From NCBI RefSeq assembly GCF_040546595.1, contig NZ_JBEPOB010000001.1, forward strand, positions 3,907,001 through 3,971,000: 64,000 bases of DNA, written 5' to 3'. Position numbers and translations under genes: made by a program. The DNA is from Bosea sp. OAE506 (GTDB taxonomy: Bacteria > Pseudomonadota > Alphaproteobacteria > Rhizobiales > Beijerinckiaceae). The notes beneath the pieces were generated by a model. It had not been told where the DNA came from, ran no database searches, and saw nothing but the letters and a program-made list of their open reading frames with translations. Positions 1 to 64,000 of the stretch are shown here, in pieces; position 1 is the stretch's first letter; each line of letters begins with the position of its first letter.

Positions 1-154
1 CCTCCGCATCGGCGTCGAAGCGCCCATCCGGGTAGAGCGCCTGCATGTCGACGATCTCGGCTTCTGGCAGGGTGGCGGCCGCGTCGATAAGCGCGCGATT
101 GGCCCGCGAGTCGGCGAAATGCGGGTGGAACAGCAGGATCAGGGTCTTGGTCAC
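1..154 (-). CDS. NAD(P)H dehydrogenase (quinone)/KefF-like flavodoxin-fold protein, 5' part only
   Basis: Reading right to left, a GTG start (codon at 152-154) follows a good ribosome site (GGAGG a few bases upstream) and opens a protein beginning MTKTLILLFHPHFADSRAN, which runs off the window edge after about 51 residues. The beta-strand, then 'HPHFADSRAN', matches the N-terminus of the Flavodoxin_2 family of NAD(P)H:quinone oxidoreductases (KefF/MdaB type), where this loop binds FMN. The family reduces quinones or electrophiles in the cytoplasm. It is divergent from the LysR gene at 242, a classic regulator-target arrangement. The family call rests on the N-terminus only. Confidence 0.7.
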   Translation of the reverse strand, partial: MTKTLILLFHPHFADSRANRALIDAAATLPEAEIVDMQALYPDGRFDADAE

Positions 155-241
155 GGCATCCTCCTTCAGGGAACAAGCGAAGCATGACGGCTGCGATAAA
201 ATCACTCCAATGGATGTTCGATATAACGTATCATTCATTTC

Positions 242-1147
242 ATGAATTTGCGGTCGATCGATCTCAACCTGCTCGTGGTGCTCGATGCCCTTCTTGATGA
301 GGCGCATGTCTCGCGCGCAGCCGAGCGGATCGGCTTGTCGCAGCCGGCCATGTCGAGTGCGCTGGAGCGCTGCCGCCATCTCTTTGCGGACAGGCTGCTG
401 GAGCGCGGAGCCGGCGGGATGGTGCTGACACCTAAGGCCCAGGCGCTCGCTGCCCCCGTCAAGGAAGTCCTTGCCGGCATGGCGGCGCTGCTCGACAGGA
501 GCGAGCCGGAGTTGGCCACTATCCGCCGAACGGTTCGTGTCGTCATGGCCGATCTTCCGGCCGTCGCGACTGGCCCGGCGCTGCAACGCCGGTTGGCACA
601 GACGGCGCCCAGTATCACCGTCGCGATCATGCCTTGGCATGGCGCAGCCGCGGCGCTGGACGGGCTCGGGCGCGGGAGCATCGATCTTGCCGTTTCGGTC
701 TTCCCCAAGGTCGATCCGGATTTCACCCGACGCGAACTCTTGCAGGAGCGCTATCGAGTCGCGATGCGGCGGGACCACCCGGCTGCCGATACCTTCGATC
801 TCGACCGTTGGCTCGCCTATCCGCACGTGCTGGTCTCAGGGCGCGGCGATACCCATGGCCCGCTGGATGAGGCGCTGGCGCGGATCAACCGCGTCCGCCA
901 GGTCGGCATGGTGGTGCCGAGCTTCATCATGGCGCTGCCACTGCTGGCCGAGTCTGACATGATCGGGCTGCTGCCAAGCCGCTGCCTGCCGGAGCGCGTG
1001 AGGAGTGAGATTGTCGCTTTCGAGCCGCCGATCGCCGTCGAAGGCTTTGCACTGCACAGCGCCTGGCACAAGCGCCGCGCGGCGGATCCAGCGGTGCAGC
1101 ATGTTGCGAGGCTGATCGAGGAGCTGGTCTCGGCCCTGCCGGGCTGA
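242..1147 (+). CDS. LysR-family transcriptional regulator (NodD/LinR-like)
   Basis: 301 residues, the usual LysR length. The N-terminal winged helix-turn-helix (about residues 1-65) has the typical 'DLNLLVVLDALL', 'VSRAAERIGLSQPAMSSAL' and 'LFADRLLERG' segments. The rest is a periplasmic-binding-protein-like effector domain with 'HPAADTFDLDRWLAYPHVLVS', as in NodD/LinR-type regulators of aromatic or quinone metabolism. The ATG lies inside the palindrome-like attcatttcatgaat, which could be part of its own LysR operator. It is divergent from the quinone-reductase start at 154, so control of that gene is the simplest inference. The effector is unknown. Confidence 0.85.
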   Translation: MNLRSIDLNLLVVLDALLDEAHVSRAAERIGLSQPAMSSALERCRHLFADRLLERGAGGMVLTPKAQALAAPVKEVLAGMAALLDRSEPELATIRRTVRVVMADLPAVATGPALQRRLAQTAPSITVAIMPWHGAAAALDGLGRGSIDLAVSVFPKVDPDFTRRELLQERYRVAMRRDHPAADTFDLDRWLAYPHVLVSGRGDTHGPLDEALARINRVRQVGMVVPSFIMALPLLAESDMIGLLPSRCLPERVRSEIVAFEPPIAVEGFALHSAWHKRRAADPAVQHVARLIEELVSALPG

Positions 1148-1238
1148 GAATATGATGCTCATTAGGCCTTGTCGTTCCTGGCGGCCGTGAAGCGCCAGGA
1201 CGCAACGTCGTCTGCCAGCCGATTATCGGACATTCCGC

Positions 1239-1517
1239 TCAAGTGGCGACAGGCGGCGGTCTCTGAGCCCGCACGGCTGCCTCACCGTCGCCAAACGCGG
1301 AGAGCACTGCCGCCTGCAATTCTCCAATCGATCTAGATCGATCCAACATGTGGCGCACGATGAAGCCACCTAGGCGCGCCTTTGCGGCTGTCTCGTCGCT
1401 GTCCCTCACGTAGGCGGTGTTGGCCAAAGCGCTCCATACCCGAGCGTGAATGGCTGCGGCGACGAGAAGGTCCTGCGAATTCAAGACGCCAGGAAATCGA
1501 AACAAGGTAGTGAGCAT
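1239..1517 (-). CDS. hypothetical protein, possibly truncated by the neighbouring IS
   Basis: A 92-residue open frame with a mostly helical, protein-like composition. Residues 24-75 ('ARVWSALANTAYVRDSDETA', then 'ARLGGFIVRHMLDRSRSIGE') resemble small uncharacterised rhizobial proteins of the pattern 'W..v...y..d.....aR..La..il'. Its start lies just upstream of the IS3 element at about 1.57 kb, so the true 5' end may have been replaced by the insertion. I see no strong ribosome site. It could still be a chance frame. Confidence 0.35.
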   Translation of the reverse strand: MLTTLFRFPGVLNSQDLLVAAAIHARVWSALANTAYVRDSDETAAKARLGGFIVRHMLDRSRSIGELQAAVLSAFGDGEAAVRAQRPPPVAT

Positions 1518-1587
1518 AGGCGGCGCTTAGTTGCATCATGTCGCACAACGCTTTCGCGACGAGAAGGTTCTCTGAACAGGAGCGGAT

Positions 1588-1900
1588 ATGACGAGACGTG
1601 TGCGCCGGAACCACAGCCCGGCTTTCAAGGCGAAGGTGGCGTTGGCTGCCATCAAGGGCGAGAAGACGCTGGCCGACCTGGCGCAGCAGTTCGACGTCCA
1701 CCCCAACCAGATCACACAGTGGCGCAGCAAGCTTCTTGACGGGACTGCCGGCGTCTTTGGGGGCCGAGGCGAAGTCGGAATCCACCGCGCCCTCGATTGA
1801 CGTGAAGACGCTGCATGCGAAGATTGGGGAACTGGCGCTGGAGAATGATTTTTTGTCCGGCGCGCTCGGCAAGGCCGGCCTTCTGAGCGCAAAGCGATGA
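1588..1900 (+). pseudogene. IS3-family transposase orfA, frameshifted
   Basis: OrfA is a helix-turn-helix DNA-binding protein that recognises the IS ends and normally joins OrfB by a -1 frameshift. The frame from 1588 gives 'FKAKVALAAIKGEKTLADLA' and 'PNQITQWRSKLLDG', as in OrfA, but then runs to a premature stop at 1800. The expected continuation ('EAKSESTAPSIDVKTLHAKI', then 'ENDFLSGALGKAGLL') is in the next frame and ends at 1900. The two join at the G5 run near 1759-1763, so one extra G is the simplest explanation. With that corrected, the 1900 stop overlaps the orfB start by ATGA in the usual relative frame. Confidence 0.75.
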
Positions 1901-2727
1901 TCGACCGCGCGCATGATCTGCCCCTGAACCGGCAGGCGAAGGTGCTCGGGATCAGCCCGCGCAGCGTCTATTATCTGCCCCGCGCGGTTCCTGCCGCCGA
2001 TCTGGCGCTGATGCGCGCGATCGACGCGCTGCATCTGGAATACCCCTTCGCCGGCATCCGCATGCTGCAAGGCCTGCTGCGGGCCGATGGCCATAAGGCT
2101 GGACGTCTTCACGTCGCCACGCTGATGAAGCGCATGGGGATTGAGGCGCTCTATCCCCGGCCGAACACCTCGAAGCCGGCGCCAGGGCACAAGATCTTCC
2201 CCTATCTGCTGCGCAAGCTGCCGATGACGCGTCCCAACCAGGTCTGGGCGATGGACATCACCTACATCCCGATGGCGCGGGGCTTTGTCTACCTGACGGC
2301 CGTCATCGACTGGTTCAGCCGCAAGGTCCTGGCCTGGCGGCTCTCGATCACCATGGACGTCGCCTTCTGCATTGAGGCCGTCGAGGAGGCGATGGCGCGC
2401 TTCGGCAAGCCGGAGATCTTCAATACCGACCAGGGCTCGCAGTTCACCAGCCGCAAGTTCACCGCCCTGCTGATCGGCGCGGGCATCAGGATCAGCATGG
2501 ACGGCAAGGGCGCCTGGCGCGACAACGTCTTCGTCGAGCGCATCTGGAAATCGGTCAAATACGAGGAGGTCTACCTGCGCGCCTACGCCAGCGTGTCAGA
2601 CGCGCGCGCCTCGATCGGCCGGTATCTGGGCTTCTACAACGGCCGGAGGCCTCACCAGAGCCTGGGACGGCAGACGCCCGATCAGGCCTACTTCAATGCG
2701 CTGCAGCCAATCCCGGTTGCAGCATAA
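1897..2727 (+). CDS. IS3-family transposase orfB (DDE integrase domain)
   Basis: 276 residues: an HTH_21-like N-terminus ('LNRQAKVLGISPRSVYYLPR') followed by an rve integrase core. The catalytic triad is visible: D in 'QVWAMDITYIPM', D in 'IFNTDQGSQFTS' and E in 'DNVFVERIWKSVKYEEVY'. The C-terminal 'YNGRRPHQSLGRQTPDQAYF' is the family signature. OrfB catalyses strand transfer of the element, normally as an OrfAB fusion. This copy is intact; only orfA is damaged. Confidence 0.93.
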   Translation: MIDRAHDLPLNRQAKVLGISPRSVYYLPRAVPAADLALMRAIDALHLEYPFAGIRMLQGLLRADGHKAGRLHVATLMKRMGIEALYPRPNTSKPAPGHKIFPYLLRKLPMTRPNQVWAMDITYIPMARGFVYLTAVIDWFSRKVLAWRLSITMDVAFCIEAVEEAMARFGKPEIFNTDQGSQFTSRKFTALLIGAGIRISMDGKGAWRDNVFVERIWKSVKYEEVYLRAYASVSDARASIGRYLGFYNGRRPHQSLGRQTPDQAYFNALQPIPVAA

Positions 2728-2888
2728 CAAGGGCCGAAATCCACTTAGCGACAGCCCCAAAACTGTTCAGATAAACCGAGCCAGCTCTAGAATCCCGGCG
2801 CAGTTCATGATCGAAGCTTTCGTCCGTTTTGTCCTGGCGCAGAGATAGCTGTTCGGTTGAAAGTCATGGTCGAGCTGATGCGCTGCCT

Positions 2889-3488
2889 TCAGGGCCTGCG
2901 ACCTGAGGCATCGAAAATCACTTCGAACCGGCGGGCAGGCATGACCTCCGCGAAGTAGTATGCTTCGGCCTCCTGCCATTGGCGTTCCCAAGGACCAATG
3001 GCTCCCTCCCTCATCAGCAGGCGCTCTTCGCGCAGCTCGTCTGCCAGTGTGACCATGACTTTGCAGTCGATCAGGTCGGCAAGCTCCGGCCGCGCCGCGT
3101 AAACGCCTTCGAGAATGATGATGGGCCGCGGCGCCAGCGTGGTCGCCGTCGAGCGCAAGCGGCCGTCGAAGGCGTCCCAGTCGAAGGCACGCCAAGCAGC
3201 ATCGTCTCCTTGTCGGGCAGCGTCCAGAACGGCGCGCTGGCGGGTCCAGTCGATACAGTCGGCAGCGCGTTGTGCCGGCGAGTCCGAGCGGATCTCGATG
3301 CCGCCGGCGAAAAAGTCATCGCTCTCGATAACGGACGCTTGGAGTGGCTCAGCAATCGTCGCGGACAGGGTCGACTTGCCGACGCCGCTGCGCCCATCGA
3401 TCGCCACGACATAGGAACGTCGTGTCTGTGAAGCCCAGAGCTCAAGGCACTTACCGAGTTGGAGAGCATCAGAGAATTGGATCGACAT
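2889..3488 (-). CDS. P-loop kinase, uridine kinase-like
   Basis: 199 residues with a clear Walker A motif at about residues 32-39 (GRSGVGKS) right after a hydrophobic strand (YVVAIDG), then 'VIESDDFFAGG', which matches the substrate-binding 'DdFy' segment of uridine/phosphoribulokinase-like enzymes, and 'PRPIIILEGVYAARPEL', typical of the same family. It probably phosphorylates a nucleoside or other small hydroxylated substrate in the cytoplasm. The last residues look unlike the usual family end, and the gene stops about 110 bp from the IS3 end, so the C-terminus may have been altered. The substrate cannot be read from the sequence. Confidence 0.75.
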   Translation of the reverse strand: MSIQFSDALQLGKCLELWASQTRRSYVVAIDGRSGVGKSTLSATIAEPLQASVIESDDFFAGGIEIRSDSPAQRAADCIDWTRQRAVLDAARQGDDAAWRAFDWDAFDGRLRSTATTLAPRPIIILEGVYAARPELADLIDCKVMVTLADELREERLLMREGAIGPWERQWQEAEAYYFAEVMPARRFEVIFDASGRRP

Positions 3489-3592
3489 CGGCGGGCCCGG
3501 TAGGCGTTGATCAGTGAGCTGTATTGCCGTCGGCTACGGTTTGCCATGGCAGATGCCGGAGCGACAGGCGCGTAACACGAACCAAGTCGGGC

Positions 3593-4468
3593 CTATGTCG
3601 TGCTGTCGAATTCAGCGGTGATCCAGGTCTTGAAGGCAGCCATGGCGTTGGTCTCAGTCCGGGATTTGAGGCGCGTGAGCCAGTAAGTGCCCGTCAGCAC
3701 GCCGAGGTCGAACGGTTGGACAATCCGGCCGGCTGCGATGTCGCGGGTGAACATCGCAGCTGGCACGAGCGCGACGCCGAGGCCTTGTGCAGCGGCATCA
3801 ACCAGAGCGAGAGAGTTGTCGAAGATCCAGCCACGGGCGACGGGCGGGGTTAGCTCAGCCGCGCGAAACCAGAGCGGCCATTCGTCCTGGCGATATGAGC
3901 GCAGCAAGTGGTGCGTCAGCAGATCGGCAGGCTCACGGATCAAGTTAGCGCTCCGCGGGCTGCAGACAGGCGTCAGAGGGGCCTGCGTCAGCGCGATTGC
4001 TTCGGTTCCGTGCCAGGCACCGTCCCCGAACCGTATGAAGAGATCAAGTCCGTCGAGCAGCGTGTCGGCCCGGTTGTTGTTGGTCTTGATCCGGACGTCG
4101 ATATTCGGATGGAGCTGAGCGAACTCTTGCAAACGGGGCAAAAGCCATCCCAGCGCGAAGCTCCCCAGGACACCGATGGTGATCATCTCCGCGGTGCCAC
4201 CTGCGCGCATTTGATGCAGCTTCTCACTGACGCGTCGCAAGGCATCAGTCAGCACCGGCAACAGCGCCTGCGCCTCCTCGGTCAAAGCGATGCCGCGGGG
4301 CAGGCGTTCGAAGAGGGGAAAGCCCAGGTCCTTTTCCAGCAATTTGATTTGATGGCTAATCGCCGTCTGTCCGACGTGGAGCTCCATGCCGGCCTTGGTC
4401 AGGCTACCGAGCCGCGCGGCCGCCTCGAAGGCGCGAAGAGCGTTCAGAGGCAATCGTGAGACATCCAT
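3593..4468 (-). CDS. LysR-family regulator, AmpR/GcvA-like, divergent from a beta-lactamase
   Basis: 291 residues from the ATG at 4468 (a TTG twelve bases upstream is less likely). The start 'LPLNALRAFEAAARLGSLTK' and 'HVGQTAISHQIKLLEKDLGF' are the AmpR/GcvA subgroup winged HTH; the effector domain follows, with the subgroup's 'PLTPVCSP' and 'GLGVALVP' segments. AmpR regulators sense muropeptides that accumulate when beta-lactams disturb cell-wall recycling and switch on a divergently transcribed beta-lactamase. Here the class A beta-lactamase starts 106 bp away on the opposite strand, exactly this layout. The AmpR role is an inference from subgroup and position. Confidence 0.85.
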   Translation of the reverse strand: MDVSRLPLNALRAFEAAARLGSLTKAGMELHVGQTAISHQIKLLEKDLGFPLFERLPRGIALTEEAQALLPVLTDALRRVSEKLHQMRAGGTAEMITIGVLGSFALGWLLPRLQEFAQLHPNIDVRIKTNNNRADTLLDGLDLFIRFGDGAWHGTEAIALTQAPLTPVCSPRSANLIREPADLLTHHLLRSYRQDEWPLWFRAAELTPPVARGWIFDNSLALVDAAAQGLGVALVPAAMFTRDIAAGRIVQPFDLGVLTGTYWLTRLKSRTETNAMAAFKTWITAEFDSTT

Positions 4469-4574
4469 GATCAAACCCAAGGCCCAATTTGGCTCATATC
4501 AGAGCTGAGCAGCGATCATTTGGCTAGGGCCTGGCAGTTAGATAGCCCTGCAGCTCTTGACAAGGATGAGAGCG
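4469..4574. promoter_or_regulatory. divergent regulator/beta-lactamase promoter region
   Basis: A 106-bp spacer between an AmpR-like gene and a class A beta-lactamase gene, the normal location of a LysR T-N11-A operator. I did not find a convincing perfect operator. The beta-lactamase start has an AAGGA site eight bases upstream of the ATG at 4575. Confidence 0.4.
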
Positions 4575-5471
4575 ATGACATTGACGAAAGTGAACTTGTG
4601 GGCGCCCGATCGGCGTTCTCTTTTGCTCGCCGGCGGATTCTCGGTTTTGGCTGCTGGACGCAACTTAGCAGCAGCGGCCGACGCACTCGACCTTCGGGCT
4701 CTCGAAACCCGGATTAGATGCCGGCTCGGCGTTTTCGCCACGTTCCAGGATCGACGCGTCGGTTGGCGCTCCACCGAACGGTTCGCATTCTGCTCGACCT
4801 TCAAGCTGTTCCTTGCAGCCTATGTGATGCAGTCCGTCCAGGAAGGGCGCGACCGCCTCGACCGGCCGGTTGTCATCACGGCTGCCGACATGGTGCCGCA
4901 CGGCCCAGTGACGCAGCCGGCGGTGGGCCGAACTTTGACGATCGAAGAGTTGTGCAAGGCGACCGTCGACATCAGCGATAACCCGGCAGCCAATATCCTT
5001 ATTCGGGAGATGGGCGGACTTGCCGCTTTCGGCCGTTGGTATCGCAGCATCGGGGATGAGGTCACGCGGGTCGATCGGATGGAGACCGATCTTAACAGCG
5101 CCTTACCAGGAGATCTGCGCGACACCACGACGGCGGAGCAGTACGTCGCCAATCTCGATCGCGTCTTGCGCGGTAACCTCCTCACTCCAGCACATCTGAG
5201 CTTGCTCAATCGCTGGATCACGCAGACCCCAACTGGCCAGGGTCGGATCAAGGCAGGTGTTCCCGCGGGTTACACGGTCGGTCACAAGACCGGCACGGGC
5301 GCGAGAAAAACCCACAACGACATCGGCATCATGTGGGCGCCGCAGGGAGCATCGGCGTTGATCAGCGTCTTCTGCACAGGGGCAGTCGAAGCTTCGCCCG
5401 AGACGGTTGATGCCGCAATCGCCAACGCGACGCGCCAGGCAGTGGCAGCTCTCGGATTTGGGCGCGACTAA
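4575..5471 (+). CDS. bla: class A beta-lactamase
   Basis: Serine beta-lactamase that hydrolyses the beta-lactam ring in the periplasm. I chose the ATG at 4575 because AAGGA sits eight bases upstream; in-frame TTG 4557 and ATG 4566 are alternatives. The N-terminus carries a twin-arginine-type signal (DRRSLLLAGG). All class A motifs are present: S-T-F-K (catalytic Ser and Lys) preceded by Cys, S-D-N in 'VDISDNPAAN', E-x-x-L-N in 'METDLNSALPGD' (general-base Glu) and K-T-G in 'GHKTGTGARK'. Cys before the active Ser occurs in CTX-M- and KPC-type enzymes, but the KPC partner Cys after KTG is absent. It is divergent from an AmpR-like regulator. The resistance spectrum cannot be predicted. Confidence 0.95.
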   Translation: MTLTKVNLWAPDRRSLLLAGGFSVLAAGRNLAAAADALDLRALETRIRCRLGVFATFQDRRVGWRSTERFAFCSTFKLFLAAYVMQSVQEGRDRLDRPVVITAADMVPHGPVTQPAVGRTLTIEELCKATVDISDNPAANILIREMGGLAAFGRWYRSIGDEVTRVDRMETDLNSALPGDLRDTTTAEQYVANLDRVLRGNLLTPAHLSLLNRWITQTPTGQGRIKAGVPAGYTVGHKTGTGARKTHNDIGIMWAPQGASALISVFCTGAVEASPETVDAAIANATRQAVAALGFGRD

Positions 5472-6092
5472 GCACTCGGGAGAGGGGCGGTCGGAACGTG
5501 AGTGATGCTCCAGCCGGCGACTGCCGAGCTGGGTCAGCAGGTTTCCGGTGGGGTTGGGCCCCGGATGCGCAGCACGGTGAAGGAGAGGTTCTGATCACTC
5601 TCCGCCGCAGCTCAACGTCCGCGCCTTTGTGGCAGGCGCGGCGAGGCCCTTGCGCGCGCCGTGAGAGCTCGGGAAACGTCGGGCGGGCCGACGCGCGGGA
5701 TCTCGCAGGCCTGTGAGAACGATGCGATCGAAACCGCTCTTTTAGCGGTAGCGGCTAATGCCAGCCCATTACAAGCAGACCAACGTCGTTGTCGGTGAAT
5801 GGATCTCGCTTTCGTGCTCCTACATGGCGAAGCAGAAGACGCGAAGCCGGTAGGCGTATATCGGGCAAGTGAGCGCCCGAACCGCCCTACTCTCTTCCGG
5901 GTTTGACGCGGCAAGTTGGGTCAGCAAGGCTCCCCCCAGCCTGGCGTGATACGCCCAAGTAGATGAGATATTGGCTGGGACACTAGGACCCCCAGCCAAT
6001 TTGCGGTTCTCGGCTAAGTCACTGATTTCACTTGTCGCTTGACACATCGCGACCAAGCGTTGTGCTACACCTTTGCGCCATAGCTTGGCAAC
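5472..6092. other. 620-bp region without a recognisable gene
   Basis: Between the beta-lactamase stop and the truncated integrase. Open frames exist on both strands (for example 5820-6056 on the minus strand) but none shows a domain, a ribosome site or coding-like composition. It probably holds degraded mobile DNA. Confidence 0.5.
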
Positions 6093-6401
6093 TCACATCG
6101 GCAGCTTCTTCGCTATCTCGAACGGCACGGGCCGGCCGGTCTTCAGCTGGATGACCGTCGATCGCTTGCGCAGGGATCCAACCGGCGCGACATCGCTGAC
6201 GCGGGTCTTGACCAGGTCAAACCCTCGCAACTTCGCATCGAGCGCGCCGTTGAACATGGCGAGGTTCCGGACCCGTTTAGACATCTTCAACTGCTGACGA
6301 ATGGCCCAGACACGGTTCGGCTTAAGCGGAGCTTTTGGTCCGATCAGCCGCCCGGCGTTCGACGGGCGTCTTGGCGCGATGAAGAGATCTGACTGGCGCA
6401 T
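6093..6401 (-). pseudogene. truncated tyrosine-type integrase (N-terminal part only)
   Basis: The ATG at 6401 has an excellent ribosome site (AGGAGGT, five bases upstream). The 102-residue product contains 'LKPNRVWAIRQQLKMSKRVR', then 'NLAMFNGALDAKLRGFDLVK' and 'RVSDVA', the start of the catalytic core of a phage-type integrase family common on proteobacterial islands; the arginine of 'SKLRG/AKLRG' corresponds to the first catalytic Arg. The protein stops just after 'TGRPVPFEI', so the H-R and Tyr part is missing. It cannot recombine DNA. It marks the edge of an older insertion. Confidence 0.75.
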
Positions 6402-6605
6402 GGCTAACCTCCTGGGAGGTCGCCTCCCAGCCGAACGCCAGTCTACTCCGGTCAATGCCGACTGGCGCCAGGAGCGGTCATGAGCACTGCACCCGCAAGT
6501 CGCCCTTCTGCGCTATCTGACGGTTCCTGGCCGCTGTGGCCTGCTTGCTCGATAACGCGGTTAGAAGGCGTTGCGCCAAGGTTCGGGTCCGACGAAGCCG
6601 CCTGT

Positions 6606-8896
6606 CTAGCCCACGACCGCATTCGCAATACGCAATGTCTGGTCGACGAAGCCGAGCAACTCCTGCTGATCGAGCGGCGGCTCTTGCATCCCGCGTGGAT
6701 CCTCGCCGTGGTGATAGTCCTGCGTGTAGTCGTTGATCCTATCGAGTTCCTCGTAACGGGCGGCAGCGGGATGGTCGGCTCCCCCTCCTCTGATCTTGCC
6801 GAGGATCCCGCCGAGATTGTCCGCCGGAGCGAAGCTCGCCGGGTAGAGATCACGCATCTTCGTCTCTAAGACCACCCGCAGTTTCTTGATAATATCGCGC
6901 GGCTCACCCTGCCCGAGGTTGCGGTAGGCCAGAAGATCGTCGAGCTCGCTCTGCGCCCTGCCCCTACAGGCGTTGCCGAGATCGAACTCTGTCAGCCGCG
7001 TGCCCGTCGCCGGATGGTAGTCCAGCTGCGCGGCTGACCGTTCCGCGGGCGGCGATTTGTCCCACAGGCTCTTCAAGAAGGCTGCGTCGTGTGAGAGCAC
7101 GATGACTTGGGCACCACGGCGGGCCACCGCCATGATCTCATGGATCGTGTTGCGACGCCGATAGGAATCCTGACTGTTAAAGGGGTCGTCGAAGACGACC
7201 ACGCGCTCGGCGATATCTGCCTCGCGTTCCAGCTCCGCGAGGAAGAAGGCCATCGCCAGCGTCGTCCGGTCGCCCGCACTCAGCGTGTTCTTGAAGCTCT
7301 GACGATCGTCGCTCGTCCGGCCGTCGCCCAAAGCCACCTCGACGTTATCGATCCGCAGTCGGTAGGTGCAGGTCGCAAGGCCGCCAGGATAGGCGTGATC
7401 GACGTCAGCGATCTCGAAGCCGGCGTTGAACAGATGCAGGAAGTGGTTGATGCGTTGCTCATAAGGTTTGACGACTTGGCGACAATGCTCCTCCAGCTGC
7501 GCGCGCACGGCTGCTTTCTCGGCATTGTTCGCCGTCCGCGCTTCTACTGCCTCGCGCCACGCTCGGCTCGCGCTGACCCCTTCCGGACCATGCCGGCGAG
7601 CCACCCGTTCCAAATCGCTGATCGCCCGGCGCAAGACGGCCTCATCCGCAGCCACCGTTCGCGCGCGGGTCGCCTCAATAGTGACGTTAGCCCGATCGAC
7701 GGCCCGGTTGTAGGCCGCTAGCTGGCCTCGCATCGCATCGATCTCCTCAGCGATCTCGGCGATGTCCCCCTCCCGATCAACGACCTCGAGCGGCCGGGCC
7801 GCTTTGCGCTCCACAAGGCTTCGCAGTTTATGATGGACGCTCAAATAGGCGTCCCGCAACTGGGCCAAAGCGGGCAAATCCTCGCCTAAGTCGCAATGCT
7901 GGTCCCAGAATTGGCGAGCTGCGGCATTCGCGATCGCCGACGCCCTAAGCTCGGCAAAGACCTCGGCTCCGAACTGCAGATCGATGTGTTGTCCGAGCGT
8001 CTCGATTTCATCTCGCAGGCCGCGATAAGCCTCTCCGAACAACGCCCGATAGGATTGAACCAGAGGCAGCCCACCGACACCGTCCCGGGCACAGAAAGGG
8101 CATTCGTCCTCGTCCGTCAAATGACGAAGCCCATGCTCGAGCCAGCGCTCGCCGTCGTCGCCGAACTTGTGACGCGCCAGATGCGCGCCGACGCGCTGCT
8201 CGACCGCCGGGTCGGCCCCGTCGATTGTGCAGCCCATCATTTCTCCCAAGTGCGCTGGCAACGTCGGGAGCGTCACCGCCTGCAGGCCTGCGCGCTCCCG
8301 GATCTGTGTCGACTGCTGCTGCGAGGCCAGCGCGGCACGTGCGTCGGTAAGTTTGGCGGCCAGTTCGTCATCCGCTGGCAGCTGGTCGAAGGCCTGGGCC
8401 GCGAGGCCGGCAGCTATCGGCTCCAGCCTGCGTTCGGCGGCGGTCGCGGCTTGCGTGAGCACTCTCGCCGCTTCGCCCAGCCGCGCCTCCTCCCGCGCTA
8501 GACCTACGCCATTCCGGCCGACGACGACGCGATACAAATTCCGCCTATTGGCGACGTCGACTAGGTCGCCGCTGTGGACATTCTCCGCGACGAAGGTCCC
8601 ATCGAAGATTGAGAGCTTCGGCTCAGGTCCCGGCCAGGCGCCGTTTTGGAACGTCCGCTGTGCGCCGGACCATAGCAAGTTCACCTGCTGCGCCGCGTCT
8701 ACGCCGAGCGTCTTGCGGCCTATAACCAGCGCCGGTTCGTTCCGCTCCAAGGATCTTAGCACCGCGCACAAGGTCGTCTTGCCGAAGCCGTTCGGCCCGA
8801 AGATGAACGCGTGACGAGACAGCTGAGGATTCGGCTGGGCGGCCGAACTCCCAAAAAATGTCCGACGTTACGGATGCCGATTATTCTTTGAAGCAT
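6606..8896 (-). pseudogene. RloC-like/AAA_13 ATPase, N-terminal frameshift
   Basis: The natural start is the ATG at 8896, with GGGAGGG just upstream, giving MLQRIIGIRNVGHF. The rest is in another frame: 'FIFGPNGFGKTTLCAVLRSL' (Walker A) continues without stop to 6606. The switch occurs at the A6 run 8853-8858 (T6 in the coding sense), consistent with one missing base. The long coiled middle contains one CPFC motif, like half of a zinc hook. The C-terminal ATPase half has 'SAGDRTTLAMAFFLAELE' (signature motif), 'VVVFDDPFNSQD' (Walker B, D-loop) and 'VIVLSHDAAFL' (switch His), as in AAA_13 proteins such as the RloC anticodon nuclease family. The nuclease activity is not demonstrated. Without the frameshift the protein would be about 763 residues. 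Confidence 0.8.
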
Positions 8897-9051
8897 TTGG
8901 CCCTCCCGCCGCTACCTTAGCGCGCGGCGCGAGCCACATGCCAGCCGGTGGAGGCGGACCTCGCAACTGAGGCGCCCACGCTGGCCCCCGAGATCACGCG
9001 GATGGCACGCCGCTAGAGAACCCAAGCAAGTTGTGCCGACGATCTTATCCC

Positions 9052-10872
9052 TCAATCGACGAACCCCGGCAACAAGTCCTCGATGTCGTATTCCTGACGT
9101 GCAGAGTTCCAAGCGCTCATCGCACGGGTGAAAAAATCCTCCCGATCAGCGGCCATTTTCGCTAATGACGCCATGCGTTTGAAGACACCGCCGCGTTCCG
9201 CCAGCGCGTCAAGGACCACCGATCGGGCGCGGTCTCCTTTCAGAGCCGAGTACGTTTGTAGGATGGCGTCAAGCTGCAGAACGCGGCGATTTCCTTCCTT
9301 GCTGACCGTTGTTGGATGCGGTTCCAACAGGGGATCCCATGGCTCGGGCCCATCTGGCCCCTTAGGTGGATACCCGGCGAACTGGCGGCTTAGCCTCAGC
9401 TGCCGCAAAGCCTTCTGCCAGCGCTGAGGCACTTCGTGCTGGCGAGAAACCACCTTGGCTTCTTCGCTGTTAACGAAAGTCCTGATCTTCTGCCGCCCCG
9501 CATTAGCATGCGTTTGTAGGAGTTCCCATATAGGTCCCGTACAATCGGCTGCTGAAAGTAGCGGCGGATGCCCGAAGGCTACAAGCGCATCGTTCAGGCA
9601 TGGCTTGCGCGGGTACGGGAGAGCCTCGACGATCTGAAGCGTCGACAGACCGATATTCATCGCATCGACCGGGACCGCTTCCGCAAGCTCCGGCGCCATC
9701 GGCAGGCCGAGGCGATGCTGGATTACAGCGAGATCTCGCAAGTGCCCAAAGCTGACCTGTTCATGTGGAACAGATGCCGTTGGGTTGTATCCACCTACAT
9801 CGGCCTGCGGCGGTGAAACGGGTGGTTTGCAGGCCTCGCCGGCCGTCGTCGGCGGAGGTGGTTCAAGCTGGCTGATCTCAGGCTTAGCCTGCTCCTGCGT
9901 GACATCAGCTTCGAAATTTCCGTCCGAGTTTACTAATCCCGACGCAGCAGTCTGTGTGGGGCTTGCCCCATCGTCGTAAGGTTCGTCCGCCTTAGCCCCT
10001 CCATTATCGCCTTCGCCCTGATCCGCCGACGCCGGGTCATAGAGAACCGGCGATGACCGCCTTCCGGCACTATGCCTAGCGTACAAGGCGCTTTGGTACT
10101 CTCGCTGCTCCTTTTCATGCTGTTGAAGCCTCCTCAAAATCTCGTCGTGGTCGGGCGTAAGCTCGTCGGCGGCGATCAGCCCAACACGTCGAGCAGATTG
10201 CTCATCTGCGGCTCTCGTACGTTCTCGCTCGATCTCGTCTCGGCTACGGAGGCGCATCCCCGCCGTTTGCGGCGCGGGGGCTGCTAAAGCTGCCTCGGAA
10301 CGGGTCGGCTCCTCAATAGACGGCCTGCGCGGTCCATTTTCTTCGACCCCTTGACGAGGCTCGGCCGGCAGCTCTCCGGAAGATGCGAGCATTTCCGTGC
10401 GGGCGGTGATCGCCGGATCCGGTGCCTCTGGGCTGTGACCGGCCGGGATGCTTGGTAGATTCCGCACAACCTCCAAGAGTGCGCCATTATCGCGCAAGTT
10501 AAGGAAAATTTCCAACGTCAACCTCTGGCCAGCGTTCTGGTCCCGGCCCGTGAGAATACCCCGCATCTTGTCGGCCAGTTCGCGCAGGAGGACGCGATCA
10601 ACGTGCCCGATCTGTTCGGGGGAGAAGCTCCGAACAAGCCGCTCAAATCCAGTTTTATCGACGACAAAAGCGTCCGGAGCATCAAGATTATAGCGGCGCG
10701 CCATTGCGGCCATTACTGCGGCCTCGGACAAGCCCTTTACACGTACGCCGGCGAGTATCGCGTCTGCCACGTTGAAGTCGGAGCGCGTACTCAACAACGC
10801 TGCAAGCCTATCGCCCGAGAAGGCATAGGTCACCCAACTAGCGGAAAATCGGCGGGTGACGGAAGCAGGCAT
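9052..10872 (-). CDS. large protein of unknown function (C-terminal 606 residues of a split gene)
   Basis: I do not recognise this protein. The open frame extends upstream of the listed start to about 11040 without an ATG, and the extension ('AFGRFNLREAEANWETERRA', then 'RCYWLSLALAQAGWPMP') looks coding. The preceding open frame (10955-11431) supplies the probable N-terminus, so the gene is probably about 790 codons broken by one base near 11021-11040. The visible part has a helical N-terminal region, a long low-complexity, Pro/Ala/Glu-rich linker (about residues 125-360) and a helical C-terminal region with no catalytic motif I can name. It lies between an unknown 177-residue gene that it overlaps and the AAA_13 gene. 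Confidence 0.65.
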   Translation of the reverse strand: MPASVTRRFSASWVTYAFSGDRLAALLSTRSDFNVADAILAGVRVKGLSEAAVMAAMARRYNLDAPDAFVVDKTGFERLVRSFSPEQIGHVDRVLLRELADKMRGILTGRDQNAGQRLTLEIFLNLRDNGALLEVVRNLPSIPAGHSPEAPDPAITARTEMLASSGELPAEPRQGVEENGPRRPSIEEPTRSEAALAAPAPQTAGMRLRSRDEIERERTRAADEQSARRVGLIAADELTPDHDEILRRLQQHEKEQREYQSALYARHSAGRRSSPVLYDPASADQGEGDNGGAKADEPYDDGASPTQTAASGLVNSDGNFEADVTQEQAKPEISQLEPPPPTTAGEACKPPVSPPQADVGGYNPTASVPHEQVSFGHLRDLAVIQHRLGLPMAPELAEAVPVDAMNIGLSTLQIVEALPYPRKPCLNDALVAFGHPPLLSAADCTGPIWELLQTHANAGRQKIRTFVNSEEAKVVSRQHEVPQRWQKALRQLRLSRQFAGYPPKGPDGPEPWDPLLEPHPTTVSKEGNRRVLQLDAILQTYSALKGDRARSVVLDALAERGGVFKRMASLAKMAADREDFFTRAMSAWNSARQEYDIEDLLPGFVD

Positions 10873-10954
10873 CGGCCATCCGGCCTGCGCCAGCGCCAGG
10901 GAGAGCCAGTAGCAGCGGTCGGCTTTCGTCGACAGCGCATTGTCATCCCCGGCA

Positions 10955-11431
10955 TCAAGCAGCGCACGCCGCTCGGTCTCCCAGTTTGCCTCCGCCTCGC
11001 GGAGATTGAACCGGCCAAAGGCCGTACTTGGGATCCCTGCTTATCGGCGAGCCTGACGCCTGGATTGAGGCCATCCTCTCGTTTGCAAGCTTCGGATCAA
11101 GGAGGCGGACCCTCAGCCCAGCGCTCGCCAGCAGGAGCACATGGACCTTGGGCTCCTTTCGAACCAGATAGCGGACCGTCTCGATATCGAACTCGTAGTT
11201 GAGCGAAGGCCGCAATTTGGACAGGAGCAGGCCAGGAAAGGGCCAGCCCAGCTGGGCTGCGACCACGAGGAGCCAGTAAACCTCGTCAACGATGGCGAAC
11301 GCGCCAGGCTCCGGGCAATCCGCTGTCTTGGACGTCAACTGTGCTGACGCCGTCCGTGTCGCCGCCGAGCGCGACGCGGCTGCGTGGCGATAGCGCCGAT
11401 AGTGGCGGTCTCGCAGCGTCTCAATTCGCAT
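10955..11431 (-). pseudogene. N-terminal piece of the split unknown gene
   Basis: The ATG at 11431 overlaps the stop of the upstream gene (ATGCGAATTGA), a translational-coupling layout. The frame reads 'VDEVYWLLVVAAQLGWPFP', then 'LNYEFDIETVRYLVRKEPKV', and loses coding character after 'LANERMASIQASGSP'. Coding then resumes in the next frame at 'STAFGRFNL'. The segment 'YWLLVVAAQLGWPFP' here and 'YWLSLALAQAGWPMP' in the downstream frame are alike, suggesting two tandem copies of one domain of roughly 100-150 residues and supporting a single original protein. Confidence 0.55.
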
Positions 11432-11954
11432 CGCGCTTCTGCCGTTTCGCCCACGCCTGCTTGCTCGTCTCGGACATTCGCTTGCGGAAGGCATCTGATC
11501 GCGGCTTGGATGCAGAACGGGCCGCGCGAGAAGGACGCGCCATGGCGTGATCGTGCAACCAGAAGGACACGCCGGCCAACATTGCGTCACGAACGGCAAG
11601 CTCTCCGACGTCTTGGCACGCAGAGGGCCCAAGCGCATGGCGATCCTTCTCTGACAGCAGAGCCAAGCAGGTGGCCTGGACATCATCGACCACCGCGCGG
11701 CCTCTCGGCCCCTCGAGTATCTCGCGCAGGGCAACTCGGACATCTTCAGCGAGATGGGCGATACTCTCGGGCTGGAACAGCTCAGGCGAACCGCCGGGCG
11801 ACGAGCCATCAAGGCCACCGACAAGTTGGTTGATGAGATCCAGGAACGCGGGGTAGTGCGCGAGCAAGTTTACATCAGAGCTCGCGCGCGCCAGCTCCTG
11901 CTCCTCGACGCGGAAACCGCGCACTCTCTCGACCAGCGTTCTGGTGGTTGGCAT
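11421..11954 (-). CDS. hypothetical protein, first gene of an unknown three-gene operon
   Basis: 177 residues from the ATG at 11954 (GGAG six bases upstream); GTG 11978 and ATG 11960 are alternatives in the same frame. No domain recognised. It is acidic-helical in the middle ('ESIAHLAEDVRVALREILEG'), and its basic C-terminus ('FRKRMSETSKQAWAKRQKRD') could bind nucleic acid. The stop overlaps the next gene's start by a few bases, so the two are co-translated. The context (unknown large protein, then an AAA_13 ATPase, beside DISARM) suggests a defence or anti-plasmid role, by inference only. Confidence 0.6.
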   Translation of the reverse strand: MPTTRTLVERVRGFRVEEQELARASSDVNLLAHYPAFLDLINQLVGGLDGSSPGGSPELFQPESIAHLAEDVRVALREILEGPRGRAVVDDVQATCLALLSEKDRHALGPSACQDVGELAVRDAMLAGVSFWLHDHAMARPSRAARSASKPRSDAFRKRMSETSKQAWAKRQKRDAN

Positions 11955-12130
11955 TGCCATCTCCGGCACGTTCGACACCCGACCTATGATGCCAGAAGAA
12001 GATGAAAAATCTACACCCTCGAACTGATCGGCAATGGCACGCGCAGTCTGGCAGTCTGCCCTGGACCGCTGGTTTTTGCCGCTGGAGGGCTTCGAAGCGC
12101 AGCTGACCAGCTGCCTACACGTCCAGCTTT

Positions 12131-12180
12131 GACAGTTACACCCTTCGATGAGGGTTACACGCCATTTCGAAAAGTGTAAT
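12131..12180. promoter_or_regulatory. TTACAC repeat cluster, possible operator
   Basis: gttacac occurs at 12135-12141 and again at 12154-12160, and its inverse gtgtaa at 12174-12179. The first pair flanks a small hairpin (accct/agggt, loop tcgatg). The cluster lies about 180-225 bp upstream of the 11954 gene start. No regulator is identified. Confidence 0.3.
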
Positions 12181-12708
12181 TTGCGAGCGCAAGCACGCGA
12201 ACAACGAGGATGAGCGGCTACGGAGCCATTTCCGCGGGTAAAGCGTCGAAAGAGGAGGCAGCGGAAGCGTGAATATGCAGGGCTCTATCGCCCTACACTC
12301 AGATTTCTAGCAATGCACGACAAACAATCGTCGCTGGCATGGGTGCAGCGAGATCGTCAACGGTGACCCGCGCAGCATCGACTTCGTCTCGCCGCACACC
12401 TATTCGGCGTGGCAGGTCAGAACCAGAATTTGAGGCAGGCACCGCGAACCTCCGGCGGCGCGATGTGAAAATCTGCGACAGAACGGACGGAGGTAAGTAT
12501 CCGGCGAGAGCCGCGGGAACTCAGCTTTCGGTCGAGGGACGATCGGCAATCATATCCCTGAGGGTTTCGAGGCCGCGGAACGCAAATGCCATGGCCTGGC
12601 GTTCATCCGTGTCATGGATCCAGACGAGGCGTCCTCCGGATCACATGATCGGCGAGTGCCCAGAGCCGATCTTCGGTTTCGCCCAGCACATAGACCGCGA
12701 GCATATGG
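12181..12708. other. degraded DNA with short coding-like fragments
   Basis: No intact gene. On the plus strand 12347-12433 reads 'SEIVNGDPRSIDFVSPHTYS', then a stop 9 codons later. On the minus strand two frames near 12540-12700 read 'MLAVYVLGETEDRLWALADH' and 'VWIHDTDERQAMAFAFRGLE'. Both look like real protein remnants, but I cannot name them. The surroundings are insertion-sequence debris. Confidence 0.4.
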
Positions 12709-12970
12709 TTAGGAAATTGGCGTCGGCGGCCGTGAGGCGGCGTCCAGGCGATCGGCGCGGACAGTTTGCCAGTTCCACGGCAATGTTTTGGCGAGCCGGA
12801 CCTGGGATAGCCCCGCGATGCGGGCGAGCACGCCGGCAAGCCAGGCCTGCGGGTCGACGTCGTCTAGATCTAGCTTCGCCTTGGTGATCAGGGTCGCATA
12901 GCGGCGGTGCGCTCTGCGCCACGGTCGGAGCCGGCGAAGAGGCATGTGTCCAACGACATTCGGATCCGAC
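12709..12970 (-). pseudogene. IS66-family transposase (TnpC) C-terminal remnant
   Basis: 'LFAGSDRGAERTAAM' and, one frame over, 'YATLITKAKLDLDDVDPQAW', then 'LAGVLARIAGLSQVRLAKTL' and 'PWNW', match the C-terminal end of IS66 transposases ('FAGSDEGG.RAA', 'TAKLNDVDPQAWLADVLARI', 'LLPWNW'). There is at least one frameshift, and everything upstream is lost where it meets an istB remnant. Confidence 0.8.
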
Positions 12971-13012
12971 CCATTTTCGTCATGAGGAACTGACTTCCAT
13001 GCCGATCGTCCT

Positions 13013-13499
13013 TCAGGCGGTTGTGGGTTTGGCCAGTTGCGCGACCAGCGTCGTCGCCGGCGTGAACAGGACCGAGTAGCCGGTGACGATGGCTTCGCGC
13101 CAGGCGCAACCGCCAGCTGGGTCTTGCACACGCCCGGCGGGCCCAGGAGGAGCACTGCCTCGCCACTGGCGATGAAGCGGCCCGTCGCGATCTCGCGGAT
13201 CTGCGCCTTGTCGAGGGACGGCTGGACCCCGAAGTCGAAGCCGGTGACGTCGCGCACGAAGGTGAAGCGGGCAAGGCCGAAGGAGATGTCGATCCGGCGC
13301 TGGTCGCGACGCGCGACCTCGCACCCGCAAAGAGCGTCAGCGCCTCCCGGATCGTGAGTTCGCGACGGCCGGCCTCGTTGATCAGGCTGTCGAGTTGATC
13401 GCGCAGCGCCGTCAGCTTCAAACGGCCGAGCAAGGCGGTCAAATGATCATGGTCGTTCATCAGAAGCGATGTAATCACCTCCACTCGCGAAATGGCCAT
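13013..13499 (-). pseudogene. istB (IS21-family helper ATPase) remnant, frameshifted and truncated
   Basis: The N-terminus 'LLGRLKLTALRDQLDSLINE' is typical IstB. The middle ('FDFGVQPSLDKAQIREIATG') and Walker A region ('VLLLGPPGVCKTQLAV') are in a second frame, and 'REAIVTGYSVLFTPATTLVA' in a third. The Walker A has Cys where IstB has Gly (GVGKT). The reading ends after 'QLAKPTT' and is followed directly by IS66 sequence, so two IS types have been joined by deletion. Confidence 0.8.
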
Positions 13500-13770
13500 A
13501 TGACTGCTCCTAGGATTGCCCCTAGTACTTCACGTCTTCGCGCCGACACTACAAGGCGGCCCTCGACGGATGGGTACGGAAGGAGCTTTTGCGCTCGATT
13601 GATTCGGCAATCAGCCTCGGGATCAGCCCTGCGCGTTCTCAGCATTGCTTAAGGAGCTAAGCAGTGGCGAGTTTTACAGTTTTCAAATGAAATACTTTCG
13701 TAAAATATAAAATTAATTTAACATTGTTAATAATAGATACCACAAATTTAAATCAAACTACCAAATTAAT
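13500..13770. other. gene-free stretch with an AT-rich block
   Basis: From about 13676 to 13775 the sequence is strikingly AT-rich (runs such as aaaatataaaattaattta), unlike everything around it. It lies directly downstream of drmB, where drmC would be expected. No gene seen. Confidence 0.6.
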
Positions 13771-15648
13771 CTAGAAGTATGCTATCCCAACTTGAGCTAC
13801 CGTATCGATCAATAGCGCCCTATCAAGAAAAAGGTTCCGCGCCTCGCAACTTGTCTCAGCGATTACCAAGCAGCCATGACAGGCCGCACCGTGAAGCGTC
13901 CGATCCTCAGCTGCGCTAGCCGGCTCGTGATCGGCGCAGACCGGATCGCCCGAGCACAACCTTTGTCTTTCGAGCGCTGCTTCCAGAACTTGACCGAAAC
14001 GCCGGCTAACTTCGACCAACCCTCCGAGGGTCCCCTGATTTCCCGCCGAAGCGGTGTAGATCAGGATACCGACAGAAGGAACTTCGGCGCCCAAGCTGGG
14101 CCCAATATAAATGCGCTCGCGGATCGAGCTCGCAGGATAGCCGCAGTCGATAGCGACCTCGGCGATCAAGGCGTGAGCGAGTGAATGTGCCACCAGATAT
14201 TCCGGGCGCAGCTGGTCTCGGATTGCACCGTTCGAGATGTTCTCGCCACGCTGACGGCGCTGCTGAACCCACCTATCAGCCCCTGCTTGGATCGACGCGA
14301 TGCGATCCCGAACTGCGGGTCGAGAGCGCCAGCTCTGCAACACATTCCGGTCGAGCGTTAGGAACAAACCTTCGCCAAACTGTTCGACAGCTGGCAACCA
14401 CGAGGGCCCCCGAGCAAGGGGAGCGCCACGCACAGCCAAGCCTACATCCTCGAATTCATCAGTAACCACGGGAGACGGCTCGAAACGTGTGAAGCCATAG
14501 AGGCACGCCACTTCGCGTAGCCGATGCACAGCTACAAGGGCTGAGATGCCGCGCAAGATCGGCGAGCTCGTTGGGTCCCATTCTGCGCGCGTAAGCGTTT
14601 CGGCATGCAAGAGCGCGTCGGTAGCCGCAGTCCCAATGGTGGGTTCGCCGCTAGCCAACACGGCGAACTCTGCTAAGCGCGGGTTCTCGGCTTCGTCGCC
14701 CTTTTCGCGAGAACTCCGCATTGCAGCGATTCGCGCCCAGACGTCTTCATCGGGATAGCCTTCCAACGTCGCAGCGATGCGGGAGTTGAAGCGTCGTGCT
14801 TGCTTCACGTCTCCGGCTGACTCACAGGCTTGGAGTTCCGACCAGACGCTTGCCACCAGATCGGCTAGCTGGTCGACCGACTCCGGCAGAGAAATAACGC
14901 GGGTAATTTGCGGGAAATATGTGTTTGTAGCGCTTCGCGTCAGCAGCCGGAGCATGTGGTTGCAGCCGTTCGGATCTCGACCGTTATCGATCCACGGCCA
15001 CTCGGCCCGGCAAGGTCCCAAGCGACCCGGCAGAAAGAGGTCGTTTAGCGATAACGACGCTCCGCATTCGCAGTAGACGCGGGTCTGCCGAGGATCGCCG
15101 GAGGTGCCTCCGTCTTCAAGCCACAACGGTTCCTGGCAACTCGACCGATCGGAAGTATCCTGGTGCACCACCCGCCGCCAGTCCACATCTTGCAGATGGC
15201 CGTCCTCGCAGCCGCACACGAAGCGGATCGGCGAAATCTGCCGGCGTTTGCCGTCGTCGCCTCGGTGCTCAAGCCTTTTTGGTGCATCAAGTTGTTGGAA
15301 GCGCACGAGCCGCCGACGATTGGGGGGATCACCCGCAATGGCATCGCAAGCGAACCAGCGTGGGAAGATCGTTGCCCTAATCTTCGGAGAAGTTCTCCGC
15401 GGATCGCGCAGGTTAAGCGGAGGGGTTCTCAATTGCGGATCGCCGCTCGTTGCCAACCGGCTGTCCCCTTCGAGACGCAGCCGCAAGAGGCGTGACAACC
15501 GAGGCTCCTCGATCAGCCGAAAGGCGTCGCGCCGCTGATCCCAATGGTCCAGACCCAGCACCAAGACCGATCGATCCGGCAGATCGAGCATCGCGCCAGG
15601 ACCGTAGTAGCCGACGAGCTGGCTCAGGCGAATTTCGTTCTCGGCCAT
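13771..15648 (-). CDS. drmB: DISARM protein DrmB (DUF1998 domain)
   Basis: 625 residues from the ATG at 15648, ten bases after the drmA-frame stop. The N-terminus 'IRLSQLVGYYGPGAMLDLPD' is the DrmB hallmark (R.SQ....GPG...DL). Cysteine pairs in the first half ('FVCGCEDGH', 'VYCECGASL') and in the C-terminus ('ACHGCLVIAETSCEARN') suggest zinc binding. 'HSLAHALIAEVAIDCGYPAS' and 'RIYIG' lie in the DUF1998 domain. DrmB forms a complex with the helicase DrmA that recognises incoming phage DNA with 5' overhangs (known for DISARM). It is the last recognisable gene of the operon; drmC is missing downstream. Confidence 0.9.
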   Translation of the reverse strand: MAENEIRLSQLVGYYGPGAMLDLPDRSVLVLGLDHWDQRRDAFRLIEEPRLSRLLRLRLEGDSRLATSGDPQLRTPPLNLRDPRRTSPKIRATIFPRWFACDAIAGDPPNRRRLVRFQQLDAPKRLEHRGDDGKRRQISPIRFVCGCEDGHLQDVDWRRVVHQDTSDRSSCQEPLWLEDGGTSGDPRQTRVYCECGASLSLNDLFLPGRLGPCRAEWPWIDNGRDPNGCNHMLRLLTRSATNTYFPQITRVISLPESVDQLADLVASVWSELQACESAGDVKQARRFNSRIAATLEGYPDEDVWARIAAMRSSREKGDEAENPRLAEFAVLASGEPTIGTAATDALLHAETLTRAEWDPTSSPILRGISALVAVHRLREVACLYGFTRFEPSPVVTDEFEDVGLAVRGAPLARGPSWLPAVEQFGEGLFLTLDRNVLQSWRSRPAVRDRIASIQAGADRWVQQRRQRGENISNGAIRDQLRPEYLVAHSLAHALIAEVAIDCGYPASSIRERIYIGPSLGAEVPSVGILIYTASAGNQGTLGGLVEVSRRFGQVLEAALERQRLCSGDPVCADHEPASAAEDRTLHGAACHGCLVIAETSCEARNLFLDRALLIDTVAQVGIAYF

Positions 15649-15658
15649 CCTCGAACCC

Positions 15659-16020
15659 TCAGGTGATTGTGTTGCCAAAGGGGTCGAGGATCTCGACCGA
15701 TGAGACGTGCTCAACGTCGCGCATGGAGCGCGACGCTTTGAACCGCTCGTAATCCGGACCGCTCGCTCTCAAGAGAGGCGATAACGGATCGCGCACGAGT
15801 GCTTCGCCCATAGGGTAGCCATAGAACAGGCGTCCGCCATTCTGCGTAGCGTCCGCGGCGAGGTCGATCCACGTTTGGACTAGGGCCTCGACATGGGCGC
15901 GCAGCGCCGCGTGCCCGCCGACCACCGGCATCGCACTCGCGCGACGCATCACCTCATCGGCGATAATGGGCTTCAGGTACGCGTAGTTTCCGACTGCTCG
16001 CGGCGGCGCTCTCTCCAGAG
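15659..16020 (-). pseudogene. drmA: C-terminal part of drmA in a shifted frame
   Basis: About 112 residues from roughly 15995 to the stop at 15659: 'AVGNYAYLKPIIADEVMRRA', 'GGRLFYGYP' and 'FKASRSMRDVEHVSSVEILD'. The ending 'F..p.SMRDVE' is typical for the C-terminus of DrmA and related DUF1998-associated helicases. It is out of frame with the main drmA reading. The whole drmA span (19112-15659) is one base too long for a single frame, consistent with one inserted base at about 15990-16020. The stop lies ten bases before the drmB ATG, as expected for intact operon spacing. Confidence 0.75.
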
Positions 16021-19000
16021 AGATGCGGCTCGAGGTGACGGGCGAGCGACACGATTGCCGGCGCCAAAGCACGATCAATGGCGCGTGCAGCCCAAGGCGT
16101 CACGCTGGTGGCCTCAACGGTTCGGTAGAATGAGGCGTGGAACTGCCGAAAGCCTTCGTAGTGGAGGCGGTCGCGAGCTTTGTGGACGTTAAGGAGGGCG
16201 AGGACGAGACCCGGACGATCGGCGATGCGGCCGACGCGGCTGGTCGCCTGAATGTATTCGGCCGATGACTTGGGCTGCCCTTGAACCACCATCAATCCCA
16301 GCCGGCCGATATCGAGGCCAACCGAGATCATGTTGGTTGCGAGCGCGACGTCGACGCCGTTCGGGGCGAGGGCCGACCGCGCAAGGGCGTCTTTGGCGGC
16401 AGCGACCTTGTCGGTGCTTTCTCGCGACGTGAGTTCAAGCACGTCCCGCAGGGCGCGGTTATCGAATGGCTGATCATTCGGATCCGCCCGACGGCGGCGC
16501 GTGCCGTAGTCGGCGAGTTTGGTCCTCACCTCGTCCTCGACGATCCGCCTGGCGCCCCCGAGCTCCCGCAGCGCGTTGAAGTAGCAGAGGGCCGTGAGGT
16601 ATGGGTCGACGGCGTCTCCCACGGGCATGTCCTTGGCGCCGGCCGCGAGCAAGGTGGTCAAAGCTCTAAGGAAGAGGAGCTTCGGTCCTTTGCCAGGCGC
16701 TGCGAGCCCGACGTAGAGGCGGCCGGGTGCTCCATGAATTGGAGTTGTGCAGGCAAAGAAAGAGTCGCGCCTATTCGGTCCTGGCGGGGGGAAGACCGCC
16801 GTACGCGGGCGATCAAACAGAGCCTTAATTTGCGTCTCCGCCCGACGGACCGTGGCCGTGCTGGCGACGATCTTGGGTCTCACCGTCTGTTCACCGTGCT
16901 TGCGCGACGACAGGCGGTCGAGCGCAAGCTCGTAAAGCGCTGCGACGGTGCCGAGCGGTCCGCTGATTAGATGCAGCTCGTCCTGGATGATCAATGTGGG
17001 CGGCAGGAGTCGCGCGCTGCCGAACAGTTTGCGCCCTACGCCAGGCTCGGCGGCGCCATAGAACCCGTTGTCATCCTCGCGATCGACATGGTCGAAGAAG
17101 GCGCCCACGTTGGCGAGGAACGGCAAGCCGGCGAACTTGTCGACGGTCGCAATCAGGAAGGCTGGGAGCCGCCGATAGATCGCTTCGTCGACGGTCAGAA
17201 CTGGGAGTGGCTTGCCTGACCCGAAAGCGCAGCGTGAGTTCGCGCAGCCGATTTCCATGTTCTTGGGCGCGAGGTCGCTTGGCGTGCAGCGAAAACTGTC
17301 GACGGTGAATGGCTCCGCACACCAGGGGCATTGCTTGATCGGCGCGGGGGCTCCACCCCGGCCGTTGCGGTAGCGACGAATGCGGCCGATCGCTGTTTCA
17401 GGACCAGCTTGCTTCTTCGTCCCAAGCCTGTTCGGCGTTGCTGCCGACCCGACCCATAGGCCGATCTCGATGGGCCAGTCTCCCAATGTCCTCCGCTCGC
17501 CCTCCTTCCAGATGGGCTCGTCGCGCATGAGCTCAAGCGCGCAGATGACTCCTGCTGCGCGGGTAAGCTGATCGAGCGTGAGCAGCCGCAAGGTGTAACG
17601 CATCAGCACCGCGACCCCGGCGCCGAGCTTGCCGCTGTTCGTGATGCGACGATGCGCAATCGTCCAAGCGGCGAGGCCGAGGTAGGCTTCTGTCTTGCCG
17701 CCTCCCGTTGGGAAGAACAGGAGGTCGACAGTCTCGCGGTCGTCATGCAGCGGGTCGTGAAGCCCCGACAGGTTCAGGAGGATGAAGGCGAGCTGAAATG
17801 GGCGCCAGACCGGGGCGCGCTGGGCAGCTGGATCACCGCCATGGCCTGCCCCGCGCTGACGGTTGGCGCGAGCGACCGCCTCGTTCATGGCGCGGAAAGC
17901 GAGCCGCGCATGTGGATCGCGTGCGAGGAGCGCGATCCCGTCGGCAATCCTTCGGCTCGCGTCATGGGCGCCTTTGATGAGCCGTTGGGCAGTGGCTTGA
18001 CGCGGCGCGCCCGCGATCGTTGGAACCACGGCGTTCTGAGCCGAGATCCATATGTCATAGGCCGCCGGCAAACCTTCCAGCGCGCGTCGGAGTTCGGCCG
18101 GTCCGACGGTAGCAAGGTCCGCGAGCGCCTCCATGCCGAAGGTGACGGTTGGAATCTGCTCGTTCGGTTCGACGCGCTCAACTTCGGCGGTCGGCAGGTG
18201 GTCGGTCGTCGCCTCACGCACGAAGCCGTCCAGATCGGCTTCCCAGCGGGCTGACGTATTCACGCCGACGGCAAATTCATAGTCATCGCGGTAGTGCAGG
18301 TCGCCTATCGCCTCGTCCAAGTCTTTCGAGTCGAACCCGCGCATGTTTGCGCGGGGATGTAGACCCGCCTCGCATCGTACCCCGAGGCGCACCTGGAACG
18401 CGTAGGTCACGTCCTGATACCGTCGGCGCACGGAGCTCCTGCGGTTCACGACCATCAACGTGAGCACGCGAAGCGACCTCAAGATCCCGTTGGGCTCAAC
18501 CAAGGCATAGGGTCGCGCGTGCACCTCGATTTGAAGGGCTCCCGACGGTCGCTGCGCGCCGCCTGAGGCGGGAACCGTGATGGTGCTCCGCCGCCCATCC
18601 TCCGGCACGGGTACGCGCATCGCGGCATGGCCCGGAACGCGCTCCCATTCGACCTCGGGCGCGTCGGCCGCCTCATCGAGCAGTTGCTCTGCGCTGAGTG
18701 GAGGCGAGGTCACGTAATCGCCCCAGCACAACTCGACTTCCACGTCAGCCACCGAGGCGTCGAGGAGAACTGTTAGGCCGAGAGATGACGGGGCGCGGAC
18801 GCGGACGGCTGGGCCCAAGTCCTCGGGCGCATCGTCAGCGGCCCGGGCAGGCCCGGCGTCACTGTCCGCGCCTAGGTCATCACCGACGAGCGGATCGCCT
18901 TCCTCGAATAGATCGTCAGCTTGCTCGGCCTCGGCCGTAGGGCCGTCTGGCTCCGGCACCGGCGCGAGAAATCCAGTTACGTACCAGCCTGACGGTTTCT

Positions 19001-19112
19001 CGCGCAGCCGTTCGCGCGCCAAATCGATGTCCTGCGGCCAAGGACCGATCAGGTCGCGCCGAAGCGTCTCGACCATGCGCGAACGGATGTCTTTCGAGGT
19101 CGGGGAGGTCAC
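15954..19112 (-). CDS. drmA: DISARM helicase DrmA, C-terminus lost by frameshift
   Basis: 1052 residues from a GTG overlapping the upstream stop (GTGA). A variable, acidic N-terminal region is followed by a superfamily 2 helicase: Walker A 'FFPTGGGKTEAYLG' at about residues 466-479, a four-Cys cluster ('CPWC', then 'CANSRC') at about 600-645, Walker B-like 'LIIQDELHLISGPLG', 'KIVASTATVRRA' and the motif V/VI region 'ATNMISVGLDIGRLGLMVVQ' with 'QATSRVGR'. DrmA with DrmB forms the DNA-translocating core of DISARM. The last 25 residues after 'LARHLEPHL' are out-of-frame sequence; the true C-terminus lies at 15659-16000. Whether this shortened form works is unknown. Confidence 0.88.
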   Translation of the reverse strand: MTSPTSKDIRSRMVETLRRDLIGPWPQDIDLARERLREKPSGWYVTGFLAPVPEPDGPTAEAEQADDLFEEGDPLVGDDLGADSDAGPARAADDAPEDLGPAVRVRAPSSLGLTVLLDASVADVEVELCWGDYVTSPPLSAEQLLDEAADAPEVEWERVPGHAAMRVPVPEDGRRSTITVPASGGAQRPSGALQIEVHARPYALVEPNGILRSLRVLTLMVVNRRSSVRRRYQDVTYAFQVRLGVRCEAGLHPRANMRGFDSKDLDEAIGDLHYRDDYEFAVGVNTSARWEADLDGFVREATTDHLPTAEVERVEPNEQIPTVTFGMEALADLATVGPAELRRALEGLPAAYDIWISAQNAVVPTIAGAPRQATAQRLIKGAHDASRRIADGIALLARDPHARLAFRAMNEAVARANRQRGAGHGGDPAAQRAPVWRPFQLAFILLNLSGLHDPLHDDRETVDLLFFPTGGGKTEAYLGLAAWTIAHRRITNSGKLGAGVAVLMRYTLRLLTLDQLTRAAGVICALELMRDEPIWKEGERRTLGDWPIEIGLWVGSAATPNRLGTKKQAGPETAIGRIRRYRNGRGGAPAPIKQCPWCAEPFTVDSFRCTPSDLAPKNMEIGCANSRCAFGSGKPLPVLTVDEAIYRRLPAFLIATVDKFAGLPFLANVGAFFDHVDREDDNGFYGAAEPGVGRKLFGSARLLPPTLIIQDELHLISGPLGTVAALYELALDRLSSRKHGEQTVRPKIVASTATVRRAETQIKALFDRPRTAVFPPPGPNRRDSFFACTTPIHGAPGRLYVGLAAPGKGPKLLFLRALTTLLAAGAKDMPVGDAVDPYLTALCYFNALRELGGARRIVEDEVRTKLADYGTRRRRADPNDQPFDNRALRDVLELTSRESTDKVAAAKDALARSALAPNGVDVALATNMISVGLDIGRLGLMVVQGQPKSSAEYIQATSRVGRIADRPGLVLALLNVHKARDRLHYEGFRQFHASFYRTVEATSVTPWAARAIDRALAPAIVSLARHLEPHLSGESAAASSRKLRVPEAHYRR

Positions 19113-19624
19113 GCGATTTTTCCTTCCCGCTGCGCAAGCTCGACGAGGGTGCGGCTAAGCCACTCCTGACGGTAGGGGAGCTTCAGGGGCGTCTTGGGAC
19201 GATAGCCCGCATCGTCGAGGAGCCGCTCGAAAGAGACAAGCCGATCGCGCAATCCGAGCCGCACCCCGATGCGTAGGCTCGCCTTGTCGGGCCCGCAGAG
19301 GACCCACGCATCGCCGCGCGCCAGTGCATGAGTCCAAAGCGCTTTCTCGCCGGTATCGAGCAGGGCGATGTCCCCGTCCTGCAACAAGGCCGCCGCGCGC
19401 TCTGCGTCGGACACGACGTGTATGCCCTTAAGCCCCGCGCGAAGTACCGCGCCGTCAATCTGCTGCTCGGGACGGCGGTTCTGGAAGCCGGTCTGGGTTT
19501 CGATCACGCACTCATCCACGGTCTCGAGTGAATAGCCGCCACAGAGCGCGCGCCAACCGTCGACCCGCCACGCCTCGATGACAACGTTGGTGTCTACCAG
19601 GACAGGGCCTCGCCAGCGCGCCAT
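19109..19624 (-). CDS. PIN-like domain protein (putative toxin nuclease)
   Basis: 171 residues from the ATG at 19624. 'GPVLVDTNVVIEAW' near the N-terminus is the first acidic motif of PIN ribonucleases. Further acidic positions occur in 'ETVDECVIETQTGF', 'DIALLDTGEKAL' and 'WVLCGPDKASLR', giving a plausible metal site. PIN proteins cleave RNA and are often toxins. The gene starts 8 bp after the XRE-ImmA/IrrE gene and its stop overlaps drmA (GTGA), so it is inside the DISARM operon and linked to the protease like a toxin-antitoxin pair. Activity is inferred from motif and context. Confidence 0.7.
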   Translation of the reverse strand: MARWRGPVLVDTNVVIEAWRVDGWRALCGGYSLETVDECVIETQTGFQNRRPEQQIDGAVLRAGLKGIHVVSDAERAAALLQDGDIALLDTGEKALWTHALARGDAWVLCGPDKASLRIGVRLGLRDRLVSFERLLDDAGYRPKTPLKLPYRQEWLSRTLVELAQREGKIA

Positions 19625-19631
19625 GGCCGCC

Positions 19632-20765
19632 TCAAAGCTCGTAGGGCGCCGGCACGCCGTGTTGCTCGAAGAGTTGAGCAAGGTCATCGACGGGCATGCC
19701 AAGGATGCCAGAGATCTTTCGAGTCGAGACGCGGCCCTCGTCGATCGCGCGGGCGACGATCTCGACAAACCTGCGCGAGAACAGCGGCGGCCCCTCACGA
19801 ATGGCGGCGTCTTCGAAAAGGCCTGCTTGCCGACCGTTATTGCGCAGGGCATCGCCCGGAATGAGCCGCTCCGTGGCGCGGTCGATCATCTCGAGCGAGA
19901 CGAGCCGCCATTTCAGCGCCAGCGAGCTGACACCCAGGCGATCGGCCGTCGCGTTGAGCGCCGCCGGCAGGACGTCGACGCCGAGCGTCTTCCACGGCTC
20001 CGCGGCTCCTATGACTTTCTTCGGCATCAGCAGCCCTGCCGCGAAGCAGTCGGCGAGCTGTTCGACACGCGAGCGCTTTCCGGTTCCCGAATTGTCCTCC
20101 ACCCGCTCCGGCGGCATCGCATCCCAGGTCAGAATGTGAAAAAGCTCGTGCGCGAGGTCGAAGTGTCGGCGGCCGGGAACCTCGTTCCGATTGATGAGCA
20201 CCACATCGAGGTCGGCCAGGCGGCAGGCCGCACCGGAAATCTTGTCGTCGTTGGGCTCGACCATCAGCACGAGGATCGAAAGCTCGCGCTCCATCGTCTC
20301 GGCGAGCCGGAAAGCGGGAGCATCGCCTAGTTCGTAGGCCGCGACGAAGCGTTCGCCCGCCTCCTCGGCGTCCTCGAAGCGGGAGTGCTTCGTCAGGGTG
20401 AGGGCATGGCGCAGGAGCGCCGGTTTCTCGCCGACATCGCTGCCGAGCGCCCGGAAGGCGGCGATCAGCTGGCCGGCGATCCGCTCATAGGCATCGAGGC
20501 GAGCGGGCGCGACGCCGGACTGGCGCCAATTGAACCGCCCCTCGCCGCCGACGAGGCGGAACGGGTCCGTGAAATAGTCGAGATCAGTCTTCAGCTCGCG
20601 GACGGCCGTGAGCAGTTCCTCGGCCGAGAGCTTCCGCTCCCCCGTCTCGATAGCCGAGACTGTCTGGCGGTCCTTGAAGCCGAAAACACGCGCGAGGTCG
20701 TCCTGCGAGAGATTTCTGGTCTCCCGTAGGGCTTTCAAGCGCTGTCCGATGAGCGCTTGCATCAT
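19632..20765 (-). CDS. XRE-family HTH protein with ImmA/IrrE metallopeptidase domain
   Basis: 377 residues from the ATG at 20765, with GGAGG eight bases upstream (a GTG 15 bases earlier is a weaker option). Residues 3-65 form an XRE-type helix-turn-helix ('LKALRETRNLSQDDLARVFG', 'QTVSAIETGERKLS'). The zinc-protease motif HELFH is at about 206-210 in 'RRHFDLAHELFHILTWD', with a downstream 'QLADCFAAGLLMPK' typical of the ImmA/IrrE family. Such proteins bind an operator and relieve repression by cleaving a partner. Here it precedes a PIN-domain gene by 8 bp and leads into drmA-drmB, so it may sense and regulate that half of the defence operon. Confidence 0.88.
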   Translation of the reverse strand: MMQALIGQRLKALRETRNLSQDDLARVFGFKDRQTVSAIETGERKLSAEELLTAVRELKTDLDYFTDPFRLVGGEGRFNWRQSGVAPARLDAYERIAGQLIAAFRALGSDVGEKPALLRHALTLTKHSRFEDAEEAGERFVAAYELGDAPAFRLAETMERELSILVLMVEPNDDKISGAACRLADLDVVLINRNEVPGRRHFDLAHELFHILTWDAMPPERVEDNSGTGKRSRVEQLADCFAAGLLMPKKVIGAAEPWKTLGVDVLPAALNATADRLGVSSLALKWRLVSLEMIDRATERLIPGDALRNNGRQAGLFEDAAIREGPPLFSRRFVEIVARAIDEGRVSTRKISGILGMPVDDLAQLFEQHGVPAPYEL

Positions 20766-20861
20766 CGCTCTATCCTCCACACCTGGACATTTATCTTGCG
20801 AAAGTCAGATTGCAAGATTATGTTGCGATCTCTTAACGAGCTGTGAATTGGAGTGTCCAAT

Positions 20862-21086
20862 ATGCCACAGGCGAAGCAGCCGGGCCTGAATGGTCGGCAC
20901 AGGAACGATGATGGGCAGGCGCGGGCCAAGCGCGGCGACACGCTGGTCGGGACGTTGCGCAAGACCTATGGCGAGGATTTCGCCGAGGGGCGGCGCAGCG
21001 ACATGCGCCTCGATACCCTCCTGAAGCGCGAGGGAGTGCCGTCGCTGAACGATCTGCTGGAAGGCAAGGGGAAGACCGGACAGTAG
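20862..21086 (+). CDS. small conserved hypothetical protein, opposed to the defence operon
   Basis: 74 residues from the ATG at 20862 (GGAG eight bases upstream; GTG 20853 possible). 'NGRHRNDDGQARAKRGDTLV' and 'GTLRKTYGEDFAEG' resemble short uncharacterised proteins found in many proteobacteria. No catalytic motif; basic N-terminus, helical C-terminus. It is transcribed in the opposite direction between the GIY-YIG gene and the XRE-ImmA gene, splitting the DISARM locus into two transcriptional halves. Confidence 0.65.
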   Translation: MPQAKQPGLNGRHRNDDGQARAKRGDTLVGTLRKTYGEDFAEGRRSDMRLDTLLKREGVPSLNDLLEGKGKTGQ

Positions 21087-21112
21087 GTTCCAGGCGGGCA
21101 GGCCGAGCGGTC

Positions 21113-21664
21113 TCACGAAGCATAGGCTTCGTGCAGCGCGGCTTGCCGCTCGACCGCCAAACGTTGCTCGCGTGAGAAGCGGAGCTCGTCGAGTGTCTCG
21201 TCGACAAGTTCGACCGGCTCGGCCATCGCAGTGAAATGCCGACGGCGGCCCCATGCGAGCATATCTTCGGAAGCGAGAGATTGGACGGCCGCTTCTAGGT
21301 TTCGCAGGTCGACCGGGAGAGCGTCGACAGGCAAGAACGACGCTCGACAGTGCCGTCGGATGAAAGTGTTTCGTAGCCGTTTCGCCAAACGCGCGTCGGC
21401 GCCGTCGTCCCTCTTTGCACGCCACATGCGCCCGACATTGTAGGCATGCGAGAACTTGTGGCTACGTCCCTCTGAACCAGCTGCATGCCGATTGTGGATG
21501 CGATCGAAGAACCCGCTTTGGGCGGACGAGGTGATGCCGATGTAGCGGATATCGCCACCATGGTCGTGGAGCGCGTATATGCCATGCTGGTTTGGCAGGA
21601 CGTCAAGCCTCGACGGTTCGATCATCGTCAAATGCCGAAGAACGGCTGCGGGAGAGAGCGTCAC
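21113..21664 (-). CDS. GIY-YIG nuclease-domain protein
   Basis: 183 residues from a GTG that overlaps the drmMI stop (GTGA), so translation is coupled. The motif 'HGIYALHDHGGDIRYIGITS' at about residues 27-46 is a clear GIY...YIG signature. A following Arg in 'FFDRIHNRH', near the family's catalytic Arg position, and Glu in 'RNLEAAVQSL' fit the fold. GIY-YIG enzymes are metal-dependent DNA nucleases found in homing endonucleases, some restriction enzymes and repair proteins. Coupling to the methyltransferase gene suggests a restriction-type role inside this DISARM locus; no GIY-YIG gene belongs to the standard set. Confidence 0.8.
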   Translation of the reverse strand: MTLSPAAVLRHLTMIEPSRLDVLPNQHGIYALHDHGGDIRYIGITSSAQSGFFDRIHNRHAAGSEGRSHKFSHAYNVGRMWRAKRDDGADARLAKRLRNTFIRRHCRASFLPVDALPVDLRNLEAAVQSLASEDMLAWGRRRHFTAMAEPVELVDETLDELRFSREQRLAVERQAALHEAYAS

Positions 21665-24600
21665 GCCGCCTCGTCCTCGTCGCTTCCCTCGTCGCCTGCC
21701 GCTGCGGCCGGCGCGAGGCCCATCGCCCGCTCCTCGGCCGCCCTCTCGGCGTTGAGGGCGAGGAGGCGGGCTAGCACCTCGTCGCGGAAGGTGGAGGTCC
21801 AGAAGAGGCGGCCCTGGTAGGTGTGGTCATCCTCGGGCTCGCCGGTGCGATAGCCCTTGCCGTTCTCGTCGGCCGGCTTTTCGAGGAAAACAGGCGCGGC
21901 GCGCTCGGCGAGATCGTCCCAGCCATAAGCGCGGAGCACGGCGCGATCCATCTCGGCGTGAAGCTCGCGCAGGCGCTCGATGTCGGCCGCGCGCTGGCCC
22001 TCGTCGTGGAAACGGTTGTAGGCCTTCGTCATTCCCTCGTTGCGGGCGATCATCAGCGCCGCGCGGTGATCATGATAGGCCTGGCCCGCGGCTTCGAGGG
22101 CCACGTGCGCCTCGAAGCCTGGCGGGAAGGGGAAGGTCTCGAAGCAGTCGTCCTTCACATACGTGAGGCGATCCTCAAAGCTGGTACCTACGAAGCGCCC
22201 CCAAACCTCATGCAGCCGCGATTGTAGGACTGCAAATGTACTAAAGCCCTCTTTTGCAAACACATTCAGATTCTGAGAGTACACAAGGCTCCTCGGCAGG
22301 AAGGCTAGGGCATGATGCGGGGTAGCCTTACTTGAGTTAGCCATAACCTGCGCCAGCGGCGCAGCAGCGGTGTATAGCTCACCTCTCCGACGCTCAAAGT
22401 GCCACCAATGAGCAGTCGAATGGGAACCACGTTTCCCCTTTACTCGCCGCTTGACTATCTCAAGCAGGTCTGGCCAGTCGTTCGCCACCGGCTCCGGATA
22501 ATCACCTGGCACGACGCCCTCGCGAAGCCAGTCGCGCCGCCGCTTCTCGCAGGCCTCCGTCCCGGCATTCATGAACCAGGACGGCAGAGCGGCATCGCGC
22601 TTGAGCGGAAAATCCGCGAAATCGATCACGTAGCGATGATGAGCGTGGGCCGGTGACGTGGTGACCTCCTCGCCGCCGATGAAGGGAAAGATGCGCTCGC
22701 AGTTGCGAGGGTCTTTAGCAATCAGCGCGCGCATTGTCTCAAGGCTCTCCGCCTCGCCTTTGGCGGCGGCCGCGTCGTCGAAGGTGAAACCCATGCCGAG
22801 CACAATGGAGCCCTGGAATGCCTTGCGGGCGTTGGCGGCGAGCCGCGCCGGCGCGTGGTCGAGATCGCCCGCGACGAGATAGGCCGAGATGCGGCGCACG
22901 GAGCGGCCGTCGAGCACCGCGAGCCGTTCAACGCCGGACGCGTCCGGCGCACGCTTCGCAACATGGACGACGCTGACCACCACCGCCGCCTCGCCCGGCC
23001 ATTTCAACCGCCGCATGGCGCGAATAATCGCGCCGCCCTCCCCCAGAATCGCCGCGAGCCCCGTATCGCGCGTGTCGCCCTGACCGATCGTATTTGTAGC
23101 GATGAGGCCGAAGGCGCCGCCCTGCAGGAGCAGCCCAAAGGCGCGGCGGAAGAAGTGCGCCACGAGGTCGGCGTTGCCGTGGGCGCCCTCATGCAGCGTC
23201 TGAAGCCAGGGCAGGTAGTGCTCCCGGTTGCCGGCGATGGTCGTGTTCTTGCCTGCGAAGGGCGGGTTGCCGACGATCGCATCGAAGCCGGGGTTCGCGC
23301 CCGAAAACACCTCCGGGAACTCGATCGGCCAATGGAAGGGCGTCAGCGGGTACGGATCCATCCGGAGGCTCTTGGCGGCGGCGCGCAACTCGTCCCACCT
23401 GACCGGATCGCCCGCAACCCAGCTCTCGACCGTGGCGCGGCGCTTTTCCCTCGCGCGCGGCTTGTCCTCCGCGAAAAAGGCCGAAAGCACAGCGTCGCCC
23501 AGCACGCGCACATCGGCGACCTTCGTCTCGACGAAACGGTGCTTCTGTTCCAGCACGGCGCGCAGCATGTCGTCCGGCGCGGACTGGATTTCTGCGCGCG
23601 CTTCCGTCGCCTCAGCGACGCGATCCGCCACGAACTTGCGGAACAGCGGCAGGCCGGGCTTCGAGGCGTCCCAATGCATCGCCGCAATCTGCTTCGCGTC
23701 GAGCCCGACGAGGCTGTCGCCGCATTTGAGCGCGTGATCGAGAAAGGTGAACTCGTGGTCGCGCGCGAGCGTGGCGAGCCAAAGCGAGAGCTTCGCCAGC
23801 TCCACCGCGCGTGGGTTCTTGTCGACCCCATAGATGCAGCGCTGCGCGACGAGGCGTCGGGCGTGCAGGTCTTCGTCCTCGTCAGGCGGGATCGTGGGCC
23901 GCGTCTCAGGCCAGCGGGCCCAAGCTTTCACCAGACGCGTCGCCAGCTGCCGGCAGGCCTCAACCAGGAAGGCGCCCGAGCCCATGGCCGGGTCGCAGAC
24001 CTTCAGCGCCAGCACCTCGTCCGGCTTCGCGTCCGGTCCCAGCCGCTCAAAGGCCGGCTTCAGCGCGTGCCGGACGATCGGCTCGGTGAGGCTGCGCGGC
24101 GTGTAGTGGCTGCCCGTGTGCCGCCGTTCGTCGGTCGGCTGGAGCAGCGGCGAGCCGGGGGCGCTCGGCGTGCCGCCGGGCGAGCCGCGCTCGTCGACGC
24201 GAGGCTTGAGCGCCGCCTCGACCTCCGGCAGCGATCTCGCCGCCGCGAGCACCTTCGCGACCCTGTCGGGCAGCTTGACGTCATAGACTTCCTTCAGCCG
24301 CTTCTGCCGCTCGGCGGCCTTGCACGCGGCCAATTCGGCGAGATCGACGAAGACGGGCACCTTGTCGTTCTTGCCGCCGCGCAAAGCGAGCGCCGGCCCG
24401 GCCGCGGTCTCGACGGTGAAGCCCATCACCGTCTCGTAGACGGAGCCGATCTGCTCGACGTCGAGCGTGCGGTAGGACAACCGCTCGCCGCCGAGCACGA
24501 GAAGCTTGTCGAGCACGCCGAGAATGCAGCCGTCCGAGACCGTCGCGGGCCTGATCGGATCGGTGGGCTCATCCTGGCCCATCAGGAAAGGGTAGGCCGT

Positions 24601-25698
24601 CGGATCGAAGAGATCGCCGCCGCGCCCCCGGATGAAGCCGTCGCCGCCGCCCCGATGTACGAGGCGGAACAGGACGAGGAGCCGCGCCCACGCGCCGCGC
24701 CGCTCTTCCATCGTGTCGGGGTAGCGCGCCAGGTCCGCGTTAAGCTTCGCGTGCAGGGCGCGCACGCCGTAGCCCTGATCGTAGAGTCGCCGCAACTCCT
24801 CGTCGGTCGCCGAAGGGATGAGGCCGCGATCCTCAGCATAGAGGAGGAAGACGAGCCTGAGCAGAACGGTGAGCAGGCCGCCATAGAGATGATCGGGCCT
24901 GTCGGCCGCGAGCTTGGCGACGCGGGCTTCGTCCGCCGCGTGCAGCCCGCGCAGAAGCTGATGCAGGGCGCCGAGAACCTGCTCGGCGAGCTTGGCAGAC
25001 ACCTCGGCCTGCGCGTCGCGGCTCTGCTTCAGGAGGCCCGGCAGGCGCCGCTCCGGCGGCTCATTGTGCAGGCGGAAGGCGTTTAGCGCGAGCTTCAGCC
25101 CCCCAAGCATCGGGCGGGCGGCGATCGTCGCCAGCGCCCGGATCGGCCAGGACAGCCAGCCGCTCGTCTCGCCCTTGGGCGCGTAGACGAGCCGGATCTG
25201 GTCATCGGTGACGAGCAGCCCGGCGCGCATGCCGATCTCGTTCTCGCGCAGCAGCCGCTCGAAGCGCTGGTGCGGGGTCGCCTCCCAGCCCGCGAGCGCG
25301 CCGCGCTTGTCGGGTTCGACGCCTGGCGCCTCGATGCGAACGAGCAAGGTCGGGCTGCCCTCGGGATCGATGACGCTCCAATGCGGCTCCAGAACCTCGT
25401 CCGCTTCGTCGATGGCCACAGATAGGCCGTCCGGCAGCGGCTTGGTTCCGGGTAAGCCCGCGACCTGATGGTTCCGCCAGCCCAACACCCGATGGAAGAA
25501 TGTCCAAGGGTCTGCCAGGGCTCGACGTTCGCCTTCCGGCGTCAGGCAGGCTGCTACGGCCTCGCCATCGGCCCGCGTCTGCTCCTCGGGCGGAAGATTG
25601 TAGCGGTCGAGAACGGCCGGGCTGAGGACCAGGCCGACGGGCTGGAGATAGCCGAGCCATTCGAGATGCGGGTCGCGATTGAGGTCTCCTTGGGCCAT
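21661..25698 (-). CDS. drmMI: DISARM N6-adenine DNA methyltransferase DrmMI (Eco57I-type)
   Basis: 1345 residues. The N-terminal half includes 'LRLVFLLYAEDRGLIP' and 'EQIGSVYE', typical of large Eco57I/PglX-like methyltransferases. SAM-binding motif I is 'VCDPAMGSGAFLVEACRQLA' at about residues 567-586, and catalytic motif IV 'IVGNPPFAG' at about 808-816 has the NPPF of N6-adenine enzymes. A target-recognition-like region follows, with an acidic Ala/Glu tail. In class 1 DISARM this enzyme marks host DNA so that it is spared. The start is one base after the drmD stop, and the GIY-YIG gene overlaps its end by four bases. Confidence 0.9.
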   Translation of the reverse strand: MAQGDLNRDPHLEWLGYLQPVGLVLSPAVLDRYNLPPEEQTRADGEAVAACLTPEGERRALADPWTFFHRVLGWRNHQVAGLPGTKPLPDGLSVAIDEADEVLEPHWSVIDPEGSPTLLVRIEAPGVEPDKRGALAGWEATPHQRFERLLRENEIGMRAGLLVTDDQIRLVYAPKGETSGWLSWPIRALATIAARPMLGGLKLALNAFRLHNEPPERRLPGLLKQSRDAQAEVSAKLAEQVLGALHQLLRGLHAADEARVAKLAADRPDHLYGGLLTVLLRLVFLLYAEDRGLIPSATDEELRRLYDQGYGVRALHAKLNADLARYPDTMEERRGAWARLLVLFRLVHRGGGDGFIRGRGGDLFDPTAYPFLMGQDEPTDPIRPATVSDGCILGVLDKLLVLGGERLSYRTLDVEQIGSVYETVMGFTVETAAGPALALRGGKNDKVPVFVDLAELAACKAAERQKRLKEVYDVKLPDRVAKVLAAARSLPEVEAALKPRVDERGSPGGTPSAPGSPLLQPTDERRHTGSHYTPRSLTEPIVRHALKPAFERLGPDAKPDEVLALKVCDPAMGSGAFLVEACRQLATRLVKAWARWPETRPTIPPDEDEDLHARRLVAQRCIYGVDKNPRAVELAKLSLWLATLARDHEFTFLDHALKCGDSLVGLDAKQIAAMHWDASKPGLPLFRKFVADRVAEATEARAEIQSAPDDMLRAVLEQKHRFVETKVADVRVLGDAVLSAFFAEDKPRAREKRRATVESWVAGDPVRWDELRAAAKSLRMDPYPLTPFHWPIEFPEVFSGANPGFDAIVGNPPFAGKNTTIAGNREHYLPWLQTLHEGAHGNADLVAHFFRRAFGLLLQGGAFGLIATNTIGQGDTRDTGLAAILGEGGAIIRAMRRLKWPGEAAVVVSVVHVAKRAPDASGVERLAVLDGRSVRRISAYLVAGDLDHAPARLAANARKAFQGSIVLGMGFTFDDAAAAKGEAESLETMRALIAKDPRNCERIFPFIGGEEVTTSPAHAHHRYVIDFADFPLKRDAALPSWFMNAGTEACEKRRRDWLREGVVPGDYPEPVANDWPDLLEIVKRRVKGKRGSHSTAHWWHFERRRGELYTAAAPLAQVMANSSKATPHHALAFLPRSLVYSQNLNVFAKEGFSTFAVLQSRLHEVWGRFVGTSFEDRLTYVKDDCFETFPFPPGFEAHVALEAAGQAYHDHRAALMIARNEGMTKAYNRFHDEGQRAADIERLRELHAEMDRAVLRAYGWDDLAERAAPVFLEKPADENGKGYRTGEPEDDHTYQGRLFWTSTFRDEVLARLLALNAERAAEERAMGLAPAAAAGDEGSDEDEAA

Positions 25699-25699
25699 G

Positions 25700-28600
25700 T
25701 CAGTTGCTTTTCGGCCAGAGGTGCATCAGCCCGACGATCTCCAGTCGGTCGGCGACGACGTCATAGCCGCGCCTCACGCGTTCCGGCTCGGCGGCGATGT
25801 CTCGGGCAAGGCGGTCGAACTTGGCCTGCCAGCGGCGGCGGTCGCGTCGTACCTGCTCGGCTTCGACCTGATCGAACTCGAGGCTAAGCTGCCGGTCGTC
25901 GAACGACGCCTCACGCTTGGCGATGCGGTCGCGTTGATCGACGAGGAGCTTGCGGAGCGCATCGGCCTCCTCCTCGCCGACCGCAACGAGCTCGCGGGCT
26001 ACCTCTTTCCGCCGGGCATCAGCGCGCCGCTTCAACTCCGGCTCCAGATCGGCAGCGTCGCGGAGTGCTGAGGTACGCAGGCGATCCACGGTGGGCGGAG
26101 GCGGCGTGCGATTGTCCCGCAAGGCTTGCTCCAGCTGGTCAAGCGTTGCTTCTTCGCCGCGCTCGCCGAACGGCCGCAGCGTTCCAGTCCGCCGATCCGG
26201 CTCATTCCAGGCGGCCGTGACCATCAGCAGCTCCTCGTGGAGCCGTGCCGCGCCGGCTCCGTATAGGGCGAGGCGGCCGATAAGGACGACGCGGGGCTGC
26301 GCGCCTGGACCGATGACGGCGCAAACCCGCTTGAGATCGCTCGTGAAGCCCTGACTAAGGAAACGCGACAGCAGGCGGCGCACGAGCCTGTGTTCGAGAT
26401 GGACTTGCACCACGTCGGGTGCGTCGACGCCGGTCCTTGGGTCGCGCGCCGGTTCAAAAGCGATGGCCTTCAGAGGCGCCGAGGCGCGCCACTCTTTCAG
26501 CCGCTCCTTTCGGCCTCGACGTCGCACGCGCAGGTCATCAAGGGCCTCTTGCCAGCCGCCATGGCCGAAGATCGGCGCAGCAGGATCGAGACGGAACAGC
26601 TCGGCACCACCGACTTTGCCGTCCTGCGATTCATCGAGCGAGCAGCCGGCCCGTGCGAGCGCAGCGGCGGTAACAGCCTTTAGGTCGGCGGTTTCGACGC
26701 CGACCTGCTTTCGCGAGTCCTCCAACAGCTTGCGCATGCGGTCGAGTTCGCGGGCCTCGCGCTGGATGCGTCGCTCCTCGCGGTCGTCCATCTCCTCGCG
26801 CGACTTCGCGACGCGAGGGTCCTTCTCCAGCGCCTCGATCTCGTCCGTCACGCGGACGTCCCGCAGGCCTCGGCGGGCGAGCAGGTCTGCAATGCGATCG
26901 GACAGGACCTGGCCAACCGAGCCGAGCTGGCGGTGGATCGTCTCGGTTTTCTCGACGAGGCGTTGCAGCACCCGATCTTCGGGACGCTGCCGATAGACGA
27001 AGTAGCGGCACCAAACTTCAGGCGAGGGCTGCAGCTTGCGGTCGATCCGGCCGTTACGCTGCTCCAGGCGGGCGGGATTCCAGGGCAGATCCATGTGGAT
27101 CAGGTCATGGCAACGGCTCTGGAGGTTGATGCCCTCACGAGCGGCATCGGTACAGATCAGAATGCGAAGAGGATCGGCCGCGGGATCGGAATTAAAGCGG
27201 CGCTTGAGCTCCTCGCGCCGATCCGTCGGCGTGGCGCCGGTGAAGCGGGCGACCCGATCCTCGGGTTCGAGATCGTGTAAGGCCTCGGTCAGCTTGCGTT
27301 CGAGCCAACGGCGCGTGTCTTCGTACTCCGTAAAGATGAGAAGACGACGCTCGTTCCATCGTCCGTCGGCGACCATGTGCGCCCGAACCCACTCGACCAA
27401 CTTCTTAATTCGGGCGTCCGGCCGGTTAGCGTGGACGCGGGCGATTTCCACCATCTCGTCGACGAGCGCGATGTCGCCTACGCCGGCGTCGATCATCTGC
27501 GCCGCGCGATCCTCTTCGGCGGCGATCCGGGCTTCGGCCTCCGCCTCGTCCTCTGGCTCGTCTTCGAGGATGACAGGCTCGATGAGAGACACGGCGGGAT
27601 ATATGGCCGGCCTGTCCTCGATCGCGCGTTCGAGGCGGGCGCGATGCTTCTCCAGTGTCCGCTTGAACGCGGCGATGGAAGACAGGAGGCGCTGCTGCAA
27701 CCCGACCATGAGAAGACGCGAGCGCGCGGCTGCGGCAGCGGGCAGGTCTTTGGTCCGCTGGGCGACAAGCGCGTCGTATGCGGCAAGCTTGTTGGACAAG
27801 ACGAGTTCCGGCGCGTCGGCTGGCAAGCCATCGATGATGACCGCCTCCACGCGTCTGGTGGGGAAGCGCTCGCCGAAACGCTTCAGATCAGATTTTAGGC
27901 GTCGCACCATAATTGGCGCTAGATCATCCGGCCTTACCTCGACCCCTGCGGTGAAGCGTTGTGGATCGAGGATCTCAAGAAGGCTTGTGAAGGAGTTCGA
28001 ATGGCCGTTGTGTGGCGTGGCAGAGAGGAATAGGCGATGCTCAAAGCGTTCCGCCAAGCCTCGGATCGCACGCGTGAACTGGCTATCGACAGCGTATCGA
28101 GAGCCCGACGCCGGCGCGGCGTGGTGAGCTTCGTCAAGGATCAGGAGCGATCGAGGTCGGAATTCGCCTAGGAGATCGCGTAGGCCAGCGGTGTAACCTT
28201 CATCCCCTATGAGGGAATGCGAGAGCAGGAACATAGATCCAGAGGCCCAAGGGTTTACGGCGAACCCACGTTCCCGCCGCACCGCAGCCAAGTAGTCTCG
28301 ATCAATGATGGTGAACGGAAGCCCGAATTTTGCTTGCAGTTCGTCCTGCCATTGACGGGTCATCGAAGGCGGTGCGGCGACAACGACGAAGTCGACTCGC
28401 CGGCGCAGCAGAAGTTCGCGCAATACCAGTCCGGCTTCGATGGTCTTTCCAGCGCCGACGTCGTCCGCGATGAGTAGGTTTACGCGCGGGAGGGCAAGCG
28501 CCTTCGCGAGCGGTACGAGTTGGTAGGCGTCGAGATGAATGCCCGCTCTGAAAGGGGCCTGGAACAGCTTGCGATCGGCCGCTGTAGCTGTACTCCACCG

Positions 28601-28864
28601 GATGGTCCGCAGATAGGCAGAGAAGACTGCAGGATCGTCAGTGCCAGCTTGATTGAGCGCAGACAGCTGTCCGGCATCGGTGATCTCGGCATCTATCTCT
28701 TCGCGCCAGATAACCTCTAGGCTCTCGCCCTGTGCATCATCGTCAATGCAGGCGAGGCGAGCGCGAGCAGGGGTCTTGTCGGCAATGACCTGCTCAACAA
28801 GCCACTGCCGACCTCGCAAGCTAACGAAAACTCCAGCAGTCGGGCCCACTGCGTCCAACTCCAT
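25700..28864 (-). CDS. drmD: DISARM SNF2-like helicase DrmD
   Basis: 1054 residues. Two RecA domains: Walker A 'DDVGAGKTIEAGLVLREL' at about 134-151, DEAH box 'LLILDEAHHAA' at about 240-250, 'LFLSATPHNGHSNSF' (motif III), 'LLIFTEYEDTRRWLERKL' and motif VI 'PWNPARLEQRNGRIDR'. These are SNF2/HepA-like features. The long C-terminal part is rich in charged coiled segments. In class 1 DISARM, drmD precedes drmMI, as here. It opens the operon; the ATG at 28864 has no strong ribosome site. It probably translocates on DNA to assist detection or processing of phage DNA. Confidence 0.9.
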   Translation of the reverse strand: MELDAVGPTAGVFVSLRGRQWLVEQVIADKTPARARLACIDDDAQGESLEVIWREEIDAEITDAGQLSALNQAGTDDPAVFSAYLRTIRWSTATAADRKLFQAPFRAGIHLDAYQLVPLAKALALPRVNLLIADDVGAGKTIEAGLVLRELLLRRRVDFVVVAAPPSMTRQWQDELQAKFGLPFTIIDRDYLAAVRRERGFAVNPWASGSMFLLSHSLIGDEGYTAGLRDLLGEFRPRSLLILDEAHHAAPASGSRYAVDSQFTRAIRGLAERFEHRLFLSATPHNGHSNSFTSLLEILDPQRFTAGVEVRPDDLAPIMVRRLKSDLKRFGERFPTRRVEAVIIDGLPADAPELVLSNKLAAYDALVAQRTKDLPAAAAARSRLLMVGLQQRLLSSIAAFKRTLEKHRARLERAIEDRPAIYPAVSLIEPVILEDEPEDEAEAEARIAAEEDRAAQMIDAGVGDIALVDEMVEIARVHANRPDARIKKLVEWVRAHMVADGRWNERRLLIFTEYEDTRRWLERKLTEALHDLEPEDRVARFTGATPTDRREELKRRFNSDPAADPLRILICTDAAREGINLQSRCHDLIHMDLPWNPARLEQRNGRIDRKLQPSPEVWCRYFVYRQRPEDRVLQRLVEKTETIHRQLGSVGQVLSDRIADLLARRGLRDVRVTDEIEALEKDPRVAKSREEMDDREERRIQREARELDRMRKLLEDSRKQVGVETADLKAVTAAALARAGCSLDESQDGKVGGAELFRLDPAAPIFGHGGWQEALDDLRVRRRGRKERLKEWRASAPLKAIAFEPARDPRTGVDAPDVVQVHLEHRLVRRLLSRFLSQGFTSDLKRVCAVIGPGAQPRVVLIGRLALYGAGAARLHEELLMVTAAWNEPDRRTGTLRPFGERGEEATLDQLEQALRDNRTPPPPTVDRLRTSALRDAADLEPELKRRADARRKEVARELVAVGEEEADALRKLLVDQRDRIAKREASFDDRQLSLEFDQVEAEQVRRDRRRWQAKFDRLARDIAAEPERVRRGYDVVADRLEIVGLMHLWPKSN

Positions 28865-28946
28865 TCATGTCGGCATGAGATCGTGCCGGCCAAAACCAGG
28901 TGACCTGAGACCCTTTTCTCCTCCGGTCTGAGGCAGGGTCCTGAGC

Positions 28947-29057
28947 TTACGTTCTGGCCTTAGGCGGCCTGTTTTTCCAGCGGGAATTTAGGGCGAACTC
29001 GGCGATCGTTATGTTGCTGAGAGCTGAGTGGGGTCTGTGGCGATTGTAGTACTCCCT
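28947..29057 (-). pseudogene. IS3-family transposase C-terminal fragment
   Basis: A 36-codon fragment reading 'EYYNRHRPHSALSNITIAEF', then 'ALNSRW', matches the C-terminal 'YN..RPHSALG..TPaEfa' end of IS3-family OrfB proteins. Upstream is a stop codon and no further similarity. It is unrelated to the intact IS3 element at 1.6-2.8 kb, whose ending differs. Confidence 0.75.
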
Positions 29058-29381
29058 CTATCAGGTGAATCATGAGGGGCGCATCGTCCGTCTTCGTGAG
29101 TGACGGACTCTGCTGAAATCTGGAGGAAGATCAGGGCCTCAGGTCAGCGAAGCCCTACTGGCTGGCTGGCCGTTACTCGCTCCGCAGAATTGCTTATGAG
29201 CCAAGACGCCGGAAGGCGGACGTCCTCAAAATCCGAAAAGGGCCAAATTTTCGCATTGGCTGGCAAACTGGCGACCATGCTGAGTGAGACGCAGGCAAAC
29301 CTCGGAACCCACTTTAAGGGAACCCCCGAGAACTGAGGCCGACGAGCCGTTCCGGGTCACGCGAGCCCGGACGGAATCTAA
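29058..29381. other. gene-free spacer with a 5' leader hairpin
   Basis: No convincing gene; an open frame at 29100-29336 has no family features. At 29348-29373, directly before the 29382 start, ccgttccggg and cccggacgg can form a strong hairpin. The promoter of the following cluster is probably in this spacer. Confidence 0.4.
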
Positions 29382-29840
29382 ATGACGAAGGTGAACAACA
29401 GCGGCGAAACCGCCCGGGATGAGGCCCGCCCCAGTGAGGCGGATCTGAGCAAGTATGAACGCAACTACCGCCTGACCACCGACCGGGTCGAGCGGTTCTA
29501 CGTGCTCTGGCGGCAGGCGATGGCCCACGCCTTGCTCCTCGAGCAGCAGGGTGATCGGACTTATCCCGAGCATGGCGGCCTGACCGCCCTGCAGCTCGCC
29601 GAAGGTGCGCGAGCTCACGCCCGTTTCTTCGCGTTCTTGCTGGCGGAAGCCCCCGCGCAGACCAAGGTGCATCTCGAGGCCAAAGTCTCGATCTACGCCG
29701 ACATGGCCTCGGACCCTGACGAGATCCGCCGCTCGCGCACCGCCCGGATGGTGGGGGCTGCCATGCAGCAAGACGCGGGCGATCTGGGCATCACCCTGCC
29801 CGGCGTCCCGCTCGCGCCTGGCAGCGAGAGCTGGCACTGA
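29382..29840 (+). CDS. hypothetical helical protein, first gene of the exonuclease/AAA cluster
   Basis: 152 residues, unknown family. A polar N-terminus is followed by 'SKYERNYRLTTDRVERFYVL' and 'AEGARAHARFFAFLLAEAP', mostly amphipathic helix, and a Pro/Gly-containing tail. No membrane segment or catalytic motif. It ends 11 bp before the exonuclease I-like gene, in the same direction, so the two are almost certainly co-transcribed. Possibly a partner or inhibitor of the nuclease, by position only. Confidence 0.7.
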   Translation: MTKVNNSGETARDEARPSEADLSKYERNYRLTTDRVERFYVLWRQAMAHALLLEQQGDRTYPEHGGLTALQLAEGARAHARFFAFLLAEAPAQTKVHLEAKVSIYADMASDPDEIRRSRTARMVGAAMQQDAGDLGITLPGVPLAPGSESWH

Positions 29841-29851
29841 AGGTCGCCGCC

Positions 29852-31258
29852 ATGAGCTTCATCTTCATGGATTTCGAGGCTAGCGGTCTTGAGCCGGCGT
29901 GGGATGTGCCGCTGCAGGCTGCCTATATCGAGACCGACAGCGACCTTCGCCCTGTGCAAGAGACTGTCTTGCGGGCGCGCTTGCCCGCCTATGTCGTACC
30001 TTCACCTGACGCCTTGCTCGTCACCGGCCTCGACTCTGACAGTATCGAGGCCGCGCCGCTTTCGCAGCTCGAGATGATGCGAGCCATCGCCGGCATCCTC
30101 GCCGCGGCATCACCGGCCACGATTCTGGGCTACAGCAACCTAAAGTACGATGATGAGCTCCAACGCCACAGCGCCTTTCGGACGTTGCACCCGCCTTACG
30201 CCACCTCGATGCCGGGCTTCGCGCGCGCCGATGTGCTGATCATGCTGCGGGCGGTGGCGATGCTGGCGCCCGGCGCCATCACCATCCCGGTGACGCCCCA
30301 TGGCAAGCCGACGATGCGGCTGGGGCCGGTCTGCCGCGCGAACGGCATCGCCTTAGACGAAGCGGACGCCCATGATGCGCTGAATGACGTCCATGCCACG
30401 ATCGCGCTCTTCAGGCTCCTGCGCGAACGCGCGCCCACCATCATCGCGGCGATGATGGCCAATGCCCATAAGAGCGGACCAGCGGGAATGCTGGCGCGCC
30501 CCGAAGCGCTCGGGCTCGGTCTGTTCAACCGCATGATACCGGCAGGCGGCATCATGCCTACGCCAGGGAACGCGTCGTCCTGGGCCGTCGCCGATCTGAC
30601 CGTCGACCCGACTTATCTCGATGCCACGCCGGAGCAACTTGGCGAAATGCTTTTCGCCAGGGGCGAGCGCCCGATCCGGCTGGTCAAGACCAATGCCCAG
30701 CCGATCTTGTTGCCGTGGGAGATGACGGCACCTGTCTTACAAGGAGAGGTCCCGCCGGATGGCGAGTTGCAGGCCCGTCTGGCCCGGATCCGGGGCCATG
30801 CCAGCTTCCGCGACAACCTCGCGATCGCACTGGCCGGGCGCTTCGCCGACAAGACACCGAGCCCGTGGCCGGATGATAGCCTCTACAGTGGCGGCTTCAT
30901 CAGCCGCGAGGACGCGATCACCTCGCGACGCTGGCATGAGGTCGCATGGGACCAGCGGGTGCGGCTCGGCCGCGAGCTTCTCGGCGACGTCCGGCTGAAA
31001 GCCTTCGCCAATCGCTGGGCCTGGCTCGAAGCGCCGGAGGAGTTCTCCGCCGCAGAGCGCGAGAAAGGAGCGGCCTGGTTCGCGCTACGTCTCGATACCC
31101 AGGACGACGTGCCATGGCTCACACGCCCCATCGCCCTGCAGCGCATCGCCGCGCTTAAGGCCGAGACCGGCGCGGGCAACGATGCCCGGGTCCGTCAGCT
31201 CGACTCGATCGAATGCTGGATTGCCGGGCGCGGCCGGACATTGTCGCGCACCGCCTGA
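29852..31258 (+). CDS. exonuclease I-like DEDDh nuclease (SbcB family)
   Basis: 468 residues, close to the ~475 of E. coli SbcB. The DEDDh motifs are visible: 'FIFMDFEASGLEP' (D and E of Exo I), an Asp-containing 'YSNLKYDDELQRH' (Exo II; SbcB has 'GYNNVRFDDE') and 'DAHDALNDVHATIALFRLL' (Exo III, H then D). The C-terminal half follows SbcB order ('DEALLFRYRAR'-type region replaced by 'RADKTPSPWPDD...LYSGGF'). SbcB degrades single-stranded DNA 3' to 5'. Its position in an island next to a Lon-like ATPase, rather than a repair locus, suggests a specialised role. Confidence 0.85.
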   Translation: MSFIFMDFEASGLEPAWDVPLQAAYIETDSDLRPVQETVLRARLPAYVVPSPDALLVTGLDSDSIEAAPLSQLEMMRAIAGILAAASPATILGYSNLKYDDELQRHSAFRTLHPPYATSMPGFARADVLIMLRAVAMLAPGAITIPVTPHGKPTMRLGPVCRANGIALDEADAHDALNDVHATIALFRLLRERAPTIIAAMMANAHKSGPAGMLARPEALGLGLFNRMIPAGGIMPTPGNASSWAVADLTVDPTYLDATPEQLGEMLFARGERPIRLVKTNAQPILLPWEMTAPVLQGEVPPDGELQARLARIRGHASFRDNLAIALAGRFADKTPSPWPDDSLYSGGFISREDAITSRRWHEVAWDQRVRLGRELLGDVRLKAFANRWAWLEAPEEFSAAEREKGAAWFALRLDTQDDVPWLTRPIALQRIAALKAETGAGNDARVRQLDSIECWIAGRGRTLSRTA

Positions 31259-31288
31259 ACCAAAACACCGTGGCCGATATCAGGAAGG

Positions 31289-31306
31289 GCGCCCCGCATG
31301 GGGCGC
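31289..31306 (+). terminator. intergenic hairpin in the exonuclease/AAA cluster
   Basis: Perfect 7-bp stem gcgcccc/ggggcgc with loop gcat, followed by tttcgtc. It lies between the exonuclease stop and the next gene. The loop and the trailing tttcgtc recur in the hairpin at 34606-34630. Lacking a long T-run, it may be a weak terminator or an RNA-processing/stability element. Confidence 0.55.
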
Positions 31307-31377
31307 TTTCGTCGATTCCAGGAGGACCGAGGTGAAGCGCAGCCGATGGGGCTGTCACCCACAGGATTCAAAAGACC

Positions 31378-32379
31378 ATGACGAACAATAACCAGGATCG
31401 CGACCTCACGCCCGTGACGACGGATCACCAAGGCGGCGGCGACCGGCCGCTCGGGCCGATCCGTGACCCGCTCGCCGAGCCGACCCGCTGCATCGGTAAC
31501 GATCCCTCGCTCGCCGAGTTGATCGCGGTGCGCGACCATGCGCCCGACCTCAAGGTCGTCGCGCGCGAGGCGAAGCGCTGCAACGACGAAGCGGACCGAC
31601 TGCCGCTTGGCCTCGAACGGACCTACGAGGAGCGGATGGCAGAGGTTGGCCTGCAGATCGTCGGCTTGAGCTGCGCGGCCATCGTCGCGATCTGGCCAAC
31701 CGACACGCTTGAGGACGCCGATGCGAAGCGAGCGCTCGCCCGCGAGACGCAGCCACACTACGAAGACACCGACTTCGCGATGGCTCCGCTGCTCTCGATC
31801 GAGGACGCAGCCCGCATCAGGCTCCACCGCGCCGCCTTCGACGTCGGTGCGCTCGTCGTGCCCCCAGGCCCTCCCGGACCGGTGCCCTCCGACAGGGGTC
31901 TCGCGACCTGGCCGCTGTCGCGGTTCGATCTCGTCGACGCGGTGCCTCTCGCCGGCGGTCCACCTAGCCTGGATGCGCGCAGCATCGCCCGGTGGAAGGC
32001 CTTTGTCGACGCCTATCCCGACCTAACCGCGCTGGTCGACCGCTTCAGCGCGATGATCGCGATCGCCGATCGCCTCACGGTGATGGCCGATCACAACGAG
32101 CCCGACAGCGCGGCGATGCGCCGGGCTGCCGAGGGCGCTCGCATCCTCGCCTACCTCGCCGCGGCCCGGGCCGCGATCTGGCCCTCGATGCTGCACTCGG
32201 CCGACGCGCAGGCCAAGCTCAGGCTGGTGGCGCTGATCAACGACCGCGCCTGCCGGCATGATCCTTTGCACATGCAAGCCGCCATCCGGCATCTGGTCAG
32301 CGAGGCGAACTTCATAGCCCGGCGGTTCCGATTCGGGGCAACGCTCGAGCTTAATCCGCAGTGGCTCCCGATTGTGTAA
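31378..32379 (+). CDS. uncharacterised helical protein, paralogue 1 of the cluster
   Basis: 333 residues, no known domain. It is a clear paralogue of the next gene: both have 'DPSLAELIAVR/DPSVAELVAFR', then 'VGLQIVGLSCAAIVAIWPTD', 'RGLATWPLSRFDLVDA', 'GGPPSLD', 'AEGARILAYLAAARAAIWPS' and a closing 'HDPLHMQAAIRHLVSEA'. The two genes therefore arose by duplication and may form a hetero-oligomer. No signal peptide; predicted cytoplasmic. Function unknown. Confidence 0.75.
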   Translation: MTNNNQDRDLTPVTTDHQGGGDRPLGPIRDPLAEPTRCIGNDPSLAELIAVRDHAPDLKVVAREAKRCNDEADRLPLGLERTYEERMAEVGLQIVGLSCAAIVAIWPTDTLEDADAKRALARETQPHYEDTDFAMAPLLSIEDAARIRLHRAAFDVGALVVPPGPPGPVPSDRGLATWPLSRFDLVDAVPLAGGPPSLDARSIARWKAFVDAYPDLTALVDRFSAMIAIADRLTVMADHNEPDSAAMRRAAEGARILAYLAAARAAIWPSMLHSADAQAKLRLVALINDRACRHDPLHMQAAIRHLVSEANFIARRFRFGATLELNPQWLPIV

Positions 32380-32407
32380 CGGAATCGCCGGAGAGAGAGG
32401 ACATGGC

Positions 32408-32433
32408 GATGGCGTCCTTGCGGGGACGCCATC
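32408..32433 (+). terminator. intergenic hairpin before paralogue 2
   Basis: Perfect 10-bp stem gatggcgtcc/ggacgccatc, loop ttgcgg. It lies between paralogue 1 and the ATG of paralogue 2. No T-run follows, so it is more likely an RNA structure affecting processing or translation than a terminator. Confidence 0.45.
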
Positions 32434-32498
32434 TGCGATTCTCAGGGGCGGAGGAAGACATGCGGCCAGATGGTCGCGACCCCATAGGAAAGTTCAAA

Positions 32499-33500
32499 AT
32501 GACCAGGAAGACTGAGGATGGCGGGCGCTCGCTCGCCAAGCGCGGCGCAGGCCCCGTGGAGGAGCCCGCCAACCGGGCGCTGCGCGATCCGATCGCGATG
32601 GCGGTCGAGATCATCAACGGCGATGACCCGAGCGTCGCGGAGCTGGTGGCGTTCCGGCGCCAGCCGATCGACCTGAAGGCGGCGGCGCGCAACGCCAAAA
32701 GCCTGTCGAACGAGGAGTTCCGGCTCAGCCTCTCGAAGGAACTCGGCGAACGCGAGTACGACCTAGCCTGCGCCGGGCTTCAGATCATGAGCCTTAGCCT
32801 GGTCGCGCTGACCGCCATCTGGCCAAGCGACGACCTGGACCAGGCCGAGGCCAAGCTCGCCCTCGCCGAGGCGACCGGCGCCCTGCACCATCGCCGCGAC
32901 CAGAGCTTTGTCTCGACGATGGACGCGACGCTGGCGCGCCGCTTGCGCTGGAAGCGGACTGCCTTCAGCGTGCCGGCGCTCATGTTGCCTCCAGCGCAAA
33001 CGGCGCCAGAGAGCGACAGCCGCAGGCTGGCCACCTGGCCGCTTGAGCGCTGGGAACTCTCCGCCGGCCTGGAGCTGCGCGGCGGTCCGCCAGCCTTCGC
33101 GCATCGGGAGATCGCCAACTGGGTCGGCTACGCGAGCGCCGCCCCCGATCTCGACGTCCTCCTGCAGCGCGCCCAGACAATGTTCGAAACCTGCGACCGC
33201 CTGATCGCGCTGGCCCAGCGTGGTCCGGAGAACGCGAGCGAACTGATGGTCGCGGCCGAAGGCGCCCGCATCGCCGGCAACCTGGCAGCAGCGCAGGTCA
33301 TGATCTGGCCGGTGCACAACCGCGCCGCGCTGGCGACCAAGAAGGAGGTCGTCGCGCTGATCAATCTGCGCGGTGAGATCGGCGATCCCGCGCACATGTT
33401 GGCGGCGATCCGGCACGTCACGGCCGACGCCGCCTGGGTCAAATCGCTGCCGCCAGACGCGCGAGACAAACTAAAGTTCGACTTTAGCGAACTTGTCTAA
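32499..33500 (+). CDS. uncharacterised helical protein, paralogue 2 of the cluster
   Basis: 333 residues from the ATG at 32499 (AGGAAAG about ten bases upstream); the frame is open further upstream, but the duplicated similarity to the previous gene begins only after this start. Shared blocks are listed there: 'DPSVAELVAFRRQPIDLKAA', 'LSLVALTAIWPSDDL', 'LATWPLERWELSAGLELRGG' and 'AAEGARIAGNLAAAQVMIWP'. Both paralogues have exactly 333 residues. No domain recognised. Confidence 0.75.
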   Translation: MTRKTEDGGRSLAKRGAGPVEEPANRALRDPIAMAVEIINGDDPSVAELVAFRRQPIDLKAAARNAKSLSNEEFRLSLSKELGEREYDLACAGLQIMSLSLVALTAIWPSDDLDQAEAKLALAEATGALHHRRDQSFVSTMDATLARRLRWKRTAFSVPALMLPPAQTAPESDSRRLATWPLERWELSAGLELRGGPPAFAHREIANWVGYASAAPDLDVLLQRAQTMFETCDRLIALAQRGPENASELMVAAEGARIAGNLAAAQVMIWPVHNRAALATKKEVVALINLRGEIGDPAHMLAAIRHVTADAAWVKSLPPDARDKLKFDFSELV

Positions 33501-33526
33501 CTACCTATCAATGCACAATAACAAGG

Positions 33527-33558
33527 AAGGCAGTTCCGAGCCCGGCGCTGCCTTTTTT
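33527..33558 (+). terminator. intrinsic terminator after paralogue 2
   Basis: aaggcag at 33527-33533 pairs with ctgcctt, followed by a T6 run ending at 33558; the loop is GC-rich. This is the most terminator-like hairpin of the cluster and lies 70 bp before the next start, so the downstream genes may depend on read-through or their own promoter. Confidence 0.7.
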
Positions 33559-33628
33559 GATATCCGGAGAAGAAGGAACAGCGACTGCCTGGAGCAGATC
33601 ACCCCCATGGAAAACTGAAAGACGACCA

Positions 33629-34573
33629 ATGAACACGACCAGCGCCCGCAGCGACCTCAGCCGCATCGTCCTCGACCCCACGCCGCATCAGATCACCGAC
33701 GATCTCTTCGCCCTCGACGCGCGGCTCTCGCAGGCGGATACCGATGTCGGGGCGCTGGCAGACTGGCGCGCCAATCTGCCCGACCTGCTGCCGATCCGAG
33801 GCCGTGCTCAGGCCAATGCCGACGAGGTCCGCCGGCTGATCAAGGGTCTCGCCCGAGAGCCCGAGCTGGCCGATGACTGGATCGACGTCGCCAACGCGCT
33901 GACGGTCCTCGTCAACGCCTCGAACCTCTCGCTCCTGCTTCTGCCGCCTCGCAGCATTGACGATGCCTGGGCCAGCCGAAACTTCGGCTTCCATCTGCTG
34001 CAGCACACGCAGCGTCATGGCGATGGCGAAGAACTCGCCTTGGCGCGGCGCGCCACCAGCGCCGTCGTCCCCGAACCCGGTGATCAGGCGCTTCCGACCG
34101 ACACGGCCGGCATCCGCGATATGATCGAGACGATGGCGCGCCGGGCGAGCGCCCTGCAGCCGAAGCCGCTCACCGCGACGCCTTACGGCACGCCTGCCGT
34201 GCATCCGCTGGAACACGCCGAGAGCCTCAAGGCCTTCTTCGCGCCGCCGCAGGATCTGATGCGCCTCTTCGACGGCGCCAACAAGCTGCTGCACGCCAGT
34301 GAAGGCTTCTCCGCGAGCGGGTTGCCCGCCAGGGTCATCGAGGATGCGACCGACGGCGCCATCATCCTCAGCTACGCACGCCTGCTGCGCGTCGCGCTCT
34401 GGCCCGCCCGCAATGAGAGGGATGTCGAGGCAAAGATCGCGGCCCGCGATCTCGTGCGGGCTCGAGCGGCCGACCCCGAGCGGCTCGGGGCGCTCTTCGA
34501 GATCGCACTCGGCCAGGGGGAGATGGTGGCCGGCCAGTCGAGCCGGTTCCTGAACATTGACGCGGTCGGCTGA
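33629..34573 (+). CDS. uncharacterised helical protein, third (divergent) relative
   Basis: 314 residues from the ATG at 33629. No named domain. It shares the general plan of the two genes before it, most clearly near the C-terminus: 'AIILSYARLLRVALWPARNE', followed by an acidic/Ala-rich helix and 'ARDLVRARAADPERLGALFE', comparable to 'AAARAAIWPS...ALINDRACRHDPLHM' in paralogue 1. Overall similarity is much weaker, so homology is probable but not certain. Confidence 0.7.
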   Translation: MNTTSARSDLSRIVLDPTPHQITDDLFALDARLSQADTDVGALADWRANLPDLLPIRGRAQANADEVRRLIKGLAREPELADDWIDVANALTVLVNASNLSLLLLPPRSIDDAWASRNFGFHLLQHTQRHGDGEELALARRATSAVVPEPGDQALPTDTAGIRDMIETMARRASALQPKPLTATPYGTPAVHPLEHAESLKAFFAPPQDLMRLFDGANKLLHASEGFSASGLPARVIEDATDGAIILSYARLLRVALWPARNERDVEAKIAARDLVRARAADPERLGALFEIALGQGEMVAGQSSRFLNIDAVG

Positions 34574-34605
34574 CGGCCTCTCTCCGATCCGGACCTGAGT
34601 GATGG

Positions 34606-34630
34606 AAGGCGCGCCCGCATGGCGCGCCTT
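34606..34630 (+). terminator. intergenic hairpin before the AAA+ gene
   Basis: Perfect 10-bp stem aaggcgcgcc/ggcgcgcctt, loop cgcat, followed by tcgtc. Very similar in loop and tail to the hairpin at 31289-31306, suggesting a repeated regulatory element of this cluster. Confidence 0.6.
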
Positions 34631-34691
34631 TCGTCATGACGAAGCAGGTCCGTGAAGGGGCGGACAGGCCGACCCCAGGGACCGACCCGAC

Positions 34692-35942
34692 ATGGACAAT
34701 ATGAGCGACGACCAAAGGCTCGACAGAGCCCGGAAGGCAAGGAAGACCTCAACTCGCAAACGCCCAACCGGGCGGACGCCTCGCAACAGCCCATATAGCG
34801 GCATCGATTTCGGAGACGCGACCGCGCCCGCGAAATCGGCGCCGGCCGTGGGGCTCGAAACTGAGCAGACATCTCTCTTCGTCCGCGAACCGAATGAGGT
34901 CGACGCTCCAATCATCACGATCTTCGATCAGGCGGCCGTCCTGCGACAGCTAAGGCTGGCCGCCGCAGCCGACGACACCTTCGGCGAATACGATATCCAG
35001 GTCACACCAGCTGCATCCAGCGACGAGCAGGCCCGGATCGACCGCCTTCGGGCCTTGGCCAGCCAACATAGCCAAAGGCCGCTGGTCGTGGGCGACGTCG
35101 TCATGATCAACCGTATCCGCCAGTTGCGGATCGAATGCCCTGGTTTCGGCAGCGTCGCGGCAATCATCGAACGGGCTGCAGCGCTATCGACGGCCACCGG
35201 CACCGGTCTTGGCTTCCCTGCAATTCTCCTTGTCGGACCGCCCGGCCTCGGAAAGACGCATTTCGGGCGACGCCTCGCAACGGCGCTCAATAGCGAGACG
35301 CACGCCTTTAGCTGCGCGACGAATTCCGATGCTCAGGCTCTGCTTGTCGGTCATCCGCCGACCTGGCGAGGTTCGCGGATGGGCGTCCTCACCGAGGCGC
35401 TGCTCGGCGGTGAAACAGGCAATCCCCTGATCATCCTCGACGAAGTGGACAAGTTCGTGACCCATTCGAGCGAGAAGCCGTTTCACTCCCTTCTGACCCT
35501 CTTGGAGCCGGAGAATGCGTCGAGCTTGCTCGACGAGTACCTCAGGGTTGAGTTCGACCTCTCGCGTTGCCTGATCATCGCGACGGCCAATGACATCCAT
35601 GCGCTCCCGACGTTCATTCTGGACCGATTTCTCGTCGTCGAGATCGCCATGCCTGACGGAGAAGCGCTGCGGGACATCGCGCGGCGCATCGCGGCCGACA
35701 TGATCGCCGGCTACCGGCATATGTTCGCTCCGGTCAGCGAGCCCGTCATCGAGCGGCTGGCGCGGACAAATCCGCGCGGTATCCGTCGGCTCGTCGGCCT
35801 CGCGCTCGGCTACGCCGCTGACCAGGGACGTCGCTACCTGGAGGTAAGCGACGTCACTGCCGCGGAGGCCTGCATGGATTTCGCCGCAACGTCCCGGCCA
35901 ATCGGCTTTCTCGGTGGACGTAGTCGCCACTCCCTCGACTGA
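34692..35942 (+). CDS. AAA+ ATPase, Lon-like, without protease domain
   Basis: 416 residues. The central AAA+ module has Walker A 'ILLVGPPGLGKTHFGRRLA' at about 178-196, Walker B 'NPLIILDEVDKF' at about 244-255 and sensor 1 'CLIIATANDIHALP'; 'NPRGIRRLVGLALGYA' is in the sensor 2 lid. The order and the wording 'LDEVDK' and 'LL.LLEPEN...DEYL.VEFDLS' are those of Lon protease, but the protein ends after the lid with no Ser-Lys protease domain. It may act as a remodelling motor for the cluster's other proteins. Residues 1-130 are variable. Confidence 0.85.
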   Translation: MDNMSDDQRLDRARKARKTSTRKRPTGRTPRNSPYSGIDFGDATAPAKSAPAVGLETEQTSLFVREPNEVDAPIITIFDQAAVLRQLRLAAAADDTFGEYDIQVTPAASSDEQARIDRLRALASQHSQRPLVVGDVVMINRIRQLRIECPGFGSVAAIIERAAALSTATGTGLGFPAILLVGPPGLGKTHFGRRLATALNSETHAFSCATNSDAQALLVGHPPTWRGSRMGVLTEALLGGETGNPLIILDEVDKFVTHSSEKPFHSLLTLLEPENASSLLDEYLRVEFDLSRCLIIATANDIHALPTFILDRFLVVEIAMPDGEALRDIARRIAADMIAGYRHMFAPVSEPVIERLARTNPRGIRRLVGLALGYAADQGRRYLEVSDVTAAEACMDFAATSRPIGFLGGRSRHSLD

Positions 35943-35988
35943 CCCGCTGCCATCCCCCAACCCGTGATCCCGAACCACCAGAACCGCT

Positions 35989-36807
35989 ATGACCCAAACC
36001 GCTGTCACCTCGTCCGCTCTCACGCGCCGGCCACTGTCGCCCCGACGTCTCAAGGACCTTTTCTCGCCCGCGGCAGTGGGCGAATGGGCGCCGACCCAAT
36101 GGCCTGAAATCGGCGGGGCCTCCCTCAGCCTGGAACCTGACGAGCGGTTTGAGGGCCAAGCCTTCCGGCAGCTCTATCGGCCGGGGGAAAGGATCGCCGT
36201 CTATATTCCGGGTTGCGCGGGCCTGCGCGTCGCTGTCGGTCAGGCACTACACATCGGCGCCTGGAAGATCTCGACCTCCCAGATCGAGGCTCGTGGCCTC
36301 GAACCGCGCTTGAAAGCGCTCGGGCGAGACCGCTACGCCTCTTGCTACCGACGGGATGGCGAGATCGTCCAGGACAAGGGGTTCGACGAATGGGTTCTGT
36401 CGACGCTGCCTGATGGTCTGAAAATATCGCCGAATGCGCCAATCGTCCTGCACGGGCGCGGCATCGAGGTGATCTTGCCGCATGACCTCGATGCGGTCGT
36501 CTTCGACCGATCGCTTCGGCAAGCGCTCGCCGACGCCGAACTCGGCAGTTGGGCCTCTTCCCCGGACGGCCTCGCACACTGCGCGTGGTTTGGCCTGTCG
36601 CCCTCGCGCTTCCGGCGCCTGACGCGCTACGACATGTGCGGTTCCACCCGGCTGTCGCTGGCCGAGGAGGTTTACCTCTTCAAGCCGCACCTGCAGGCGC
36701 AACGCCTCGTGCGCGTCGTGGAGAACGTCATCCTCGCGCACGTGATGCCCGGCATATTTTCAGGGGCAAACCTGATTTCGAAGGCCCAGCGTCAGGCTGG
36801 AACCTGA
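35989..36807 (+). CDS. hypothetical protein, last gene of the exonuclease/AAA cluster
   Basis: 272 residues, unknown. It contains a basic, Pro-rich N-terminus, a beta-rich middle ('ERIAVYIPGCAGLRVAVGQA', 'APIVLHGRGIEVILPHDLDA') and a C-terminal helical part. The Cys in 'CGSTRLS' and 'AHCAWFG' are not arranged as a known metal site. It follows the AAA+ gene by 46 bp in the same direction. Possibly an adaptor or effector of the ATPase, by position only. Confidence 0.7.
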   Translation: MTQTAVTSSALTRRPLSPRRLKDLFSPAAVGEWAPTQWPEIGGASLSLEPDERFEGQAFRQLYRPGERIAVYIPGCAGLRVAVGQALHIGAWKISTSQIEARGLEPRLKALGRDRYASCYRRDGEIVQDKGFDEWVLSTLPDGLKISPNAPIVLHGRGIEVILPHDLDAVVFDRSLRQALADAELGSWASSPDGLAHCAWFGLSPSRFRRLTRYDMCGSTRLSLAEEVYLFKPHLQAQRLVRVVENVILAHVMPGIFSGANLISKAQRQAGT

Positions 36808-37100
36808 AATGAGGCGCATTCGCGTGCCCGGCGGCAGCTCATCTGCAAAGAACGCGGCGGCTCGTGCTGCTCAATCAGATCGCGTTCGAAGAGATCGCTT
36901 CCCCGGGAGCAAAGTCGGCGCCCCCCGGTAGTGGCACACAGACTTCGCTTCCACAGGACGATATCAGCCTCCGCGCTGAATGGGGTCGTGCGCCGTAGCA
37001 TGCATCGATCGTTATAATTGAACGAGATCACTTAAGGCGGACGAAACGCGGTTCTTGCAGTCTCTAACCTGAAAAATGAGACGGCAAATCGAGTTTGAGC
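36808..37100. other. gene-free spacer
   Basis: About 290 bp between the cluster's last gene and the HTH regulator. No terminator or recognisable element seen. Confidence 0.4.
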
Positions 37101-37568
37101 ATGAGCAGGTCAGCGAAGAGGGCCAAGACGGACACAATTGATCAGTTTGGACTCGAAGCACGGGTCAAACTGATGGGCATCGTGGACGGCGACGGCTCTG
37201 CCGAGCGCTTTGCCGTACCTGACAAGGGCTACATTCGCTGGATGCGCGAGGGGCGGAAACAAACGCTTCAGGAGGTCGCGGATCGAATGGGCATCAAGCC
37301 GCAGAGCCTTGCGCAGATGGAGACAGCCGAGCCCGAGGGCAGGATCAAGATCGAGACGCTCAGGTTGGCTGCCCAGGCACTCGGTTGCACGTTCGTGTAT
37401 GCGCTCGTCCCGAACGAGATGCTCGCCCCGCGCCTGACGCCGGGGAAGATGAAGCTGATCACCGAGGAACTGGCCGAGCTTGCCCGCAGAAAGAGCGGTG
37501 ATGCACATGCCGGCCATTCTCGTCTCGATCCCCTCGTCATTTGGGAGGGCGAGAAATCTCCCTCATGA
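37101..37568 (+). CDS. XRE-family regulator, 'mobile mystery protein A'-like
   Basis: 155 residues from the ATG at 37101 (TTG 37095 in frame). The core 'GYIRWMREGRKQTLQEVADR', then 'MGIKPQSLAQMETAEPEGRI' and 'ALGCTFVYALVP', matches the helix-turn-helix family often annotated mobile mystery protein A, usually paired with a Fic-domain protein B in integrated elements. No Fic gene is present here. It lies convergent to the integrase and could regulate the island. Confidence 0.75.
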   Translation: MSRSAKRAKTDTIDQFGLEARVKLMGIVDGDGSAERFAVPDKGYIRWMREGRKQTLQEVADRMGIKPQSLAQMETAEPEGRIKIETLRLAAQALGCTFVYALVPNEMLAPRLTPGKMKLITEELAELARRKSGDAHAGHSRLDPLVIWEGEKSPS

Positions 37569-37670
37569 GCGGAGCCGAAGCTTCCTCTTCTCCTATCGCC
37601 TAGGGCGGCCATGTGTTGCGTGCTGTAGTGTTCAACGGGACGAGCCAGCCGTACGAGGCTCAGGTCTGGC

Positions 37671-39533
37671 TTACTTGAAATGCGGATACTCAATCGACTG
37701 AACCGCCTCATTCAATGAGGCGAGATCAAACCCTGAGCCATAACCGCTCGTCGTGTCACCGAGATGGTGTCCCAAGACGGCCTGGGCAACGGGGTACGTG
37801 GCCCGCTTGCGAAGCTCATCGACGGCCCTATGCCGGAAGCTGTGAAACGTTTTGTCTCGATCTGTCGTCACGAACTCCCGCGCGTAGCGGCCCCACCATT
37901 TGCTGAAATAGTGGGTGGTCTTGCCCTCATACTCACGCAACTCCGGGAACAGCCGCAGCACGCTGCACTTCTTTTGTCCCTCGGCGTAGGAGAGCAGCCC
38001 CATCCCGATCAGCACCCGGTGGATCGGCACCCGCCGGCGCGATGACTTGGTTTTGCGGCTCGTGCTTTGTCCGGGTGTGTCGTCGATCTCTCGCATATCA
38101 AAGTAGGCGATGCCATTTTCGCTCTTGATGTCGACCAACCGGAGCTGGCCGATTTCCTCCAGGCGTGCACCAGAAAACAGGCTGATCAGCGGAAGCCACT
38201 TCTGAGCCTCGCCACCGCCCGCATCATAGCGTTGGCCATCGGCGTAAACAGGGGACGCCAGAAGCCTTTCCAAGTCGCCATCGCCATAGGGCTTGCGGGT
38301 CGAGACCTCGCCCTCCTTGAGAGCGAACTTCATCCCCTCACAGGGATTGGTCTCGATCTCTCCGTTGCGCACAGCCACGGCCAAAACAGCGGAGATGGCA
38401 CCAATCGCCTTGTCGTTGATGGTTGCACGCGACAGAACCGGCTGGCTTTCTGACGCAGCCCAGCTGTGGAGTTCCCAGAAGGGTCGCCCGGCCATGTCTT
38501 TCGGAATCTGTCGGGGACATCCGGTCAGCGCATCGCGATATGCACGGACATGCTTCTTCGAGATCACTGAGAGCGGGATATCGCCGTTGATGTCGATGAA
38601 TCGATCGACGTAGAGCCGATAAGCCTCCGCCGTGCGGGCCGACGGCTTCCGCTCCGTTTTCCAAGTTTGGTAGGCCTCGACCAACCTCAAACCCGGCTCT
38701 GCTTCCATGACAACCGGCGGCGGCGCTCGCGGCGGGGTCGGCAAAGCATCCCCATTCATTCGATCGAGCACGGCCTGGTGGCCCCTGATGCCGGCGCGTA
38801 TGACTTCGAGAGCCAGAAGCCTGCGGTCCGGGTGACCATGCGGCAGATCGACGCCTATCTCAGCGAGAACGGCTTCGACCGCGCTTTCTCCGATCACGGC
38901 TGCGAGGTCGTTCCTGACAGAGCGTGCTTGATCGATCGGCAGTCCTTCTCTGGTCAGGCTCTCCAGCGATGGCACTTTCCTGGCGCCGTCGAAGTCGTAT
39001 GTGTCGACCTGACGGACATGCGCCTTCAGATGGTCTAACTCGCGCAGATGGGCTTCCCGCTTCGCGGCGTGGAGGCTGACAGGTTCATCACCCGCTGCCA
39101 TATCGCCGTAGACGATTTCGGTCAGGTCAGATGGGCGGTCCTGCAGAGTCTCCTCGTCATCCGAGGCCAGGATTCGATAATAGACGTCATCCGCTAGTTG
39201 TCGGATCGTCTCCTGGGACAGAGCCTGAAGGCGTGTGGCAGCAGGCGGACGCCCGCGCTTGCGTGAAAACGTTGCCTTCGCGAAATCAATCAGGCGCTCG
39301 ACCTGAGGATGGACTTCAAGCCACCGCTGGCGCGCGAGCGACAGGTCGCTGGTTGCCAAGGAGACCTTGATCACGGGCCGGCCACCCAACTTGCGCCGCT
39401 CGGTCGACCACGAGAGCTGCAGATCTCCCGAAACCGATTTAGCCAGTCCGTTGGCCAGGTGGCGAACATAGCTGAAGCCCCCTTCCGGGCGCTTCACCAA
39501 ATAGATCATGCCTGAGGTTGAAGACCGTCCCAT
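37671..39533 (-). CDS. site-specific tyrosine recombinase (island integrase)
   Basis: 620 residues from the ATG at 39533 (AGGG five to six bases upstream; GTG 39551 and ATG 39509 are alternatives). Long N-terminal arm and core-binding region ('QTWKTERKPSARTAEAYRLY') are followed by the catalytic domain: Arg in 'LFSGARLEEIGQLRL', His/Arg in 'FHSFRHRAVDELRK', and 'VLGHHLGDTTSGYGSG' with the second His and Tyr nucleophile. All catalytic residues appear present. It lies 120 bp from the 3' end of tRNA-Glu, so it probably inserts the island there. Three 12-bp direct repeats upstream may be its arm-binding sites. Confidence 0.9.
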   Translation of the reverse strand: MGRSSTSGMIYLVKRPEGGFSYVRHLANGLAKSVSGDLQLSWSTERRKLGGRPVIKVSLATSDLSLARQRWLEVHPQVERLIDFAKATFSRKRGRPPAATRLQALSQETIRQLADDVYYRILASDDEETLQDRPSDLTEIVYGDMAAGDEPVSLHAAKREAHLRELDHLKAHVRQVDTYDFDGARKVPSLESLTREGLPIDQARSVRNDLAAVIGESAVEAVLAEIGVDLPHGHPDRRLLALEVIRAGIRGHQAVLDRMNGDALPTPPRAPPPVVMEAEPGLRLVEAYQTWKTERKPSARTAEAYRLYVDRFIDINGDIPLSVISKKHVRAYRDALTGCPRQIPKDMAGRPFWELHSWAASESQPVLSRATINDKAIGAISAVLAVAVRNGEIETNPCEGMKFALKEGEVSTRKPYGDGDLERLLASPVYADGQRYDAGGGEAQKWLPLISLFSGARLEEIGQLRLVDIKSENGIAYFDMREIDDTPGQSTSRKTKSSRRRVPIHRVLIGMGLLSYAEGQKKCSVLRLFPELREYEGKTTHYFSKWWGRYAREFVTTDRDKTFHSFRHRAVDELRKRATYPVAQAVLGHHLGDTTSGYGSGFDLASLNEAVQSIEYPHFK

Positions 39534-39552
39534 CAGCGCCCTGCTCGGCACT

Positions 39553-39588
39553 GATTCATACCAGGATTCATACCAAGAATCCTACCAG
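39553..39588. repeat. three tandem 12-bp direct repeats between integrase and tRNA
   Basis: gattcataccag, gattcataccaa and gaatcctaccag follow each other without a gap. The first two differ at one position and the third is more diverged. They lie just upstream of the integrase start and beside the presumed attachment site, where arm-type integrase or excisionase sites occur. Confidence 0.7.
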
Positions 39589-39651
39589 AGCCGCCCGAGC
39601 CCTAGTTTCTATCAATGATTTTGTTGAGAATCAACAACTTAGCCACATGAG

Positions 39652-39726
39652 TGGCGCGACCTACGGGAGTCGAACCCGTCTCCCCAGCGTGAAAGGCTGG
39701 TGTCCTAACCGATAGACGAAGGTCGC
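39652..39726 (-). tRNA. tRNA-Glu (anticodon TTC)
   Basis: 75 bases read right to left. Acceptor gcgacct/aggtcgc, D-arm with ggtta, anticodon arm ccagc-ctttcac-gctgg (anticodon TTC), T-arm acggg-ttcgact-cccgt, discriminator G and an encoded CCA end (39654-39652). All stems pair. The 3' end points to the integrase, marking an insertion site. Confidence 0.95.
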
Positions 39727-39884
39727 GGGCTTCCGAACCGCGGGCGGTCCGTGTCGAAGCGGGGCGAGGTATAGTGGCAGGCTCAGCGCTCCGCAAGCGT
39801 GCGTTTGGGCTTTTCCCGCGACACGGCTGCGACATGCAGCCTCCCGTCAGGGGAAGCGGGCGTCGGAGGTCAGGACGCGATGGA

Positions 39885-41687
39885 TCAGACGGGTTTCGCG
39901 AGGTCGAGAACGCGCAGTTCCGCCGTCTCCCGTCCGCCCCAGCGATTCAGCGTCAGCGTCGCGGCGAGATGGACGCTCTCGCCGCGCGCCGCCAGCAGCG
40001 CGCGCCCGAGCGGCTCCTGTGCGCAGCGGAAGGCCACGCCGCCGACGCTGGCGCCGTCGCCGCCCTTCAGCTTGACGCGGACATGGCCGCCGCTGCCGAT
40101 CTCGACCGCATCGGTCAGCCTGTGGGCCGGGAAGACGAAGACGGGCTCGGGGCTGCCCTGGCCGAAGGGGCCGGCGCGCTCGATCTCGGTGAGGAGCCGC
40201 GGCGTCGCGCCACCGGCGCTCAACGCCGCATCGACGAAGAGCGCCTCCGCATCGCCAGCGGCCTCAACCTCGGCGGAGAGACGCTCGGTGAGGAAGGCGT
40301 GGAAGCCATCGCCCTGCCCCGGCGCCAGCGTGACGCCGGCCGCCATGGCATGACCGCCGCCCTTGACCGCAAGCCCGGCCTCGACGGCGGCACGCACCGC
40401 GCGGCCGAGATCGACACCGGCGATCGACCGGCCCGACCCGGTGGCGCCGCCCTCGCCGTTCAGGGCGAGCGCGAAGGCCGGCTTGCGGAAGCGCTCCTTC
40501 AGCCGTGCTGCGACCAGGCCGACGATGCCGGGGTGCCAGTCCGGCGAGCTTGCCAGCAGCACCGCCGCAGCGGGATCGCGCATCAGCGCATGGTCGGCCT
40601 GCGAGATCGCCTCGATCACGGCCTGGCGCTCGATCTCCTGCCGTTCCTGGTTCAGCCGGTTGAGTTCGGCCGCGATGGTGCGGGCCTCGATCTCGTCGGC
40701 GGTCAGCAGCAGGCGGGCGCCGAGCCCCGCATCGCCGATGCGGCCGCCGGCATTGATGCGCGGGCCGAGCAGGAAGCCGAGATGCCAGGGCTGGACCGGC
40801 CCGTCGAGCCCGGCGACGTCCATCAGTGCAGCCAGTCCCGGCCGGGCCCGCCCGCGCAGGATGGCAAGCCCCTGGCGCACGAAGGCGCGGTTCAGCCCCT
40901 GCAGTGGCACGACGTCCGCGACCGTCGCCAGCGCGACGAGGTCGAGCGCGGCGAGCAGATCGGGCTCGCCCCCGCGCGACGCCCAGGCGCCCCTGCGGCG
41001 CAGTTCGGCCCGCGTCGCCACCAGCGCCAGGAAGACGACGCCGGCGGCGCAGAGATGGCCGAGCCCCGAGAGATCGTCCTGCCGATTTGGATTGACCAGC
41101 GCCTCGACCTCCGGGAGCCGCTCCGGCGCCTGGTGATGGTCGAGCACCACGACATCGAGGCCGAGCCGCCTCGCCTCCGCCAGAGGCTCATGGCTGGTCG
41201 TGCCGCAATCGACGGTGACCAGCAGCGTCGCCCCCTTGGCGGCGAGCTGGCGGATGGCGTCGCTGTTGGGGCCATAGCCCTCGATCAGCCGATCGGGAAT
41301 ATGGATGCGCGGGCGTGCACCGCCCGCCGTCAGGAAGCCTGCCAGCAGGGCCGCCGAACAGGCGCCATCGACATCGTAATCGCCGAAGATCGCGACACGC
41401 TCGCCGCTTTCGACCGCGCGGGCGAGCCGCGCGGCGGCGGAGCCCATGTCGATCAGCGTTCCCGGATCGGGCAGCAAGTCGCGCAGCTTGGGCTCGAGAA
41501 AGGATTGCGCCTCGCTGGGCTCGACCCCGCGCCCCGCCAGGAGGCGCGCCAGGATGTCGGGAATACCCTCGACCTGCGCCAGCGCCTCGGCCCGGCCGAG
41601 GCCGGCGGCGTCGAGCCGGTCGCGCCAGGGCCGGCCCAGCGCGGAACGGGTGACGCCGAGAAAGGCACGCGGGGCGATGAGACTCAT
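39885..41687 (-). CDS. recJ: single-stranded-DNA-specific exonuclease RecJ
   Basis: 600 residues. The DHH-family motifs are present: 'FGDYDVDGACSAALLA' at about 101-116, 'TVDCGTTSHEPL' at about 158-169 and 'VVLDHHQAPE' at about 181-190; the DHHA1 segment 'AVEAGLAVKGGGHAMAAGVT' is further on. RecJ is a 5'-3' single-strand exonuclease acting in recombinational and mismatch repair. Slightly longer than E. coli RecJ (577). It is the first core gene after the tRNA. Confidence 0.95.
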   Translation of the reverse strand: MSLIAPRAFLGVTRSALGRPWRDRLDAAGLGRAEALAQVEGIPDILARLLAGRGVEPSEAQSFLEPKLRDLLPDPGTLIDMGSAAARLARAVESGERVAIFGDYDVDGACSAALLAGFLTAGGARPRIHIPDRLIEGYGPNSDAIRQLAAKGATLLVTVDCGTTSHEPLAEARRLGLDVVVLDHHQAPERLPEVEALVNPNRQDDLSGLGHLCAAGVVFLALVATRAELRRRGAWASRGGEPDLLAALDLVALATVADVVPLQGLNRAFVRQGLAILRGRARPGLAALMDVAGLDGPVQPWHLGFLLGPRINAGGRIGDAGLGARLLLTADEIEARTIAAELNRLNQERQEIERQAVIEAISQADHALMRDPAAAVLLASSPDWHPGIVGLVAARLKERFRKPAFALALNGEGGATGSGRSIAGVDLGRAVRAAVEAGLAVKGGGHAMAAGVTLAPGQGDGFHAFLTERLSAEVEAAGDAEALFVDAALSAGGATPRLLTEIERAGPFGQGSPEPVFVFPAHRLTDAVEIGSGGHVRVKLKGGDGASVGGVAFRCAQEPLGRALLAARGESVHLAATLTLNRWGGRETAELRVLDLAKPV

Positions 41688-41769
41688 GGGCGCAGGGCGT
41701 CGCGCAGGCGGGCGCTTTCGTCAACCTTGTCGCGCGAACCCGCGCGAGTGAGCGCTCCGGTGCGCCCGG

Positions 41770-42213
41770 TCAGGCCGCCTTTGCGCGGACGAGCTCAAGC
41801 GCCGCGTGGACGGCCACGCCATATCCCCAGGCCCCGAGCCCGGCGATGATCGCGGTGGCCACCAGGGAGACATAGGAGCGGTGGTAGATCGGCTCGCGAC
41901 GGTGGATGTTGGTGATGTGGAGCTCGATGACCGGGCCCGGGAACATCTTGAGCGCGTCGAGGATCGCCATCGAGGTGAAGGTGAAGGCGGCCGGGTTGAT
42001 CACGATGGCGCAGCCCTCGTCGATGGCCTCATGGATCCAGTCGATCAGCTCGTATTCCCGATTGGACTGGCGAAAGGCGACGAGACAGTCGCCAGCCGCT
42101 TCCCGGCACATCGCCTCGACCTCGGCAAGCGTCGTGCTGCCATAGAGATGCGGCTCGCGCGTGCCAAGGCGGTTCAGGTTCGGGCCGTTGAGGACGTAGA
42201 TCGGCTTGGTCAC
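41770..42213 (-). CDS. aroQ: type II 3-dehydroquinate dehydratase
   Basis: 147 residues, the usual AroQ size. '[21 protein letters not shown]' (family signature; the Tyr is catalytic), '[16 protein letters not shown]', '[17 protein letters not shown]' and '[20 protein letters not shown]' (active-site His) are all present. It dehydrates 3-dehydroquinate in the shikimate pathway. In several alphaproteobacteria aroQ sits near accBC; here it follows a TRAP transporter operon 36 bp downstream of dctM and may be transcribed with it. Confidence 0.95.
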
Positions 42214-42249
42214 GCGTCACCTGTGAAAAAGGGGAGAGGGCTTCGCCGC

Positions 42250-43545
42250 TCAGCCCGGATAGCCCATCAGGCGCGGCAGCCAGAGGACGAGGCCGGGCAA
42301 GAACGTGATCACCGCCAGTGCGGCGACCATTGCGGCGAGAAACGGCATGCATTCCCGCACGATGTCGCGCAGCGGCACGCCGGTGATGGTGTTCATGATG
42401 AACAGCAGCAGCCCATAGGGCGGCGTGATCAGCCCGAGCATGATGTTGACCACCACCACGACGCCGAAATGGACCATGTCGATGCCGAGCGCCTTGGCGG
42501 TCGGGATGAACACCGGCACCACGATCAGCAGGATGGCGGTGCCTTCCAGCAGGCAGCCGAGAACCAACAGCACCGCGTTCACGAGCAGCAGGAACCCGAT
42601 CGGCGTGAGGTTCCAGCCCGAGAGCAGGACCTTTAGGCTTTCGGGAATGTTCTCGATCGTGACGACGTAATTGAAGACCAGCGCGCCCGCGATGAGCATG
42701 CCGATGGAGGCCGTGGTGCGGGCGCTGTAGGCGAGCGAGGTGTAGAAATCGCGCAGCGAGACGCTGCGATAGAGCACGACGGAGATCGCCAGCGCATAGG
42801 CTGCGGCGACGGCGGCTGCCTCGGTCGGCGTCGTGGCGCCGCCATAGATGCCGCCGAGCAGGACGACCGGCATCAGCAGCGCCGGAAGGGCACGCCAGGT
42901 GATGCCCGGCCATTCACGCAGCGGTATCGGCGGCTCGACGGGGAAGTTTCGTGCCTTGGCGGTGTAGCCGACGATTCCCATCTGGACGCCGGCCATCAGC
43001 AGCCCGGGGATGACGCCACCCAGGAAGAGGAAGCCGATCGACGCGTCGGAGACGAGCGCATAGAGCACCATCGGGATCGAGGGCGGGATGATCGGCCCGA
43101 TCACCGAGGATACCGCCGTCAGCGCCGCGGCGAAGCTCGCCGGGTACTTGCCGTCCTTGGTCATCATCGCCTGCATCATGCGCCCGGTGCCGGCGGCATC
43201 GGCAATCGCCGAGCCCGACATGCCGGCGAAGATGACGCTCTGGACGATGTTGACCTGGGCGAGACCGCCGCGGAAGCGCCCGACCAGCGCATCGCAGAAG
43301 CGCAGCAGCCGCTCCGTCATCGAGCCGATGTTCATCAGCTCAGCGGCGAGGATGAAGAGCGGCACGGCGAGGATGACGTAGTTGGTGTACATGCCGTTGA
43401 GCAGTTGCTCGGCGGCGATGCTGAGGTCCTGGCCCGTCAGCAGCAGGTAGAAGACCGAGCCCGCAATCATCGCGTGGCCGATCGGCAGGCCGAGCAGCGA
43501 CAGTGTGACGATCGCCAGGATGCAGAGCGAAAACGGGCTCGTCAT
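42250..43545 (-). CDS. dctM: TRAP transporter large permease (DctM type)
   Basis: 431 residues with about a dozen hydrophobic segments. 'GLPIGHAMIAGSVFYLL' near the N-terminus, 'SGSAIADAAGTGRMM', 'AALTAVSSVIGPIIPPSIPM' and 'ITPPYGLLLFIMNTITGVPL' are typical DctM signatures. It forms the transmembrane channel for sodium-coupled uptake of a carboxylate-type substrate. The start overlaps the DctQ stop by ATGA. Substrate unknown. Confidence 0.93.
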   Translation of the reverse strand: MTSPFSLCILAIVTLSLLGLPIGHAMIAGSVFYLLLTGQDLSIAAEQLLNGMYTNYVILAVPLFILAAELMNIGSMTERLLRFCDALVGRFRGGLAQVNIVQSVIFAGMSGSAIADAAGTGRMMQAMMTKDGKYPASFAAALTAVSSVIGPIIPPSIPMVLYALVSDASIGFLFLGGVIPGLLMAGVQMGIVGYTAKARNFPVEPPIPLREWPGITWRALPALLMPVVLLGGIYGGATTPTEAAAVAAAYALAISVVLYRSVSLRDFYTSLAYSARTTASIGMLIAGALVFNYVVTIENIPESLKVLLSGWNLTPIGFLLLVNAVLLVLGCLLEGTAILLIVVPVFIPTAKALGIDMVHFGVVVVVNIMLGLITPPYGLLLFIMNTITGVPLRDIVRECMPFLAAMVAALAVITFLPGLVLWLPRLMGYPG

Positions 43546-44060
43546 ATCCCCGAGCCAGCCTTGGTGGGATCGAAGGCTTCGGGCGCGCGGCCGCGCAGAG
43601 CCTGCCAGCCGAGCCAGAGGTAGCGGGCGATCGCAGCGACGGCGAAGACCAGATAGATCGAATAGACCCAGTTGAACGGCAGCTTGAGATAGGCTGTCCG
43701 CTCGACCTTCATGAAGGTGACGTAGTCGGCCATCGCCGGCAGGGAGAGGGTGTAGAGAACGACCAGCGCGGTGGCGGTGACGACGGCCATGATGCGGCGC
43801 GTCCGTGGGCCCGCCGAGCCATAGAGGATGTCGAAGCGGATCTCGTCGCTCTCGCGCGTGACGAAGGCGGCCCCGAACAGCACGATCCAGAGCCAGAGGA
43901 TGACGCTGATCTCATGCGTCCATCCGATCGGGAGGTTGAGCAGGTATCGGAAGACGATCTGGAGGATGAACACGGCGAACATCGCGCCGAGCATCGCCAC
44001 CAGCACATTCTCCGCCCGGCGGGCGAGCCACCCGCCGAGCGCCCGGAGCTGATCCGTCAA
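43542..44060 (-). CDS. dctQ: TRAP transporter small permease (DctQ type)
   Basis: 172 residues with four hydrophobic helices, as in DctQ. 'RAENVLVAMLGAMFAVFILQ' and 'IGWTHEISVILWLWIVLFGA' are typical. It starts with TTG at 44060 preceded by GGAGGG, and overlaps dctM by four bases. With dctM and dctP it forms a tripartite importer. Confidence 0.88.
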   Translation of the reverse strand: MTDQLRALGGWLARRAENVLVAMLGAMFAVFILQIVFRYLLNLPIGWTHEISVILWLWIVLFGAAFVTRESDEIRFDILYGSAGPRTRRIMAVVTATALVVLYTLSLPAMADYVTFMKVERTAYLKLPFNWVYSIYLVFAVAAIARYLWLGWQALRGRAPEAFDPTKAGSGI

Positions 44061-44094
44061 GGCCGCTGCCCTCCCCGTCGCCTGTGCCTGAGCG

Positions 44095-45084
44095 TCAGAG
44101 CGCGTTGATCTTGTCGATCATGCCGGGCTTCCAGCTCTTGGCGAGGTCGGAGGCGAGATACTTCTTCTGGGCGAAGTCGCGGAAGGCGGCGACGTCGGGT
44201 GCATAGACCTCGAGACCCTGCTTCTTGAAGAAGTCGACGAGCTCCTTCTCCTTGTCGAGATGCTGCTGGGCGCTCCAGTCGATCGCGGCATCAGCGGCGG
44301 CCTGGAAGGCGGCCTGCTTCTGCGGGGACATCGCCTTCCAGACCCGGTCGGTGACGCAGAGCAGGTCGAAGCCGACGAGATGCGAGGTCAGCACGATCTG
44401 CGAGGAGACCTCGTAGAACTTCATGTTCTGGACGTTGGGCAGGGGATTGTCCTGCCCGTCGATCGCGCCGCTCTGCAGGCCGGTATAGACCTCCGCATAG
44501 GCCATCGGCGTCGGGTTGGCGCCGAGCGACTGACCCAGGAACTGCCAGGCATCGCCACCGGGCATGCGCAGCTTGACGCCGGCCAGGTCCGCCGGGGTCG
44601 TGATCTTCTTCTTGGGCTTGAGACCGACCTGGCGCGCGCCGAAATAGGTCGGGCCAAGGATCTTGATGTTGAGCTTGTCCTCGGCAACCTTCTTCAGCTC
44701 GGCCCCGACGTCGCTGGCGAACATCTTCTTCAGGTGGGCGGCGTCGCGGAACAGATAGGCCGAGGTCACGATCGACCATTCCGGAATCTGGTTCGAGATG
44801 TCCTGCGGCGCAATGTTGCCCATCTCGAGGTTGTTGCGCTGCATGGCGACCAGCTCGGTGCCCTGCTTGAACAGGTTCCCGCCGTAGTAGGGCTGGAGCG
44901 TGAAGTCGTCTTTGATCGCCTCGCCGAAGCGCTTCATCATCTCGGCGCGGATATCCTGCTCGGAGAAGACTGCCGAGAAGCGCAGATTGGGTTTGGCCTG
45001 GGCGAAGGCGCCGCCGGCGAAGCCGGACGTGGCGAGGGCTGCACCGCCGGCCAGCAAGGCCCGCCTGTCGATCGAAAGAGCCAT
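44095..45084 (-). CDS. dctP: TRAP transporter substrate-binding protein (DctP type)
   Basis: 329 residues. A twin-arginine-like signal 'SIDRRALLAGGAALATSGFA' leads to the periplasm. 'GVKLRMPGGDAWQFLGQSLG' contains the conserved Arg that binds the substrate carboxylate, then 'PMAYAEVYTGLQSGAIDGQD' is the DctP signature. A strong GGGGAGG precedes the ATG. First gene of the dctPQM operon, divergent from a GntR/FCD regulator that probably controls it. Confidence 0.93.
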   Translation of the reverse strand: MALSIDRRALLAGGAALATSGFAGGAFAQAKPNLRFSAVFSEQDIRAEMMKRFGEAIKDDFTLQPYYGGNLFKQGTELVAMQRNNLEMGNIAPQDISNQIPEWSIVTSAYLFRDAAHLKKMFASDVGAELKKVAEDKLNIKILGPTYFGARQVGLKPKKKITTPADLAGVKLRMPGGDAWQFLGQSLGANPTPMAYAEVYTGLQSGAIDGQDNPLPNVQNMKFYEVSSQIVLTSHLVGFDLLCVTDRVWKAMSPQKQAAFQAAADAAIDWSAQQHLDKEKELVDFFKKQGLEVYAPDVAAFRDFAQKKYLASDLAKSWKPGMIDKINAL

Positions 45085-45175
45085 GAGAAACCTCCCCTGA
45101 GAGCGGATTGTGACGCCGCCTTATGGTCCGCACTATCGCCAAGGCAGATGCGCGACGCAACATCGATTTCTCGTT

Positions 45176-45205
45176 TCATATGAGATTTTCGATTTCGCCA
45201 TATGG
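45176..45205. promoter_or_regulatory. paired ATATG palindromes, possible GntR operator
   Basis: tcatatga (45176-45183) and ccatatgg (45198-45205) are perfect 8-bp palindromes spaced two helical turns apart (22 bp centre to centre) in the dctP-gntR divergent spacer. They are reasonable binding sites for the FCD-family regulator. Confidence 0.45.
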
Positions 45206-45281
45206 ATTGTTCTGGTCGGCCAATCGGCTATGATGGCGGCGCTGCATCGCTCCGCCGCGGCGCACCCAGCAGGGCCACCTC

Positions 45282-45953
45282 ATGCTCAGCCTCACGCCAC
45301 AGCCGCTGTCCGTCGGCGAAACCGCCTATCGTCGCATCCGTGCCGACATCATTTTCGGTCGGCTGGCCCCGGGCCAGAAGCTGAAGCTCGAGATCCTGCG
45401 GGAGCGCTACGAAGCCAGCGTGAGCACGCTGCGCGAGCTGCTCAGCCGTCTGGCGTCAGAGGGCCTGATCGAGGCCGAAGGCCAGAAGGGCTTCGTGGTC
45501 ACGCCCGTCTCGGCGACGAATCTGCGCGAGATCGCTGCGATGCGGCTCTTGCTCGAAGGCCACGCTCTGGCCCAGTCCTTCGCGGCCGGGGACATGGAGT
45601 GGGAGGGGCGCGTGGTCGCTGCCCATCACAAGCTCGCCTTGATGGAGCGCCGGATGCTGGCGCGCGACCGCGACGATCCCGAACTCTGGAAGCGCTATGA
45701 CTGGGAATTCCACCACGCCCTGATCTCCGCCTGCGGATCCCAGGTGCTGCTGGAGACCCATGGCGCGATCTACGACAAGTATCTGCGCTACCAGATGGTC
45801 GCCGTCGTCTTCCGGGGCGAGATCGCTGCCGAAGAGCACGAGGCGCTGCTCGACTGCGCGCTCAGGCGCGATGCCAGGGGTGCCATCGCCGTGCTCACGA
45901 GGCATGTCGAGGGCTGCGTCGAGCACACGCTGGCTGCAGGCCTGCTGCCGTAG
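45282..45953 (+). CDS. GntR-family regulator, FadR/FCD subgroup
   Basis: 223 residues. Winged helix 'ETAYRRIRADIIFGRLAPGQ', 'VSTLRELLSRLASEGLIEAE', then an all-helical FCD ligand domain with the metal-binding pattern D...H ('WEFHHALISAC') and later His in 'EEHEALLDCAL' and 'LTRHVEGC'. These regulators respond to small carboxylic acids. Divergent from dctPQM, so it is likely the transporter's repressor. Confidence 0.9.
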   Translation: MLSLTPQPLSVGETAYRRIRADIIFGRLAPGQKLKLEILRERYEASVSTLRELLSRLASEGLIEAEGQKGFVVTPVSATNLREIAAMRLLLEGHALAQSFAAGDMEWEGRVVAAHHKLALMERRMLARDRDDPELWKRYDWEFHHALISACGSQVLLETHGAIYDKYLRYQMVAVVFRGEIAAEEHEALLDCALRRDARGAIAVLTRHVEGCVEHTLAAGLLP

Positions 45954-45975
45954 CAGTCTCCGAAGCGCACAAACG

Positions 45976-46000
45976 AAAAAGCGGCCGGAAATCCGGCCGC
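45976..46000 (-). terminator. rho-independent terminator of glpX
   Basis: Perfect 8-bp stem gcggccgg/ccggccgc with a 4-base loop. Read on the minus strand it ends in T5, just after the glpX stop. It also separates the convergent gntR. Confidence 0.85.
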
Positions 46001-46049
46001 CTTGATAGCGATGCAATGCCCGCGCTGCGCGCGGGCCGTGCCGGCATGC

Positions 46050-47048
46050 TCAGTCGAGCTTGAACTTGCCAAAGTCGCGATGCTCGCCATGGATGCGGCG
46101 GACCGTGCCGGTGATCGAGCGATAGACGATCGTCTCCGTCTCGATGACCTCCTTGCCGAAGCGCACGCCCTTGAGCATGCCGCCATTGGTGACGCCGGTG
46201 GCGCAGACGATGGTGTCGCCCGACGCCATCTCTTCCATGCTGTACTTCTTGTTGGGGTCGGTGATGCCCATGGTCAGGGCACGCGCGCGCTTCTCCTCGG
46301 TGTCGAGGATCAGGCGGCCCTGCATCTGGCCGCCGACGCAGCGCAGCGCCGCTGCCGCCAGCACGCCCTCGGGCGCGCCGCCGATGCCGAGATAGAGGTC
46401 GATGCCGGTCTTGTGCGGCTCTGTGCAGTAGATCACGCCCGCGACGTCGCCATCGGTGATCAGGCGGATCGAGCAGCCGGTCTTGCGGACCTCCTCGATC
46501 AGCTTGGCATGGCGCGGGCGGTCCATGATCAGCGTCGAGATCTCGCTCGGCTTGACGCCCTTGGCCTTGGCCAGCGCATGGATGTTGTCGGTGGCCGAGG
46601 CGTCGAGATCGACAACGCCGCGGGCATAGCCGGGGCCGATCGCGATCTTGTCCATGTAGACGTCGGGCGCGTTGAGCAGCTTGCCGGCTTCCGCCATCGC
46701 CATCACGGCGATCGAATCGGGCATGTCCTTGGCGCAGAGCGTCGTGCCTTCAAGCGGATCGACGGCGATATGGACCTTCGGGCCCTGCCGCGTGCCGACC
46801 TTCTCGCCGATGAAGAGCATCGGCGCTTCGTCGCGCTCGCCCTCGCCGATGACGATCTCGCCGTCGATCGGCAGGCGGTTCAGCTCGCGACGCATCGCAT
46901 CGACCGCCGCCTGGTCCGCCGCCTTCTCATTGCCATGGCCGCGCAGCCGCGCCGCCGAGACCGCCGCGCGCTCGGTGACGCGCACCAGCTCCATCGAGAG
47001 ATAGCGCTCGATGATCTGGGAGGAGGAAATGCGGAGATCGTCGGACAT
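46050..47048 (-). CDS. glpX: class II fructose-1,6-bisphosphatase GlpX
   Basis: 332 residues from the ATG at 47048 (AAGGGAA upstream); the frame is open 14 codons further but without similarity. 'IDGEIVIGEGERDEAPMLFI' and 'VDPLEGTTLCAKDMPDSIAV' hold the metal- and phosphate-binding residues; 'ATGVTNGGMLKGVRF' is also typical. It hydrolyses fructose-1,6-bisphosphate in gluconeogenesis. It follows hom by about 60 bp on the same strand, a common alphaproteobacterial pair. Confidence 0.95.
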   Translation of the reverse strand: MSDDLRISSSQIIERYLSMELVRVTERAAVSAARLRGHGNEKAADQAAVDAMRRELNRLPIDGEIVIGEGERDEAPMLFIGEKVGTRQGPKVHIAVDPLEGTTLCAKDMPDSIAVMAMAEAGKLLNAPDVYMDKIAIGPGYARGVVDLDASATDNIHALAKAKGVKPSEISTLIMDRPRHAKLIEEVRKTGCSIRLITDGDVAGVIYCTEPHKTGIDLYLGIGGAPEGVLAAAALRCVGGQMQGRLILDTEEKRARALTMGITDPNKKYSMEEMASGDTIVCATGVTNGGMLKGVRFGKEVIETETIVYRSITGTVRRIHGEHRDFGKFKLD

Positions 47049-47111
47049 GAGCGGTTCCCTTTGGTTTTGCGGTCGATGGCGAGCGTTCACGGCGAAGACA
47101 ACGCCTGAACC

Positions 47112-48458
47112 CTACTCCCGTTCGATCCGGATGACTTGCGGCGGTTCGGCGATATGGCCATCGGCCGAGACCTGCTCCAAAGCGGAGCGGATGGCGGCCT
47201 CGCTCGTGGCGTAGGTGATCAGCACGACCGGCACCGGGGTGCCCGAGCGGCCGGCCGGGTCCTGCGCCGCGGCAGCCGCGGAGCGGCGCTGCACGATGCT
47301 CTCCAGCGAGATGTCGGCCTGGGCCATGCGGGTCGCGATTCCGGCGGCGGCGCCGGGGCGGTCCACCACCGAGAGGCGGACATAATAGCCGCCCTCATGC
47401 CGCTGCATCGGGGTGCGGGCCGCCGTCTCGAGGCGCGCCACCGGCAGGCCGAAGGGCAGCCCCGCCGTGCCGCGGGCAACATCGGCGATGTCGGCGACGA
47501 CGGCCGAGGCGGTGGGGTCGCCACCGGCGCCGGGACCGACGAGGGTGAGTTCGCGCACGGCGTCGGCATCGACCGTGACGGCGTTGAGAACGCCCATCAC
47601 CTGCGCGATGGCAGACGACTTCGGCACCATGGTCGGGTGGACGCGCTGCTCGATGCCGGCCTTTGTCCGCTCGGCGACGCCGAGGAGCTTGATGCGGTAG
47701 CCAAGCTCGTCGGCCATCTTCAGGTCGAGCGGCGCGATCGAGGAAATGCCTTCGACATGAATCGCTTCCGCGTCGATCTTCGTGCCGAAGGCGAGGCTGG
47801 TGAGGATGGCGAGCTTGTGGGCGGTGTCGTAGCCCTCGACATCGAATGTCGGGTCGGCCTCGGCATAACCCAGGCGCTGGGCGTCCTTCAGGCAGGCCTC
47901 GAAGGTCAGCCCCTCCATCTCCATGCGCGAGAGGATGTAGTTGCAGGTGCCGTTGAGGATTCCGTAGAGCCGCGTCACCGTGTTGCCGGCGAGCGCCTCG
48001 CGCAGCGTCTTGACGATCGGGATGCCGCCGGCCGAGGAGGCCTCGAAGGCGAGCGCGACGCCCTTCTCCTCCGCCAGCGTCGCGAGCGCGACGCCGTGAT
48101 GGGCGAGCAGCGCCTTGTTGGCGGTAACGACGGACTTGCCGGCCGACAGCGCCGCCTCGACCGCGGCCTTGGCCGGACCGTCCGAGCCGCCGACCAGTTC
48201 GACAAGGCAGTCGATCTCGGACGAACGCGCCAGCTCCACCGGATCATCGAACCAGGTCAGCCCGCCCAGATCGACGCCGCGATCACGGGTCCTGTCGCGG
48301 GCCGAGACGGCGGTGACGCGGATGGCGCGGCCGCAGCGCTCGCTCAGCGCATTCTCCTGCCGGCGCAGGATGCGCAGCACGGAGGCGCCGACGGTTCCAA
48401 GCCCGGCGAGGCCGATGCGGAGGGGTGTGGCGGCGGGCTGGGCAGTAGCGCTGGTCAT
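47112..48458 (-). CDS. hom: homoserine dehydrogenase
   Basis: 448 residues from the ATG at 48458 (GTG 48494 in frame). NAD(P)-binding 'RIGLAGLGTVGASVLRIL', then 'VVTANKALLAHHG', the substrate region 'FEASSAGGIPIVKTLREALA', 'GILNGTCNYILSRME', and 'YDTAHKLAILTSLAFG' are conserved. A C-terminal ACT-type domain ('GYYVRLSVVDRPGAAAGIAT') fits threonine feedback control. It reduces aspartate semialdehyde to homoserine in Thr/Met synthesis. Confidence 0.95.
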   Translation of the reverse strand: MTSATAQPAATPLRIGLAGLGTVGASVLRILRRQENALSERCGRAIRVTAVSARDRTRDRGVDLGGLTWFDDPVELARSSEIDCLVELVGGSDGPAKAAVEAALSAGKSVVTANKALLAHHGVALATLAEEKGVALAFEASSAGGIPIVKTLREALAGNTVTRLYGILNGTCNYILSRMEMEGLTFEACLKDAQRLGYAEADPTFDVEGYDTAHKLAILTSLAFGTKIDAEAIHVEGISSIAPLDLKMADELGYRIKLLGVAERTKAGIEQRVHPTMVPKSSAIAQVMGVLNAVTVDADAVRELTLVGPGAGGDPTASAVVADIADVARGTAGLPFGLPVARLETAARTPMQRHEGGYYVRLSVVDRPGAAAGIATRMAQADISLESIVQRRSAAAAAQDPAGRSGTPVPVVLITYATSEAAIRSALEQVSADGHIAEPPQVIRIERE

Positions 48459-48515
48459 GGCGGCGGCGTCGCATGAGGGGGGCGGCCGAGTCAACGGCGA
48501 AGCCCCGTCCCGCGC

Positions 48516-48947
48516 TCAGCCGAAGCGGCAGACGACCTCGGCGGCGAGGCGGCGCAGCCTGCCCTCCCCGAAGGTCATGTGGACACGCAGCAGGTTGGTG
48601 CCGAAAGCGGTGATCTTGATGGTGCGCAGCGCTTCCAGCGTGTCGCCGGTCCAGGTCGTGGCGTTCTCGTTGACGGGCGTCCAGAACCAGGGCCGCGGCG
48701 GCTCGATGACAGCCTCGGCGAGAATGCGCTCCGCCGCCGCCTGCTCGATGCCGGCCGGCAGATGGCGCGCGACGACCTCGGTGGCGTCGCGCCCGCATTC
48801 GCGGGCGGTGGTCGCGGCGAGCACGTCGGAGATCAACGGCGAATTCGTCTGGGGCACGCGTCCGCGCGAGAAGTCGACGGTGCTGACGAGGCAGACCAGC
48901 GCAAACAGGATGACGCCCGCGGCTAGCAAACGGCCTTTGCTGATCAT
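48516..48947 (-). CDS. small membrane-anchored or secreted hypothetical protein
   Basis: 143 residues. A hydrophobic helix at residues 8-24 ('LAAGVILFALVCLVS') is a signal anchor or signal peptide. The rest is soluble, with 'RPWFWTPVNENATTWTGDTL' and 'TNLLRVHMTFGEGRLRRLAA'. Family not recognised. Same strand as hom, 57 bp upstream of it. Probably genuine because the frame has uniform coding character. Confidence 0.6.
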   Translation of the reverse strand: MISKGRLLAAGVILFALVCLVSTVDFSRGRVPQTNSPLISDVLAATTARECGRDATEVVARHLPAGIEQAAAERILAEAVIEPPRPWFWTPVNENATTWTGDTLEALRTIKITAFGTNLLRVHMTFGEGRLRRLAAEVVCRFG

Positions 48948-49028
48948 CGCGCTGGAAGCCCCATCCCGGACGGGATCGTCCGTGGCGAGGGGTTCCCATG
49001 TTTTAGGGTCGGGGTCCAGTCTCCCGAG

Positions 49029-49143
49029 CCCTCATCCTGAGGAGCCGCGTCAGCGGCGTCTCGAAGGATGGTCCAGTTGGTTCGGGCGCCTCCTAGCGCA
49101 TCCTTCGAGACGCGCTCCTGCGGAGCGCTCCTCAGGATGAGGG
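49029..49143. repeat. inverted dispersed repeat, full copy (family A)
   Basis: Left arm 49029-49070 (ccctcatcctgaggagc to tcgaaggatg) and right arm 49099-49143 (catccttcgagacgc to gaggatgaggg) are imperfect inverted copies of one roughly 42-45-bp unit. A single unit recurs at 59795-59838. This resembles rhizobial RIME/REP-type palindromic repeats. Confidence 0.8.
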
Positions 49144-49169
49144 CTGAGGCCGGGGCCCGTACTTCCCCC

Positions 49170-50390
49170 TTACCCCGCCTTCGGCATCTGGATGATGTTG
49201 TGCAGCGTGTGGTCGGCGCCCTTGAGGAAGCGGCCGACATTGCGGGCAGCCTGGCGGATGCGCTGCTCGTTCTCGACGATGGCGATGCGGACGTAGTCGT
49301 CGCCATGCTCGCCGAAGCCGATACCGGGCGCGACCGCGACCTCGGCCTTCTCGATCAGAAGCTTCGAGAACTCCAGCGAACCGAGATGGCGGAACTTCTC
49401 GGGAATCGGCACCCAGGCGAACATCGAGGCCGCCGGCGCCGGGAATTCCCAGCCCGCCTTGCCGAAACTCTCGACCAACGCATCGCGGCGCTTGCGGTAG
49501 ATCTCGCGCATCTCGCGGATGCAGTCGTCGGGGCCGTTGAGGGCAGCCGCCGCCGCGACCTGGATCGGCGTATAGGCGCCATAGTCGAGATAGGACTTCA
49601 CGCGGGCCAGCGCCGCCAGCAGCCGCTCATTGCCGACCGCGAAGCCCATGCGCCAGCCAGCCATCGAGAAGGTCTTGGACATCGACGTGAACTCGACCGT
49701 GACATCCATCGCGCCCGGCACCTGCAGCATCGAGGGCGGCGGGTCGTTCTCGTCGAAATAGACCTCGGCATAGGCGAGGTCCGAGAGCAGGATCAGCTCG
49801 TGCTTCTTCGCGAAGGCGACGAGGTCCCGGTAGAAATCGAGAGACGCAGTGTAGGCGGTCGGGTTCGCCGGATAGCAGGTGACGAGCGCGATCGGCTTGG
49901 GTACCGAATGGATCATCGCCCGCTCGAGCGCCGGGAAGAAGGCCGGCGTCGGCTCGGCCGGCACGGAGCGGATGACGCCACCGGCCATGAGGAACCCGAA
50001 GGCGTGGATCGGATAGCTGGGGTTGGGCACCAGCACGACGTCGCCGGGCCCGGTGATGGCCTGCGCCATATTGGCGAAGCCTTCCTTCGAGCCGAGCGTC
50101 GCGACGACCTGCGTGTCGGGATTGAGCTTCACGCCGAAGCGGCGCTCGTAATAATGCGCCTGGGCGCGGCGCAGGCCGCCGATGCCCTTGGAGGCCGAGT
50201 AGCGGTCGGTGCGCGGCTTGCCGGCGGTCTCGACCAGCTTCTCGATGACATGCTTGGGCGCAGGCAGGTCGGGATTGCCCATGCCGAGATCGACGATGTC
50301 GACGCCCTTGGCGCGCTCGGCGGCCTTGATCTTGTTGACCTGTTCGAAAACGTAGGGCGGCAGGCGCTTGATGCGGTGAAAATCGGCCAT
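49170..50390 (-). CDS. PLP-dependent aminotransferase, AlaC-like
   Basis: 406 residues from the ATG at 50390 (AAGGAA eight bases upstream). Class I/II fold: 'IDIVDLGMGNPDLPAPKHVI', 'VVATLGSKEGFANMAQAITG', 'VLVPNPSYPIHAFGFLMAGG', 'LILLSDLAYAEVYFDEN' (PLP Asp/Tyr) and the Schiff-base Lys in 'SMSKTFSMAGWRMGFAVG'. The wording is that of AlaC/LL-DAP-aminotransferase-like enzymes; alanine synthesis from glutamate and pyruvate is the likely activity. Confidence 0.9.
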   Translation of the reverse strand: MADFHRIKRLPPYVFEQVNKIKAAERAKGVDIVDLGMGNPDLPAPKHVIEKLVETAGKPRTDRYSASKGIGGLRRAQAHYYERRFGVKLNPDTQVVATLGSKEGFANMAQAITGPGDVVLVPNPSYPIHAFGFLMAGGVIRSVPAEPTPAFFPALERAMIHSVPKPIALVTCYPANPTAYTASLDFYRDLVAFAKKHELILLSDLAYAEVYFDENDPPPSMLQVPGAMDVTVEFTSMSKTFSMAGWRMGFAVGNERLLAALARVKSYLDYGAYTPIQVAAAAALNGPDDCIREMREIYRKRRDALVESFGKAGWEFPAPAASMFAWVPIPEKFRHLGSLEFSKLLIEKAEVAVAPGIGFGEHGDDYVRIAIVENEQRIRQAARNVGRFLKGADHTLHNIIQMPKAG

Positions 50391-50600
50391 TCGAACAGTT
50401 CCTTCGCCGGATGAACCGGCAGCATCATGTCTGCGGGAATGCCCGGGCCGGCTCCCAACGGCGCCACGCCCTCCCCGCGATTCAGATCGTTGCGCGCAGC
50501 GCGCCTCCGGCCGCATCTTTGGTCATGGGCGGATCAAAAACGCAAGATTCAATCGCAAGCCAGCGAGCGGCTGGCCCGGCGAGACCTCGATTGGTGGACA

Positions 50601-51054
50601 TCAGTTGGTGGGCAGCACGGCCGGCTTGGGGGCGGGCGTGCTGCCTAGCGTCTTCGCTTCAGTGCCGGCTGCCTCGTTGGCGGTGCGCTTGGCCTCAAGC
50701 TCGGCCTCGATCTTCTTGAACTCGGCCCTGGGCTTGCAGTCCTCGTTCGGCTTGCGGCCGTCGGGGCGATAGATGAAGCGCGCCGCCTGTCCCTGCGGAA
50801 CGAAGGCCGGCCGGGGCGTGTCGCCCTCGCAGAGCGGGTTGACCGGCAGGGTCGTGCCGACCGGGATATAGGCGACCTCGCCGGGGCGCGTTTCGCGCAC
50901 GAAGGGCTTCGGCTCGGCGGCTGTGGTGGCAAAGCCTGTGGCCTCCGCGACGACCTTGCCGGTCTCGCTCGCGCAGCCTGCCGCGACGACCGCGAGGCCT
51001 GGCCAGCATCAGGAGCGGCAGGAGCGGCGTGGACTGGAATCGGGCTTGCGGCAT
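50601..51054 (-). pseudogene. putative lipoprotein, frameshifted in the signal peptide
   Basis: ATG at 51054 opens 'MPQARFQSTPLLPLLMLA'; the continuation 'GLAVVAAGCASETGKVVAEA' with a lipobox (V-A-A-G-C) is in the next frame and runs to 50601. The switch is at about 50998-51004, where one extra base in ggccaggcc explains it. The mature part has 'GEVAYIPVGTTLPVNPLCEG', 'ARFIYRPDGRKPNEDCKP' and an Ala/Glu helix; function unknown. Only the single base separates it from an intact 150-residue lipoprotein, so a sequence error is possible. Confidence 0.65.
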
Positions 51055-51172
51055 GGTTTGATCCGGCACGTTGCGGAATTCTCTTTGTAGCCGATATCCG
51101 CTACGTCCTTAATAGGACCAAAATGGGGAGCAGACAGCATCCCCGCATAAGACGTGCGACGGGGAGAGCGCG

Positions 51173-52996
51173 ATGGACCGGCGAACCGGGGATAAGTCCG
51201 GGGATGCGACCGGGTCGGCCGAAGTGCCGGTGCCGGATCTCGATGCCTTCGCCCAGAACATGAGCCGCCTCGTCGAGGAATACGGCAAGGTCACCGCCGC
51301 CTATCTCAAGCCGATCGAGCGCGGCGAAGCCAAGGGCGGACAGGCCGACGAAGCCAGCGAAATGGTCAAGACGCTGGGCCGCGTCGCCGAAAAATGGGTC
51401 TCCGATCCGCGCAAGATCATCGAGGCGCAGGCCTCGCTGACGGGCGATTTCCTGACGTTATGGAGCACGATGCTCAAGCGGGCCGGTGGCGAGGAGGCCA
51501 AGCCCGTGATCGAGCCGGACAAGCGCGATGCGCGCTTCGCCGATCCCGACTGGTCGGCGCATCCGATGTTCGACTTCGTCAAGCAGGCCTATCTGATCGG
51601 CACGCGCTGGGCCGAATCGATGGTCGACCAGGCGGAAGACCTCGATCCCCATACCCGCGAGAAGGCGCGCTTCTATGTGAAGCAGATCGCCAGTGCGCTC
51701 TCGCCCTCCAACTTCGTCGCGACGAATCCCGAATTGCTGCGCGAGACGCTGCAGCAGAACGGCGAGAACCTCGTTCGCGGCATGAAGATGCTGGCCGAGG
51801 ACATCGAGGCCGGCCGCGGCGAGCTCAAGATCCGGCAATCCGACCCGGGCGCCTTCAAGATCGGCGTCAACATCGCCTCGACGCCGGGCAAGGTCGTCTT
51901 CCGCAACGACATCATTGAGCTGATCCAGTACGCGGCCTCGACCGAGACCGTGCTGAAGCGCCCGCTCCTGATCGTGCCGCCCTGGATCAACAAGTTCTAC
52001 ATCCTCGATCTCAACGCCGAGAAGAGCTTCATCCGCTGGGCGGTCGCCCAGGGCCTGACGGTGTTCTGCATCTCCTGGGTCAATCCGGACGAGCGCCACG
52101 CCACCAAGGATTTCGAGAGCTACATGCGCGAGGGCGTCTTCGCGGCGCTCGACGCGATCGAGCTGGCGACCGGCGAGAAGAGGGTCAGCGCGATCGGCTA
52201 CTGCGTCGGCGGCACGCTGCTGGGCGTCACGCTGGCCTATATGGCAGCGATAGGGGACAAGCGTATCGACAGCGCGACCTTCTTCACCACCCAGGTCGAT
52301 TTCTCGCAGGCCGGCGAGCTCTCCGTCTTCGTCGACGAGGAGCAGATCCGGGCCGTCGAGGAGCAGATGACCAAGAGCGGCTATCTCGATGGAGCGCGCA
52401 TGGCGGGCGCCTTCAACATGCTGCGGCCCAACGACCTGATCTGGTCCTATGCGGTGAACAACTACCTGAAGGGCAAGGCACCGACGCCTTTCGACCTGCT
52501 CTACTGGAACTCCGATTCGACGCGGATGCCGGCGGCAAACCACTCCTTCTACCTGCGCAACTGCTATCTCGAGAACAAGCTCTCCAAGGGCCAGATGGTG
52601 ATCGGCGGCAAGCTCCTCGATCTCGGGGCGGTGACAATCCCGATCTACAACCTCGCGACGCGCGAGGACCACATCGCCCCTGCCCGCTCGGTCTTCACCG
52701 GCTCGCAATGCTTCGGCGGGCCGGTCGACTACATCGTCGCGGGCTCGGGCCACATCGCCGGGGTGGTCAACCCGCCCGGCAAGGTGAAGTACCAGTACTG
52801 GACCGGCGGACCGGCGCGGGGAAGCTATGAGGACTGGATCGCAGCAGCACAGGAGCATCCGGGCTCCTGGTGGCCGCACTGGTTCGGCTGGGTCGAGGCG
52901 CAGGCGCCCAAGCGGGTCAAGGCGCGGATGCCGGGCTCAGGCAAGCTGCCGGCACTCGCCGATGCGCCGGGGACCTATGTGCTGAAGAAGGCCTGA
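51173..52996 (+). CDS. phaC: class I poly(3-hydroxyalkanoate) synthase
   Basis: 607 residues, typical class I length. After a helical N-terminal domain, the alpha/beta-hydrolase core has 'LLIVPPWINKFYILDLNAEK', the lipase-like box 'SAIGYCVGGTLLG' at about 337-349 (catalytic Cys 343 or so), the Asp in 'ATREDHIAPARSVF' and the His in 'VAGSGHIAGVVNPPG'. It polymerises (R)-3-hydroxyacyl-CoA into PHB granules. Confidence 0.96.
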   Translation: MDRRTGDKSGDATGSAEVPVPDLDAFAQNMSRLVEEYGKVTAAYLKPIERGEAKGGQADEASEMVKTLGRVAEKWVSDPRKIIEAQASLTGDFLTLWSTMLKRAGGEEAKPVIEPDKRDARFADPDWSAHPMFDFVKQAYLIGTRWAESMVDQAEDLDPHTREKARFYVKQIASALSPSNFVATNPELLRETLQQNGENLVRGMKMLAEDIEAGRGELKIRQSDPGAFKIGVNIASTPGKVVFRNDIIELIQYAASTETVLKRPLLIVPPWINKFYILDLNAEKSFIRWAVAQGLTVFCISWVNPDERHATKDFESYMREGVFAALDAIELATGEKRVSAIGYCVGGTLLGVTLAYMAAIGDKRIDSATFFTTQVDFSQAGELSVFVDEEQIRAVEEQMTKSGYLDGARMAGAFNMLRPNDLIWSYAVNNYLKGKAPTPFDLLYWNSDSTRMPAANHSFYLRNCYLENKLSKGQMVIGGKLLDLGAVTIPIYNLATREDHIAPARSVFTGSQCFGGPVDYIVAGSGHIAGVVNPPGKVKYQYWTGGPARGSYEDWIAAAQEHPGSWWPHWFGWVEAQAPKRVKARMPGSGKLPALADAPGTYVLKKA

Positions 52997-53208
52997 GCGG
53001 GCTGGGGCGGACGAGGGCCGATCCTAGGCCGGTCCGAGCCATGATTGCCACAACAGGATCATGCCGACGCTTGCACCACGGAAGCGTCCCAGTCCCGGCG
53101 TGGGTAACACTCTTCGCACGGCAGCCGCCCGGACCGTTATCCGTCGGCTACAAGATCGAGCGTCCCGATCCGCCGACGTCAGGGGCTGCTTGCGGCTCGT
53201 CTGCAACT

Positions 53209-53460
53209 TCAGCCCCTCGGCCGACGACGCCGATGACGGAACTCGCCCCATAACAACACCGCGCAACAACCGCCAACGATCACATACGACGCCGCTTTGC
53301 CAGGAAAGTGCTGGAGAATTGGGAAAACCACCCAATTCATCATTGGCATAATGAGAAAACAGAAGAGGACTATAAATCCGCAGCTGAGTTTCTGATGGAT
53401 CCCTGGTGGCGGCAACTCTTCATGCTTTTCAGCCAAGGGCTCCTCCAAATCCACAATCAT
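53209..53460 (-). CDS. small two-helix membrane protein
   Basis: 83 residues from the ATG at 53460, preceded by GAGGGAG. An acidic N-terminus, then two hydrophobic segments ('CGFIVLFCFLIMPMMNWVVF' and 'AASYVIVGGCCAVLLWGEF') and a basic tail: a small inner-membrane protein. Family unknown. Base use is slightly more AT-rich than the neighbours. Confidence 0.6.
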   Translation of the reverse strand: MIVDLEEPLAEKHEELPPPGIHQKLSCGFIVLFCFLIMPMMNWVVFPILQHFPGKAASYVIVGGCCAVLLWGEFRHRRRRPRG

Positions 53461-53531
53461 CGAAACTCCCTCGTTTTTAGATGATCAGCAACGTGGGCTG
53501 TCGACTCGCAGCTCCGCTCCGGACAAACAAA

Positions 53532-53557
53532 AAAGCCGGCCCGCGAGGGCCGGCTTT
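53532..53557 (-). terminator. rho-independent terminator of the FadL-like gene
   Basis: Perfect 11-bp stem aaagccggccc/gggccggcttt with loop gcga. On the minus strand it is followed by a T-rich run (ttttttgttt), 24 bp after the stop of the outer-membrane protein gene. Confidence 0.88.
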
Positions 53558-53580
53558 CTCGTGAGGCGCTGTGGGTGCGC

Positions 53581-54918
53581 TCAGAACTTGCGAACCGCCG
53601 GCTGCACCGGGATCGTCTGAGCCGGGTTGTCCCAGCGATAGGTCAGGCCGGCCGAGACGATGTGGATGTAGGGCTTGGCCTCGGCGGTGAAGAAGACCGG
53701 GCCCTGCTGCGGATGCGTGCCGCCGTAGTTCACCTTGGCCTTGTTCACGTTGATGTAGGTGTAGCCGACATCGAGCTTGATCTTCTCGCTGACCTGGTAG
53801 CTCGCGCCCGCCGAGAGCCAGAGACGGTCGTTGTCGGAGATGAAGACGGTGCGGTTGGTGTCGTTCACCGGCGACAGCTCATAGGCGACACCGGCGCGCA
53901 GCGTCAGGGCCTGGTTGTACTTGTACTCGACGCCGCCGCTGAAGAACCAGCTGTCGTCATAGACGAAGTTCAGGCTCGAGATCGGCAGGCCGCTGATCTG
54001 GCTGACGATCGGGATGCGGCGGAAGCGGCTCCAGTTGGTCCACTCGACGCCGAGATGAGCCTGCCACTGGTCGTTGATGACCTGCGACACGCCGACGACC
54101 ACCGAATCCGGCAGATTGAGGTTGGCCTTGATCGGGCCGACGCCGGCGACGGTCGAGATCGTGCCCTCCAGCGTCTGGTGGATCGAGGACCGGTAGCCGA
54201 TACCGATCGTGGTGCCGGCCAGCGGGGTCAGGGTCGCACCGACGCGGAAGCCGACGTCGACGGTGTCGCCCTTCAGGACCTGGTTGGGGGCGAAGGGCCC
54301 GATCGCCGTGCCCAGCGTCGCGCCGGTGGCGTTCTTCAGGCTCGTCTTCAGATACTGGACCTGGACGGCGGCACCGACGGAGAGCCAGTCGTTGACCTTG
54401 TAGCCGATGGTCGGGGAGACGTTGATCGTCTTCAGATTGGCCGAGCGGCCATAGACCTGTCCGGCATAGACCTGATCGTCAGCCTTGGAGCGAAGGCCGA
54501 AGGGCGCACCGGTGGTCAGACCGATCCAGAGCCGGTCGGTGAGCTGCCAGGCGGAGTAGGAGGCCGGGATGAAGGCGCCGTCGCCGCCGATGTTGCCGGA
54601 CCCGTTCTGGATCGGGCTGAGCGGGCCGACCGGCGAGCCGAGACGCGTCGGCGAGGTCGGGTCATAGGCGGCGTTGGCATAGAGATAGGTGACGTTCCAC
54701 TGGCTGTTGCGGCCGGGGAACATGGTGATCGTGGCCGGGTTCCAGGCCATCGAGCCCATGCCAATGCCGCCTGCCGCCGCGCCGGCATAGGCCATGCCGA
54801 GGCCCTCGGCGCTCTGGCCGCTGCGGATGGCGAAGGAGCCAGCCTGGGCCGCGCCGGCGGCGAGGAGGGCCGCGACCGAAACCGTGGCCGCAGCGGCTGT
54901 ACGAACGAAGCCCTTCAT
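53581..54918 (-). CDS. outer-membrane protein transport protein, FadL family
   Basis: 445 residues from the ATG at 54918 (ATG 54927 also possible). A standard signal peptide ends near 'AAGAAQA'; the mature protein begins 'GSFAIRSGQSAEGLGMAYAG', the FadL hatch-like start, with 'MAWNPATITMFPG'. Beta-strand-rich middle and a C-terminal Phe ('VQPAVRKF') fit an outer-membrane barrel. FadL proteins carry long-chain fatty acids and other hydrophobic molecules across the outer membrane. It has its own terminator. Confidence 0.9.
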   Translation of the reverse strand: MKGFVRTAAAATVSVAALLAAGAAQAGSFAIRSGQSAEGLGMAYAGAAAGGIGMGSMAWNPATITMFPGRNSQWNVTYLYANAAYDPTSPTRLGSPVGPLSPIQNGSGNIGGDGAFIPASYSAWQLTDRLWIGLTTGAPFGLRSKADDQVYAGQVYGRSANLKTINVSPTIGYKVNDWLSVGAAVQVQYLKTSLKNATGATLGTAIGPFAPNQVLKGDTVDVGFRVGATLTPLAGTTIGIGYRSSIHQTLEGTISTVAGVGPIKANLNLPDSVVVGVSQVINDQWQAHLGVEWTNWSRFRRIPIVSQISGLPISSLNFVYDDSWFFSGGVEYKYNQALTLRAGVAYELSPVNDTNRTVFISDNDRLWLSAGASYQVSEKIKLDVGYTYINVNKAKVNYGGTHPQQGPVFFTAEAKPYIHIVSAGLTYRWDNPAQTIPVQPAVRKF

Positions 54919-55345
54919 CGAATCCATCCCGTCTTGCGTTTCTTCGGGACTGCGACGTCCCGCTCGAATCCAAGCATGCCGTGTGCCGCCCGCCGCCGCA
55001 ATGCCGCCGCGAAGTTGCCGAATTTGGTGCGGCAGCCGGATTTGACGAATGGGAAGGGCCGAAAACGCCCCGAATCCAGCGGTTTTTAATGTTGCCGGCT
55101 TCAACCCGCCGCCAAAGACATCGTTTACATGCGAACTATCGTGGCTTTTCGTGTTTCTGGCGCATTTCAAGACAGGCCCGCTCAAGAGACGGGCAGTCAG
55201 CTTTCATGACGTTCGTTGCATTCCCGCAACAATACCGCCGGCAGCCCTTCGCATCCGGGCCATGCGTGCGAATGGGCTTGTCTTTCCGGCCGGGCTCTTG
55301 TCAGGATCGCGGCCCAATTAGATCGTTTGAAACGGGGGAAACGAC

Positions 55346-56194
55346 GTGAAACTGCTACGTTACGGGGCCGCGGGCCAGGAAAAGCCCGGCCTCCTCGACG
55401 CCAAGGGCGTTCTGCGCGACCTCTCCGGAACCATCCCGGACGTCGCCGGCAAGGCCCTGACGTCCGCCTCGCTGGCCAAAATCAAGGCGATCGACCCCGA
55501 GTCGCTGCCGAAGGTCGACGGCGCGCCGCGCATCGGCGCCTGCGTCGGCGACGTCCGCAATTTCATCGCGGTGGGCCTCAACTTCGCCGACCATGCGGCC
55601 GAGACCGGCGCCGAAATCCCGAAGGAGCCGATCCTCTTCAACAAGGCGCCCAACTGCATCGTCGGCCCGAATGACGACGTGATCATTCCCAAGGGCTCGA
55701 AGAAGACGGACTGGGAGGTCGAACTCGCCATCGTCATCGGCGACGGCGGCTCCTACATCCCGGAAGACAAGGCCATGGCCGCGATTGCAGGCTTTGCCGT
55801 CTGCAACGACGTCTCGGAGCGCGAGTTCCAGATCGAGCGCGGCGGCCAGTGGGCCAAGGGCAAGGGCTGCCCGACCTTCGGCCCGCTCGGCCCCTGGATG
55901 GTGACGACGGACGAGGTCAAGGACGTCCAGAACCTCGCCATGTGGCTGGAAGTCGATGGCGAGCGCGTCCAGAACGGCTCGAGCAAGACGATGATCTTCG
56001 GCTGCGCCTATCTCGTCCACTATATCAGCCAGTTCATGCGGCTCGATCCGGGCGATGTAATCACCACCGGCACGCCGCCCGGCGTCGGCCTCGGCTTCAA
56101 GCCGCCGCGCTTCCTGAAGGGCGGCGAGATCGTGAAGCTCGGCATCGAGGGCCTCGGCGAGCAGCAGCAGCACTTCAAGGCCTATCAGGGCTGA
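55346..56194 (+). CDS. fumarylacetoacetate hydrolase family protein
   Basis: 282 residues. 'FIAVGLNFADHAAETGAEIP' and 'EPILFNKAPNCIVGPNDDVI' are the FAH substrate-loop signatures; metal ligands are in 'DWEVELAIVIG' (Glu/Glu) and 'AVCNDVSEREFQ' (Asp). 'FMRLDPGDVITTGTPPGVGL' is the C-terminal family motif. Members cleave or hydrolyse beta-diketo or hydroxy acids (ureidoglycolate lyase-like, 2-hydroxyhepta-diene-dioate isomerase). The precise substrate is unknown. A terminator follows directly. Confidence 0.93.
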   Translation: MKLLRYGAAGQEKPGLLDAKGVLRDLSGTIPDVAGKALTSASLAKIKAIDPESLPKVDGAPRIGACVGDVRNFIAVGLNFADHAAETGAEIPKEPILFNKAPNCIVGPNDDVIIPKGSKKTDWEVELAIVIGDGGSYIPEDKAMAAIAGFAVCNDVSEREFQIERGGQWAKGKGCPTFGPLGPWMVTTDEVKDVQNLAMWLEVDGERVQNGSSKTMIFGCAYLVHYISQFMRLDPGDVITTGTPPGVGLGFKPPRFLKGGEIVKLGIEGLGEQQQHFKAYQG

Positions 56195-56215
56195 GATCGC
56201 TCCTCCTCGACATGG

Positions 56216-56244
56216 AAAAGGGCCGCTCGCGCGGCCCTTTTTTT
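56216..56244 (+). terminator. rho-independent terminator
   Basis: aaaagggccgc/gcggccctttt stem with a tcgc loop and a T7 run, 21 bp after the hydrolase stop; a textbook terminator for the plus strand. Confidence 0.9.
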
Positions 56245-56270
56245 ATCGCGCCCGCCGCAGGCGGGCCGGC

Positions 56271-57206
56271 TCACTTCTCCGGTAGGCCGAGCATCAGCCG
56301 GATGTTCTGCACGGCGGCACCCGAGGCGCCCTTGCCGAGATTGTCGAGCCGCGCGACCAGCACCGCCTGGCGCAGATCGTCGTCGCCGAAGACGCGCAGT
56401 TCCAACTTGTTGGTGTCGTTCAGCGCCTGCGGCTCGAGCTTGCCGCCGGCCTGCGCCGCGGGGACGACCGAAACGAAGGTCGAGCCGGCGTAATGCTCGG
56501 CCAGCGCATCCGCGAGATCGGCCGCCTTGGGCTTGCCCGGCAGCGTGTCGAGATGCAGCGGCACCGAAACCAGCATGCCCTGCCGGAAATTCCCGACCGA
56601 GGGGATGAAGATCGGCCGCCGCGACAGCCGCGCATATTGCTGCAGCTCCGGCAGGTGCTTGTGCTTGAGGCCGAGGCCATAGAGCTCGAAGGCCGGCGCG
56701 GTACCCGCCACATAGGCCTCGATCATGCTCTTTCCGCCGCCGGAATAGCCCGACACCGCATTGATGGTGACGGGGTGATCGGGCGAGATGAAGCCGGCAT
56801 CGACCAGCGGCCGCAGCAGCGCGATGCCGCCCGTCGGATAGCAGCCGGGGTTCGAGACGCGGGTGGCCTTGGCGATCTTGGCGGCATGGCCGTGTTCCAA
56901 CTCGGCGAAGCCGTAGACCCAATCCGGCGCGACGCGATAGGCGGTCGAGGCGTCGACGATCTTGGGCGACTTCGCCCCCAGCGCATCGGCGAGCGCGACC
57001 GATTCCTTGGCGGCGTCGTCGGGCAGGCAGAGCACGACGAGATCGACCTGCGCCATCATCTCCTGGCGGGCGGCCGGGTCCTTGCGCTTGTCGGGGTCGA
57101 TGCTGCGGACGACGACGCCCGGCATCGCGGCCAGCCTGTCGCGGATGCCGAGCCCGGTGGTGCCGGCCTCGCCGTCGATGAAGATGGACTTGGGGTTCTG
57201 GCTCAT
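56271..57206 (-). CDS. argC: N-acetyl-gamma-glutamyl-phosphate reductase (type 2)
   Basis: 311 residues, the length of type 2 ArgC. 'IFIDGEAGTTGLGIRDRLA' is the NADP-binding start; the catalytic Cys is C122 in 'SNPGCYPTGGIALL'; 'INAVSGYSGGGKSMIEAYVA' and 'VPLHLDTLPG' are also conserved. It reduces N-acetyl-glutamyl phosphate in arginine synthesis. A possible leader peptide and terminator lie just upstream. Confidence 0.95.
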   Translation of the reverse strand: MSQNPKSIFIDGEAGTTGLGIRDRLAAMPGVVVRSIDPDKRKDPAARQEMMAQVDLVVLCLPDDAAKESVALADALGAKSPKIVDASTAYRVAPDWVYGFAELEHGHAAKIAKATRVSNPGCYPTGGIALLRPLVDAGFISPDHPVTINAVSGYSGGGKSMIEAYVAGTAPAFELYGLGLKHKHLPELQQYARLSRRPIFIPSVGNFRQGMLVSVPLHLDTLPGKPKAADLADALAEHYAGSTFVSVVPAAQAGGKLEPQALNDTNKLELRVFGDDDLRQAVLVARLDNLGKGASGAAVQNIRLMLGLPEK

Positions 57207-57263
57207 CGGACCCTCGCAAGGCGTCTGGGGGATCGGCTCAAGACACTTGGCCGGCTTCAGGCA

Positions 57264-57288
57264 TAAAAAAACCGCGCTCCGGGCGCGG
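57264..57288 (-). terminator. terminator or attenuator upstream of argC
   Basis: Read on the minus strand: ccgcgcc-cgga-gcgcgg-type stem followed by T7, ending about 58 bases before the argC ATG. It lies downstream of the Arg-rich mini-ORF at 57318-57377, so it could attenuate argC or simply terminate a short upstream transcript. Confidence 0.7.
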
Positions 57289-57317
57289 TCGCGGACAATC
57301 GGGCTGCAAGCCGAGCG

Positions 57318-57377
57318 TCACCGCGGTCGCGCAAGGGCGGCCGGTGCGGTGCGACGTCGGGACAGGGTCTTGGTCAT
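57318..57377 (-). CDS. possible 19-residue arginine-rich leader peptide for argC
   Basis: MTKTLSRRRTAPAALARPR has six Arg codons, three consecutive, in 19 residues. It ends about 30 bases before a strong hairpin with T7, which in turn precedes argC, the layout of an amino-acid attenuator. Against it: no clear ribosome site upstream of the ATG, and I have not shown an antiterminator pairing. Confidence 0.3.
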   Translation of the reverse strand: MTKTLSRRRTAPAALARPR

Positions 57378-57418
57378 GAGCGGGATATGAGGGAGGGAGG
57401 GGGCGCTGTCAATTGCAT

Positions 57419-57525
57419 CGTCATTCTCGCTCGGCGCGAAGCGACGCCCCTCGAATCTCCGTCGACCCGGGCCGTAGAGGGTGGCTCGACCCCAGATGCT
57501 CGGGTCAAGTCCGAGCAGGCGCGGG
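57419..57525. repeat. diverged copy of the 114-bp intergenic repeat (family B)
   Basis: Starts cgtcattctcgctcgg and contains cagatgctcgggtcaagtcc near its end, both shared with the copies at 58880-58993 and 63291-63404. The middle is strongly diverged. Confidence 0.5.
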
Positions 57526-57572
57526 TTTCTCAACGATCGGAATCGCTTGGTGCCGTCCGCGGATAATCCGAT

Positions 57573-58529
57573 TCAACCGGCCTTCTTCAGCGCCAGCGCC
57601 TGGATGTGGTGCTGCACCAGGGTCGAGCCCGCGATCGCGGTGATGTCCGCATGGTCGTAAGGCGGCGAGACCTCGACGAGGTCCATGCCGCGGATGTCGA
57701 GGTCGCGCAGGCCCCAGACCAGGCGCAGCGCCTGCTCGGCGGACAGCCCGCCCGAGACCGGCGTGCCCGTGGCCGGCGCGAAGGCGGGGTCGAGCGCGTC
57801 GATGTCAAAGGTGAGATAGGCCGGCCCCTCCCCGACCCGCTCGCGGATCCGCGCGAGCGTTCCCGCCACACCGAGTTCGTGGACGGTGTAGGCGTCGAGG
57901 ATGTCGATGCCGCCATCGCGCGGCGCGACGGTGCGGATGCCGATCTGGATCGAGCGCTCGATATCGATCAGGCCCTCGCGCACTGCCTCCAGCACGAAGG
58001 AGCCGTGGCCGATGGCGCCGACACCGTCATCCCAGGTGTCCTGATGCGCGTCGAACTGGATCAGTGCAAGCCGGCCATGGCGGGCGACATGGGCGCGCAG
58101 CAGCGGCAGCGTGACGAAATGGTCGCCCCCCAGTGTCACCAGATGCGCGCCGGAGGCGAGGATGCCGGCGGCTTCCGCTTCGATGGCGCGGGCGCAGCCC
58201 GCGAGGTCGCCGCGCGGCAGCAGGCAGTCGCCATAGTCGAGCGCCGTCAGATGCGCGAAGGGATCGAGGCCGGACGGATATTGCGGGTCGCCGTCGAAGA
58301 TGGCGCTGGCGCGGCGCAGCGCCTGCGGGCCGAAGCGGGCGCCGGGCCGGTTCGTCACGGCAAGATCGAAGGGCACGCCCCAGATGACGAGATCGCAGCC
58401 GGCGACGTCCTTGCCGTAGCGGCGGCGCATGAAGGAGAGCGCGCCTGCATAGGTCGGGTCGGCCGCGCCGCCGCGGCGCTCCCCCGTGAAGGCGTGGTCG
58501 ATCGATCCCGGGCCGGCCTGCTCGGTCAT
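57573..58529 (-). CDS. speB: agmatinase/ureohydrolase family protein
   Basis: 318 residues from the ATG at 58529 (in-frame starts upstream would overlap the neighbouring gene). Manganese-binding motifs: 'VTLGGDHFVTLPLL' (first His), 'LIQFDAHQDTWDDG' and 'YLTFDIDALDPAFAPATGTP'. 'GVPFDLAVTNRPGARFGPQA' is also typical. Probably converts agmatine to putrescine and urea; guanidinobutyrase or a related activity is possible. Confidence 0.88.
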   Translation of the reverse strand: MTEQAGPGSIDHAFTGERRGGAADPTYAGALSFMRRRYGKDVAGCDLVIWGVPFDLAVTNRPGARFGPQALRRASAIFDGDPQYPSGLDPFAHLTALDYGDCLLPRGDLAGCARAIEAEAAGILASGAHLVTLGGDHFVTLPLLRAHVARHGRLALIQFDAHQDTWDDGVGAIGHGSFVLEAVREGLIDIERSIQIGIRTVAPRDGGIDILDAYTVHELGVAGTLARIRERVGEGPAYLTFDIDALDPAFAPATGTPVSGGLSAEQALRLVWGLRDLDIRGMDLVEVSPPYDHADITAIAGSTLVQHHIQALALKKAG

Positions 58530-58545
58530 CGCGCCGCTCGCCTCC

Positions 58546-58827
58546 TCATGGGCGGCGCCCCACCAGCCAGACATAGAGGCACCAGGGCAGGATCAGCGCG
58601 AGGCCAGACAGCACGAGCCGCAGCGTCGTCCAGGCGACCGGGTTCTGCAGCGCCCGCCCGTCCAGCTCCGGCATCCCATGGATCAGGCCGAGTGCCACGG
58701 CGGGCGTCAGGAAGATCACCAGCGCATTGGCGATGCGCCGCCCGCGCGGCAGATCCCGCCGCGCCAGTGCGATCAGGGCCGGCAGGGCGATCATGCCGAA
58801 GGCGATGAGGATCAGGAGGACGCGCAT
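58546..58827 (-). CDS. small membrane protein, three predicted helices
   Basis: 93 residues. Hydrophobic segments 'VLLILIAFGMIALPALIALA', 'IANALVIFLTPAVALGLIHG' and 'LVLSGLALILPWCLYVWLVG'. No named family. It ends 17 bp before the agmatinase start on the same strand, so they are probably one operon. Confidence 0.7.
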   Translation of the reverse strand: MRVLLILIAFGMIALPALIALARRDLPRGRRIANALVIFLTPAVALGLIHGMPELDGRALQNPVAWTTLRLVLSGLALILPWCLYVWLVGRRP

Positions 58828-58879
58828 GGGGGCGATTTAGCACGAAGCGGCAGAGACGCCAGCCGAAGCCATCAGCGAT

Positions 58880-58993
58880 GCGTCATCCTCGGGCGCAGCC
58901 CTCGGGTGCGATCCTCGATCGGCCCAAGGATCAACTCCGCGCTGACCCGGGAATCTCCTGCAAGAGATGGTCGGATCAAGCCCGACCATGACG
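58880..58993. repeat. 114-bp dispersed intergenic repeat (family B), copy 1
   Basis: Begins gcgtcatcctcgggcgcagc and ends gcccgaccatgacg, so its ends are inverted (cgtcat/atgacg). The copy at 63291-63404 has exactly the same length and is similar along the whole length, including 'gatcggcccaaggat'. Confidence 0.85.
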
Positions 58994-59004
58994 CGTACGC
59001 TGCC

Positions 59005-59757
59005 CTACCGCCCGCCGCCGACGCGCAGGATCGAGCCGACGACATAGGACGCGGCGTCCGACAGGGCGAAGAGCACGACCTCCGCAATCTCCTCGGGCTG
59101 GGCGGCGCGCCTGAGCGGGATCGAGGGCGCGATGCGGGCGACGCGGCCGGGCTCGCCTGACGAAAGAGCGTGGATCTCGGTTTCGGTCATGCCCGGCGCG
59201 ACCGCATTGACCCGGATGCCGGCGGGCGCCAGCTCCTTCGCCATGCCGACCGTCAGGGAATCGATCGCGCCCTTGGAGGCCGCATACCAGACGAACTCGT
59301 CGGGTGCGCCAAGGCCCGACGCGATCGAGGAGATGTTGACGATCGTCCTGCCCTTCGCTTCCGCGTTGGCAAGGAGCGCGCGCGTCGCCTCGCGCGCCAC
59401 CAGAATCGCGCCGGTGACGTTGACGTCGATGCAGGTGCGGATCGTCTGCGGGTCGGCTTCGGCCAGCTTGCTCGCCGGGCCGGTGATCCCGGCATTGTTG
59501 ACGACATGGGTGAGCGGGCCCAGCGCCGCCTGCGCTTCCGCGAAGACGCGCGCGATATCGTCCTGCTGGGCCATGTCGCCCTGCAGCGCGACCGCTTTCG
59601 CTCCGGCCGCCTCGCAGGCGGCCACGACCTCGGCCGCGGCCTGCGCCGCGCTCTGGTAGTTCACCGCGACGTCGTAGCCGCGCTGTGCGGCCATGACGCA
59701 GATGGCGGCACCAATGCCCCGGCTGCCGCCGGTGACGAGGAGGACGGGGCGGGACAT
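59005..59757 (-). CDS. short-chain dehydrogenase/reductase (SDR), FabG-like
   Basis: 250 residues. Cofactor loop 'LLVTGGSRGIGAAICVMAAQ', 'VVNNAGITGPASKLAE' (NNAG), catalytic Ser in 'TIVNISSIASGLG' and Tyr-Lys in 'VWYAASKGAIDSLTVGMAKE'. An NAD(P)-dependent oxidoreductase of the classical SDR type; substrate unknown. Placed between rpsI and the small membrane gene on the same strand. Confidence 0.92.
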   Translation of the reverse strand: MSRPVLLVTGGSRGIGAAICVMAAQRGYDVAVNYQSAAQAAAEVVAACEAAGAKAVALQGDMAQQDDIARVFAEAQAALGPLTHVVNNAGITGPASKLAEADPQTIRTCIDVNVTGAILVAREATRALLANAEAKGRTIVNISSIASGLGAPDEFVWYAASKGAIDSLTVGMAKELAPAGIRVNAVAPGMTETEIHALSSGEPGRVARIAPSIPLRRAAQPEEIAEVVLFALSDAASYVVGSILRVGGGR

Positions 59758-59794
59758 GGGTGGCTCCTTGGGATTGTCGCGTTTGATACCGGGG

Positions 59795-59838
59795 CCTCAT
59801 CCTGACGAGCGGGCCCCTGGCCCGCGTCTCGAAGGATG
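59795..59838. repeat. single unit of the inverted dispersed repeat (family A)
   Basis: cctcatcctgacgagcgggc, a GC-rich centre, and cgcgtctcgaaggatg: the same layout as the left arm at 49029-49070. Confidence 0.75.
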
Positions 59839-59862
59839 CTGGCTGGCGGAGCAGTCAATACG

Positions 59863-59892
59863 AAAAGGGCGGCTCTTGCGAGCCGCCCTTTC
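59863..59892 (-). terminator. rho-independent terminator of rplM-rpsI
   Basis: aaagggcggct/agccgcccttt stem, loop cttgcg, T-run on both strands; lies 26 bp after the rpsI stop. Confidence 0.88.
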
Positions 59893-59917
59893 CACATATC
59901 GGACAGTCTGGAAACGA

Positions 59918-60397
59918 TCAGCGCTTCGAGAACTGGAAGCTGCGGCGGGCCTTGGCCTTGCCGAACTTCTTACGCTCGACGACGCGCGAGTCGCGGGTCA
60001 GGAAGCCTTCCTTCTTGAGCGGGCCGCGAAGCTCGGGCTCATAGAAGGTCAGGGCCTTGGAGATGCCGTGACGGACGGCGCCGGCCTGGCCGGAGAGACC
60101 GCCGCCCTTGACCGTGACGACAACGTCGTACTGGGTCAGGCGATCGACGAGCTGCAGCGGCTGCTGGAGGACCATGCGCAGCACGGGGCGCGCGAAGTAG
60201 ACCTCCTGGTCACGGGTGTTGACCGTGATCTTGCCGGTGCCGGGCTTGATCCAGACGCGGGCGATGGCGTTCTTGCGCTTGCCGGTGGCATAGGCGCGGC
60301 CCTGGGCGTCGACCTTCTTGACGTGAACCGGAGCGGACTCGGCCTGCGTGGCCTTGACCCCACCGAGATCGGCGAGAGACTGGAGAACTTCAGCCAT
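59918..60397 (-). CDS. rpsI: 30S ribosomal protein S9
   Basis: 159 residues. '[20 protein letters not shown]', '[20 protein letters not shown]' and the basic tail '[17 protein letters not shown]' are the S9 signatures; the C-terminal Lys/Arg tail reaches the tRNA in the ribosomal P site. It starts two bases after rplM's stop; the pair is one operon. Confidence 0.98.
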
Positions 60398-60399
60398 GA

Positions 60400-60861
60400 T
60401 CAGACCCTCGCATTCTTGCTGTTGAGCGCGGCGACGTCGAGCGTCTCCGGCGACTGGGCCGCATGGGGGTGCTCGGCGCCCTTGTAAACGCGCAGGTTGC
60501 CGAGGATCTGGCGGAAGAGCGGGCCGCGGGGCAGCATGCGCTCGACGGCCTTCTCGACGATGCGCTCAGGGAAGCGCCCCTCGAGGATGAACTTGGCCGA
60601 ACGCTCCTTGATGCCACCGGCATAGCCGGTGTGGTGGTAGTACACCTTCTGGTCGCGCTTGCGGCCGGTCAGGACCACCTTGTCGGCATTGATGACGATG
60701 ATGTTGTCGCCGCAGTCGACATGGGGGGTGTACGCCGCCTTGTGCTTGCCGCGCAGACGCATCGCCACCACGGAGGCGAGACGGCCGACGACGAGCCCGG
60801 AGGCGTCGATCACAACCCACTTCTTTTCGACATCGGCGGGCTTGAGCGAGATGGTCTTCAT
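60400..60861 (-). CDS. rplM: 50S ribosomal protein L13
   Basis: 153 residues from the ATG at 60861 (GAAGGG upstream). '[20 protein letters not shown]', '[20 protein letters not shown]' and 'GMLPRGPL'-type '[20 protein letters not shown]' are the L13 signatures. L13 is an early assembly protein of the large subunit. Operon with rpsI; promoter and leader hairpin listed separately. Confidence 0.98.
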
Positions 60862-60896
60862 CGCGGGCACCCTTCGGAGCGTTGAAAAAAGGAGAA

Positions 60897-60915
60897 GCCG
60901 CCGGAAACCGGCGGC
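60897..60915 (-). promoter_or_regulatory. leader hairpin of rplM
   Basis: Perfect 8-bp stem gccgccgg/ccggcggc with loop aaa; on the minus strand it is followed by ttctcctttttt. It lies just after the predicted transcription start and about 35 bp before the rplM ATG, so it could be an autoregulatory attenuator. No family match is claimed. Confidence 0.5.
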
Positions 60916-60926
60916 GGTGTGAGCGG

Positions 60927-60955
60927 GGGATAGGGGCAGGCCGCTCCGGTGTCAA
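60927..60955 (-). promoter_or_regulatory. sigma-70-type promoter of rplM-rpsI
   Basis: On the minus strand: -35 ttgaca (60955-60950), exactly 17 bases, then -10 tatccc (60932-60927). The -35 is a perfect consensus, and the position fits rplM. Confidence 0.7.
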
Positions 60956-61098
60956 GCACGCGAATGCGCAGCGGAAGCCGAAATCGCGAAGTTTTCGAGA
61001 GAGATACCGATAAAGGTATCCAGATACCGCATGAGCGAAACCACGCTGCTTGCCTGCCCTCTTCGTTCCGGCAAATCATGTCGGCCGGAGGAAACGCC

Positions 61099-61875
61099 AT
61101 GAAACAGAAACTGACCCGCCCCGCCATCCTGACTGCGCTGGCCCTGTTCGCAGCCACGCCGGCCCTGGCCGATGTGCATGTCATGAGCTCGGGCGGCTTC
61201 ACCGCTGCCTACAAGGAGCTGGTCGCCGGCTGCGAGGCGAAGATCGGCCAGAAGGTCGTCAGCGCCTATGGCGCCTCGATGGGCGCCGCGCCCGACGCGA
61301 TTCCCAACCGGCTGGCGCGGGGCGAGCCTGCCGACATCGTCATCCTGGCGTCGGAGGCCTTCGACAAGCTCGTCGCCGACGGCAAGGGCGTGCCCGGCAG
61401 CCGGGTCGATCTCGTGCGCTCGGCCATCGGCCTTTCGGTCAAGGCCGGCGCGCCGAAGCCGGACATCTCGACGGTCGAGGCCCTCAGGAAGACGCTGCTG
61501 GAGGCGAAGTCGATCGCCTATTCGGCCAGCGCCAGCGGCACCTATCTCTCCGAGGAGCTGTTCCCGAAGCTCGACCCCAGCGGCGCCGTGATGGCCAAGT
61601 CGAAGAAGATCTTCAGCGAGCGCGTCGGCTCGGTGGTCGCACGCGGCGAGGCCGAGCTCGGCTTCCAGCAGGTCAGCGAACTCGTCACCATCGACGGGCT
61701 CGATTTCGTCGGCACGCTTCCCGAGGAGGTGCAGCGGGTGACGATCTTCTCAGCCGGGCTCGCCGCCGGGACCAAAGAGCCGGAGGCGGCGCGCCGGCTG
61801 ATCTCCTGCCTCGGCTCGCTGGAGTCGGCCCCGACCATCCGCAAATCCGGGCTCGAGCCGCTGCCGGTCAAGTAG
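61099..61875 (+). CDS. ModA-like molybdate/small-anion ABC-type binding protein
   Basis: 258 residues from the ATG at 61099 (GGAGGAAA upstream). Signal peptide ending 'ATPALADV', then 'HVMSSGGFTAAYKELVAGCE' and 'IPNRLARGEPADIVILASEA', typical of ModA-like periplasmic proteins; 'SIAYSASASGTYLSEELFPK' is also conserved. No modB or modC nearby, and this subgroup often stands alone with an unknown ligand, so molybdate is uncertain. Confidence 0.85.
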   Translation: MKQKLTRPAILTALALFAATPALADVHVMSSGGFTAAYKELVAGCEAKIGQKVVSAYGASMGAAPDAIPNRLARGEPADIVILASEAFDKLVADGKGVPGSRVDLVRSAIGLSVKAGAPKPDISTVEALRKTLLEAKSIAYSASASGTYLSEELFPKLDPSGAVMAKSKKIFSERVGSVVARGEAELGFQQVSELVTIDGLDFVGTLPEEVQRVTIFSAGLAAGTKEPEAARRLISCLGSLESAPTIRKSGLEPLPVK

Positions 61876-61899
61876 CCGGCAGACCGTGATCGAATCGGC

Positions 61900-62343
61900 T
61901 CAGCGATCGGCGGGGATCGAATAGGTCCCCGTCGCATGGGCGACCATCTCGCTCTCGCCCTGCGAGTAGAGCGAGACCTCACCGACGGCCAGGCGCTTGC
62001 CGAGCTTGAGCAGCCGCGCCTCCCCGATCAGTGCTGCGGGCGCCGGCTTGCGCAGGAAGTTGAAGGACAGGCTCGTGGTCACGGCGAGCGCGACCGGGCC
62101 GATCTGGCCGAGGATCGCCGCATAGAGCGCGAGATCGGCCAGCGCCATCATGGTCGGGCCGGAGATTGTGCCGCCCGGCCGCAGATGCTTCTCATGATAG
62201 TCGCAGCGCATGCGGGCCGTCATCGGCCCGACCTCCTCGACGAAATAGGTCCGCCCGCCGCTATGGAGCTGCGGGAAGACCTCGTCGAGGAAAGCCTCGA
62301 GCTGCGCGGCATTCATGCGGGGTGTGGTGTCGCGCAGGGTCAT
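61900..62343 (-). CDS. PaaI-like hotdog-fold thioesterase
   Basis: 147 residues. 'HEKHLRPGGTISGPTMMALA', then 'DLALYAAILG' contains the acidic residue of the hotdog active site. Probably hydrolyses an acyl- or aryl-CoA. Divergent from the enoyl-CoA hydratase gene, suggesting shared CoA metabolism. Start at 62343 or, less likely, at ATG 62316. Confidence 0.88.
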   Translation of the reverse strand: MTLRDTTPRMNAAQLEAFLDEVFPQLHSGGRTYFVEEVGPMTARMRCDYHEKHLRPGGTISGPTMMALADLALYAAILGQIGPVALAVTTSLSFNFLRKPAPAALIGEARLLKLGKRLAVGEVSLYSQGESEMVAHATGTYSIPADR

Positions 62344-62461
62344 CTCGGGCGGTCCGGCACAGGCTGCGATGAGGAGATGCCCCTTGCAGCATGGGGGAGC
62401 GCGGCGGACAATACGTCAAAACGCACAGGCAAACGCTCACGGAAACGCCGAGGTCCCCGTC

Positions 62462-63274
62462 ATGAATGCCCATGCCCGCCCCGAGGCGGCGCCCGCGCTG
62501 CGGCGCGAGGACCACGACGGTATCGCCGTCCTCACGCTGAACCGGCCGCAATCGCGCAACCCGCTCAGCGAGGCGATGCTGGCCGCGCTGGCAGAAAGCT
62601 TCACCGCCATCGCCGCCGACCGGAGCGTCAAAGCGGTCGTGCTGGCAGCCGAAGGCCCGGTTTTCTGCGCCGGTCACGACCTCAAGGAGATGAGCGCGCA
62701 CCGCGCCGATCCCGATCGCGGGAGGGCCTATTTCACCGACATCCTCGGGCGCTGCTCGCGCGTGATGCAGCAGATCACCGCCCTGCCCCAACCGGTGATC
62801 GCGGCCGTCGAGGGCACGGCGACCGCGGCCGGCTGCCAGCTCGTCGCAAGCTGCGATCTCGCAGTGGCGGGCGAAGCCGCCCGCTTCTGCACGCCGGGCG
62901 TCCATATCGGCCTATTCTGCTCGACGCCGATGGTGGCGCTGACGCGCAACCTCTCCGCCAAGCACGCGATGGAGATGCTGCTGCTGGGCGAGATGGTGCC
63001 CGCCGACGAGGCCGCCCGTATGGGGCTGGTCAACCGCGTGGTGGTGGCCGGCAGCGCGCTGGCGGAGGCGCAGCGGCTGGCGGCCGTGATCGCCTCGAAA
63101 TCATCGGCGACCATCCGCATCGGCAAGCGCGCCTTCTACGAGCAGCGCGAGATGGGGCTGGCGGCGGCCTATGACCACGCCTCGGCGGTGATGGTCGAGA
63201 ACATGCTCGCGCGCGACGCCGAGGAAGGAATCGGTGCGTTCGTGGGGAAGCGGGCGCCGGTGTGGAAGGGGTAG
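62462..63274 (+). CDS. enoyl-CoA hydratase/isomerase family protein
   Basis: 270 residues from the ATG at 62462 (GAGG eight bases upstream). Crotonase fold: 'IAVLTLNRPQSRNPLSEAML', oxyanion-hole loops 'FCAGHDLKEM' and 'TATAAGCQLVASCDLAVAGE'. The position of the second catalytic Glu of true hydratases (in 'GLFCSTPMVALTRN') is not acidic, so the reaction may differ. Probably fatty-acid or aromatic acyl-CoA metabolism. Confidence 0.9.
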   Translation: MNAHARPEAAPALRREDHDGIAVLTLNRPQSRNPLSEAMLAALAESFTAIAADRSVKAVVLAAEGPVFCAGHDLKEMSAHRADPDRGRAYFTDILGRCSRVMQQITALPQPVIAAVEGTATAAGCQLVASCDLAVAGEAARFCTPGVHIGLFCSTPMVALTRNLSAKHAMEMLLLGEMVPADEAARMGLVNRVVVAGSALAEAQRLAAVIASKSSATIRIGKRAFYEQREMGLAAAYDHASAVMVENMLARDAEEGIGAFVGKRAPVWKG

Positions 63275-63290
63275 CGCGGGCGCAACATTG

Positions 63291-63404
63291 GCGTCATTCT
63301 CGGGCGGAGCCCTCGGGTCAGATCTTCGATCGGCCCAAGGATAAACTCCGAGCAGACCCGCGAATCTCTGGCCGGAGATGCTCGGGTCGAGCCCGAGCAT
63401 GACG
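63291..63404. repeat. 114-bp dispersed intergenic repeat (family B), copy 2
   Basis: gcgtcattctcgggcggagc at the left and gcccgagcatgacg at the right; same length as the copy at 58880-58993 and similar throughout. Confidence 0.85.
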
Positions 63405-63438
63405 CTCTTCATCCCCGCCGCCTCACCCTTGGAATTCC

Positions 63439-63969
63439 ATGTCCCACGACGCCTACCCTGACAGCCAGATCCGCGATATCCTCAAGAGCGTGAAGCGCAT
63501 CGCGCTGGTCGGCGCCTCAGCCAACGAGGCGCGCCCCTCCTGGATCGTGACGAAATACCTGCTCGACCGGGGCTATGACGTCATCCCCGTCAATCCCGGC
63601 CTCGCCGGCCAGACGCTGCTGGGCAAGACCGTCTATGGTTCGCTGAAGGACGTGCCGGGCGCGATCGACATGGTCGAGATCTTCCGCAACTCGGAAGCCG
63701 CCGGGCCGCTCACCGACGAGGCGCTGACGCTCGATCCGCTGCCGAAGGTGATCTGGATGCAGCTCTCGGTGCGCAACGACGAGGCGGCGGCGCGCGCCGA
63801 GGCGAAGGGCGTCACCGTGATCATGAACCGCTGTCCCAAGATCGAATACGGCCGGCTCTCGGGCGAGATCGGCTGGCAGGGCATCAACTCCCGCATCCTC
63901 TCCTCGAAGAAGCCTGTGCTGGCCGGCAAGGGCTTCCAGAAGCTGACGATCCACCGCCCGGGGACATAG
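63439..63969 (+). CDS. CoA-binding domain protein (YccU family)
   Basis: 176 residues. Rossmann-like 'RIALVGASANEARPSWIVTK', then 'YDVIPVNPGLAGQTLLGKTV', 'DMVEIFRNSEAAGPLTDEAL' and 'VTVIMNRCPKIEYGRL'. Single-domain CoA-binding proteins of this type resemble the N-terminal domain of succinyl-CoA synthetase alpha; the cellular role is not known. Complete, ending 31 bp before the window edge. Confidence 0.92.
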   Translation: MSHDAYPDSQIRDILKSVKRIALVGASANEARPSWIVTKYLLDRGYDVIPVNPGLAGQTLLGKTVYGSLKDVPGAIDMVEIFRNSEAAGPLTDEALTLDPLPKVIWMQLSVRNDEAAARAEAKGVTVIMNRCPKIEYGRLSGEIGWQGINSRILSSKKPVLAGKGFQKLTIHRPGT

Positions 63970-64000
63970 AGAGCCACGTGGCGCGGGCCAGCCGCTCCAT

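Follow-up and report, generated by a model that had tools for sequence, protein, structure and literature searches.

A Bosea gene module combining a Lon-type AAA+ ATPase, an ExoI-like exonuclease and duplicated helical proteins frequently lies beside the integrase or relaxase genes of mobile elements

Exonuclease I (ExoI, SbcB) and exonuclease VII (ExoVII, XseA/XseB) of E. coli are single-strand exonucleases, and ExoVII has another fold than the SbcB-like, RNase_T-type and PolB-type exonucleases. Slx1 is a GIY-YIG nuclease. E. coli ExoI is reported to neutralise otherwise toxic DRT9 products (PMC12483538), and Hachiman (HamAB) is described as a pair in which an NTP-driven protein controls a nuclease (PMC12278908).

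The locus described here lies in a 64,000-nucleotide stretch of DNA from Bosea sp. OAE506, which was analysed as a whole and is called the window. No named system of its composition was found in Pfam, PADLOC 2023 or PHROGs, each searched with all seven proteins, or in NCBIfam, searched with g1, g2 and g6, and no literature match named the combination within a coverage that leaves out most subscription journals. The first-pass annotation, made from the letters alone, had likewise recognised no named system.

The seven genes and the gaps between them

Seven tightly packed plus-strand genes had been reported in the first-pass annotation, and all of the open reading frames were found, as follows.

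29382..29840, plus strand: g1, first gene of the module, an open reading frame of 152 residues with no family (no Pfam match)
29852..31258, plus strand: g2, ExoI/SbcB-like DEDDh exonuclease, 468 residues (Pfam, PADLOC and PDB matches)
31259..31377, plus strand: gap of 119 nt with a GC-rich hairpin, stem 10 (fold/stem scan)
31378..32379, plus strand: g3, all-helical paralogue of 333 residues, no family (AlphaFold2 model)
32380..32498, plus strand: gap of 119 nt with a GC-rich hairpin, stem 11 (fold/stem scan)
32499..33500, plus strand: g4, paralogue of g3, 333 residues (43% identity over 290 residues)
33501..33628, plus strand: gap of 128 nt, hairpin stem with one mismatch, longest unbroken stem 8 (fold/stem scan)
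33629..34573, plus strand: g5, distant third paralogue, 314 residues from the ATG start, or 338 from a TTG at 33557
34574..34691, plus strand: gap of 118 nt, hairpin stem 17 (fold z-score -4.84)
34692..35942, plus strand: g6, Lon-like AAA+ ATPase without protease domain, 416 residues (Pfam, Lon chain matches, Walker motifs)
35989..36807, plus strand: g7, alpha/beta protein of 272 residues and second hallmark gene, with a possible divergent GIY-YIG (T5orf172-like) domain

From g1 to g7 the intergenic gaps measure 11, 119, 119, 128, 118 and 46 nt, with g5 counted from its ATG; the ATG of g4 is at 32499, the longest open reading frame beginning at 32361. Comparison with the copy in Bosea sp. TND4EK4 (locus L007) gave pN well below pS in all seven genes, which are thus real and under purifying selection. 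Together with the recurrence of the gene order described below, this places the cluster beyond chance.

The g2 protein matches Pfam PF08411 (Exonuc_X-T_C) with an E value of 2.9e-11 and 43.4 bits, above the cut-off of 27, and RNase_T with 17.6 bits, under the cut-off of 24. Its best PADLOC profile is RTasSbcB (E 1.3e-61), and it matches ExoI chains in the PDB with E values down to 9.1e-37 (4rg8). Residues D7/E9, D100-D101 and H174/D179 fit the DEDDh motifs, so that both features taken to define ExoI, a DEDDh exonuclease and the ExoI C-terminal domain, are found in g2. The protein scored 165.2 bits against the NCBIfam ExoI equivalog model, whose cut-off is 260. On these matches g2 is classed as ExoI-like, with orthology to ExoI falling short of the equivalog score. 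The window's genome holds just two matches to g2, one in each of its two copies of the module.

Two unknown paralogues of equal length and a probable third relative had been noted earlier, and all three assignments held. The g3 and g4 proteins, each of 333 residues, align with an E value of 9e-61, g3 matches the g5-type genes of other loci (E 5e-5 to 2e-7), and g3, g4 and g5 can be aligned with one another. Structure prediction for g3 gave an all-helical AlphaFold2 model of 11 helices with a mean pLDDT of 82.5, and no PDB match was obtained at E <= 0.001. Counted by phmmer cluster, the window contains three paralogues and loci L040 and L043 contain four each; in L051-L053 the g4-type gene precedes the g3-type gene.

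The description of g6 as a Lon-type AAA+ ATPase lacking the protease also stood. Its best matches to Lon chains cover residues 138-331, the AAA+ part, Lon matches stop between residues 318 and 358 of 416, and Pfam detected no protease domain. The Walker A (GPPGLGKT) and Walker B (LIILDE) motifs are present, and Walker motifs are intact in all 15 ATPases compared. Eight PADLOC models are matched weakly, the best being TRIP13 (1.7e-7). The 272-residue protein had been listed as unknown, and neither g7 nor g1 has a Pfam family at E <= 1. Among 24 g7 members, two matched Pfam T5orf172, both under the cut-off of 20 (17.7 bits in L100, 16.5 bits in L099). T5orf172 is listed in none of 51 closer relatives of g7, and no GIY-YIG chain was among the seven matches from a g7 profile search of PDB sequences. 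The two sub-threshold matches suggest, weakly, that g7 may be a relative of the GIY-YIG proteins. As g1, g3, g4 and g5 have no family in the libraries and g7 has sub-threshold hints only, their structures may be new.

All four gaps between the exonuclease and the ATPase in the window (118-128 nt) carry a GC-rich hairpin, one of them with a mismatch. In a survey of 13 of the 15 Bosea-type loci, leaving out L045 and L055, stems of at least 10 pairs were present in 50 of 60 same-strand module gaps of 60-180 nt. Such stems arose in 13 of 1200 dinucleotide shuffles, and 14 control regions had them in 11 of their 59 same-strand gaps. The hairpins start 23-108 nt past the stop codon (median 30), and the 50 have 47 different sequences between them; the structure therefore outlasts its letters. 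Gaps between the ATPase gene and g7 (43-86 nt in the listed loci) have stems of at most 5, and the gap between g1 and the exonuclease gene in the window is just 11 nt long. A terminator scan requiring a T run flagged none of the hairpins. Their role could be attenuation or processing, through which the ratios of the subunits would be set.

Conservation of the module and exchange of its exonuclease

Fifteen distinct Bosea-type loci were compared (the window, L006, L007, L040, L043-L047, L049 and L051-L055), after L050 and L048 had been dropped as contigs of L006 and L007 again. The order g1, exonuclease, paralogues, ATPase, g7 is kept in 14 of them, the exception being L045, which has neither g1 nor exonuclease and a broken g3. 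A g1 homologue lies upstream of the exonuclease gene in the same number of Bosea-type loci (14/15), and also in L156, from another genus. Loci L044 and L047 have three opposite-strand open reading frames between the paralogues, and L055 has two modules in tandem. The genes upstream of g1 vary, by eye, from locus to locus. The HDA..D motif is kept in all 14 exonucleases compared, and the first exonuclease motif is present in at least 8 of the 14.

Of 67 genomes of the genus, 26 contain a relative of g3, in one case with an E value no better than 9.5e-4. When 199 genomes were sampled from the order, the window's own was the single one with a match. Of nine g3 relatives with an organism name, eight are from Bosea and one is from a MAG labelled Stutzerimonas. 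The window's genome has a second copy of the module, at about C1:84237 down to 75765. Between the two copies g3 and g4 are 91-92% identical, as against 51% for the exonuclease, 52% for the ATPase and 34% for g7, so that the subunits have separate histories and the module is a mosaic.

The ATPase and g7 extend to further genera of an alphaproteobacterial family that, judging by the names of relatives, is probably GTDB Beijerinckiaceae. A g7 profile matched 27 of the 298 genomes of the family, spread over 10 of its 43 genera, and an ATPase profile (E <= 1e-45) matched 31. Both were found in 21 genomes, g7 only in 6, the ATPase only in 10 and neither in 261 (Fisher p 1.2e-19; 49 of 50 g7 rows were used, one overlapping fragment being dropped), a test that is biased because the ATPase profile was built from loci found via g7. 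Within 6 kb, 32 of 51 ATPase hits were paired with g7 and 34 of 49 g7 hits with the ATPase, and a wider g7 profile placed g7 near the ATPase in five previously unpaired loci (L144, L147, L148, L153 and L158). The ATPase also occurs without a detected g7, as in L140 and L141, and g7 without the ATPase, as in L086, L088, L089 and L091. Beyond the family neither is common: g7 was found in 2 and the ATPase in 3 of 385 genomes of the class, own genome included.

The first-pass annotation had proposed that the genes work together. That they form one system is well supported, because their order is kept in 14 of 15 Bosea-type loci and the ATPase is linked to g7 across genera. The annotation had also asked whether the exonuclease, the paralogue pair and the ATPase keep their neighbourhood in unrelated islands: the full order recurs in Bosea-type loci and the ATPase-g7 pair in other genera, where the kind of exonuclease changes.

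An exonuclease gene lies within 8 kb of the ATPase or g7 in 14 of the 15 Bosea-type loci. In other genera this was so for 16 of 40 loci, as against none of 40 control regions (p 5e-6, a value that, like those of the other neighbour counts, is too small because the 40 loci contain near-copies, namely L097, L098, L151 and L152 from one genome, L099/L100 and L101/L102). The queries for exonucleases, recombinases and relaxases come from module-type loci themselves; the figure of 16 excludes each locus's own query, and with own queries it is 18. The controls were 20-kb regions spaced at regular steps in five genomes, their positions chosen manually so as to avoid known copies of the module.

The exonucleases found in this way belong to several families. 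SbcB-like enzymes lie near the ATPase or g7 in L092, L104, L140, L141 and L156, and at about 7 kb in L142; XseA with a small XseB-like gene, as in ExoVII, occurs in L097, L098, L101, L102, L151 and L152; a PolB-type enzyme in L096, and a fragment of one where the contig of L145 ends; and RNase_T-type enzymes in L087, L139, L153 and L154. In the remaining 22 of 40 loci no exonuclease was found within 8 kb; in some of these it is missing because the contig ends there, while L093, L099 and L147 have room for one. Judged from these family assignments, the exonuclease is an exchangeable part of the module and not its hallmark.

Mobility genes beside the module

In the window the module sits between DISARM genes, which end 0.5 kb to its left, and a tyrosine integrase gene next to tRNA-Glu.

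37671..39551, minus strand: the element's tyrosine integrase, in convergent orientation to the module (Pfam Phage_integrase, E 1.2e-4; its 22.4 bits are below the cut-off of 27.1)
39642..39671, no strand assigned: 30-bp repeat at the 3′ end of tRNA-Glu, with its other copy at genome positions 3854878-3854907
39652-39726, minus strand: tRNA-Glu, whose 3′ end carries the 30-bp repeat

The two copies of the repeat are 91.8 kb apart and bound an element of that length, with the module at its integrase end. With the other copy lying that far to the left, the first 39.67 kb of the window are part of this element. An integrase and a direct repeat of a tRNA end, the two marks of an integrative element, are thus both present, the integrase match being below the Pfam cut-off. 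Searches of the window's genome for PF03432 relaxases, L046-type relaxases and VirB4 found none, and the element therefore looks non-conjugative.

An integrase lies between the module and a tRNA gene in L006, L007, L040, L045 and L055 as well. In L093, L104, L146 and L149, which belong to other genera, a tRNA, an integrase-like gene and the module adjoin one another, the integrases of L104 and L146 being called by eye and from matches among our own queries. Recombinases were found near the ATPase or g7 in 9 of 40 other-genus loci and 1 of 40 controls (13 loci with own queries), and relaxases in 9 of 40 and 0 of 40 respectively (10 loci with own queries). Within 8 kb in the 15 Bosea-type loci the corresponding numbers are 8 and 0. 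Recombinase-like genes also lie near g7 in L088 (8e-7) and, below the Pfam cut-off, in L086 and L089, and one g7 pair, in L091, is near RepB/RepC-type plasmid genes.

Relaxase, g7 and ATPase genes are co-directional in L096, L099, L100, L144, L147 and L158. The relaxases differ in family: L099 has PF03432 with NikA (homologues in L100 and L144), L147 has MobA/MobL (homologue in L158), and L096 has a diverged type with no Pfam match. A PF03432 relaxase stands beside an ATPase without g7 in L140, with a homologue in L141. Four loci have a relaxase-like gene upstream of g1: L046 (sub-threshold PF03432 match), L049 and L051 (by phmmer) and L053 (by eye). Relaxase neighbours would suit transfer of the element itself as well as conflict.

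Integrative and mobilizable elements often carry the module at the end where their integrase or relaxase gene lies. This tie to mobility genes was absent from the first-pass annotation, which would have counted it against its proposal if the homologues were all parts of a known plasmid maintenance or conjugation module. Many relatives do adjoin mobility genes, which goes halfway towards that outcome, but we know of no module for maintenance or conjugation that is made up in this way.

Possible roles and comparison with known systems

We tentatively favour the reading that the module encodes a multi-subunit, ATP-driven nuclease machine of mobile elements, most likely acting in conflict with other elements or phages; conflict is preferred because swapping of the effector and shuffling of subunits also mark other systems of conflict. 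The seven proteins may form one complex with single-stranded DNA as its substrate. In such a complex the AAA+ ring, together with g7, would recognise or remodel a DNA intermediate and pass single strands to the exonuclease, with the helical paralogues serving as adaptors. The targets would be DNAs with a single-stranded stage, such as an incoming conjugative strand or rolling-circle or replicating phage DNA. A more specific form of this proposal, which we regard as rather unlikely in its full detail, is immunity between elements: g7 would be a diverged GIY-YIG nickase which, in a core with the ATPase, cuts the DNA of competing elements and feeds single strands to any recruited exonuclease (ExoI, ExoVII, PolB-type or RNase_T-type), while the duplicated helical adaptors set specificity, so that elements exclude one another.

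Alternatively, the module may handle the DNA of its own element during excision, mobilization or establishment, for example by trimming the nicked single strand, or recombining it, once a relaxase or integrase has acted. This is a real possibility, though we think it less probable than a role in conflict. The single-strand specificity of ExoI and ExoVII would suit it, as would the co-directional relaxases of several families, the relaxase beside an ATPase without g7, and the integrase at the tRNA end in the window, in five other Bosea-type loci and in other genera. However, the nuclease is swapped among families and apparently absent in some loci, which would be unusual for a housekeeping step; one and the same gene pair lies beside integrases, relaxases and other recombinases of differing kinds; and the window's 91.8-kb element has no relaxase by the PF03432 and L046-type searches.

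Plain anti-phage defence at the level of the host, riding on islands like the adjoining DISARM, is an improbable third reading, weaker than both conflict and handling of the element's own DNA. The closeness of the DISARM genes, the patchy spread of g3 within the genus and the several copies per genome (five ATPase hits each in genomes G250 and G386) are consistent with it. On the other side, PADLOC-DB 2023 has no family for g1, g3, g4, g5 or g7, and the recurring neighbours are mobility genes, those upstream of g1 varying by eye with the locus. A defence role for the cluster, as first proposed, is putative; many relatives lie beside integrases, other recombinases or relaxases. A DRT-like system, with the exonuclease as a reverse transcriptase-associated SbcB that clears toxic cDNA, is suggested by the RTasSbcB match but is ruled out for this genome, barring a reverse transcriptase undetected by RVT_1, since RVT_1 gave no match here and was found in 3 of 14 control genomes.

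If the favoured reading of a nuclease machine of mobile elements is right, one bacterial family would own a standard ATPase-nuclease machine tied to such elements, with an exchangeable nuclease and tandem-duplicated adaptors. Two questions could then be put to the test: by what means islands that lack recognisable conjugation genes move or persist, and in what way an incoming element is blocked by a resident one.

Compared with described proteins, g2 resembles E. coli ExoI, and in relatives of the module XseA is found with XseB, as in ExoVII; unlike ExoI, g2 scores 165 bits against an equivalog cut-off of 260 and is one exchangeable gene of a module. The ATPase part of Lon protease (LonA) and the AAA+ core of g6 can be aligned; g6 differs in having 416 residues and no detected protease domain. 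The PADLOC profile RTasSbcB matches g2, whereas the genome has no RVT_1 reverse transcriptase to accompany it. The g7 protein departs from T5orf172 and Slx1 in the domain listings of its closer relatives and in its PDB matches, as given above. With Hachiman the module may share the principle that an NTP-driven partner controls a nuclease, but it has an AAA+ ATPase in place of a helicase, together with an exchangeable exonuclease, helical paralogues and g7.

Bounds and cargo of the integrative element

The 91.8-kb integrative element that carries the module at tRNA-Glu is bounded by a 30-bp direct repeat, with one copy at window positions 39642-39671 and the other at C1:3854878-3854907 (genome coordinates outside the window). 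Judged by eye, its left half looks like metabolic cargo. A search of the window's genome for a PF03432 relaxase and for VirB4 found neither. The same element contains DISARM genes, which were identified by PADLOC:

15954-28864, DISARM genes, full extent
15954-19112, DrmA
21661-25698, DrmMI
25700-28864, DrmD

A 170-residue ORF adjoining these genes (21113-21625) appears GIY-YIG-like on inspection of its sequence.

Hairpins and opposite-strand ORFs within the module

Four gaps within the module are of near-equal length and contain one GC-rich hairpin each:

31259-31377, gap with hairpin
32380-32498, gap with hairpin
33501-33628, gap with hairpin
34574-34691, gap with hairpin

The gap hairpins recur in other module loci, with altered arms. 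When the window gaps were folded, a second small stem was observed closer to the following start codon. In two Bosea-type module loci, L044 (12299-15676) and L047 (9169-12323), three opposite-strand ORFs lie between the paralogues, at the same point in both.

Relatives of the ATPase and of g7 in other settings

A relative of the Lon-like AAA+ ATPase (35% identical) is found on a Variovorax plasmid (L003, 7241-8329), and a gene annotated as a GIY-YIG nuclease lies approximately 1.5 kb upstream of this relative. The last module gene, g7, occurs without the ATPase in loci L086, L088 and L089, with recombinase-like genes nearby. Locus L091 contains a tandem g7 pair (8980-10640), and a nearby 826-residue ORF has RepB- and RepC-type domains. 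In locus L095 (7720-11104), a lone g7 is flanked by two inverted ORFs sharing their first 60 residues. By eye these ORFs look like transposases, and the arrangement resembles a composite transposon with g7 as its cargo.
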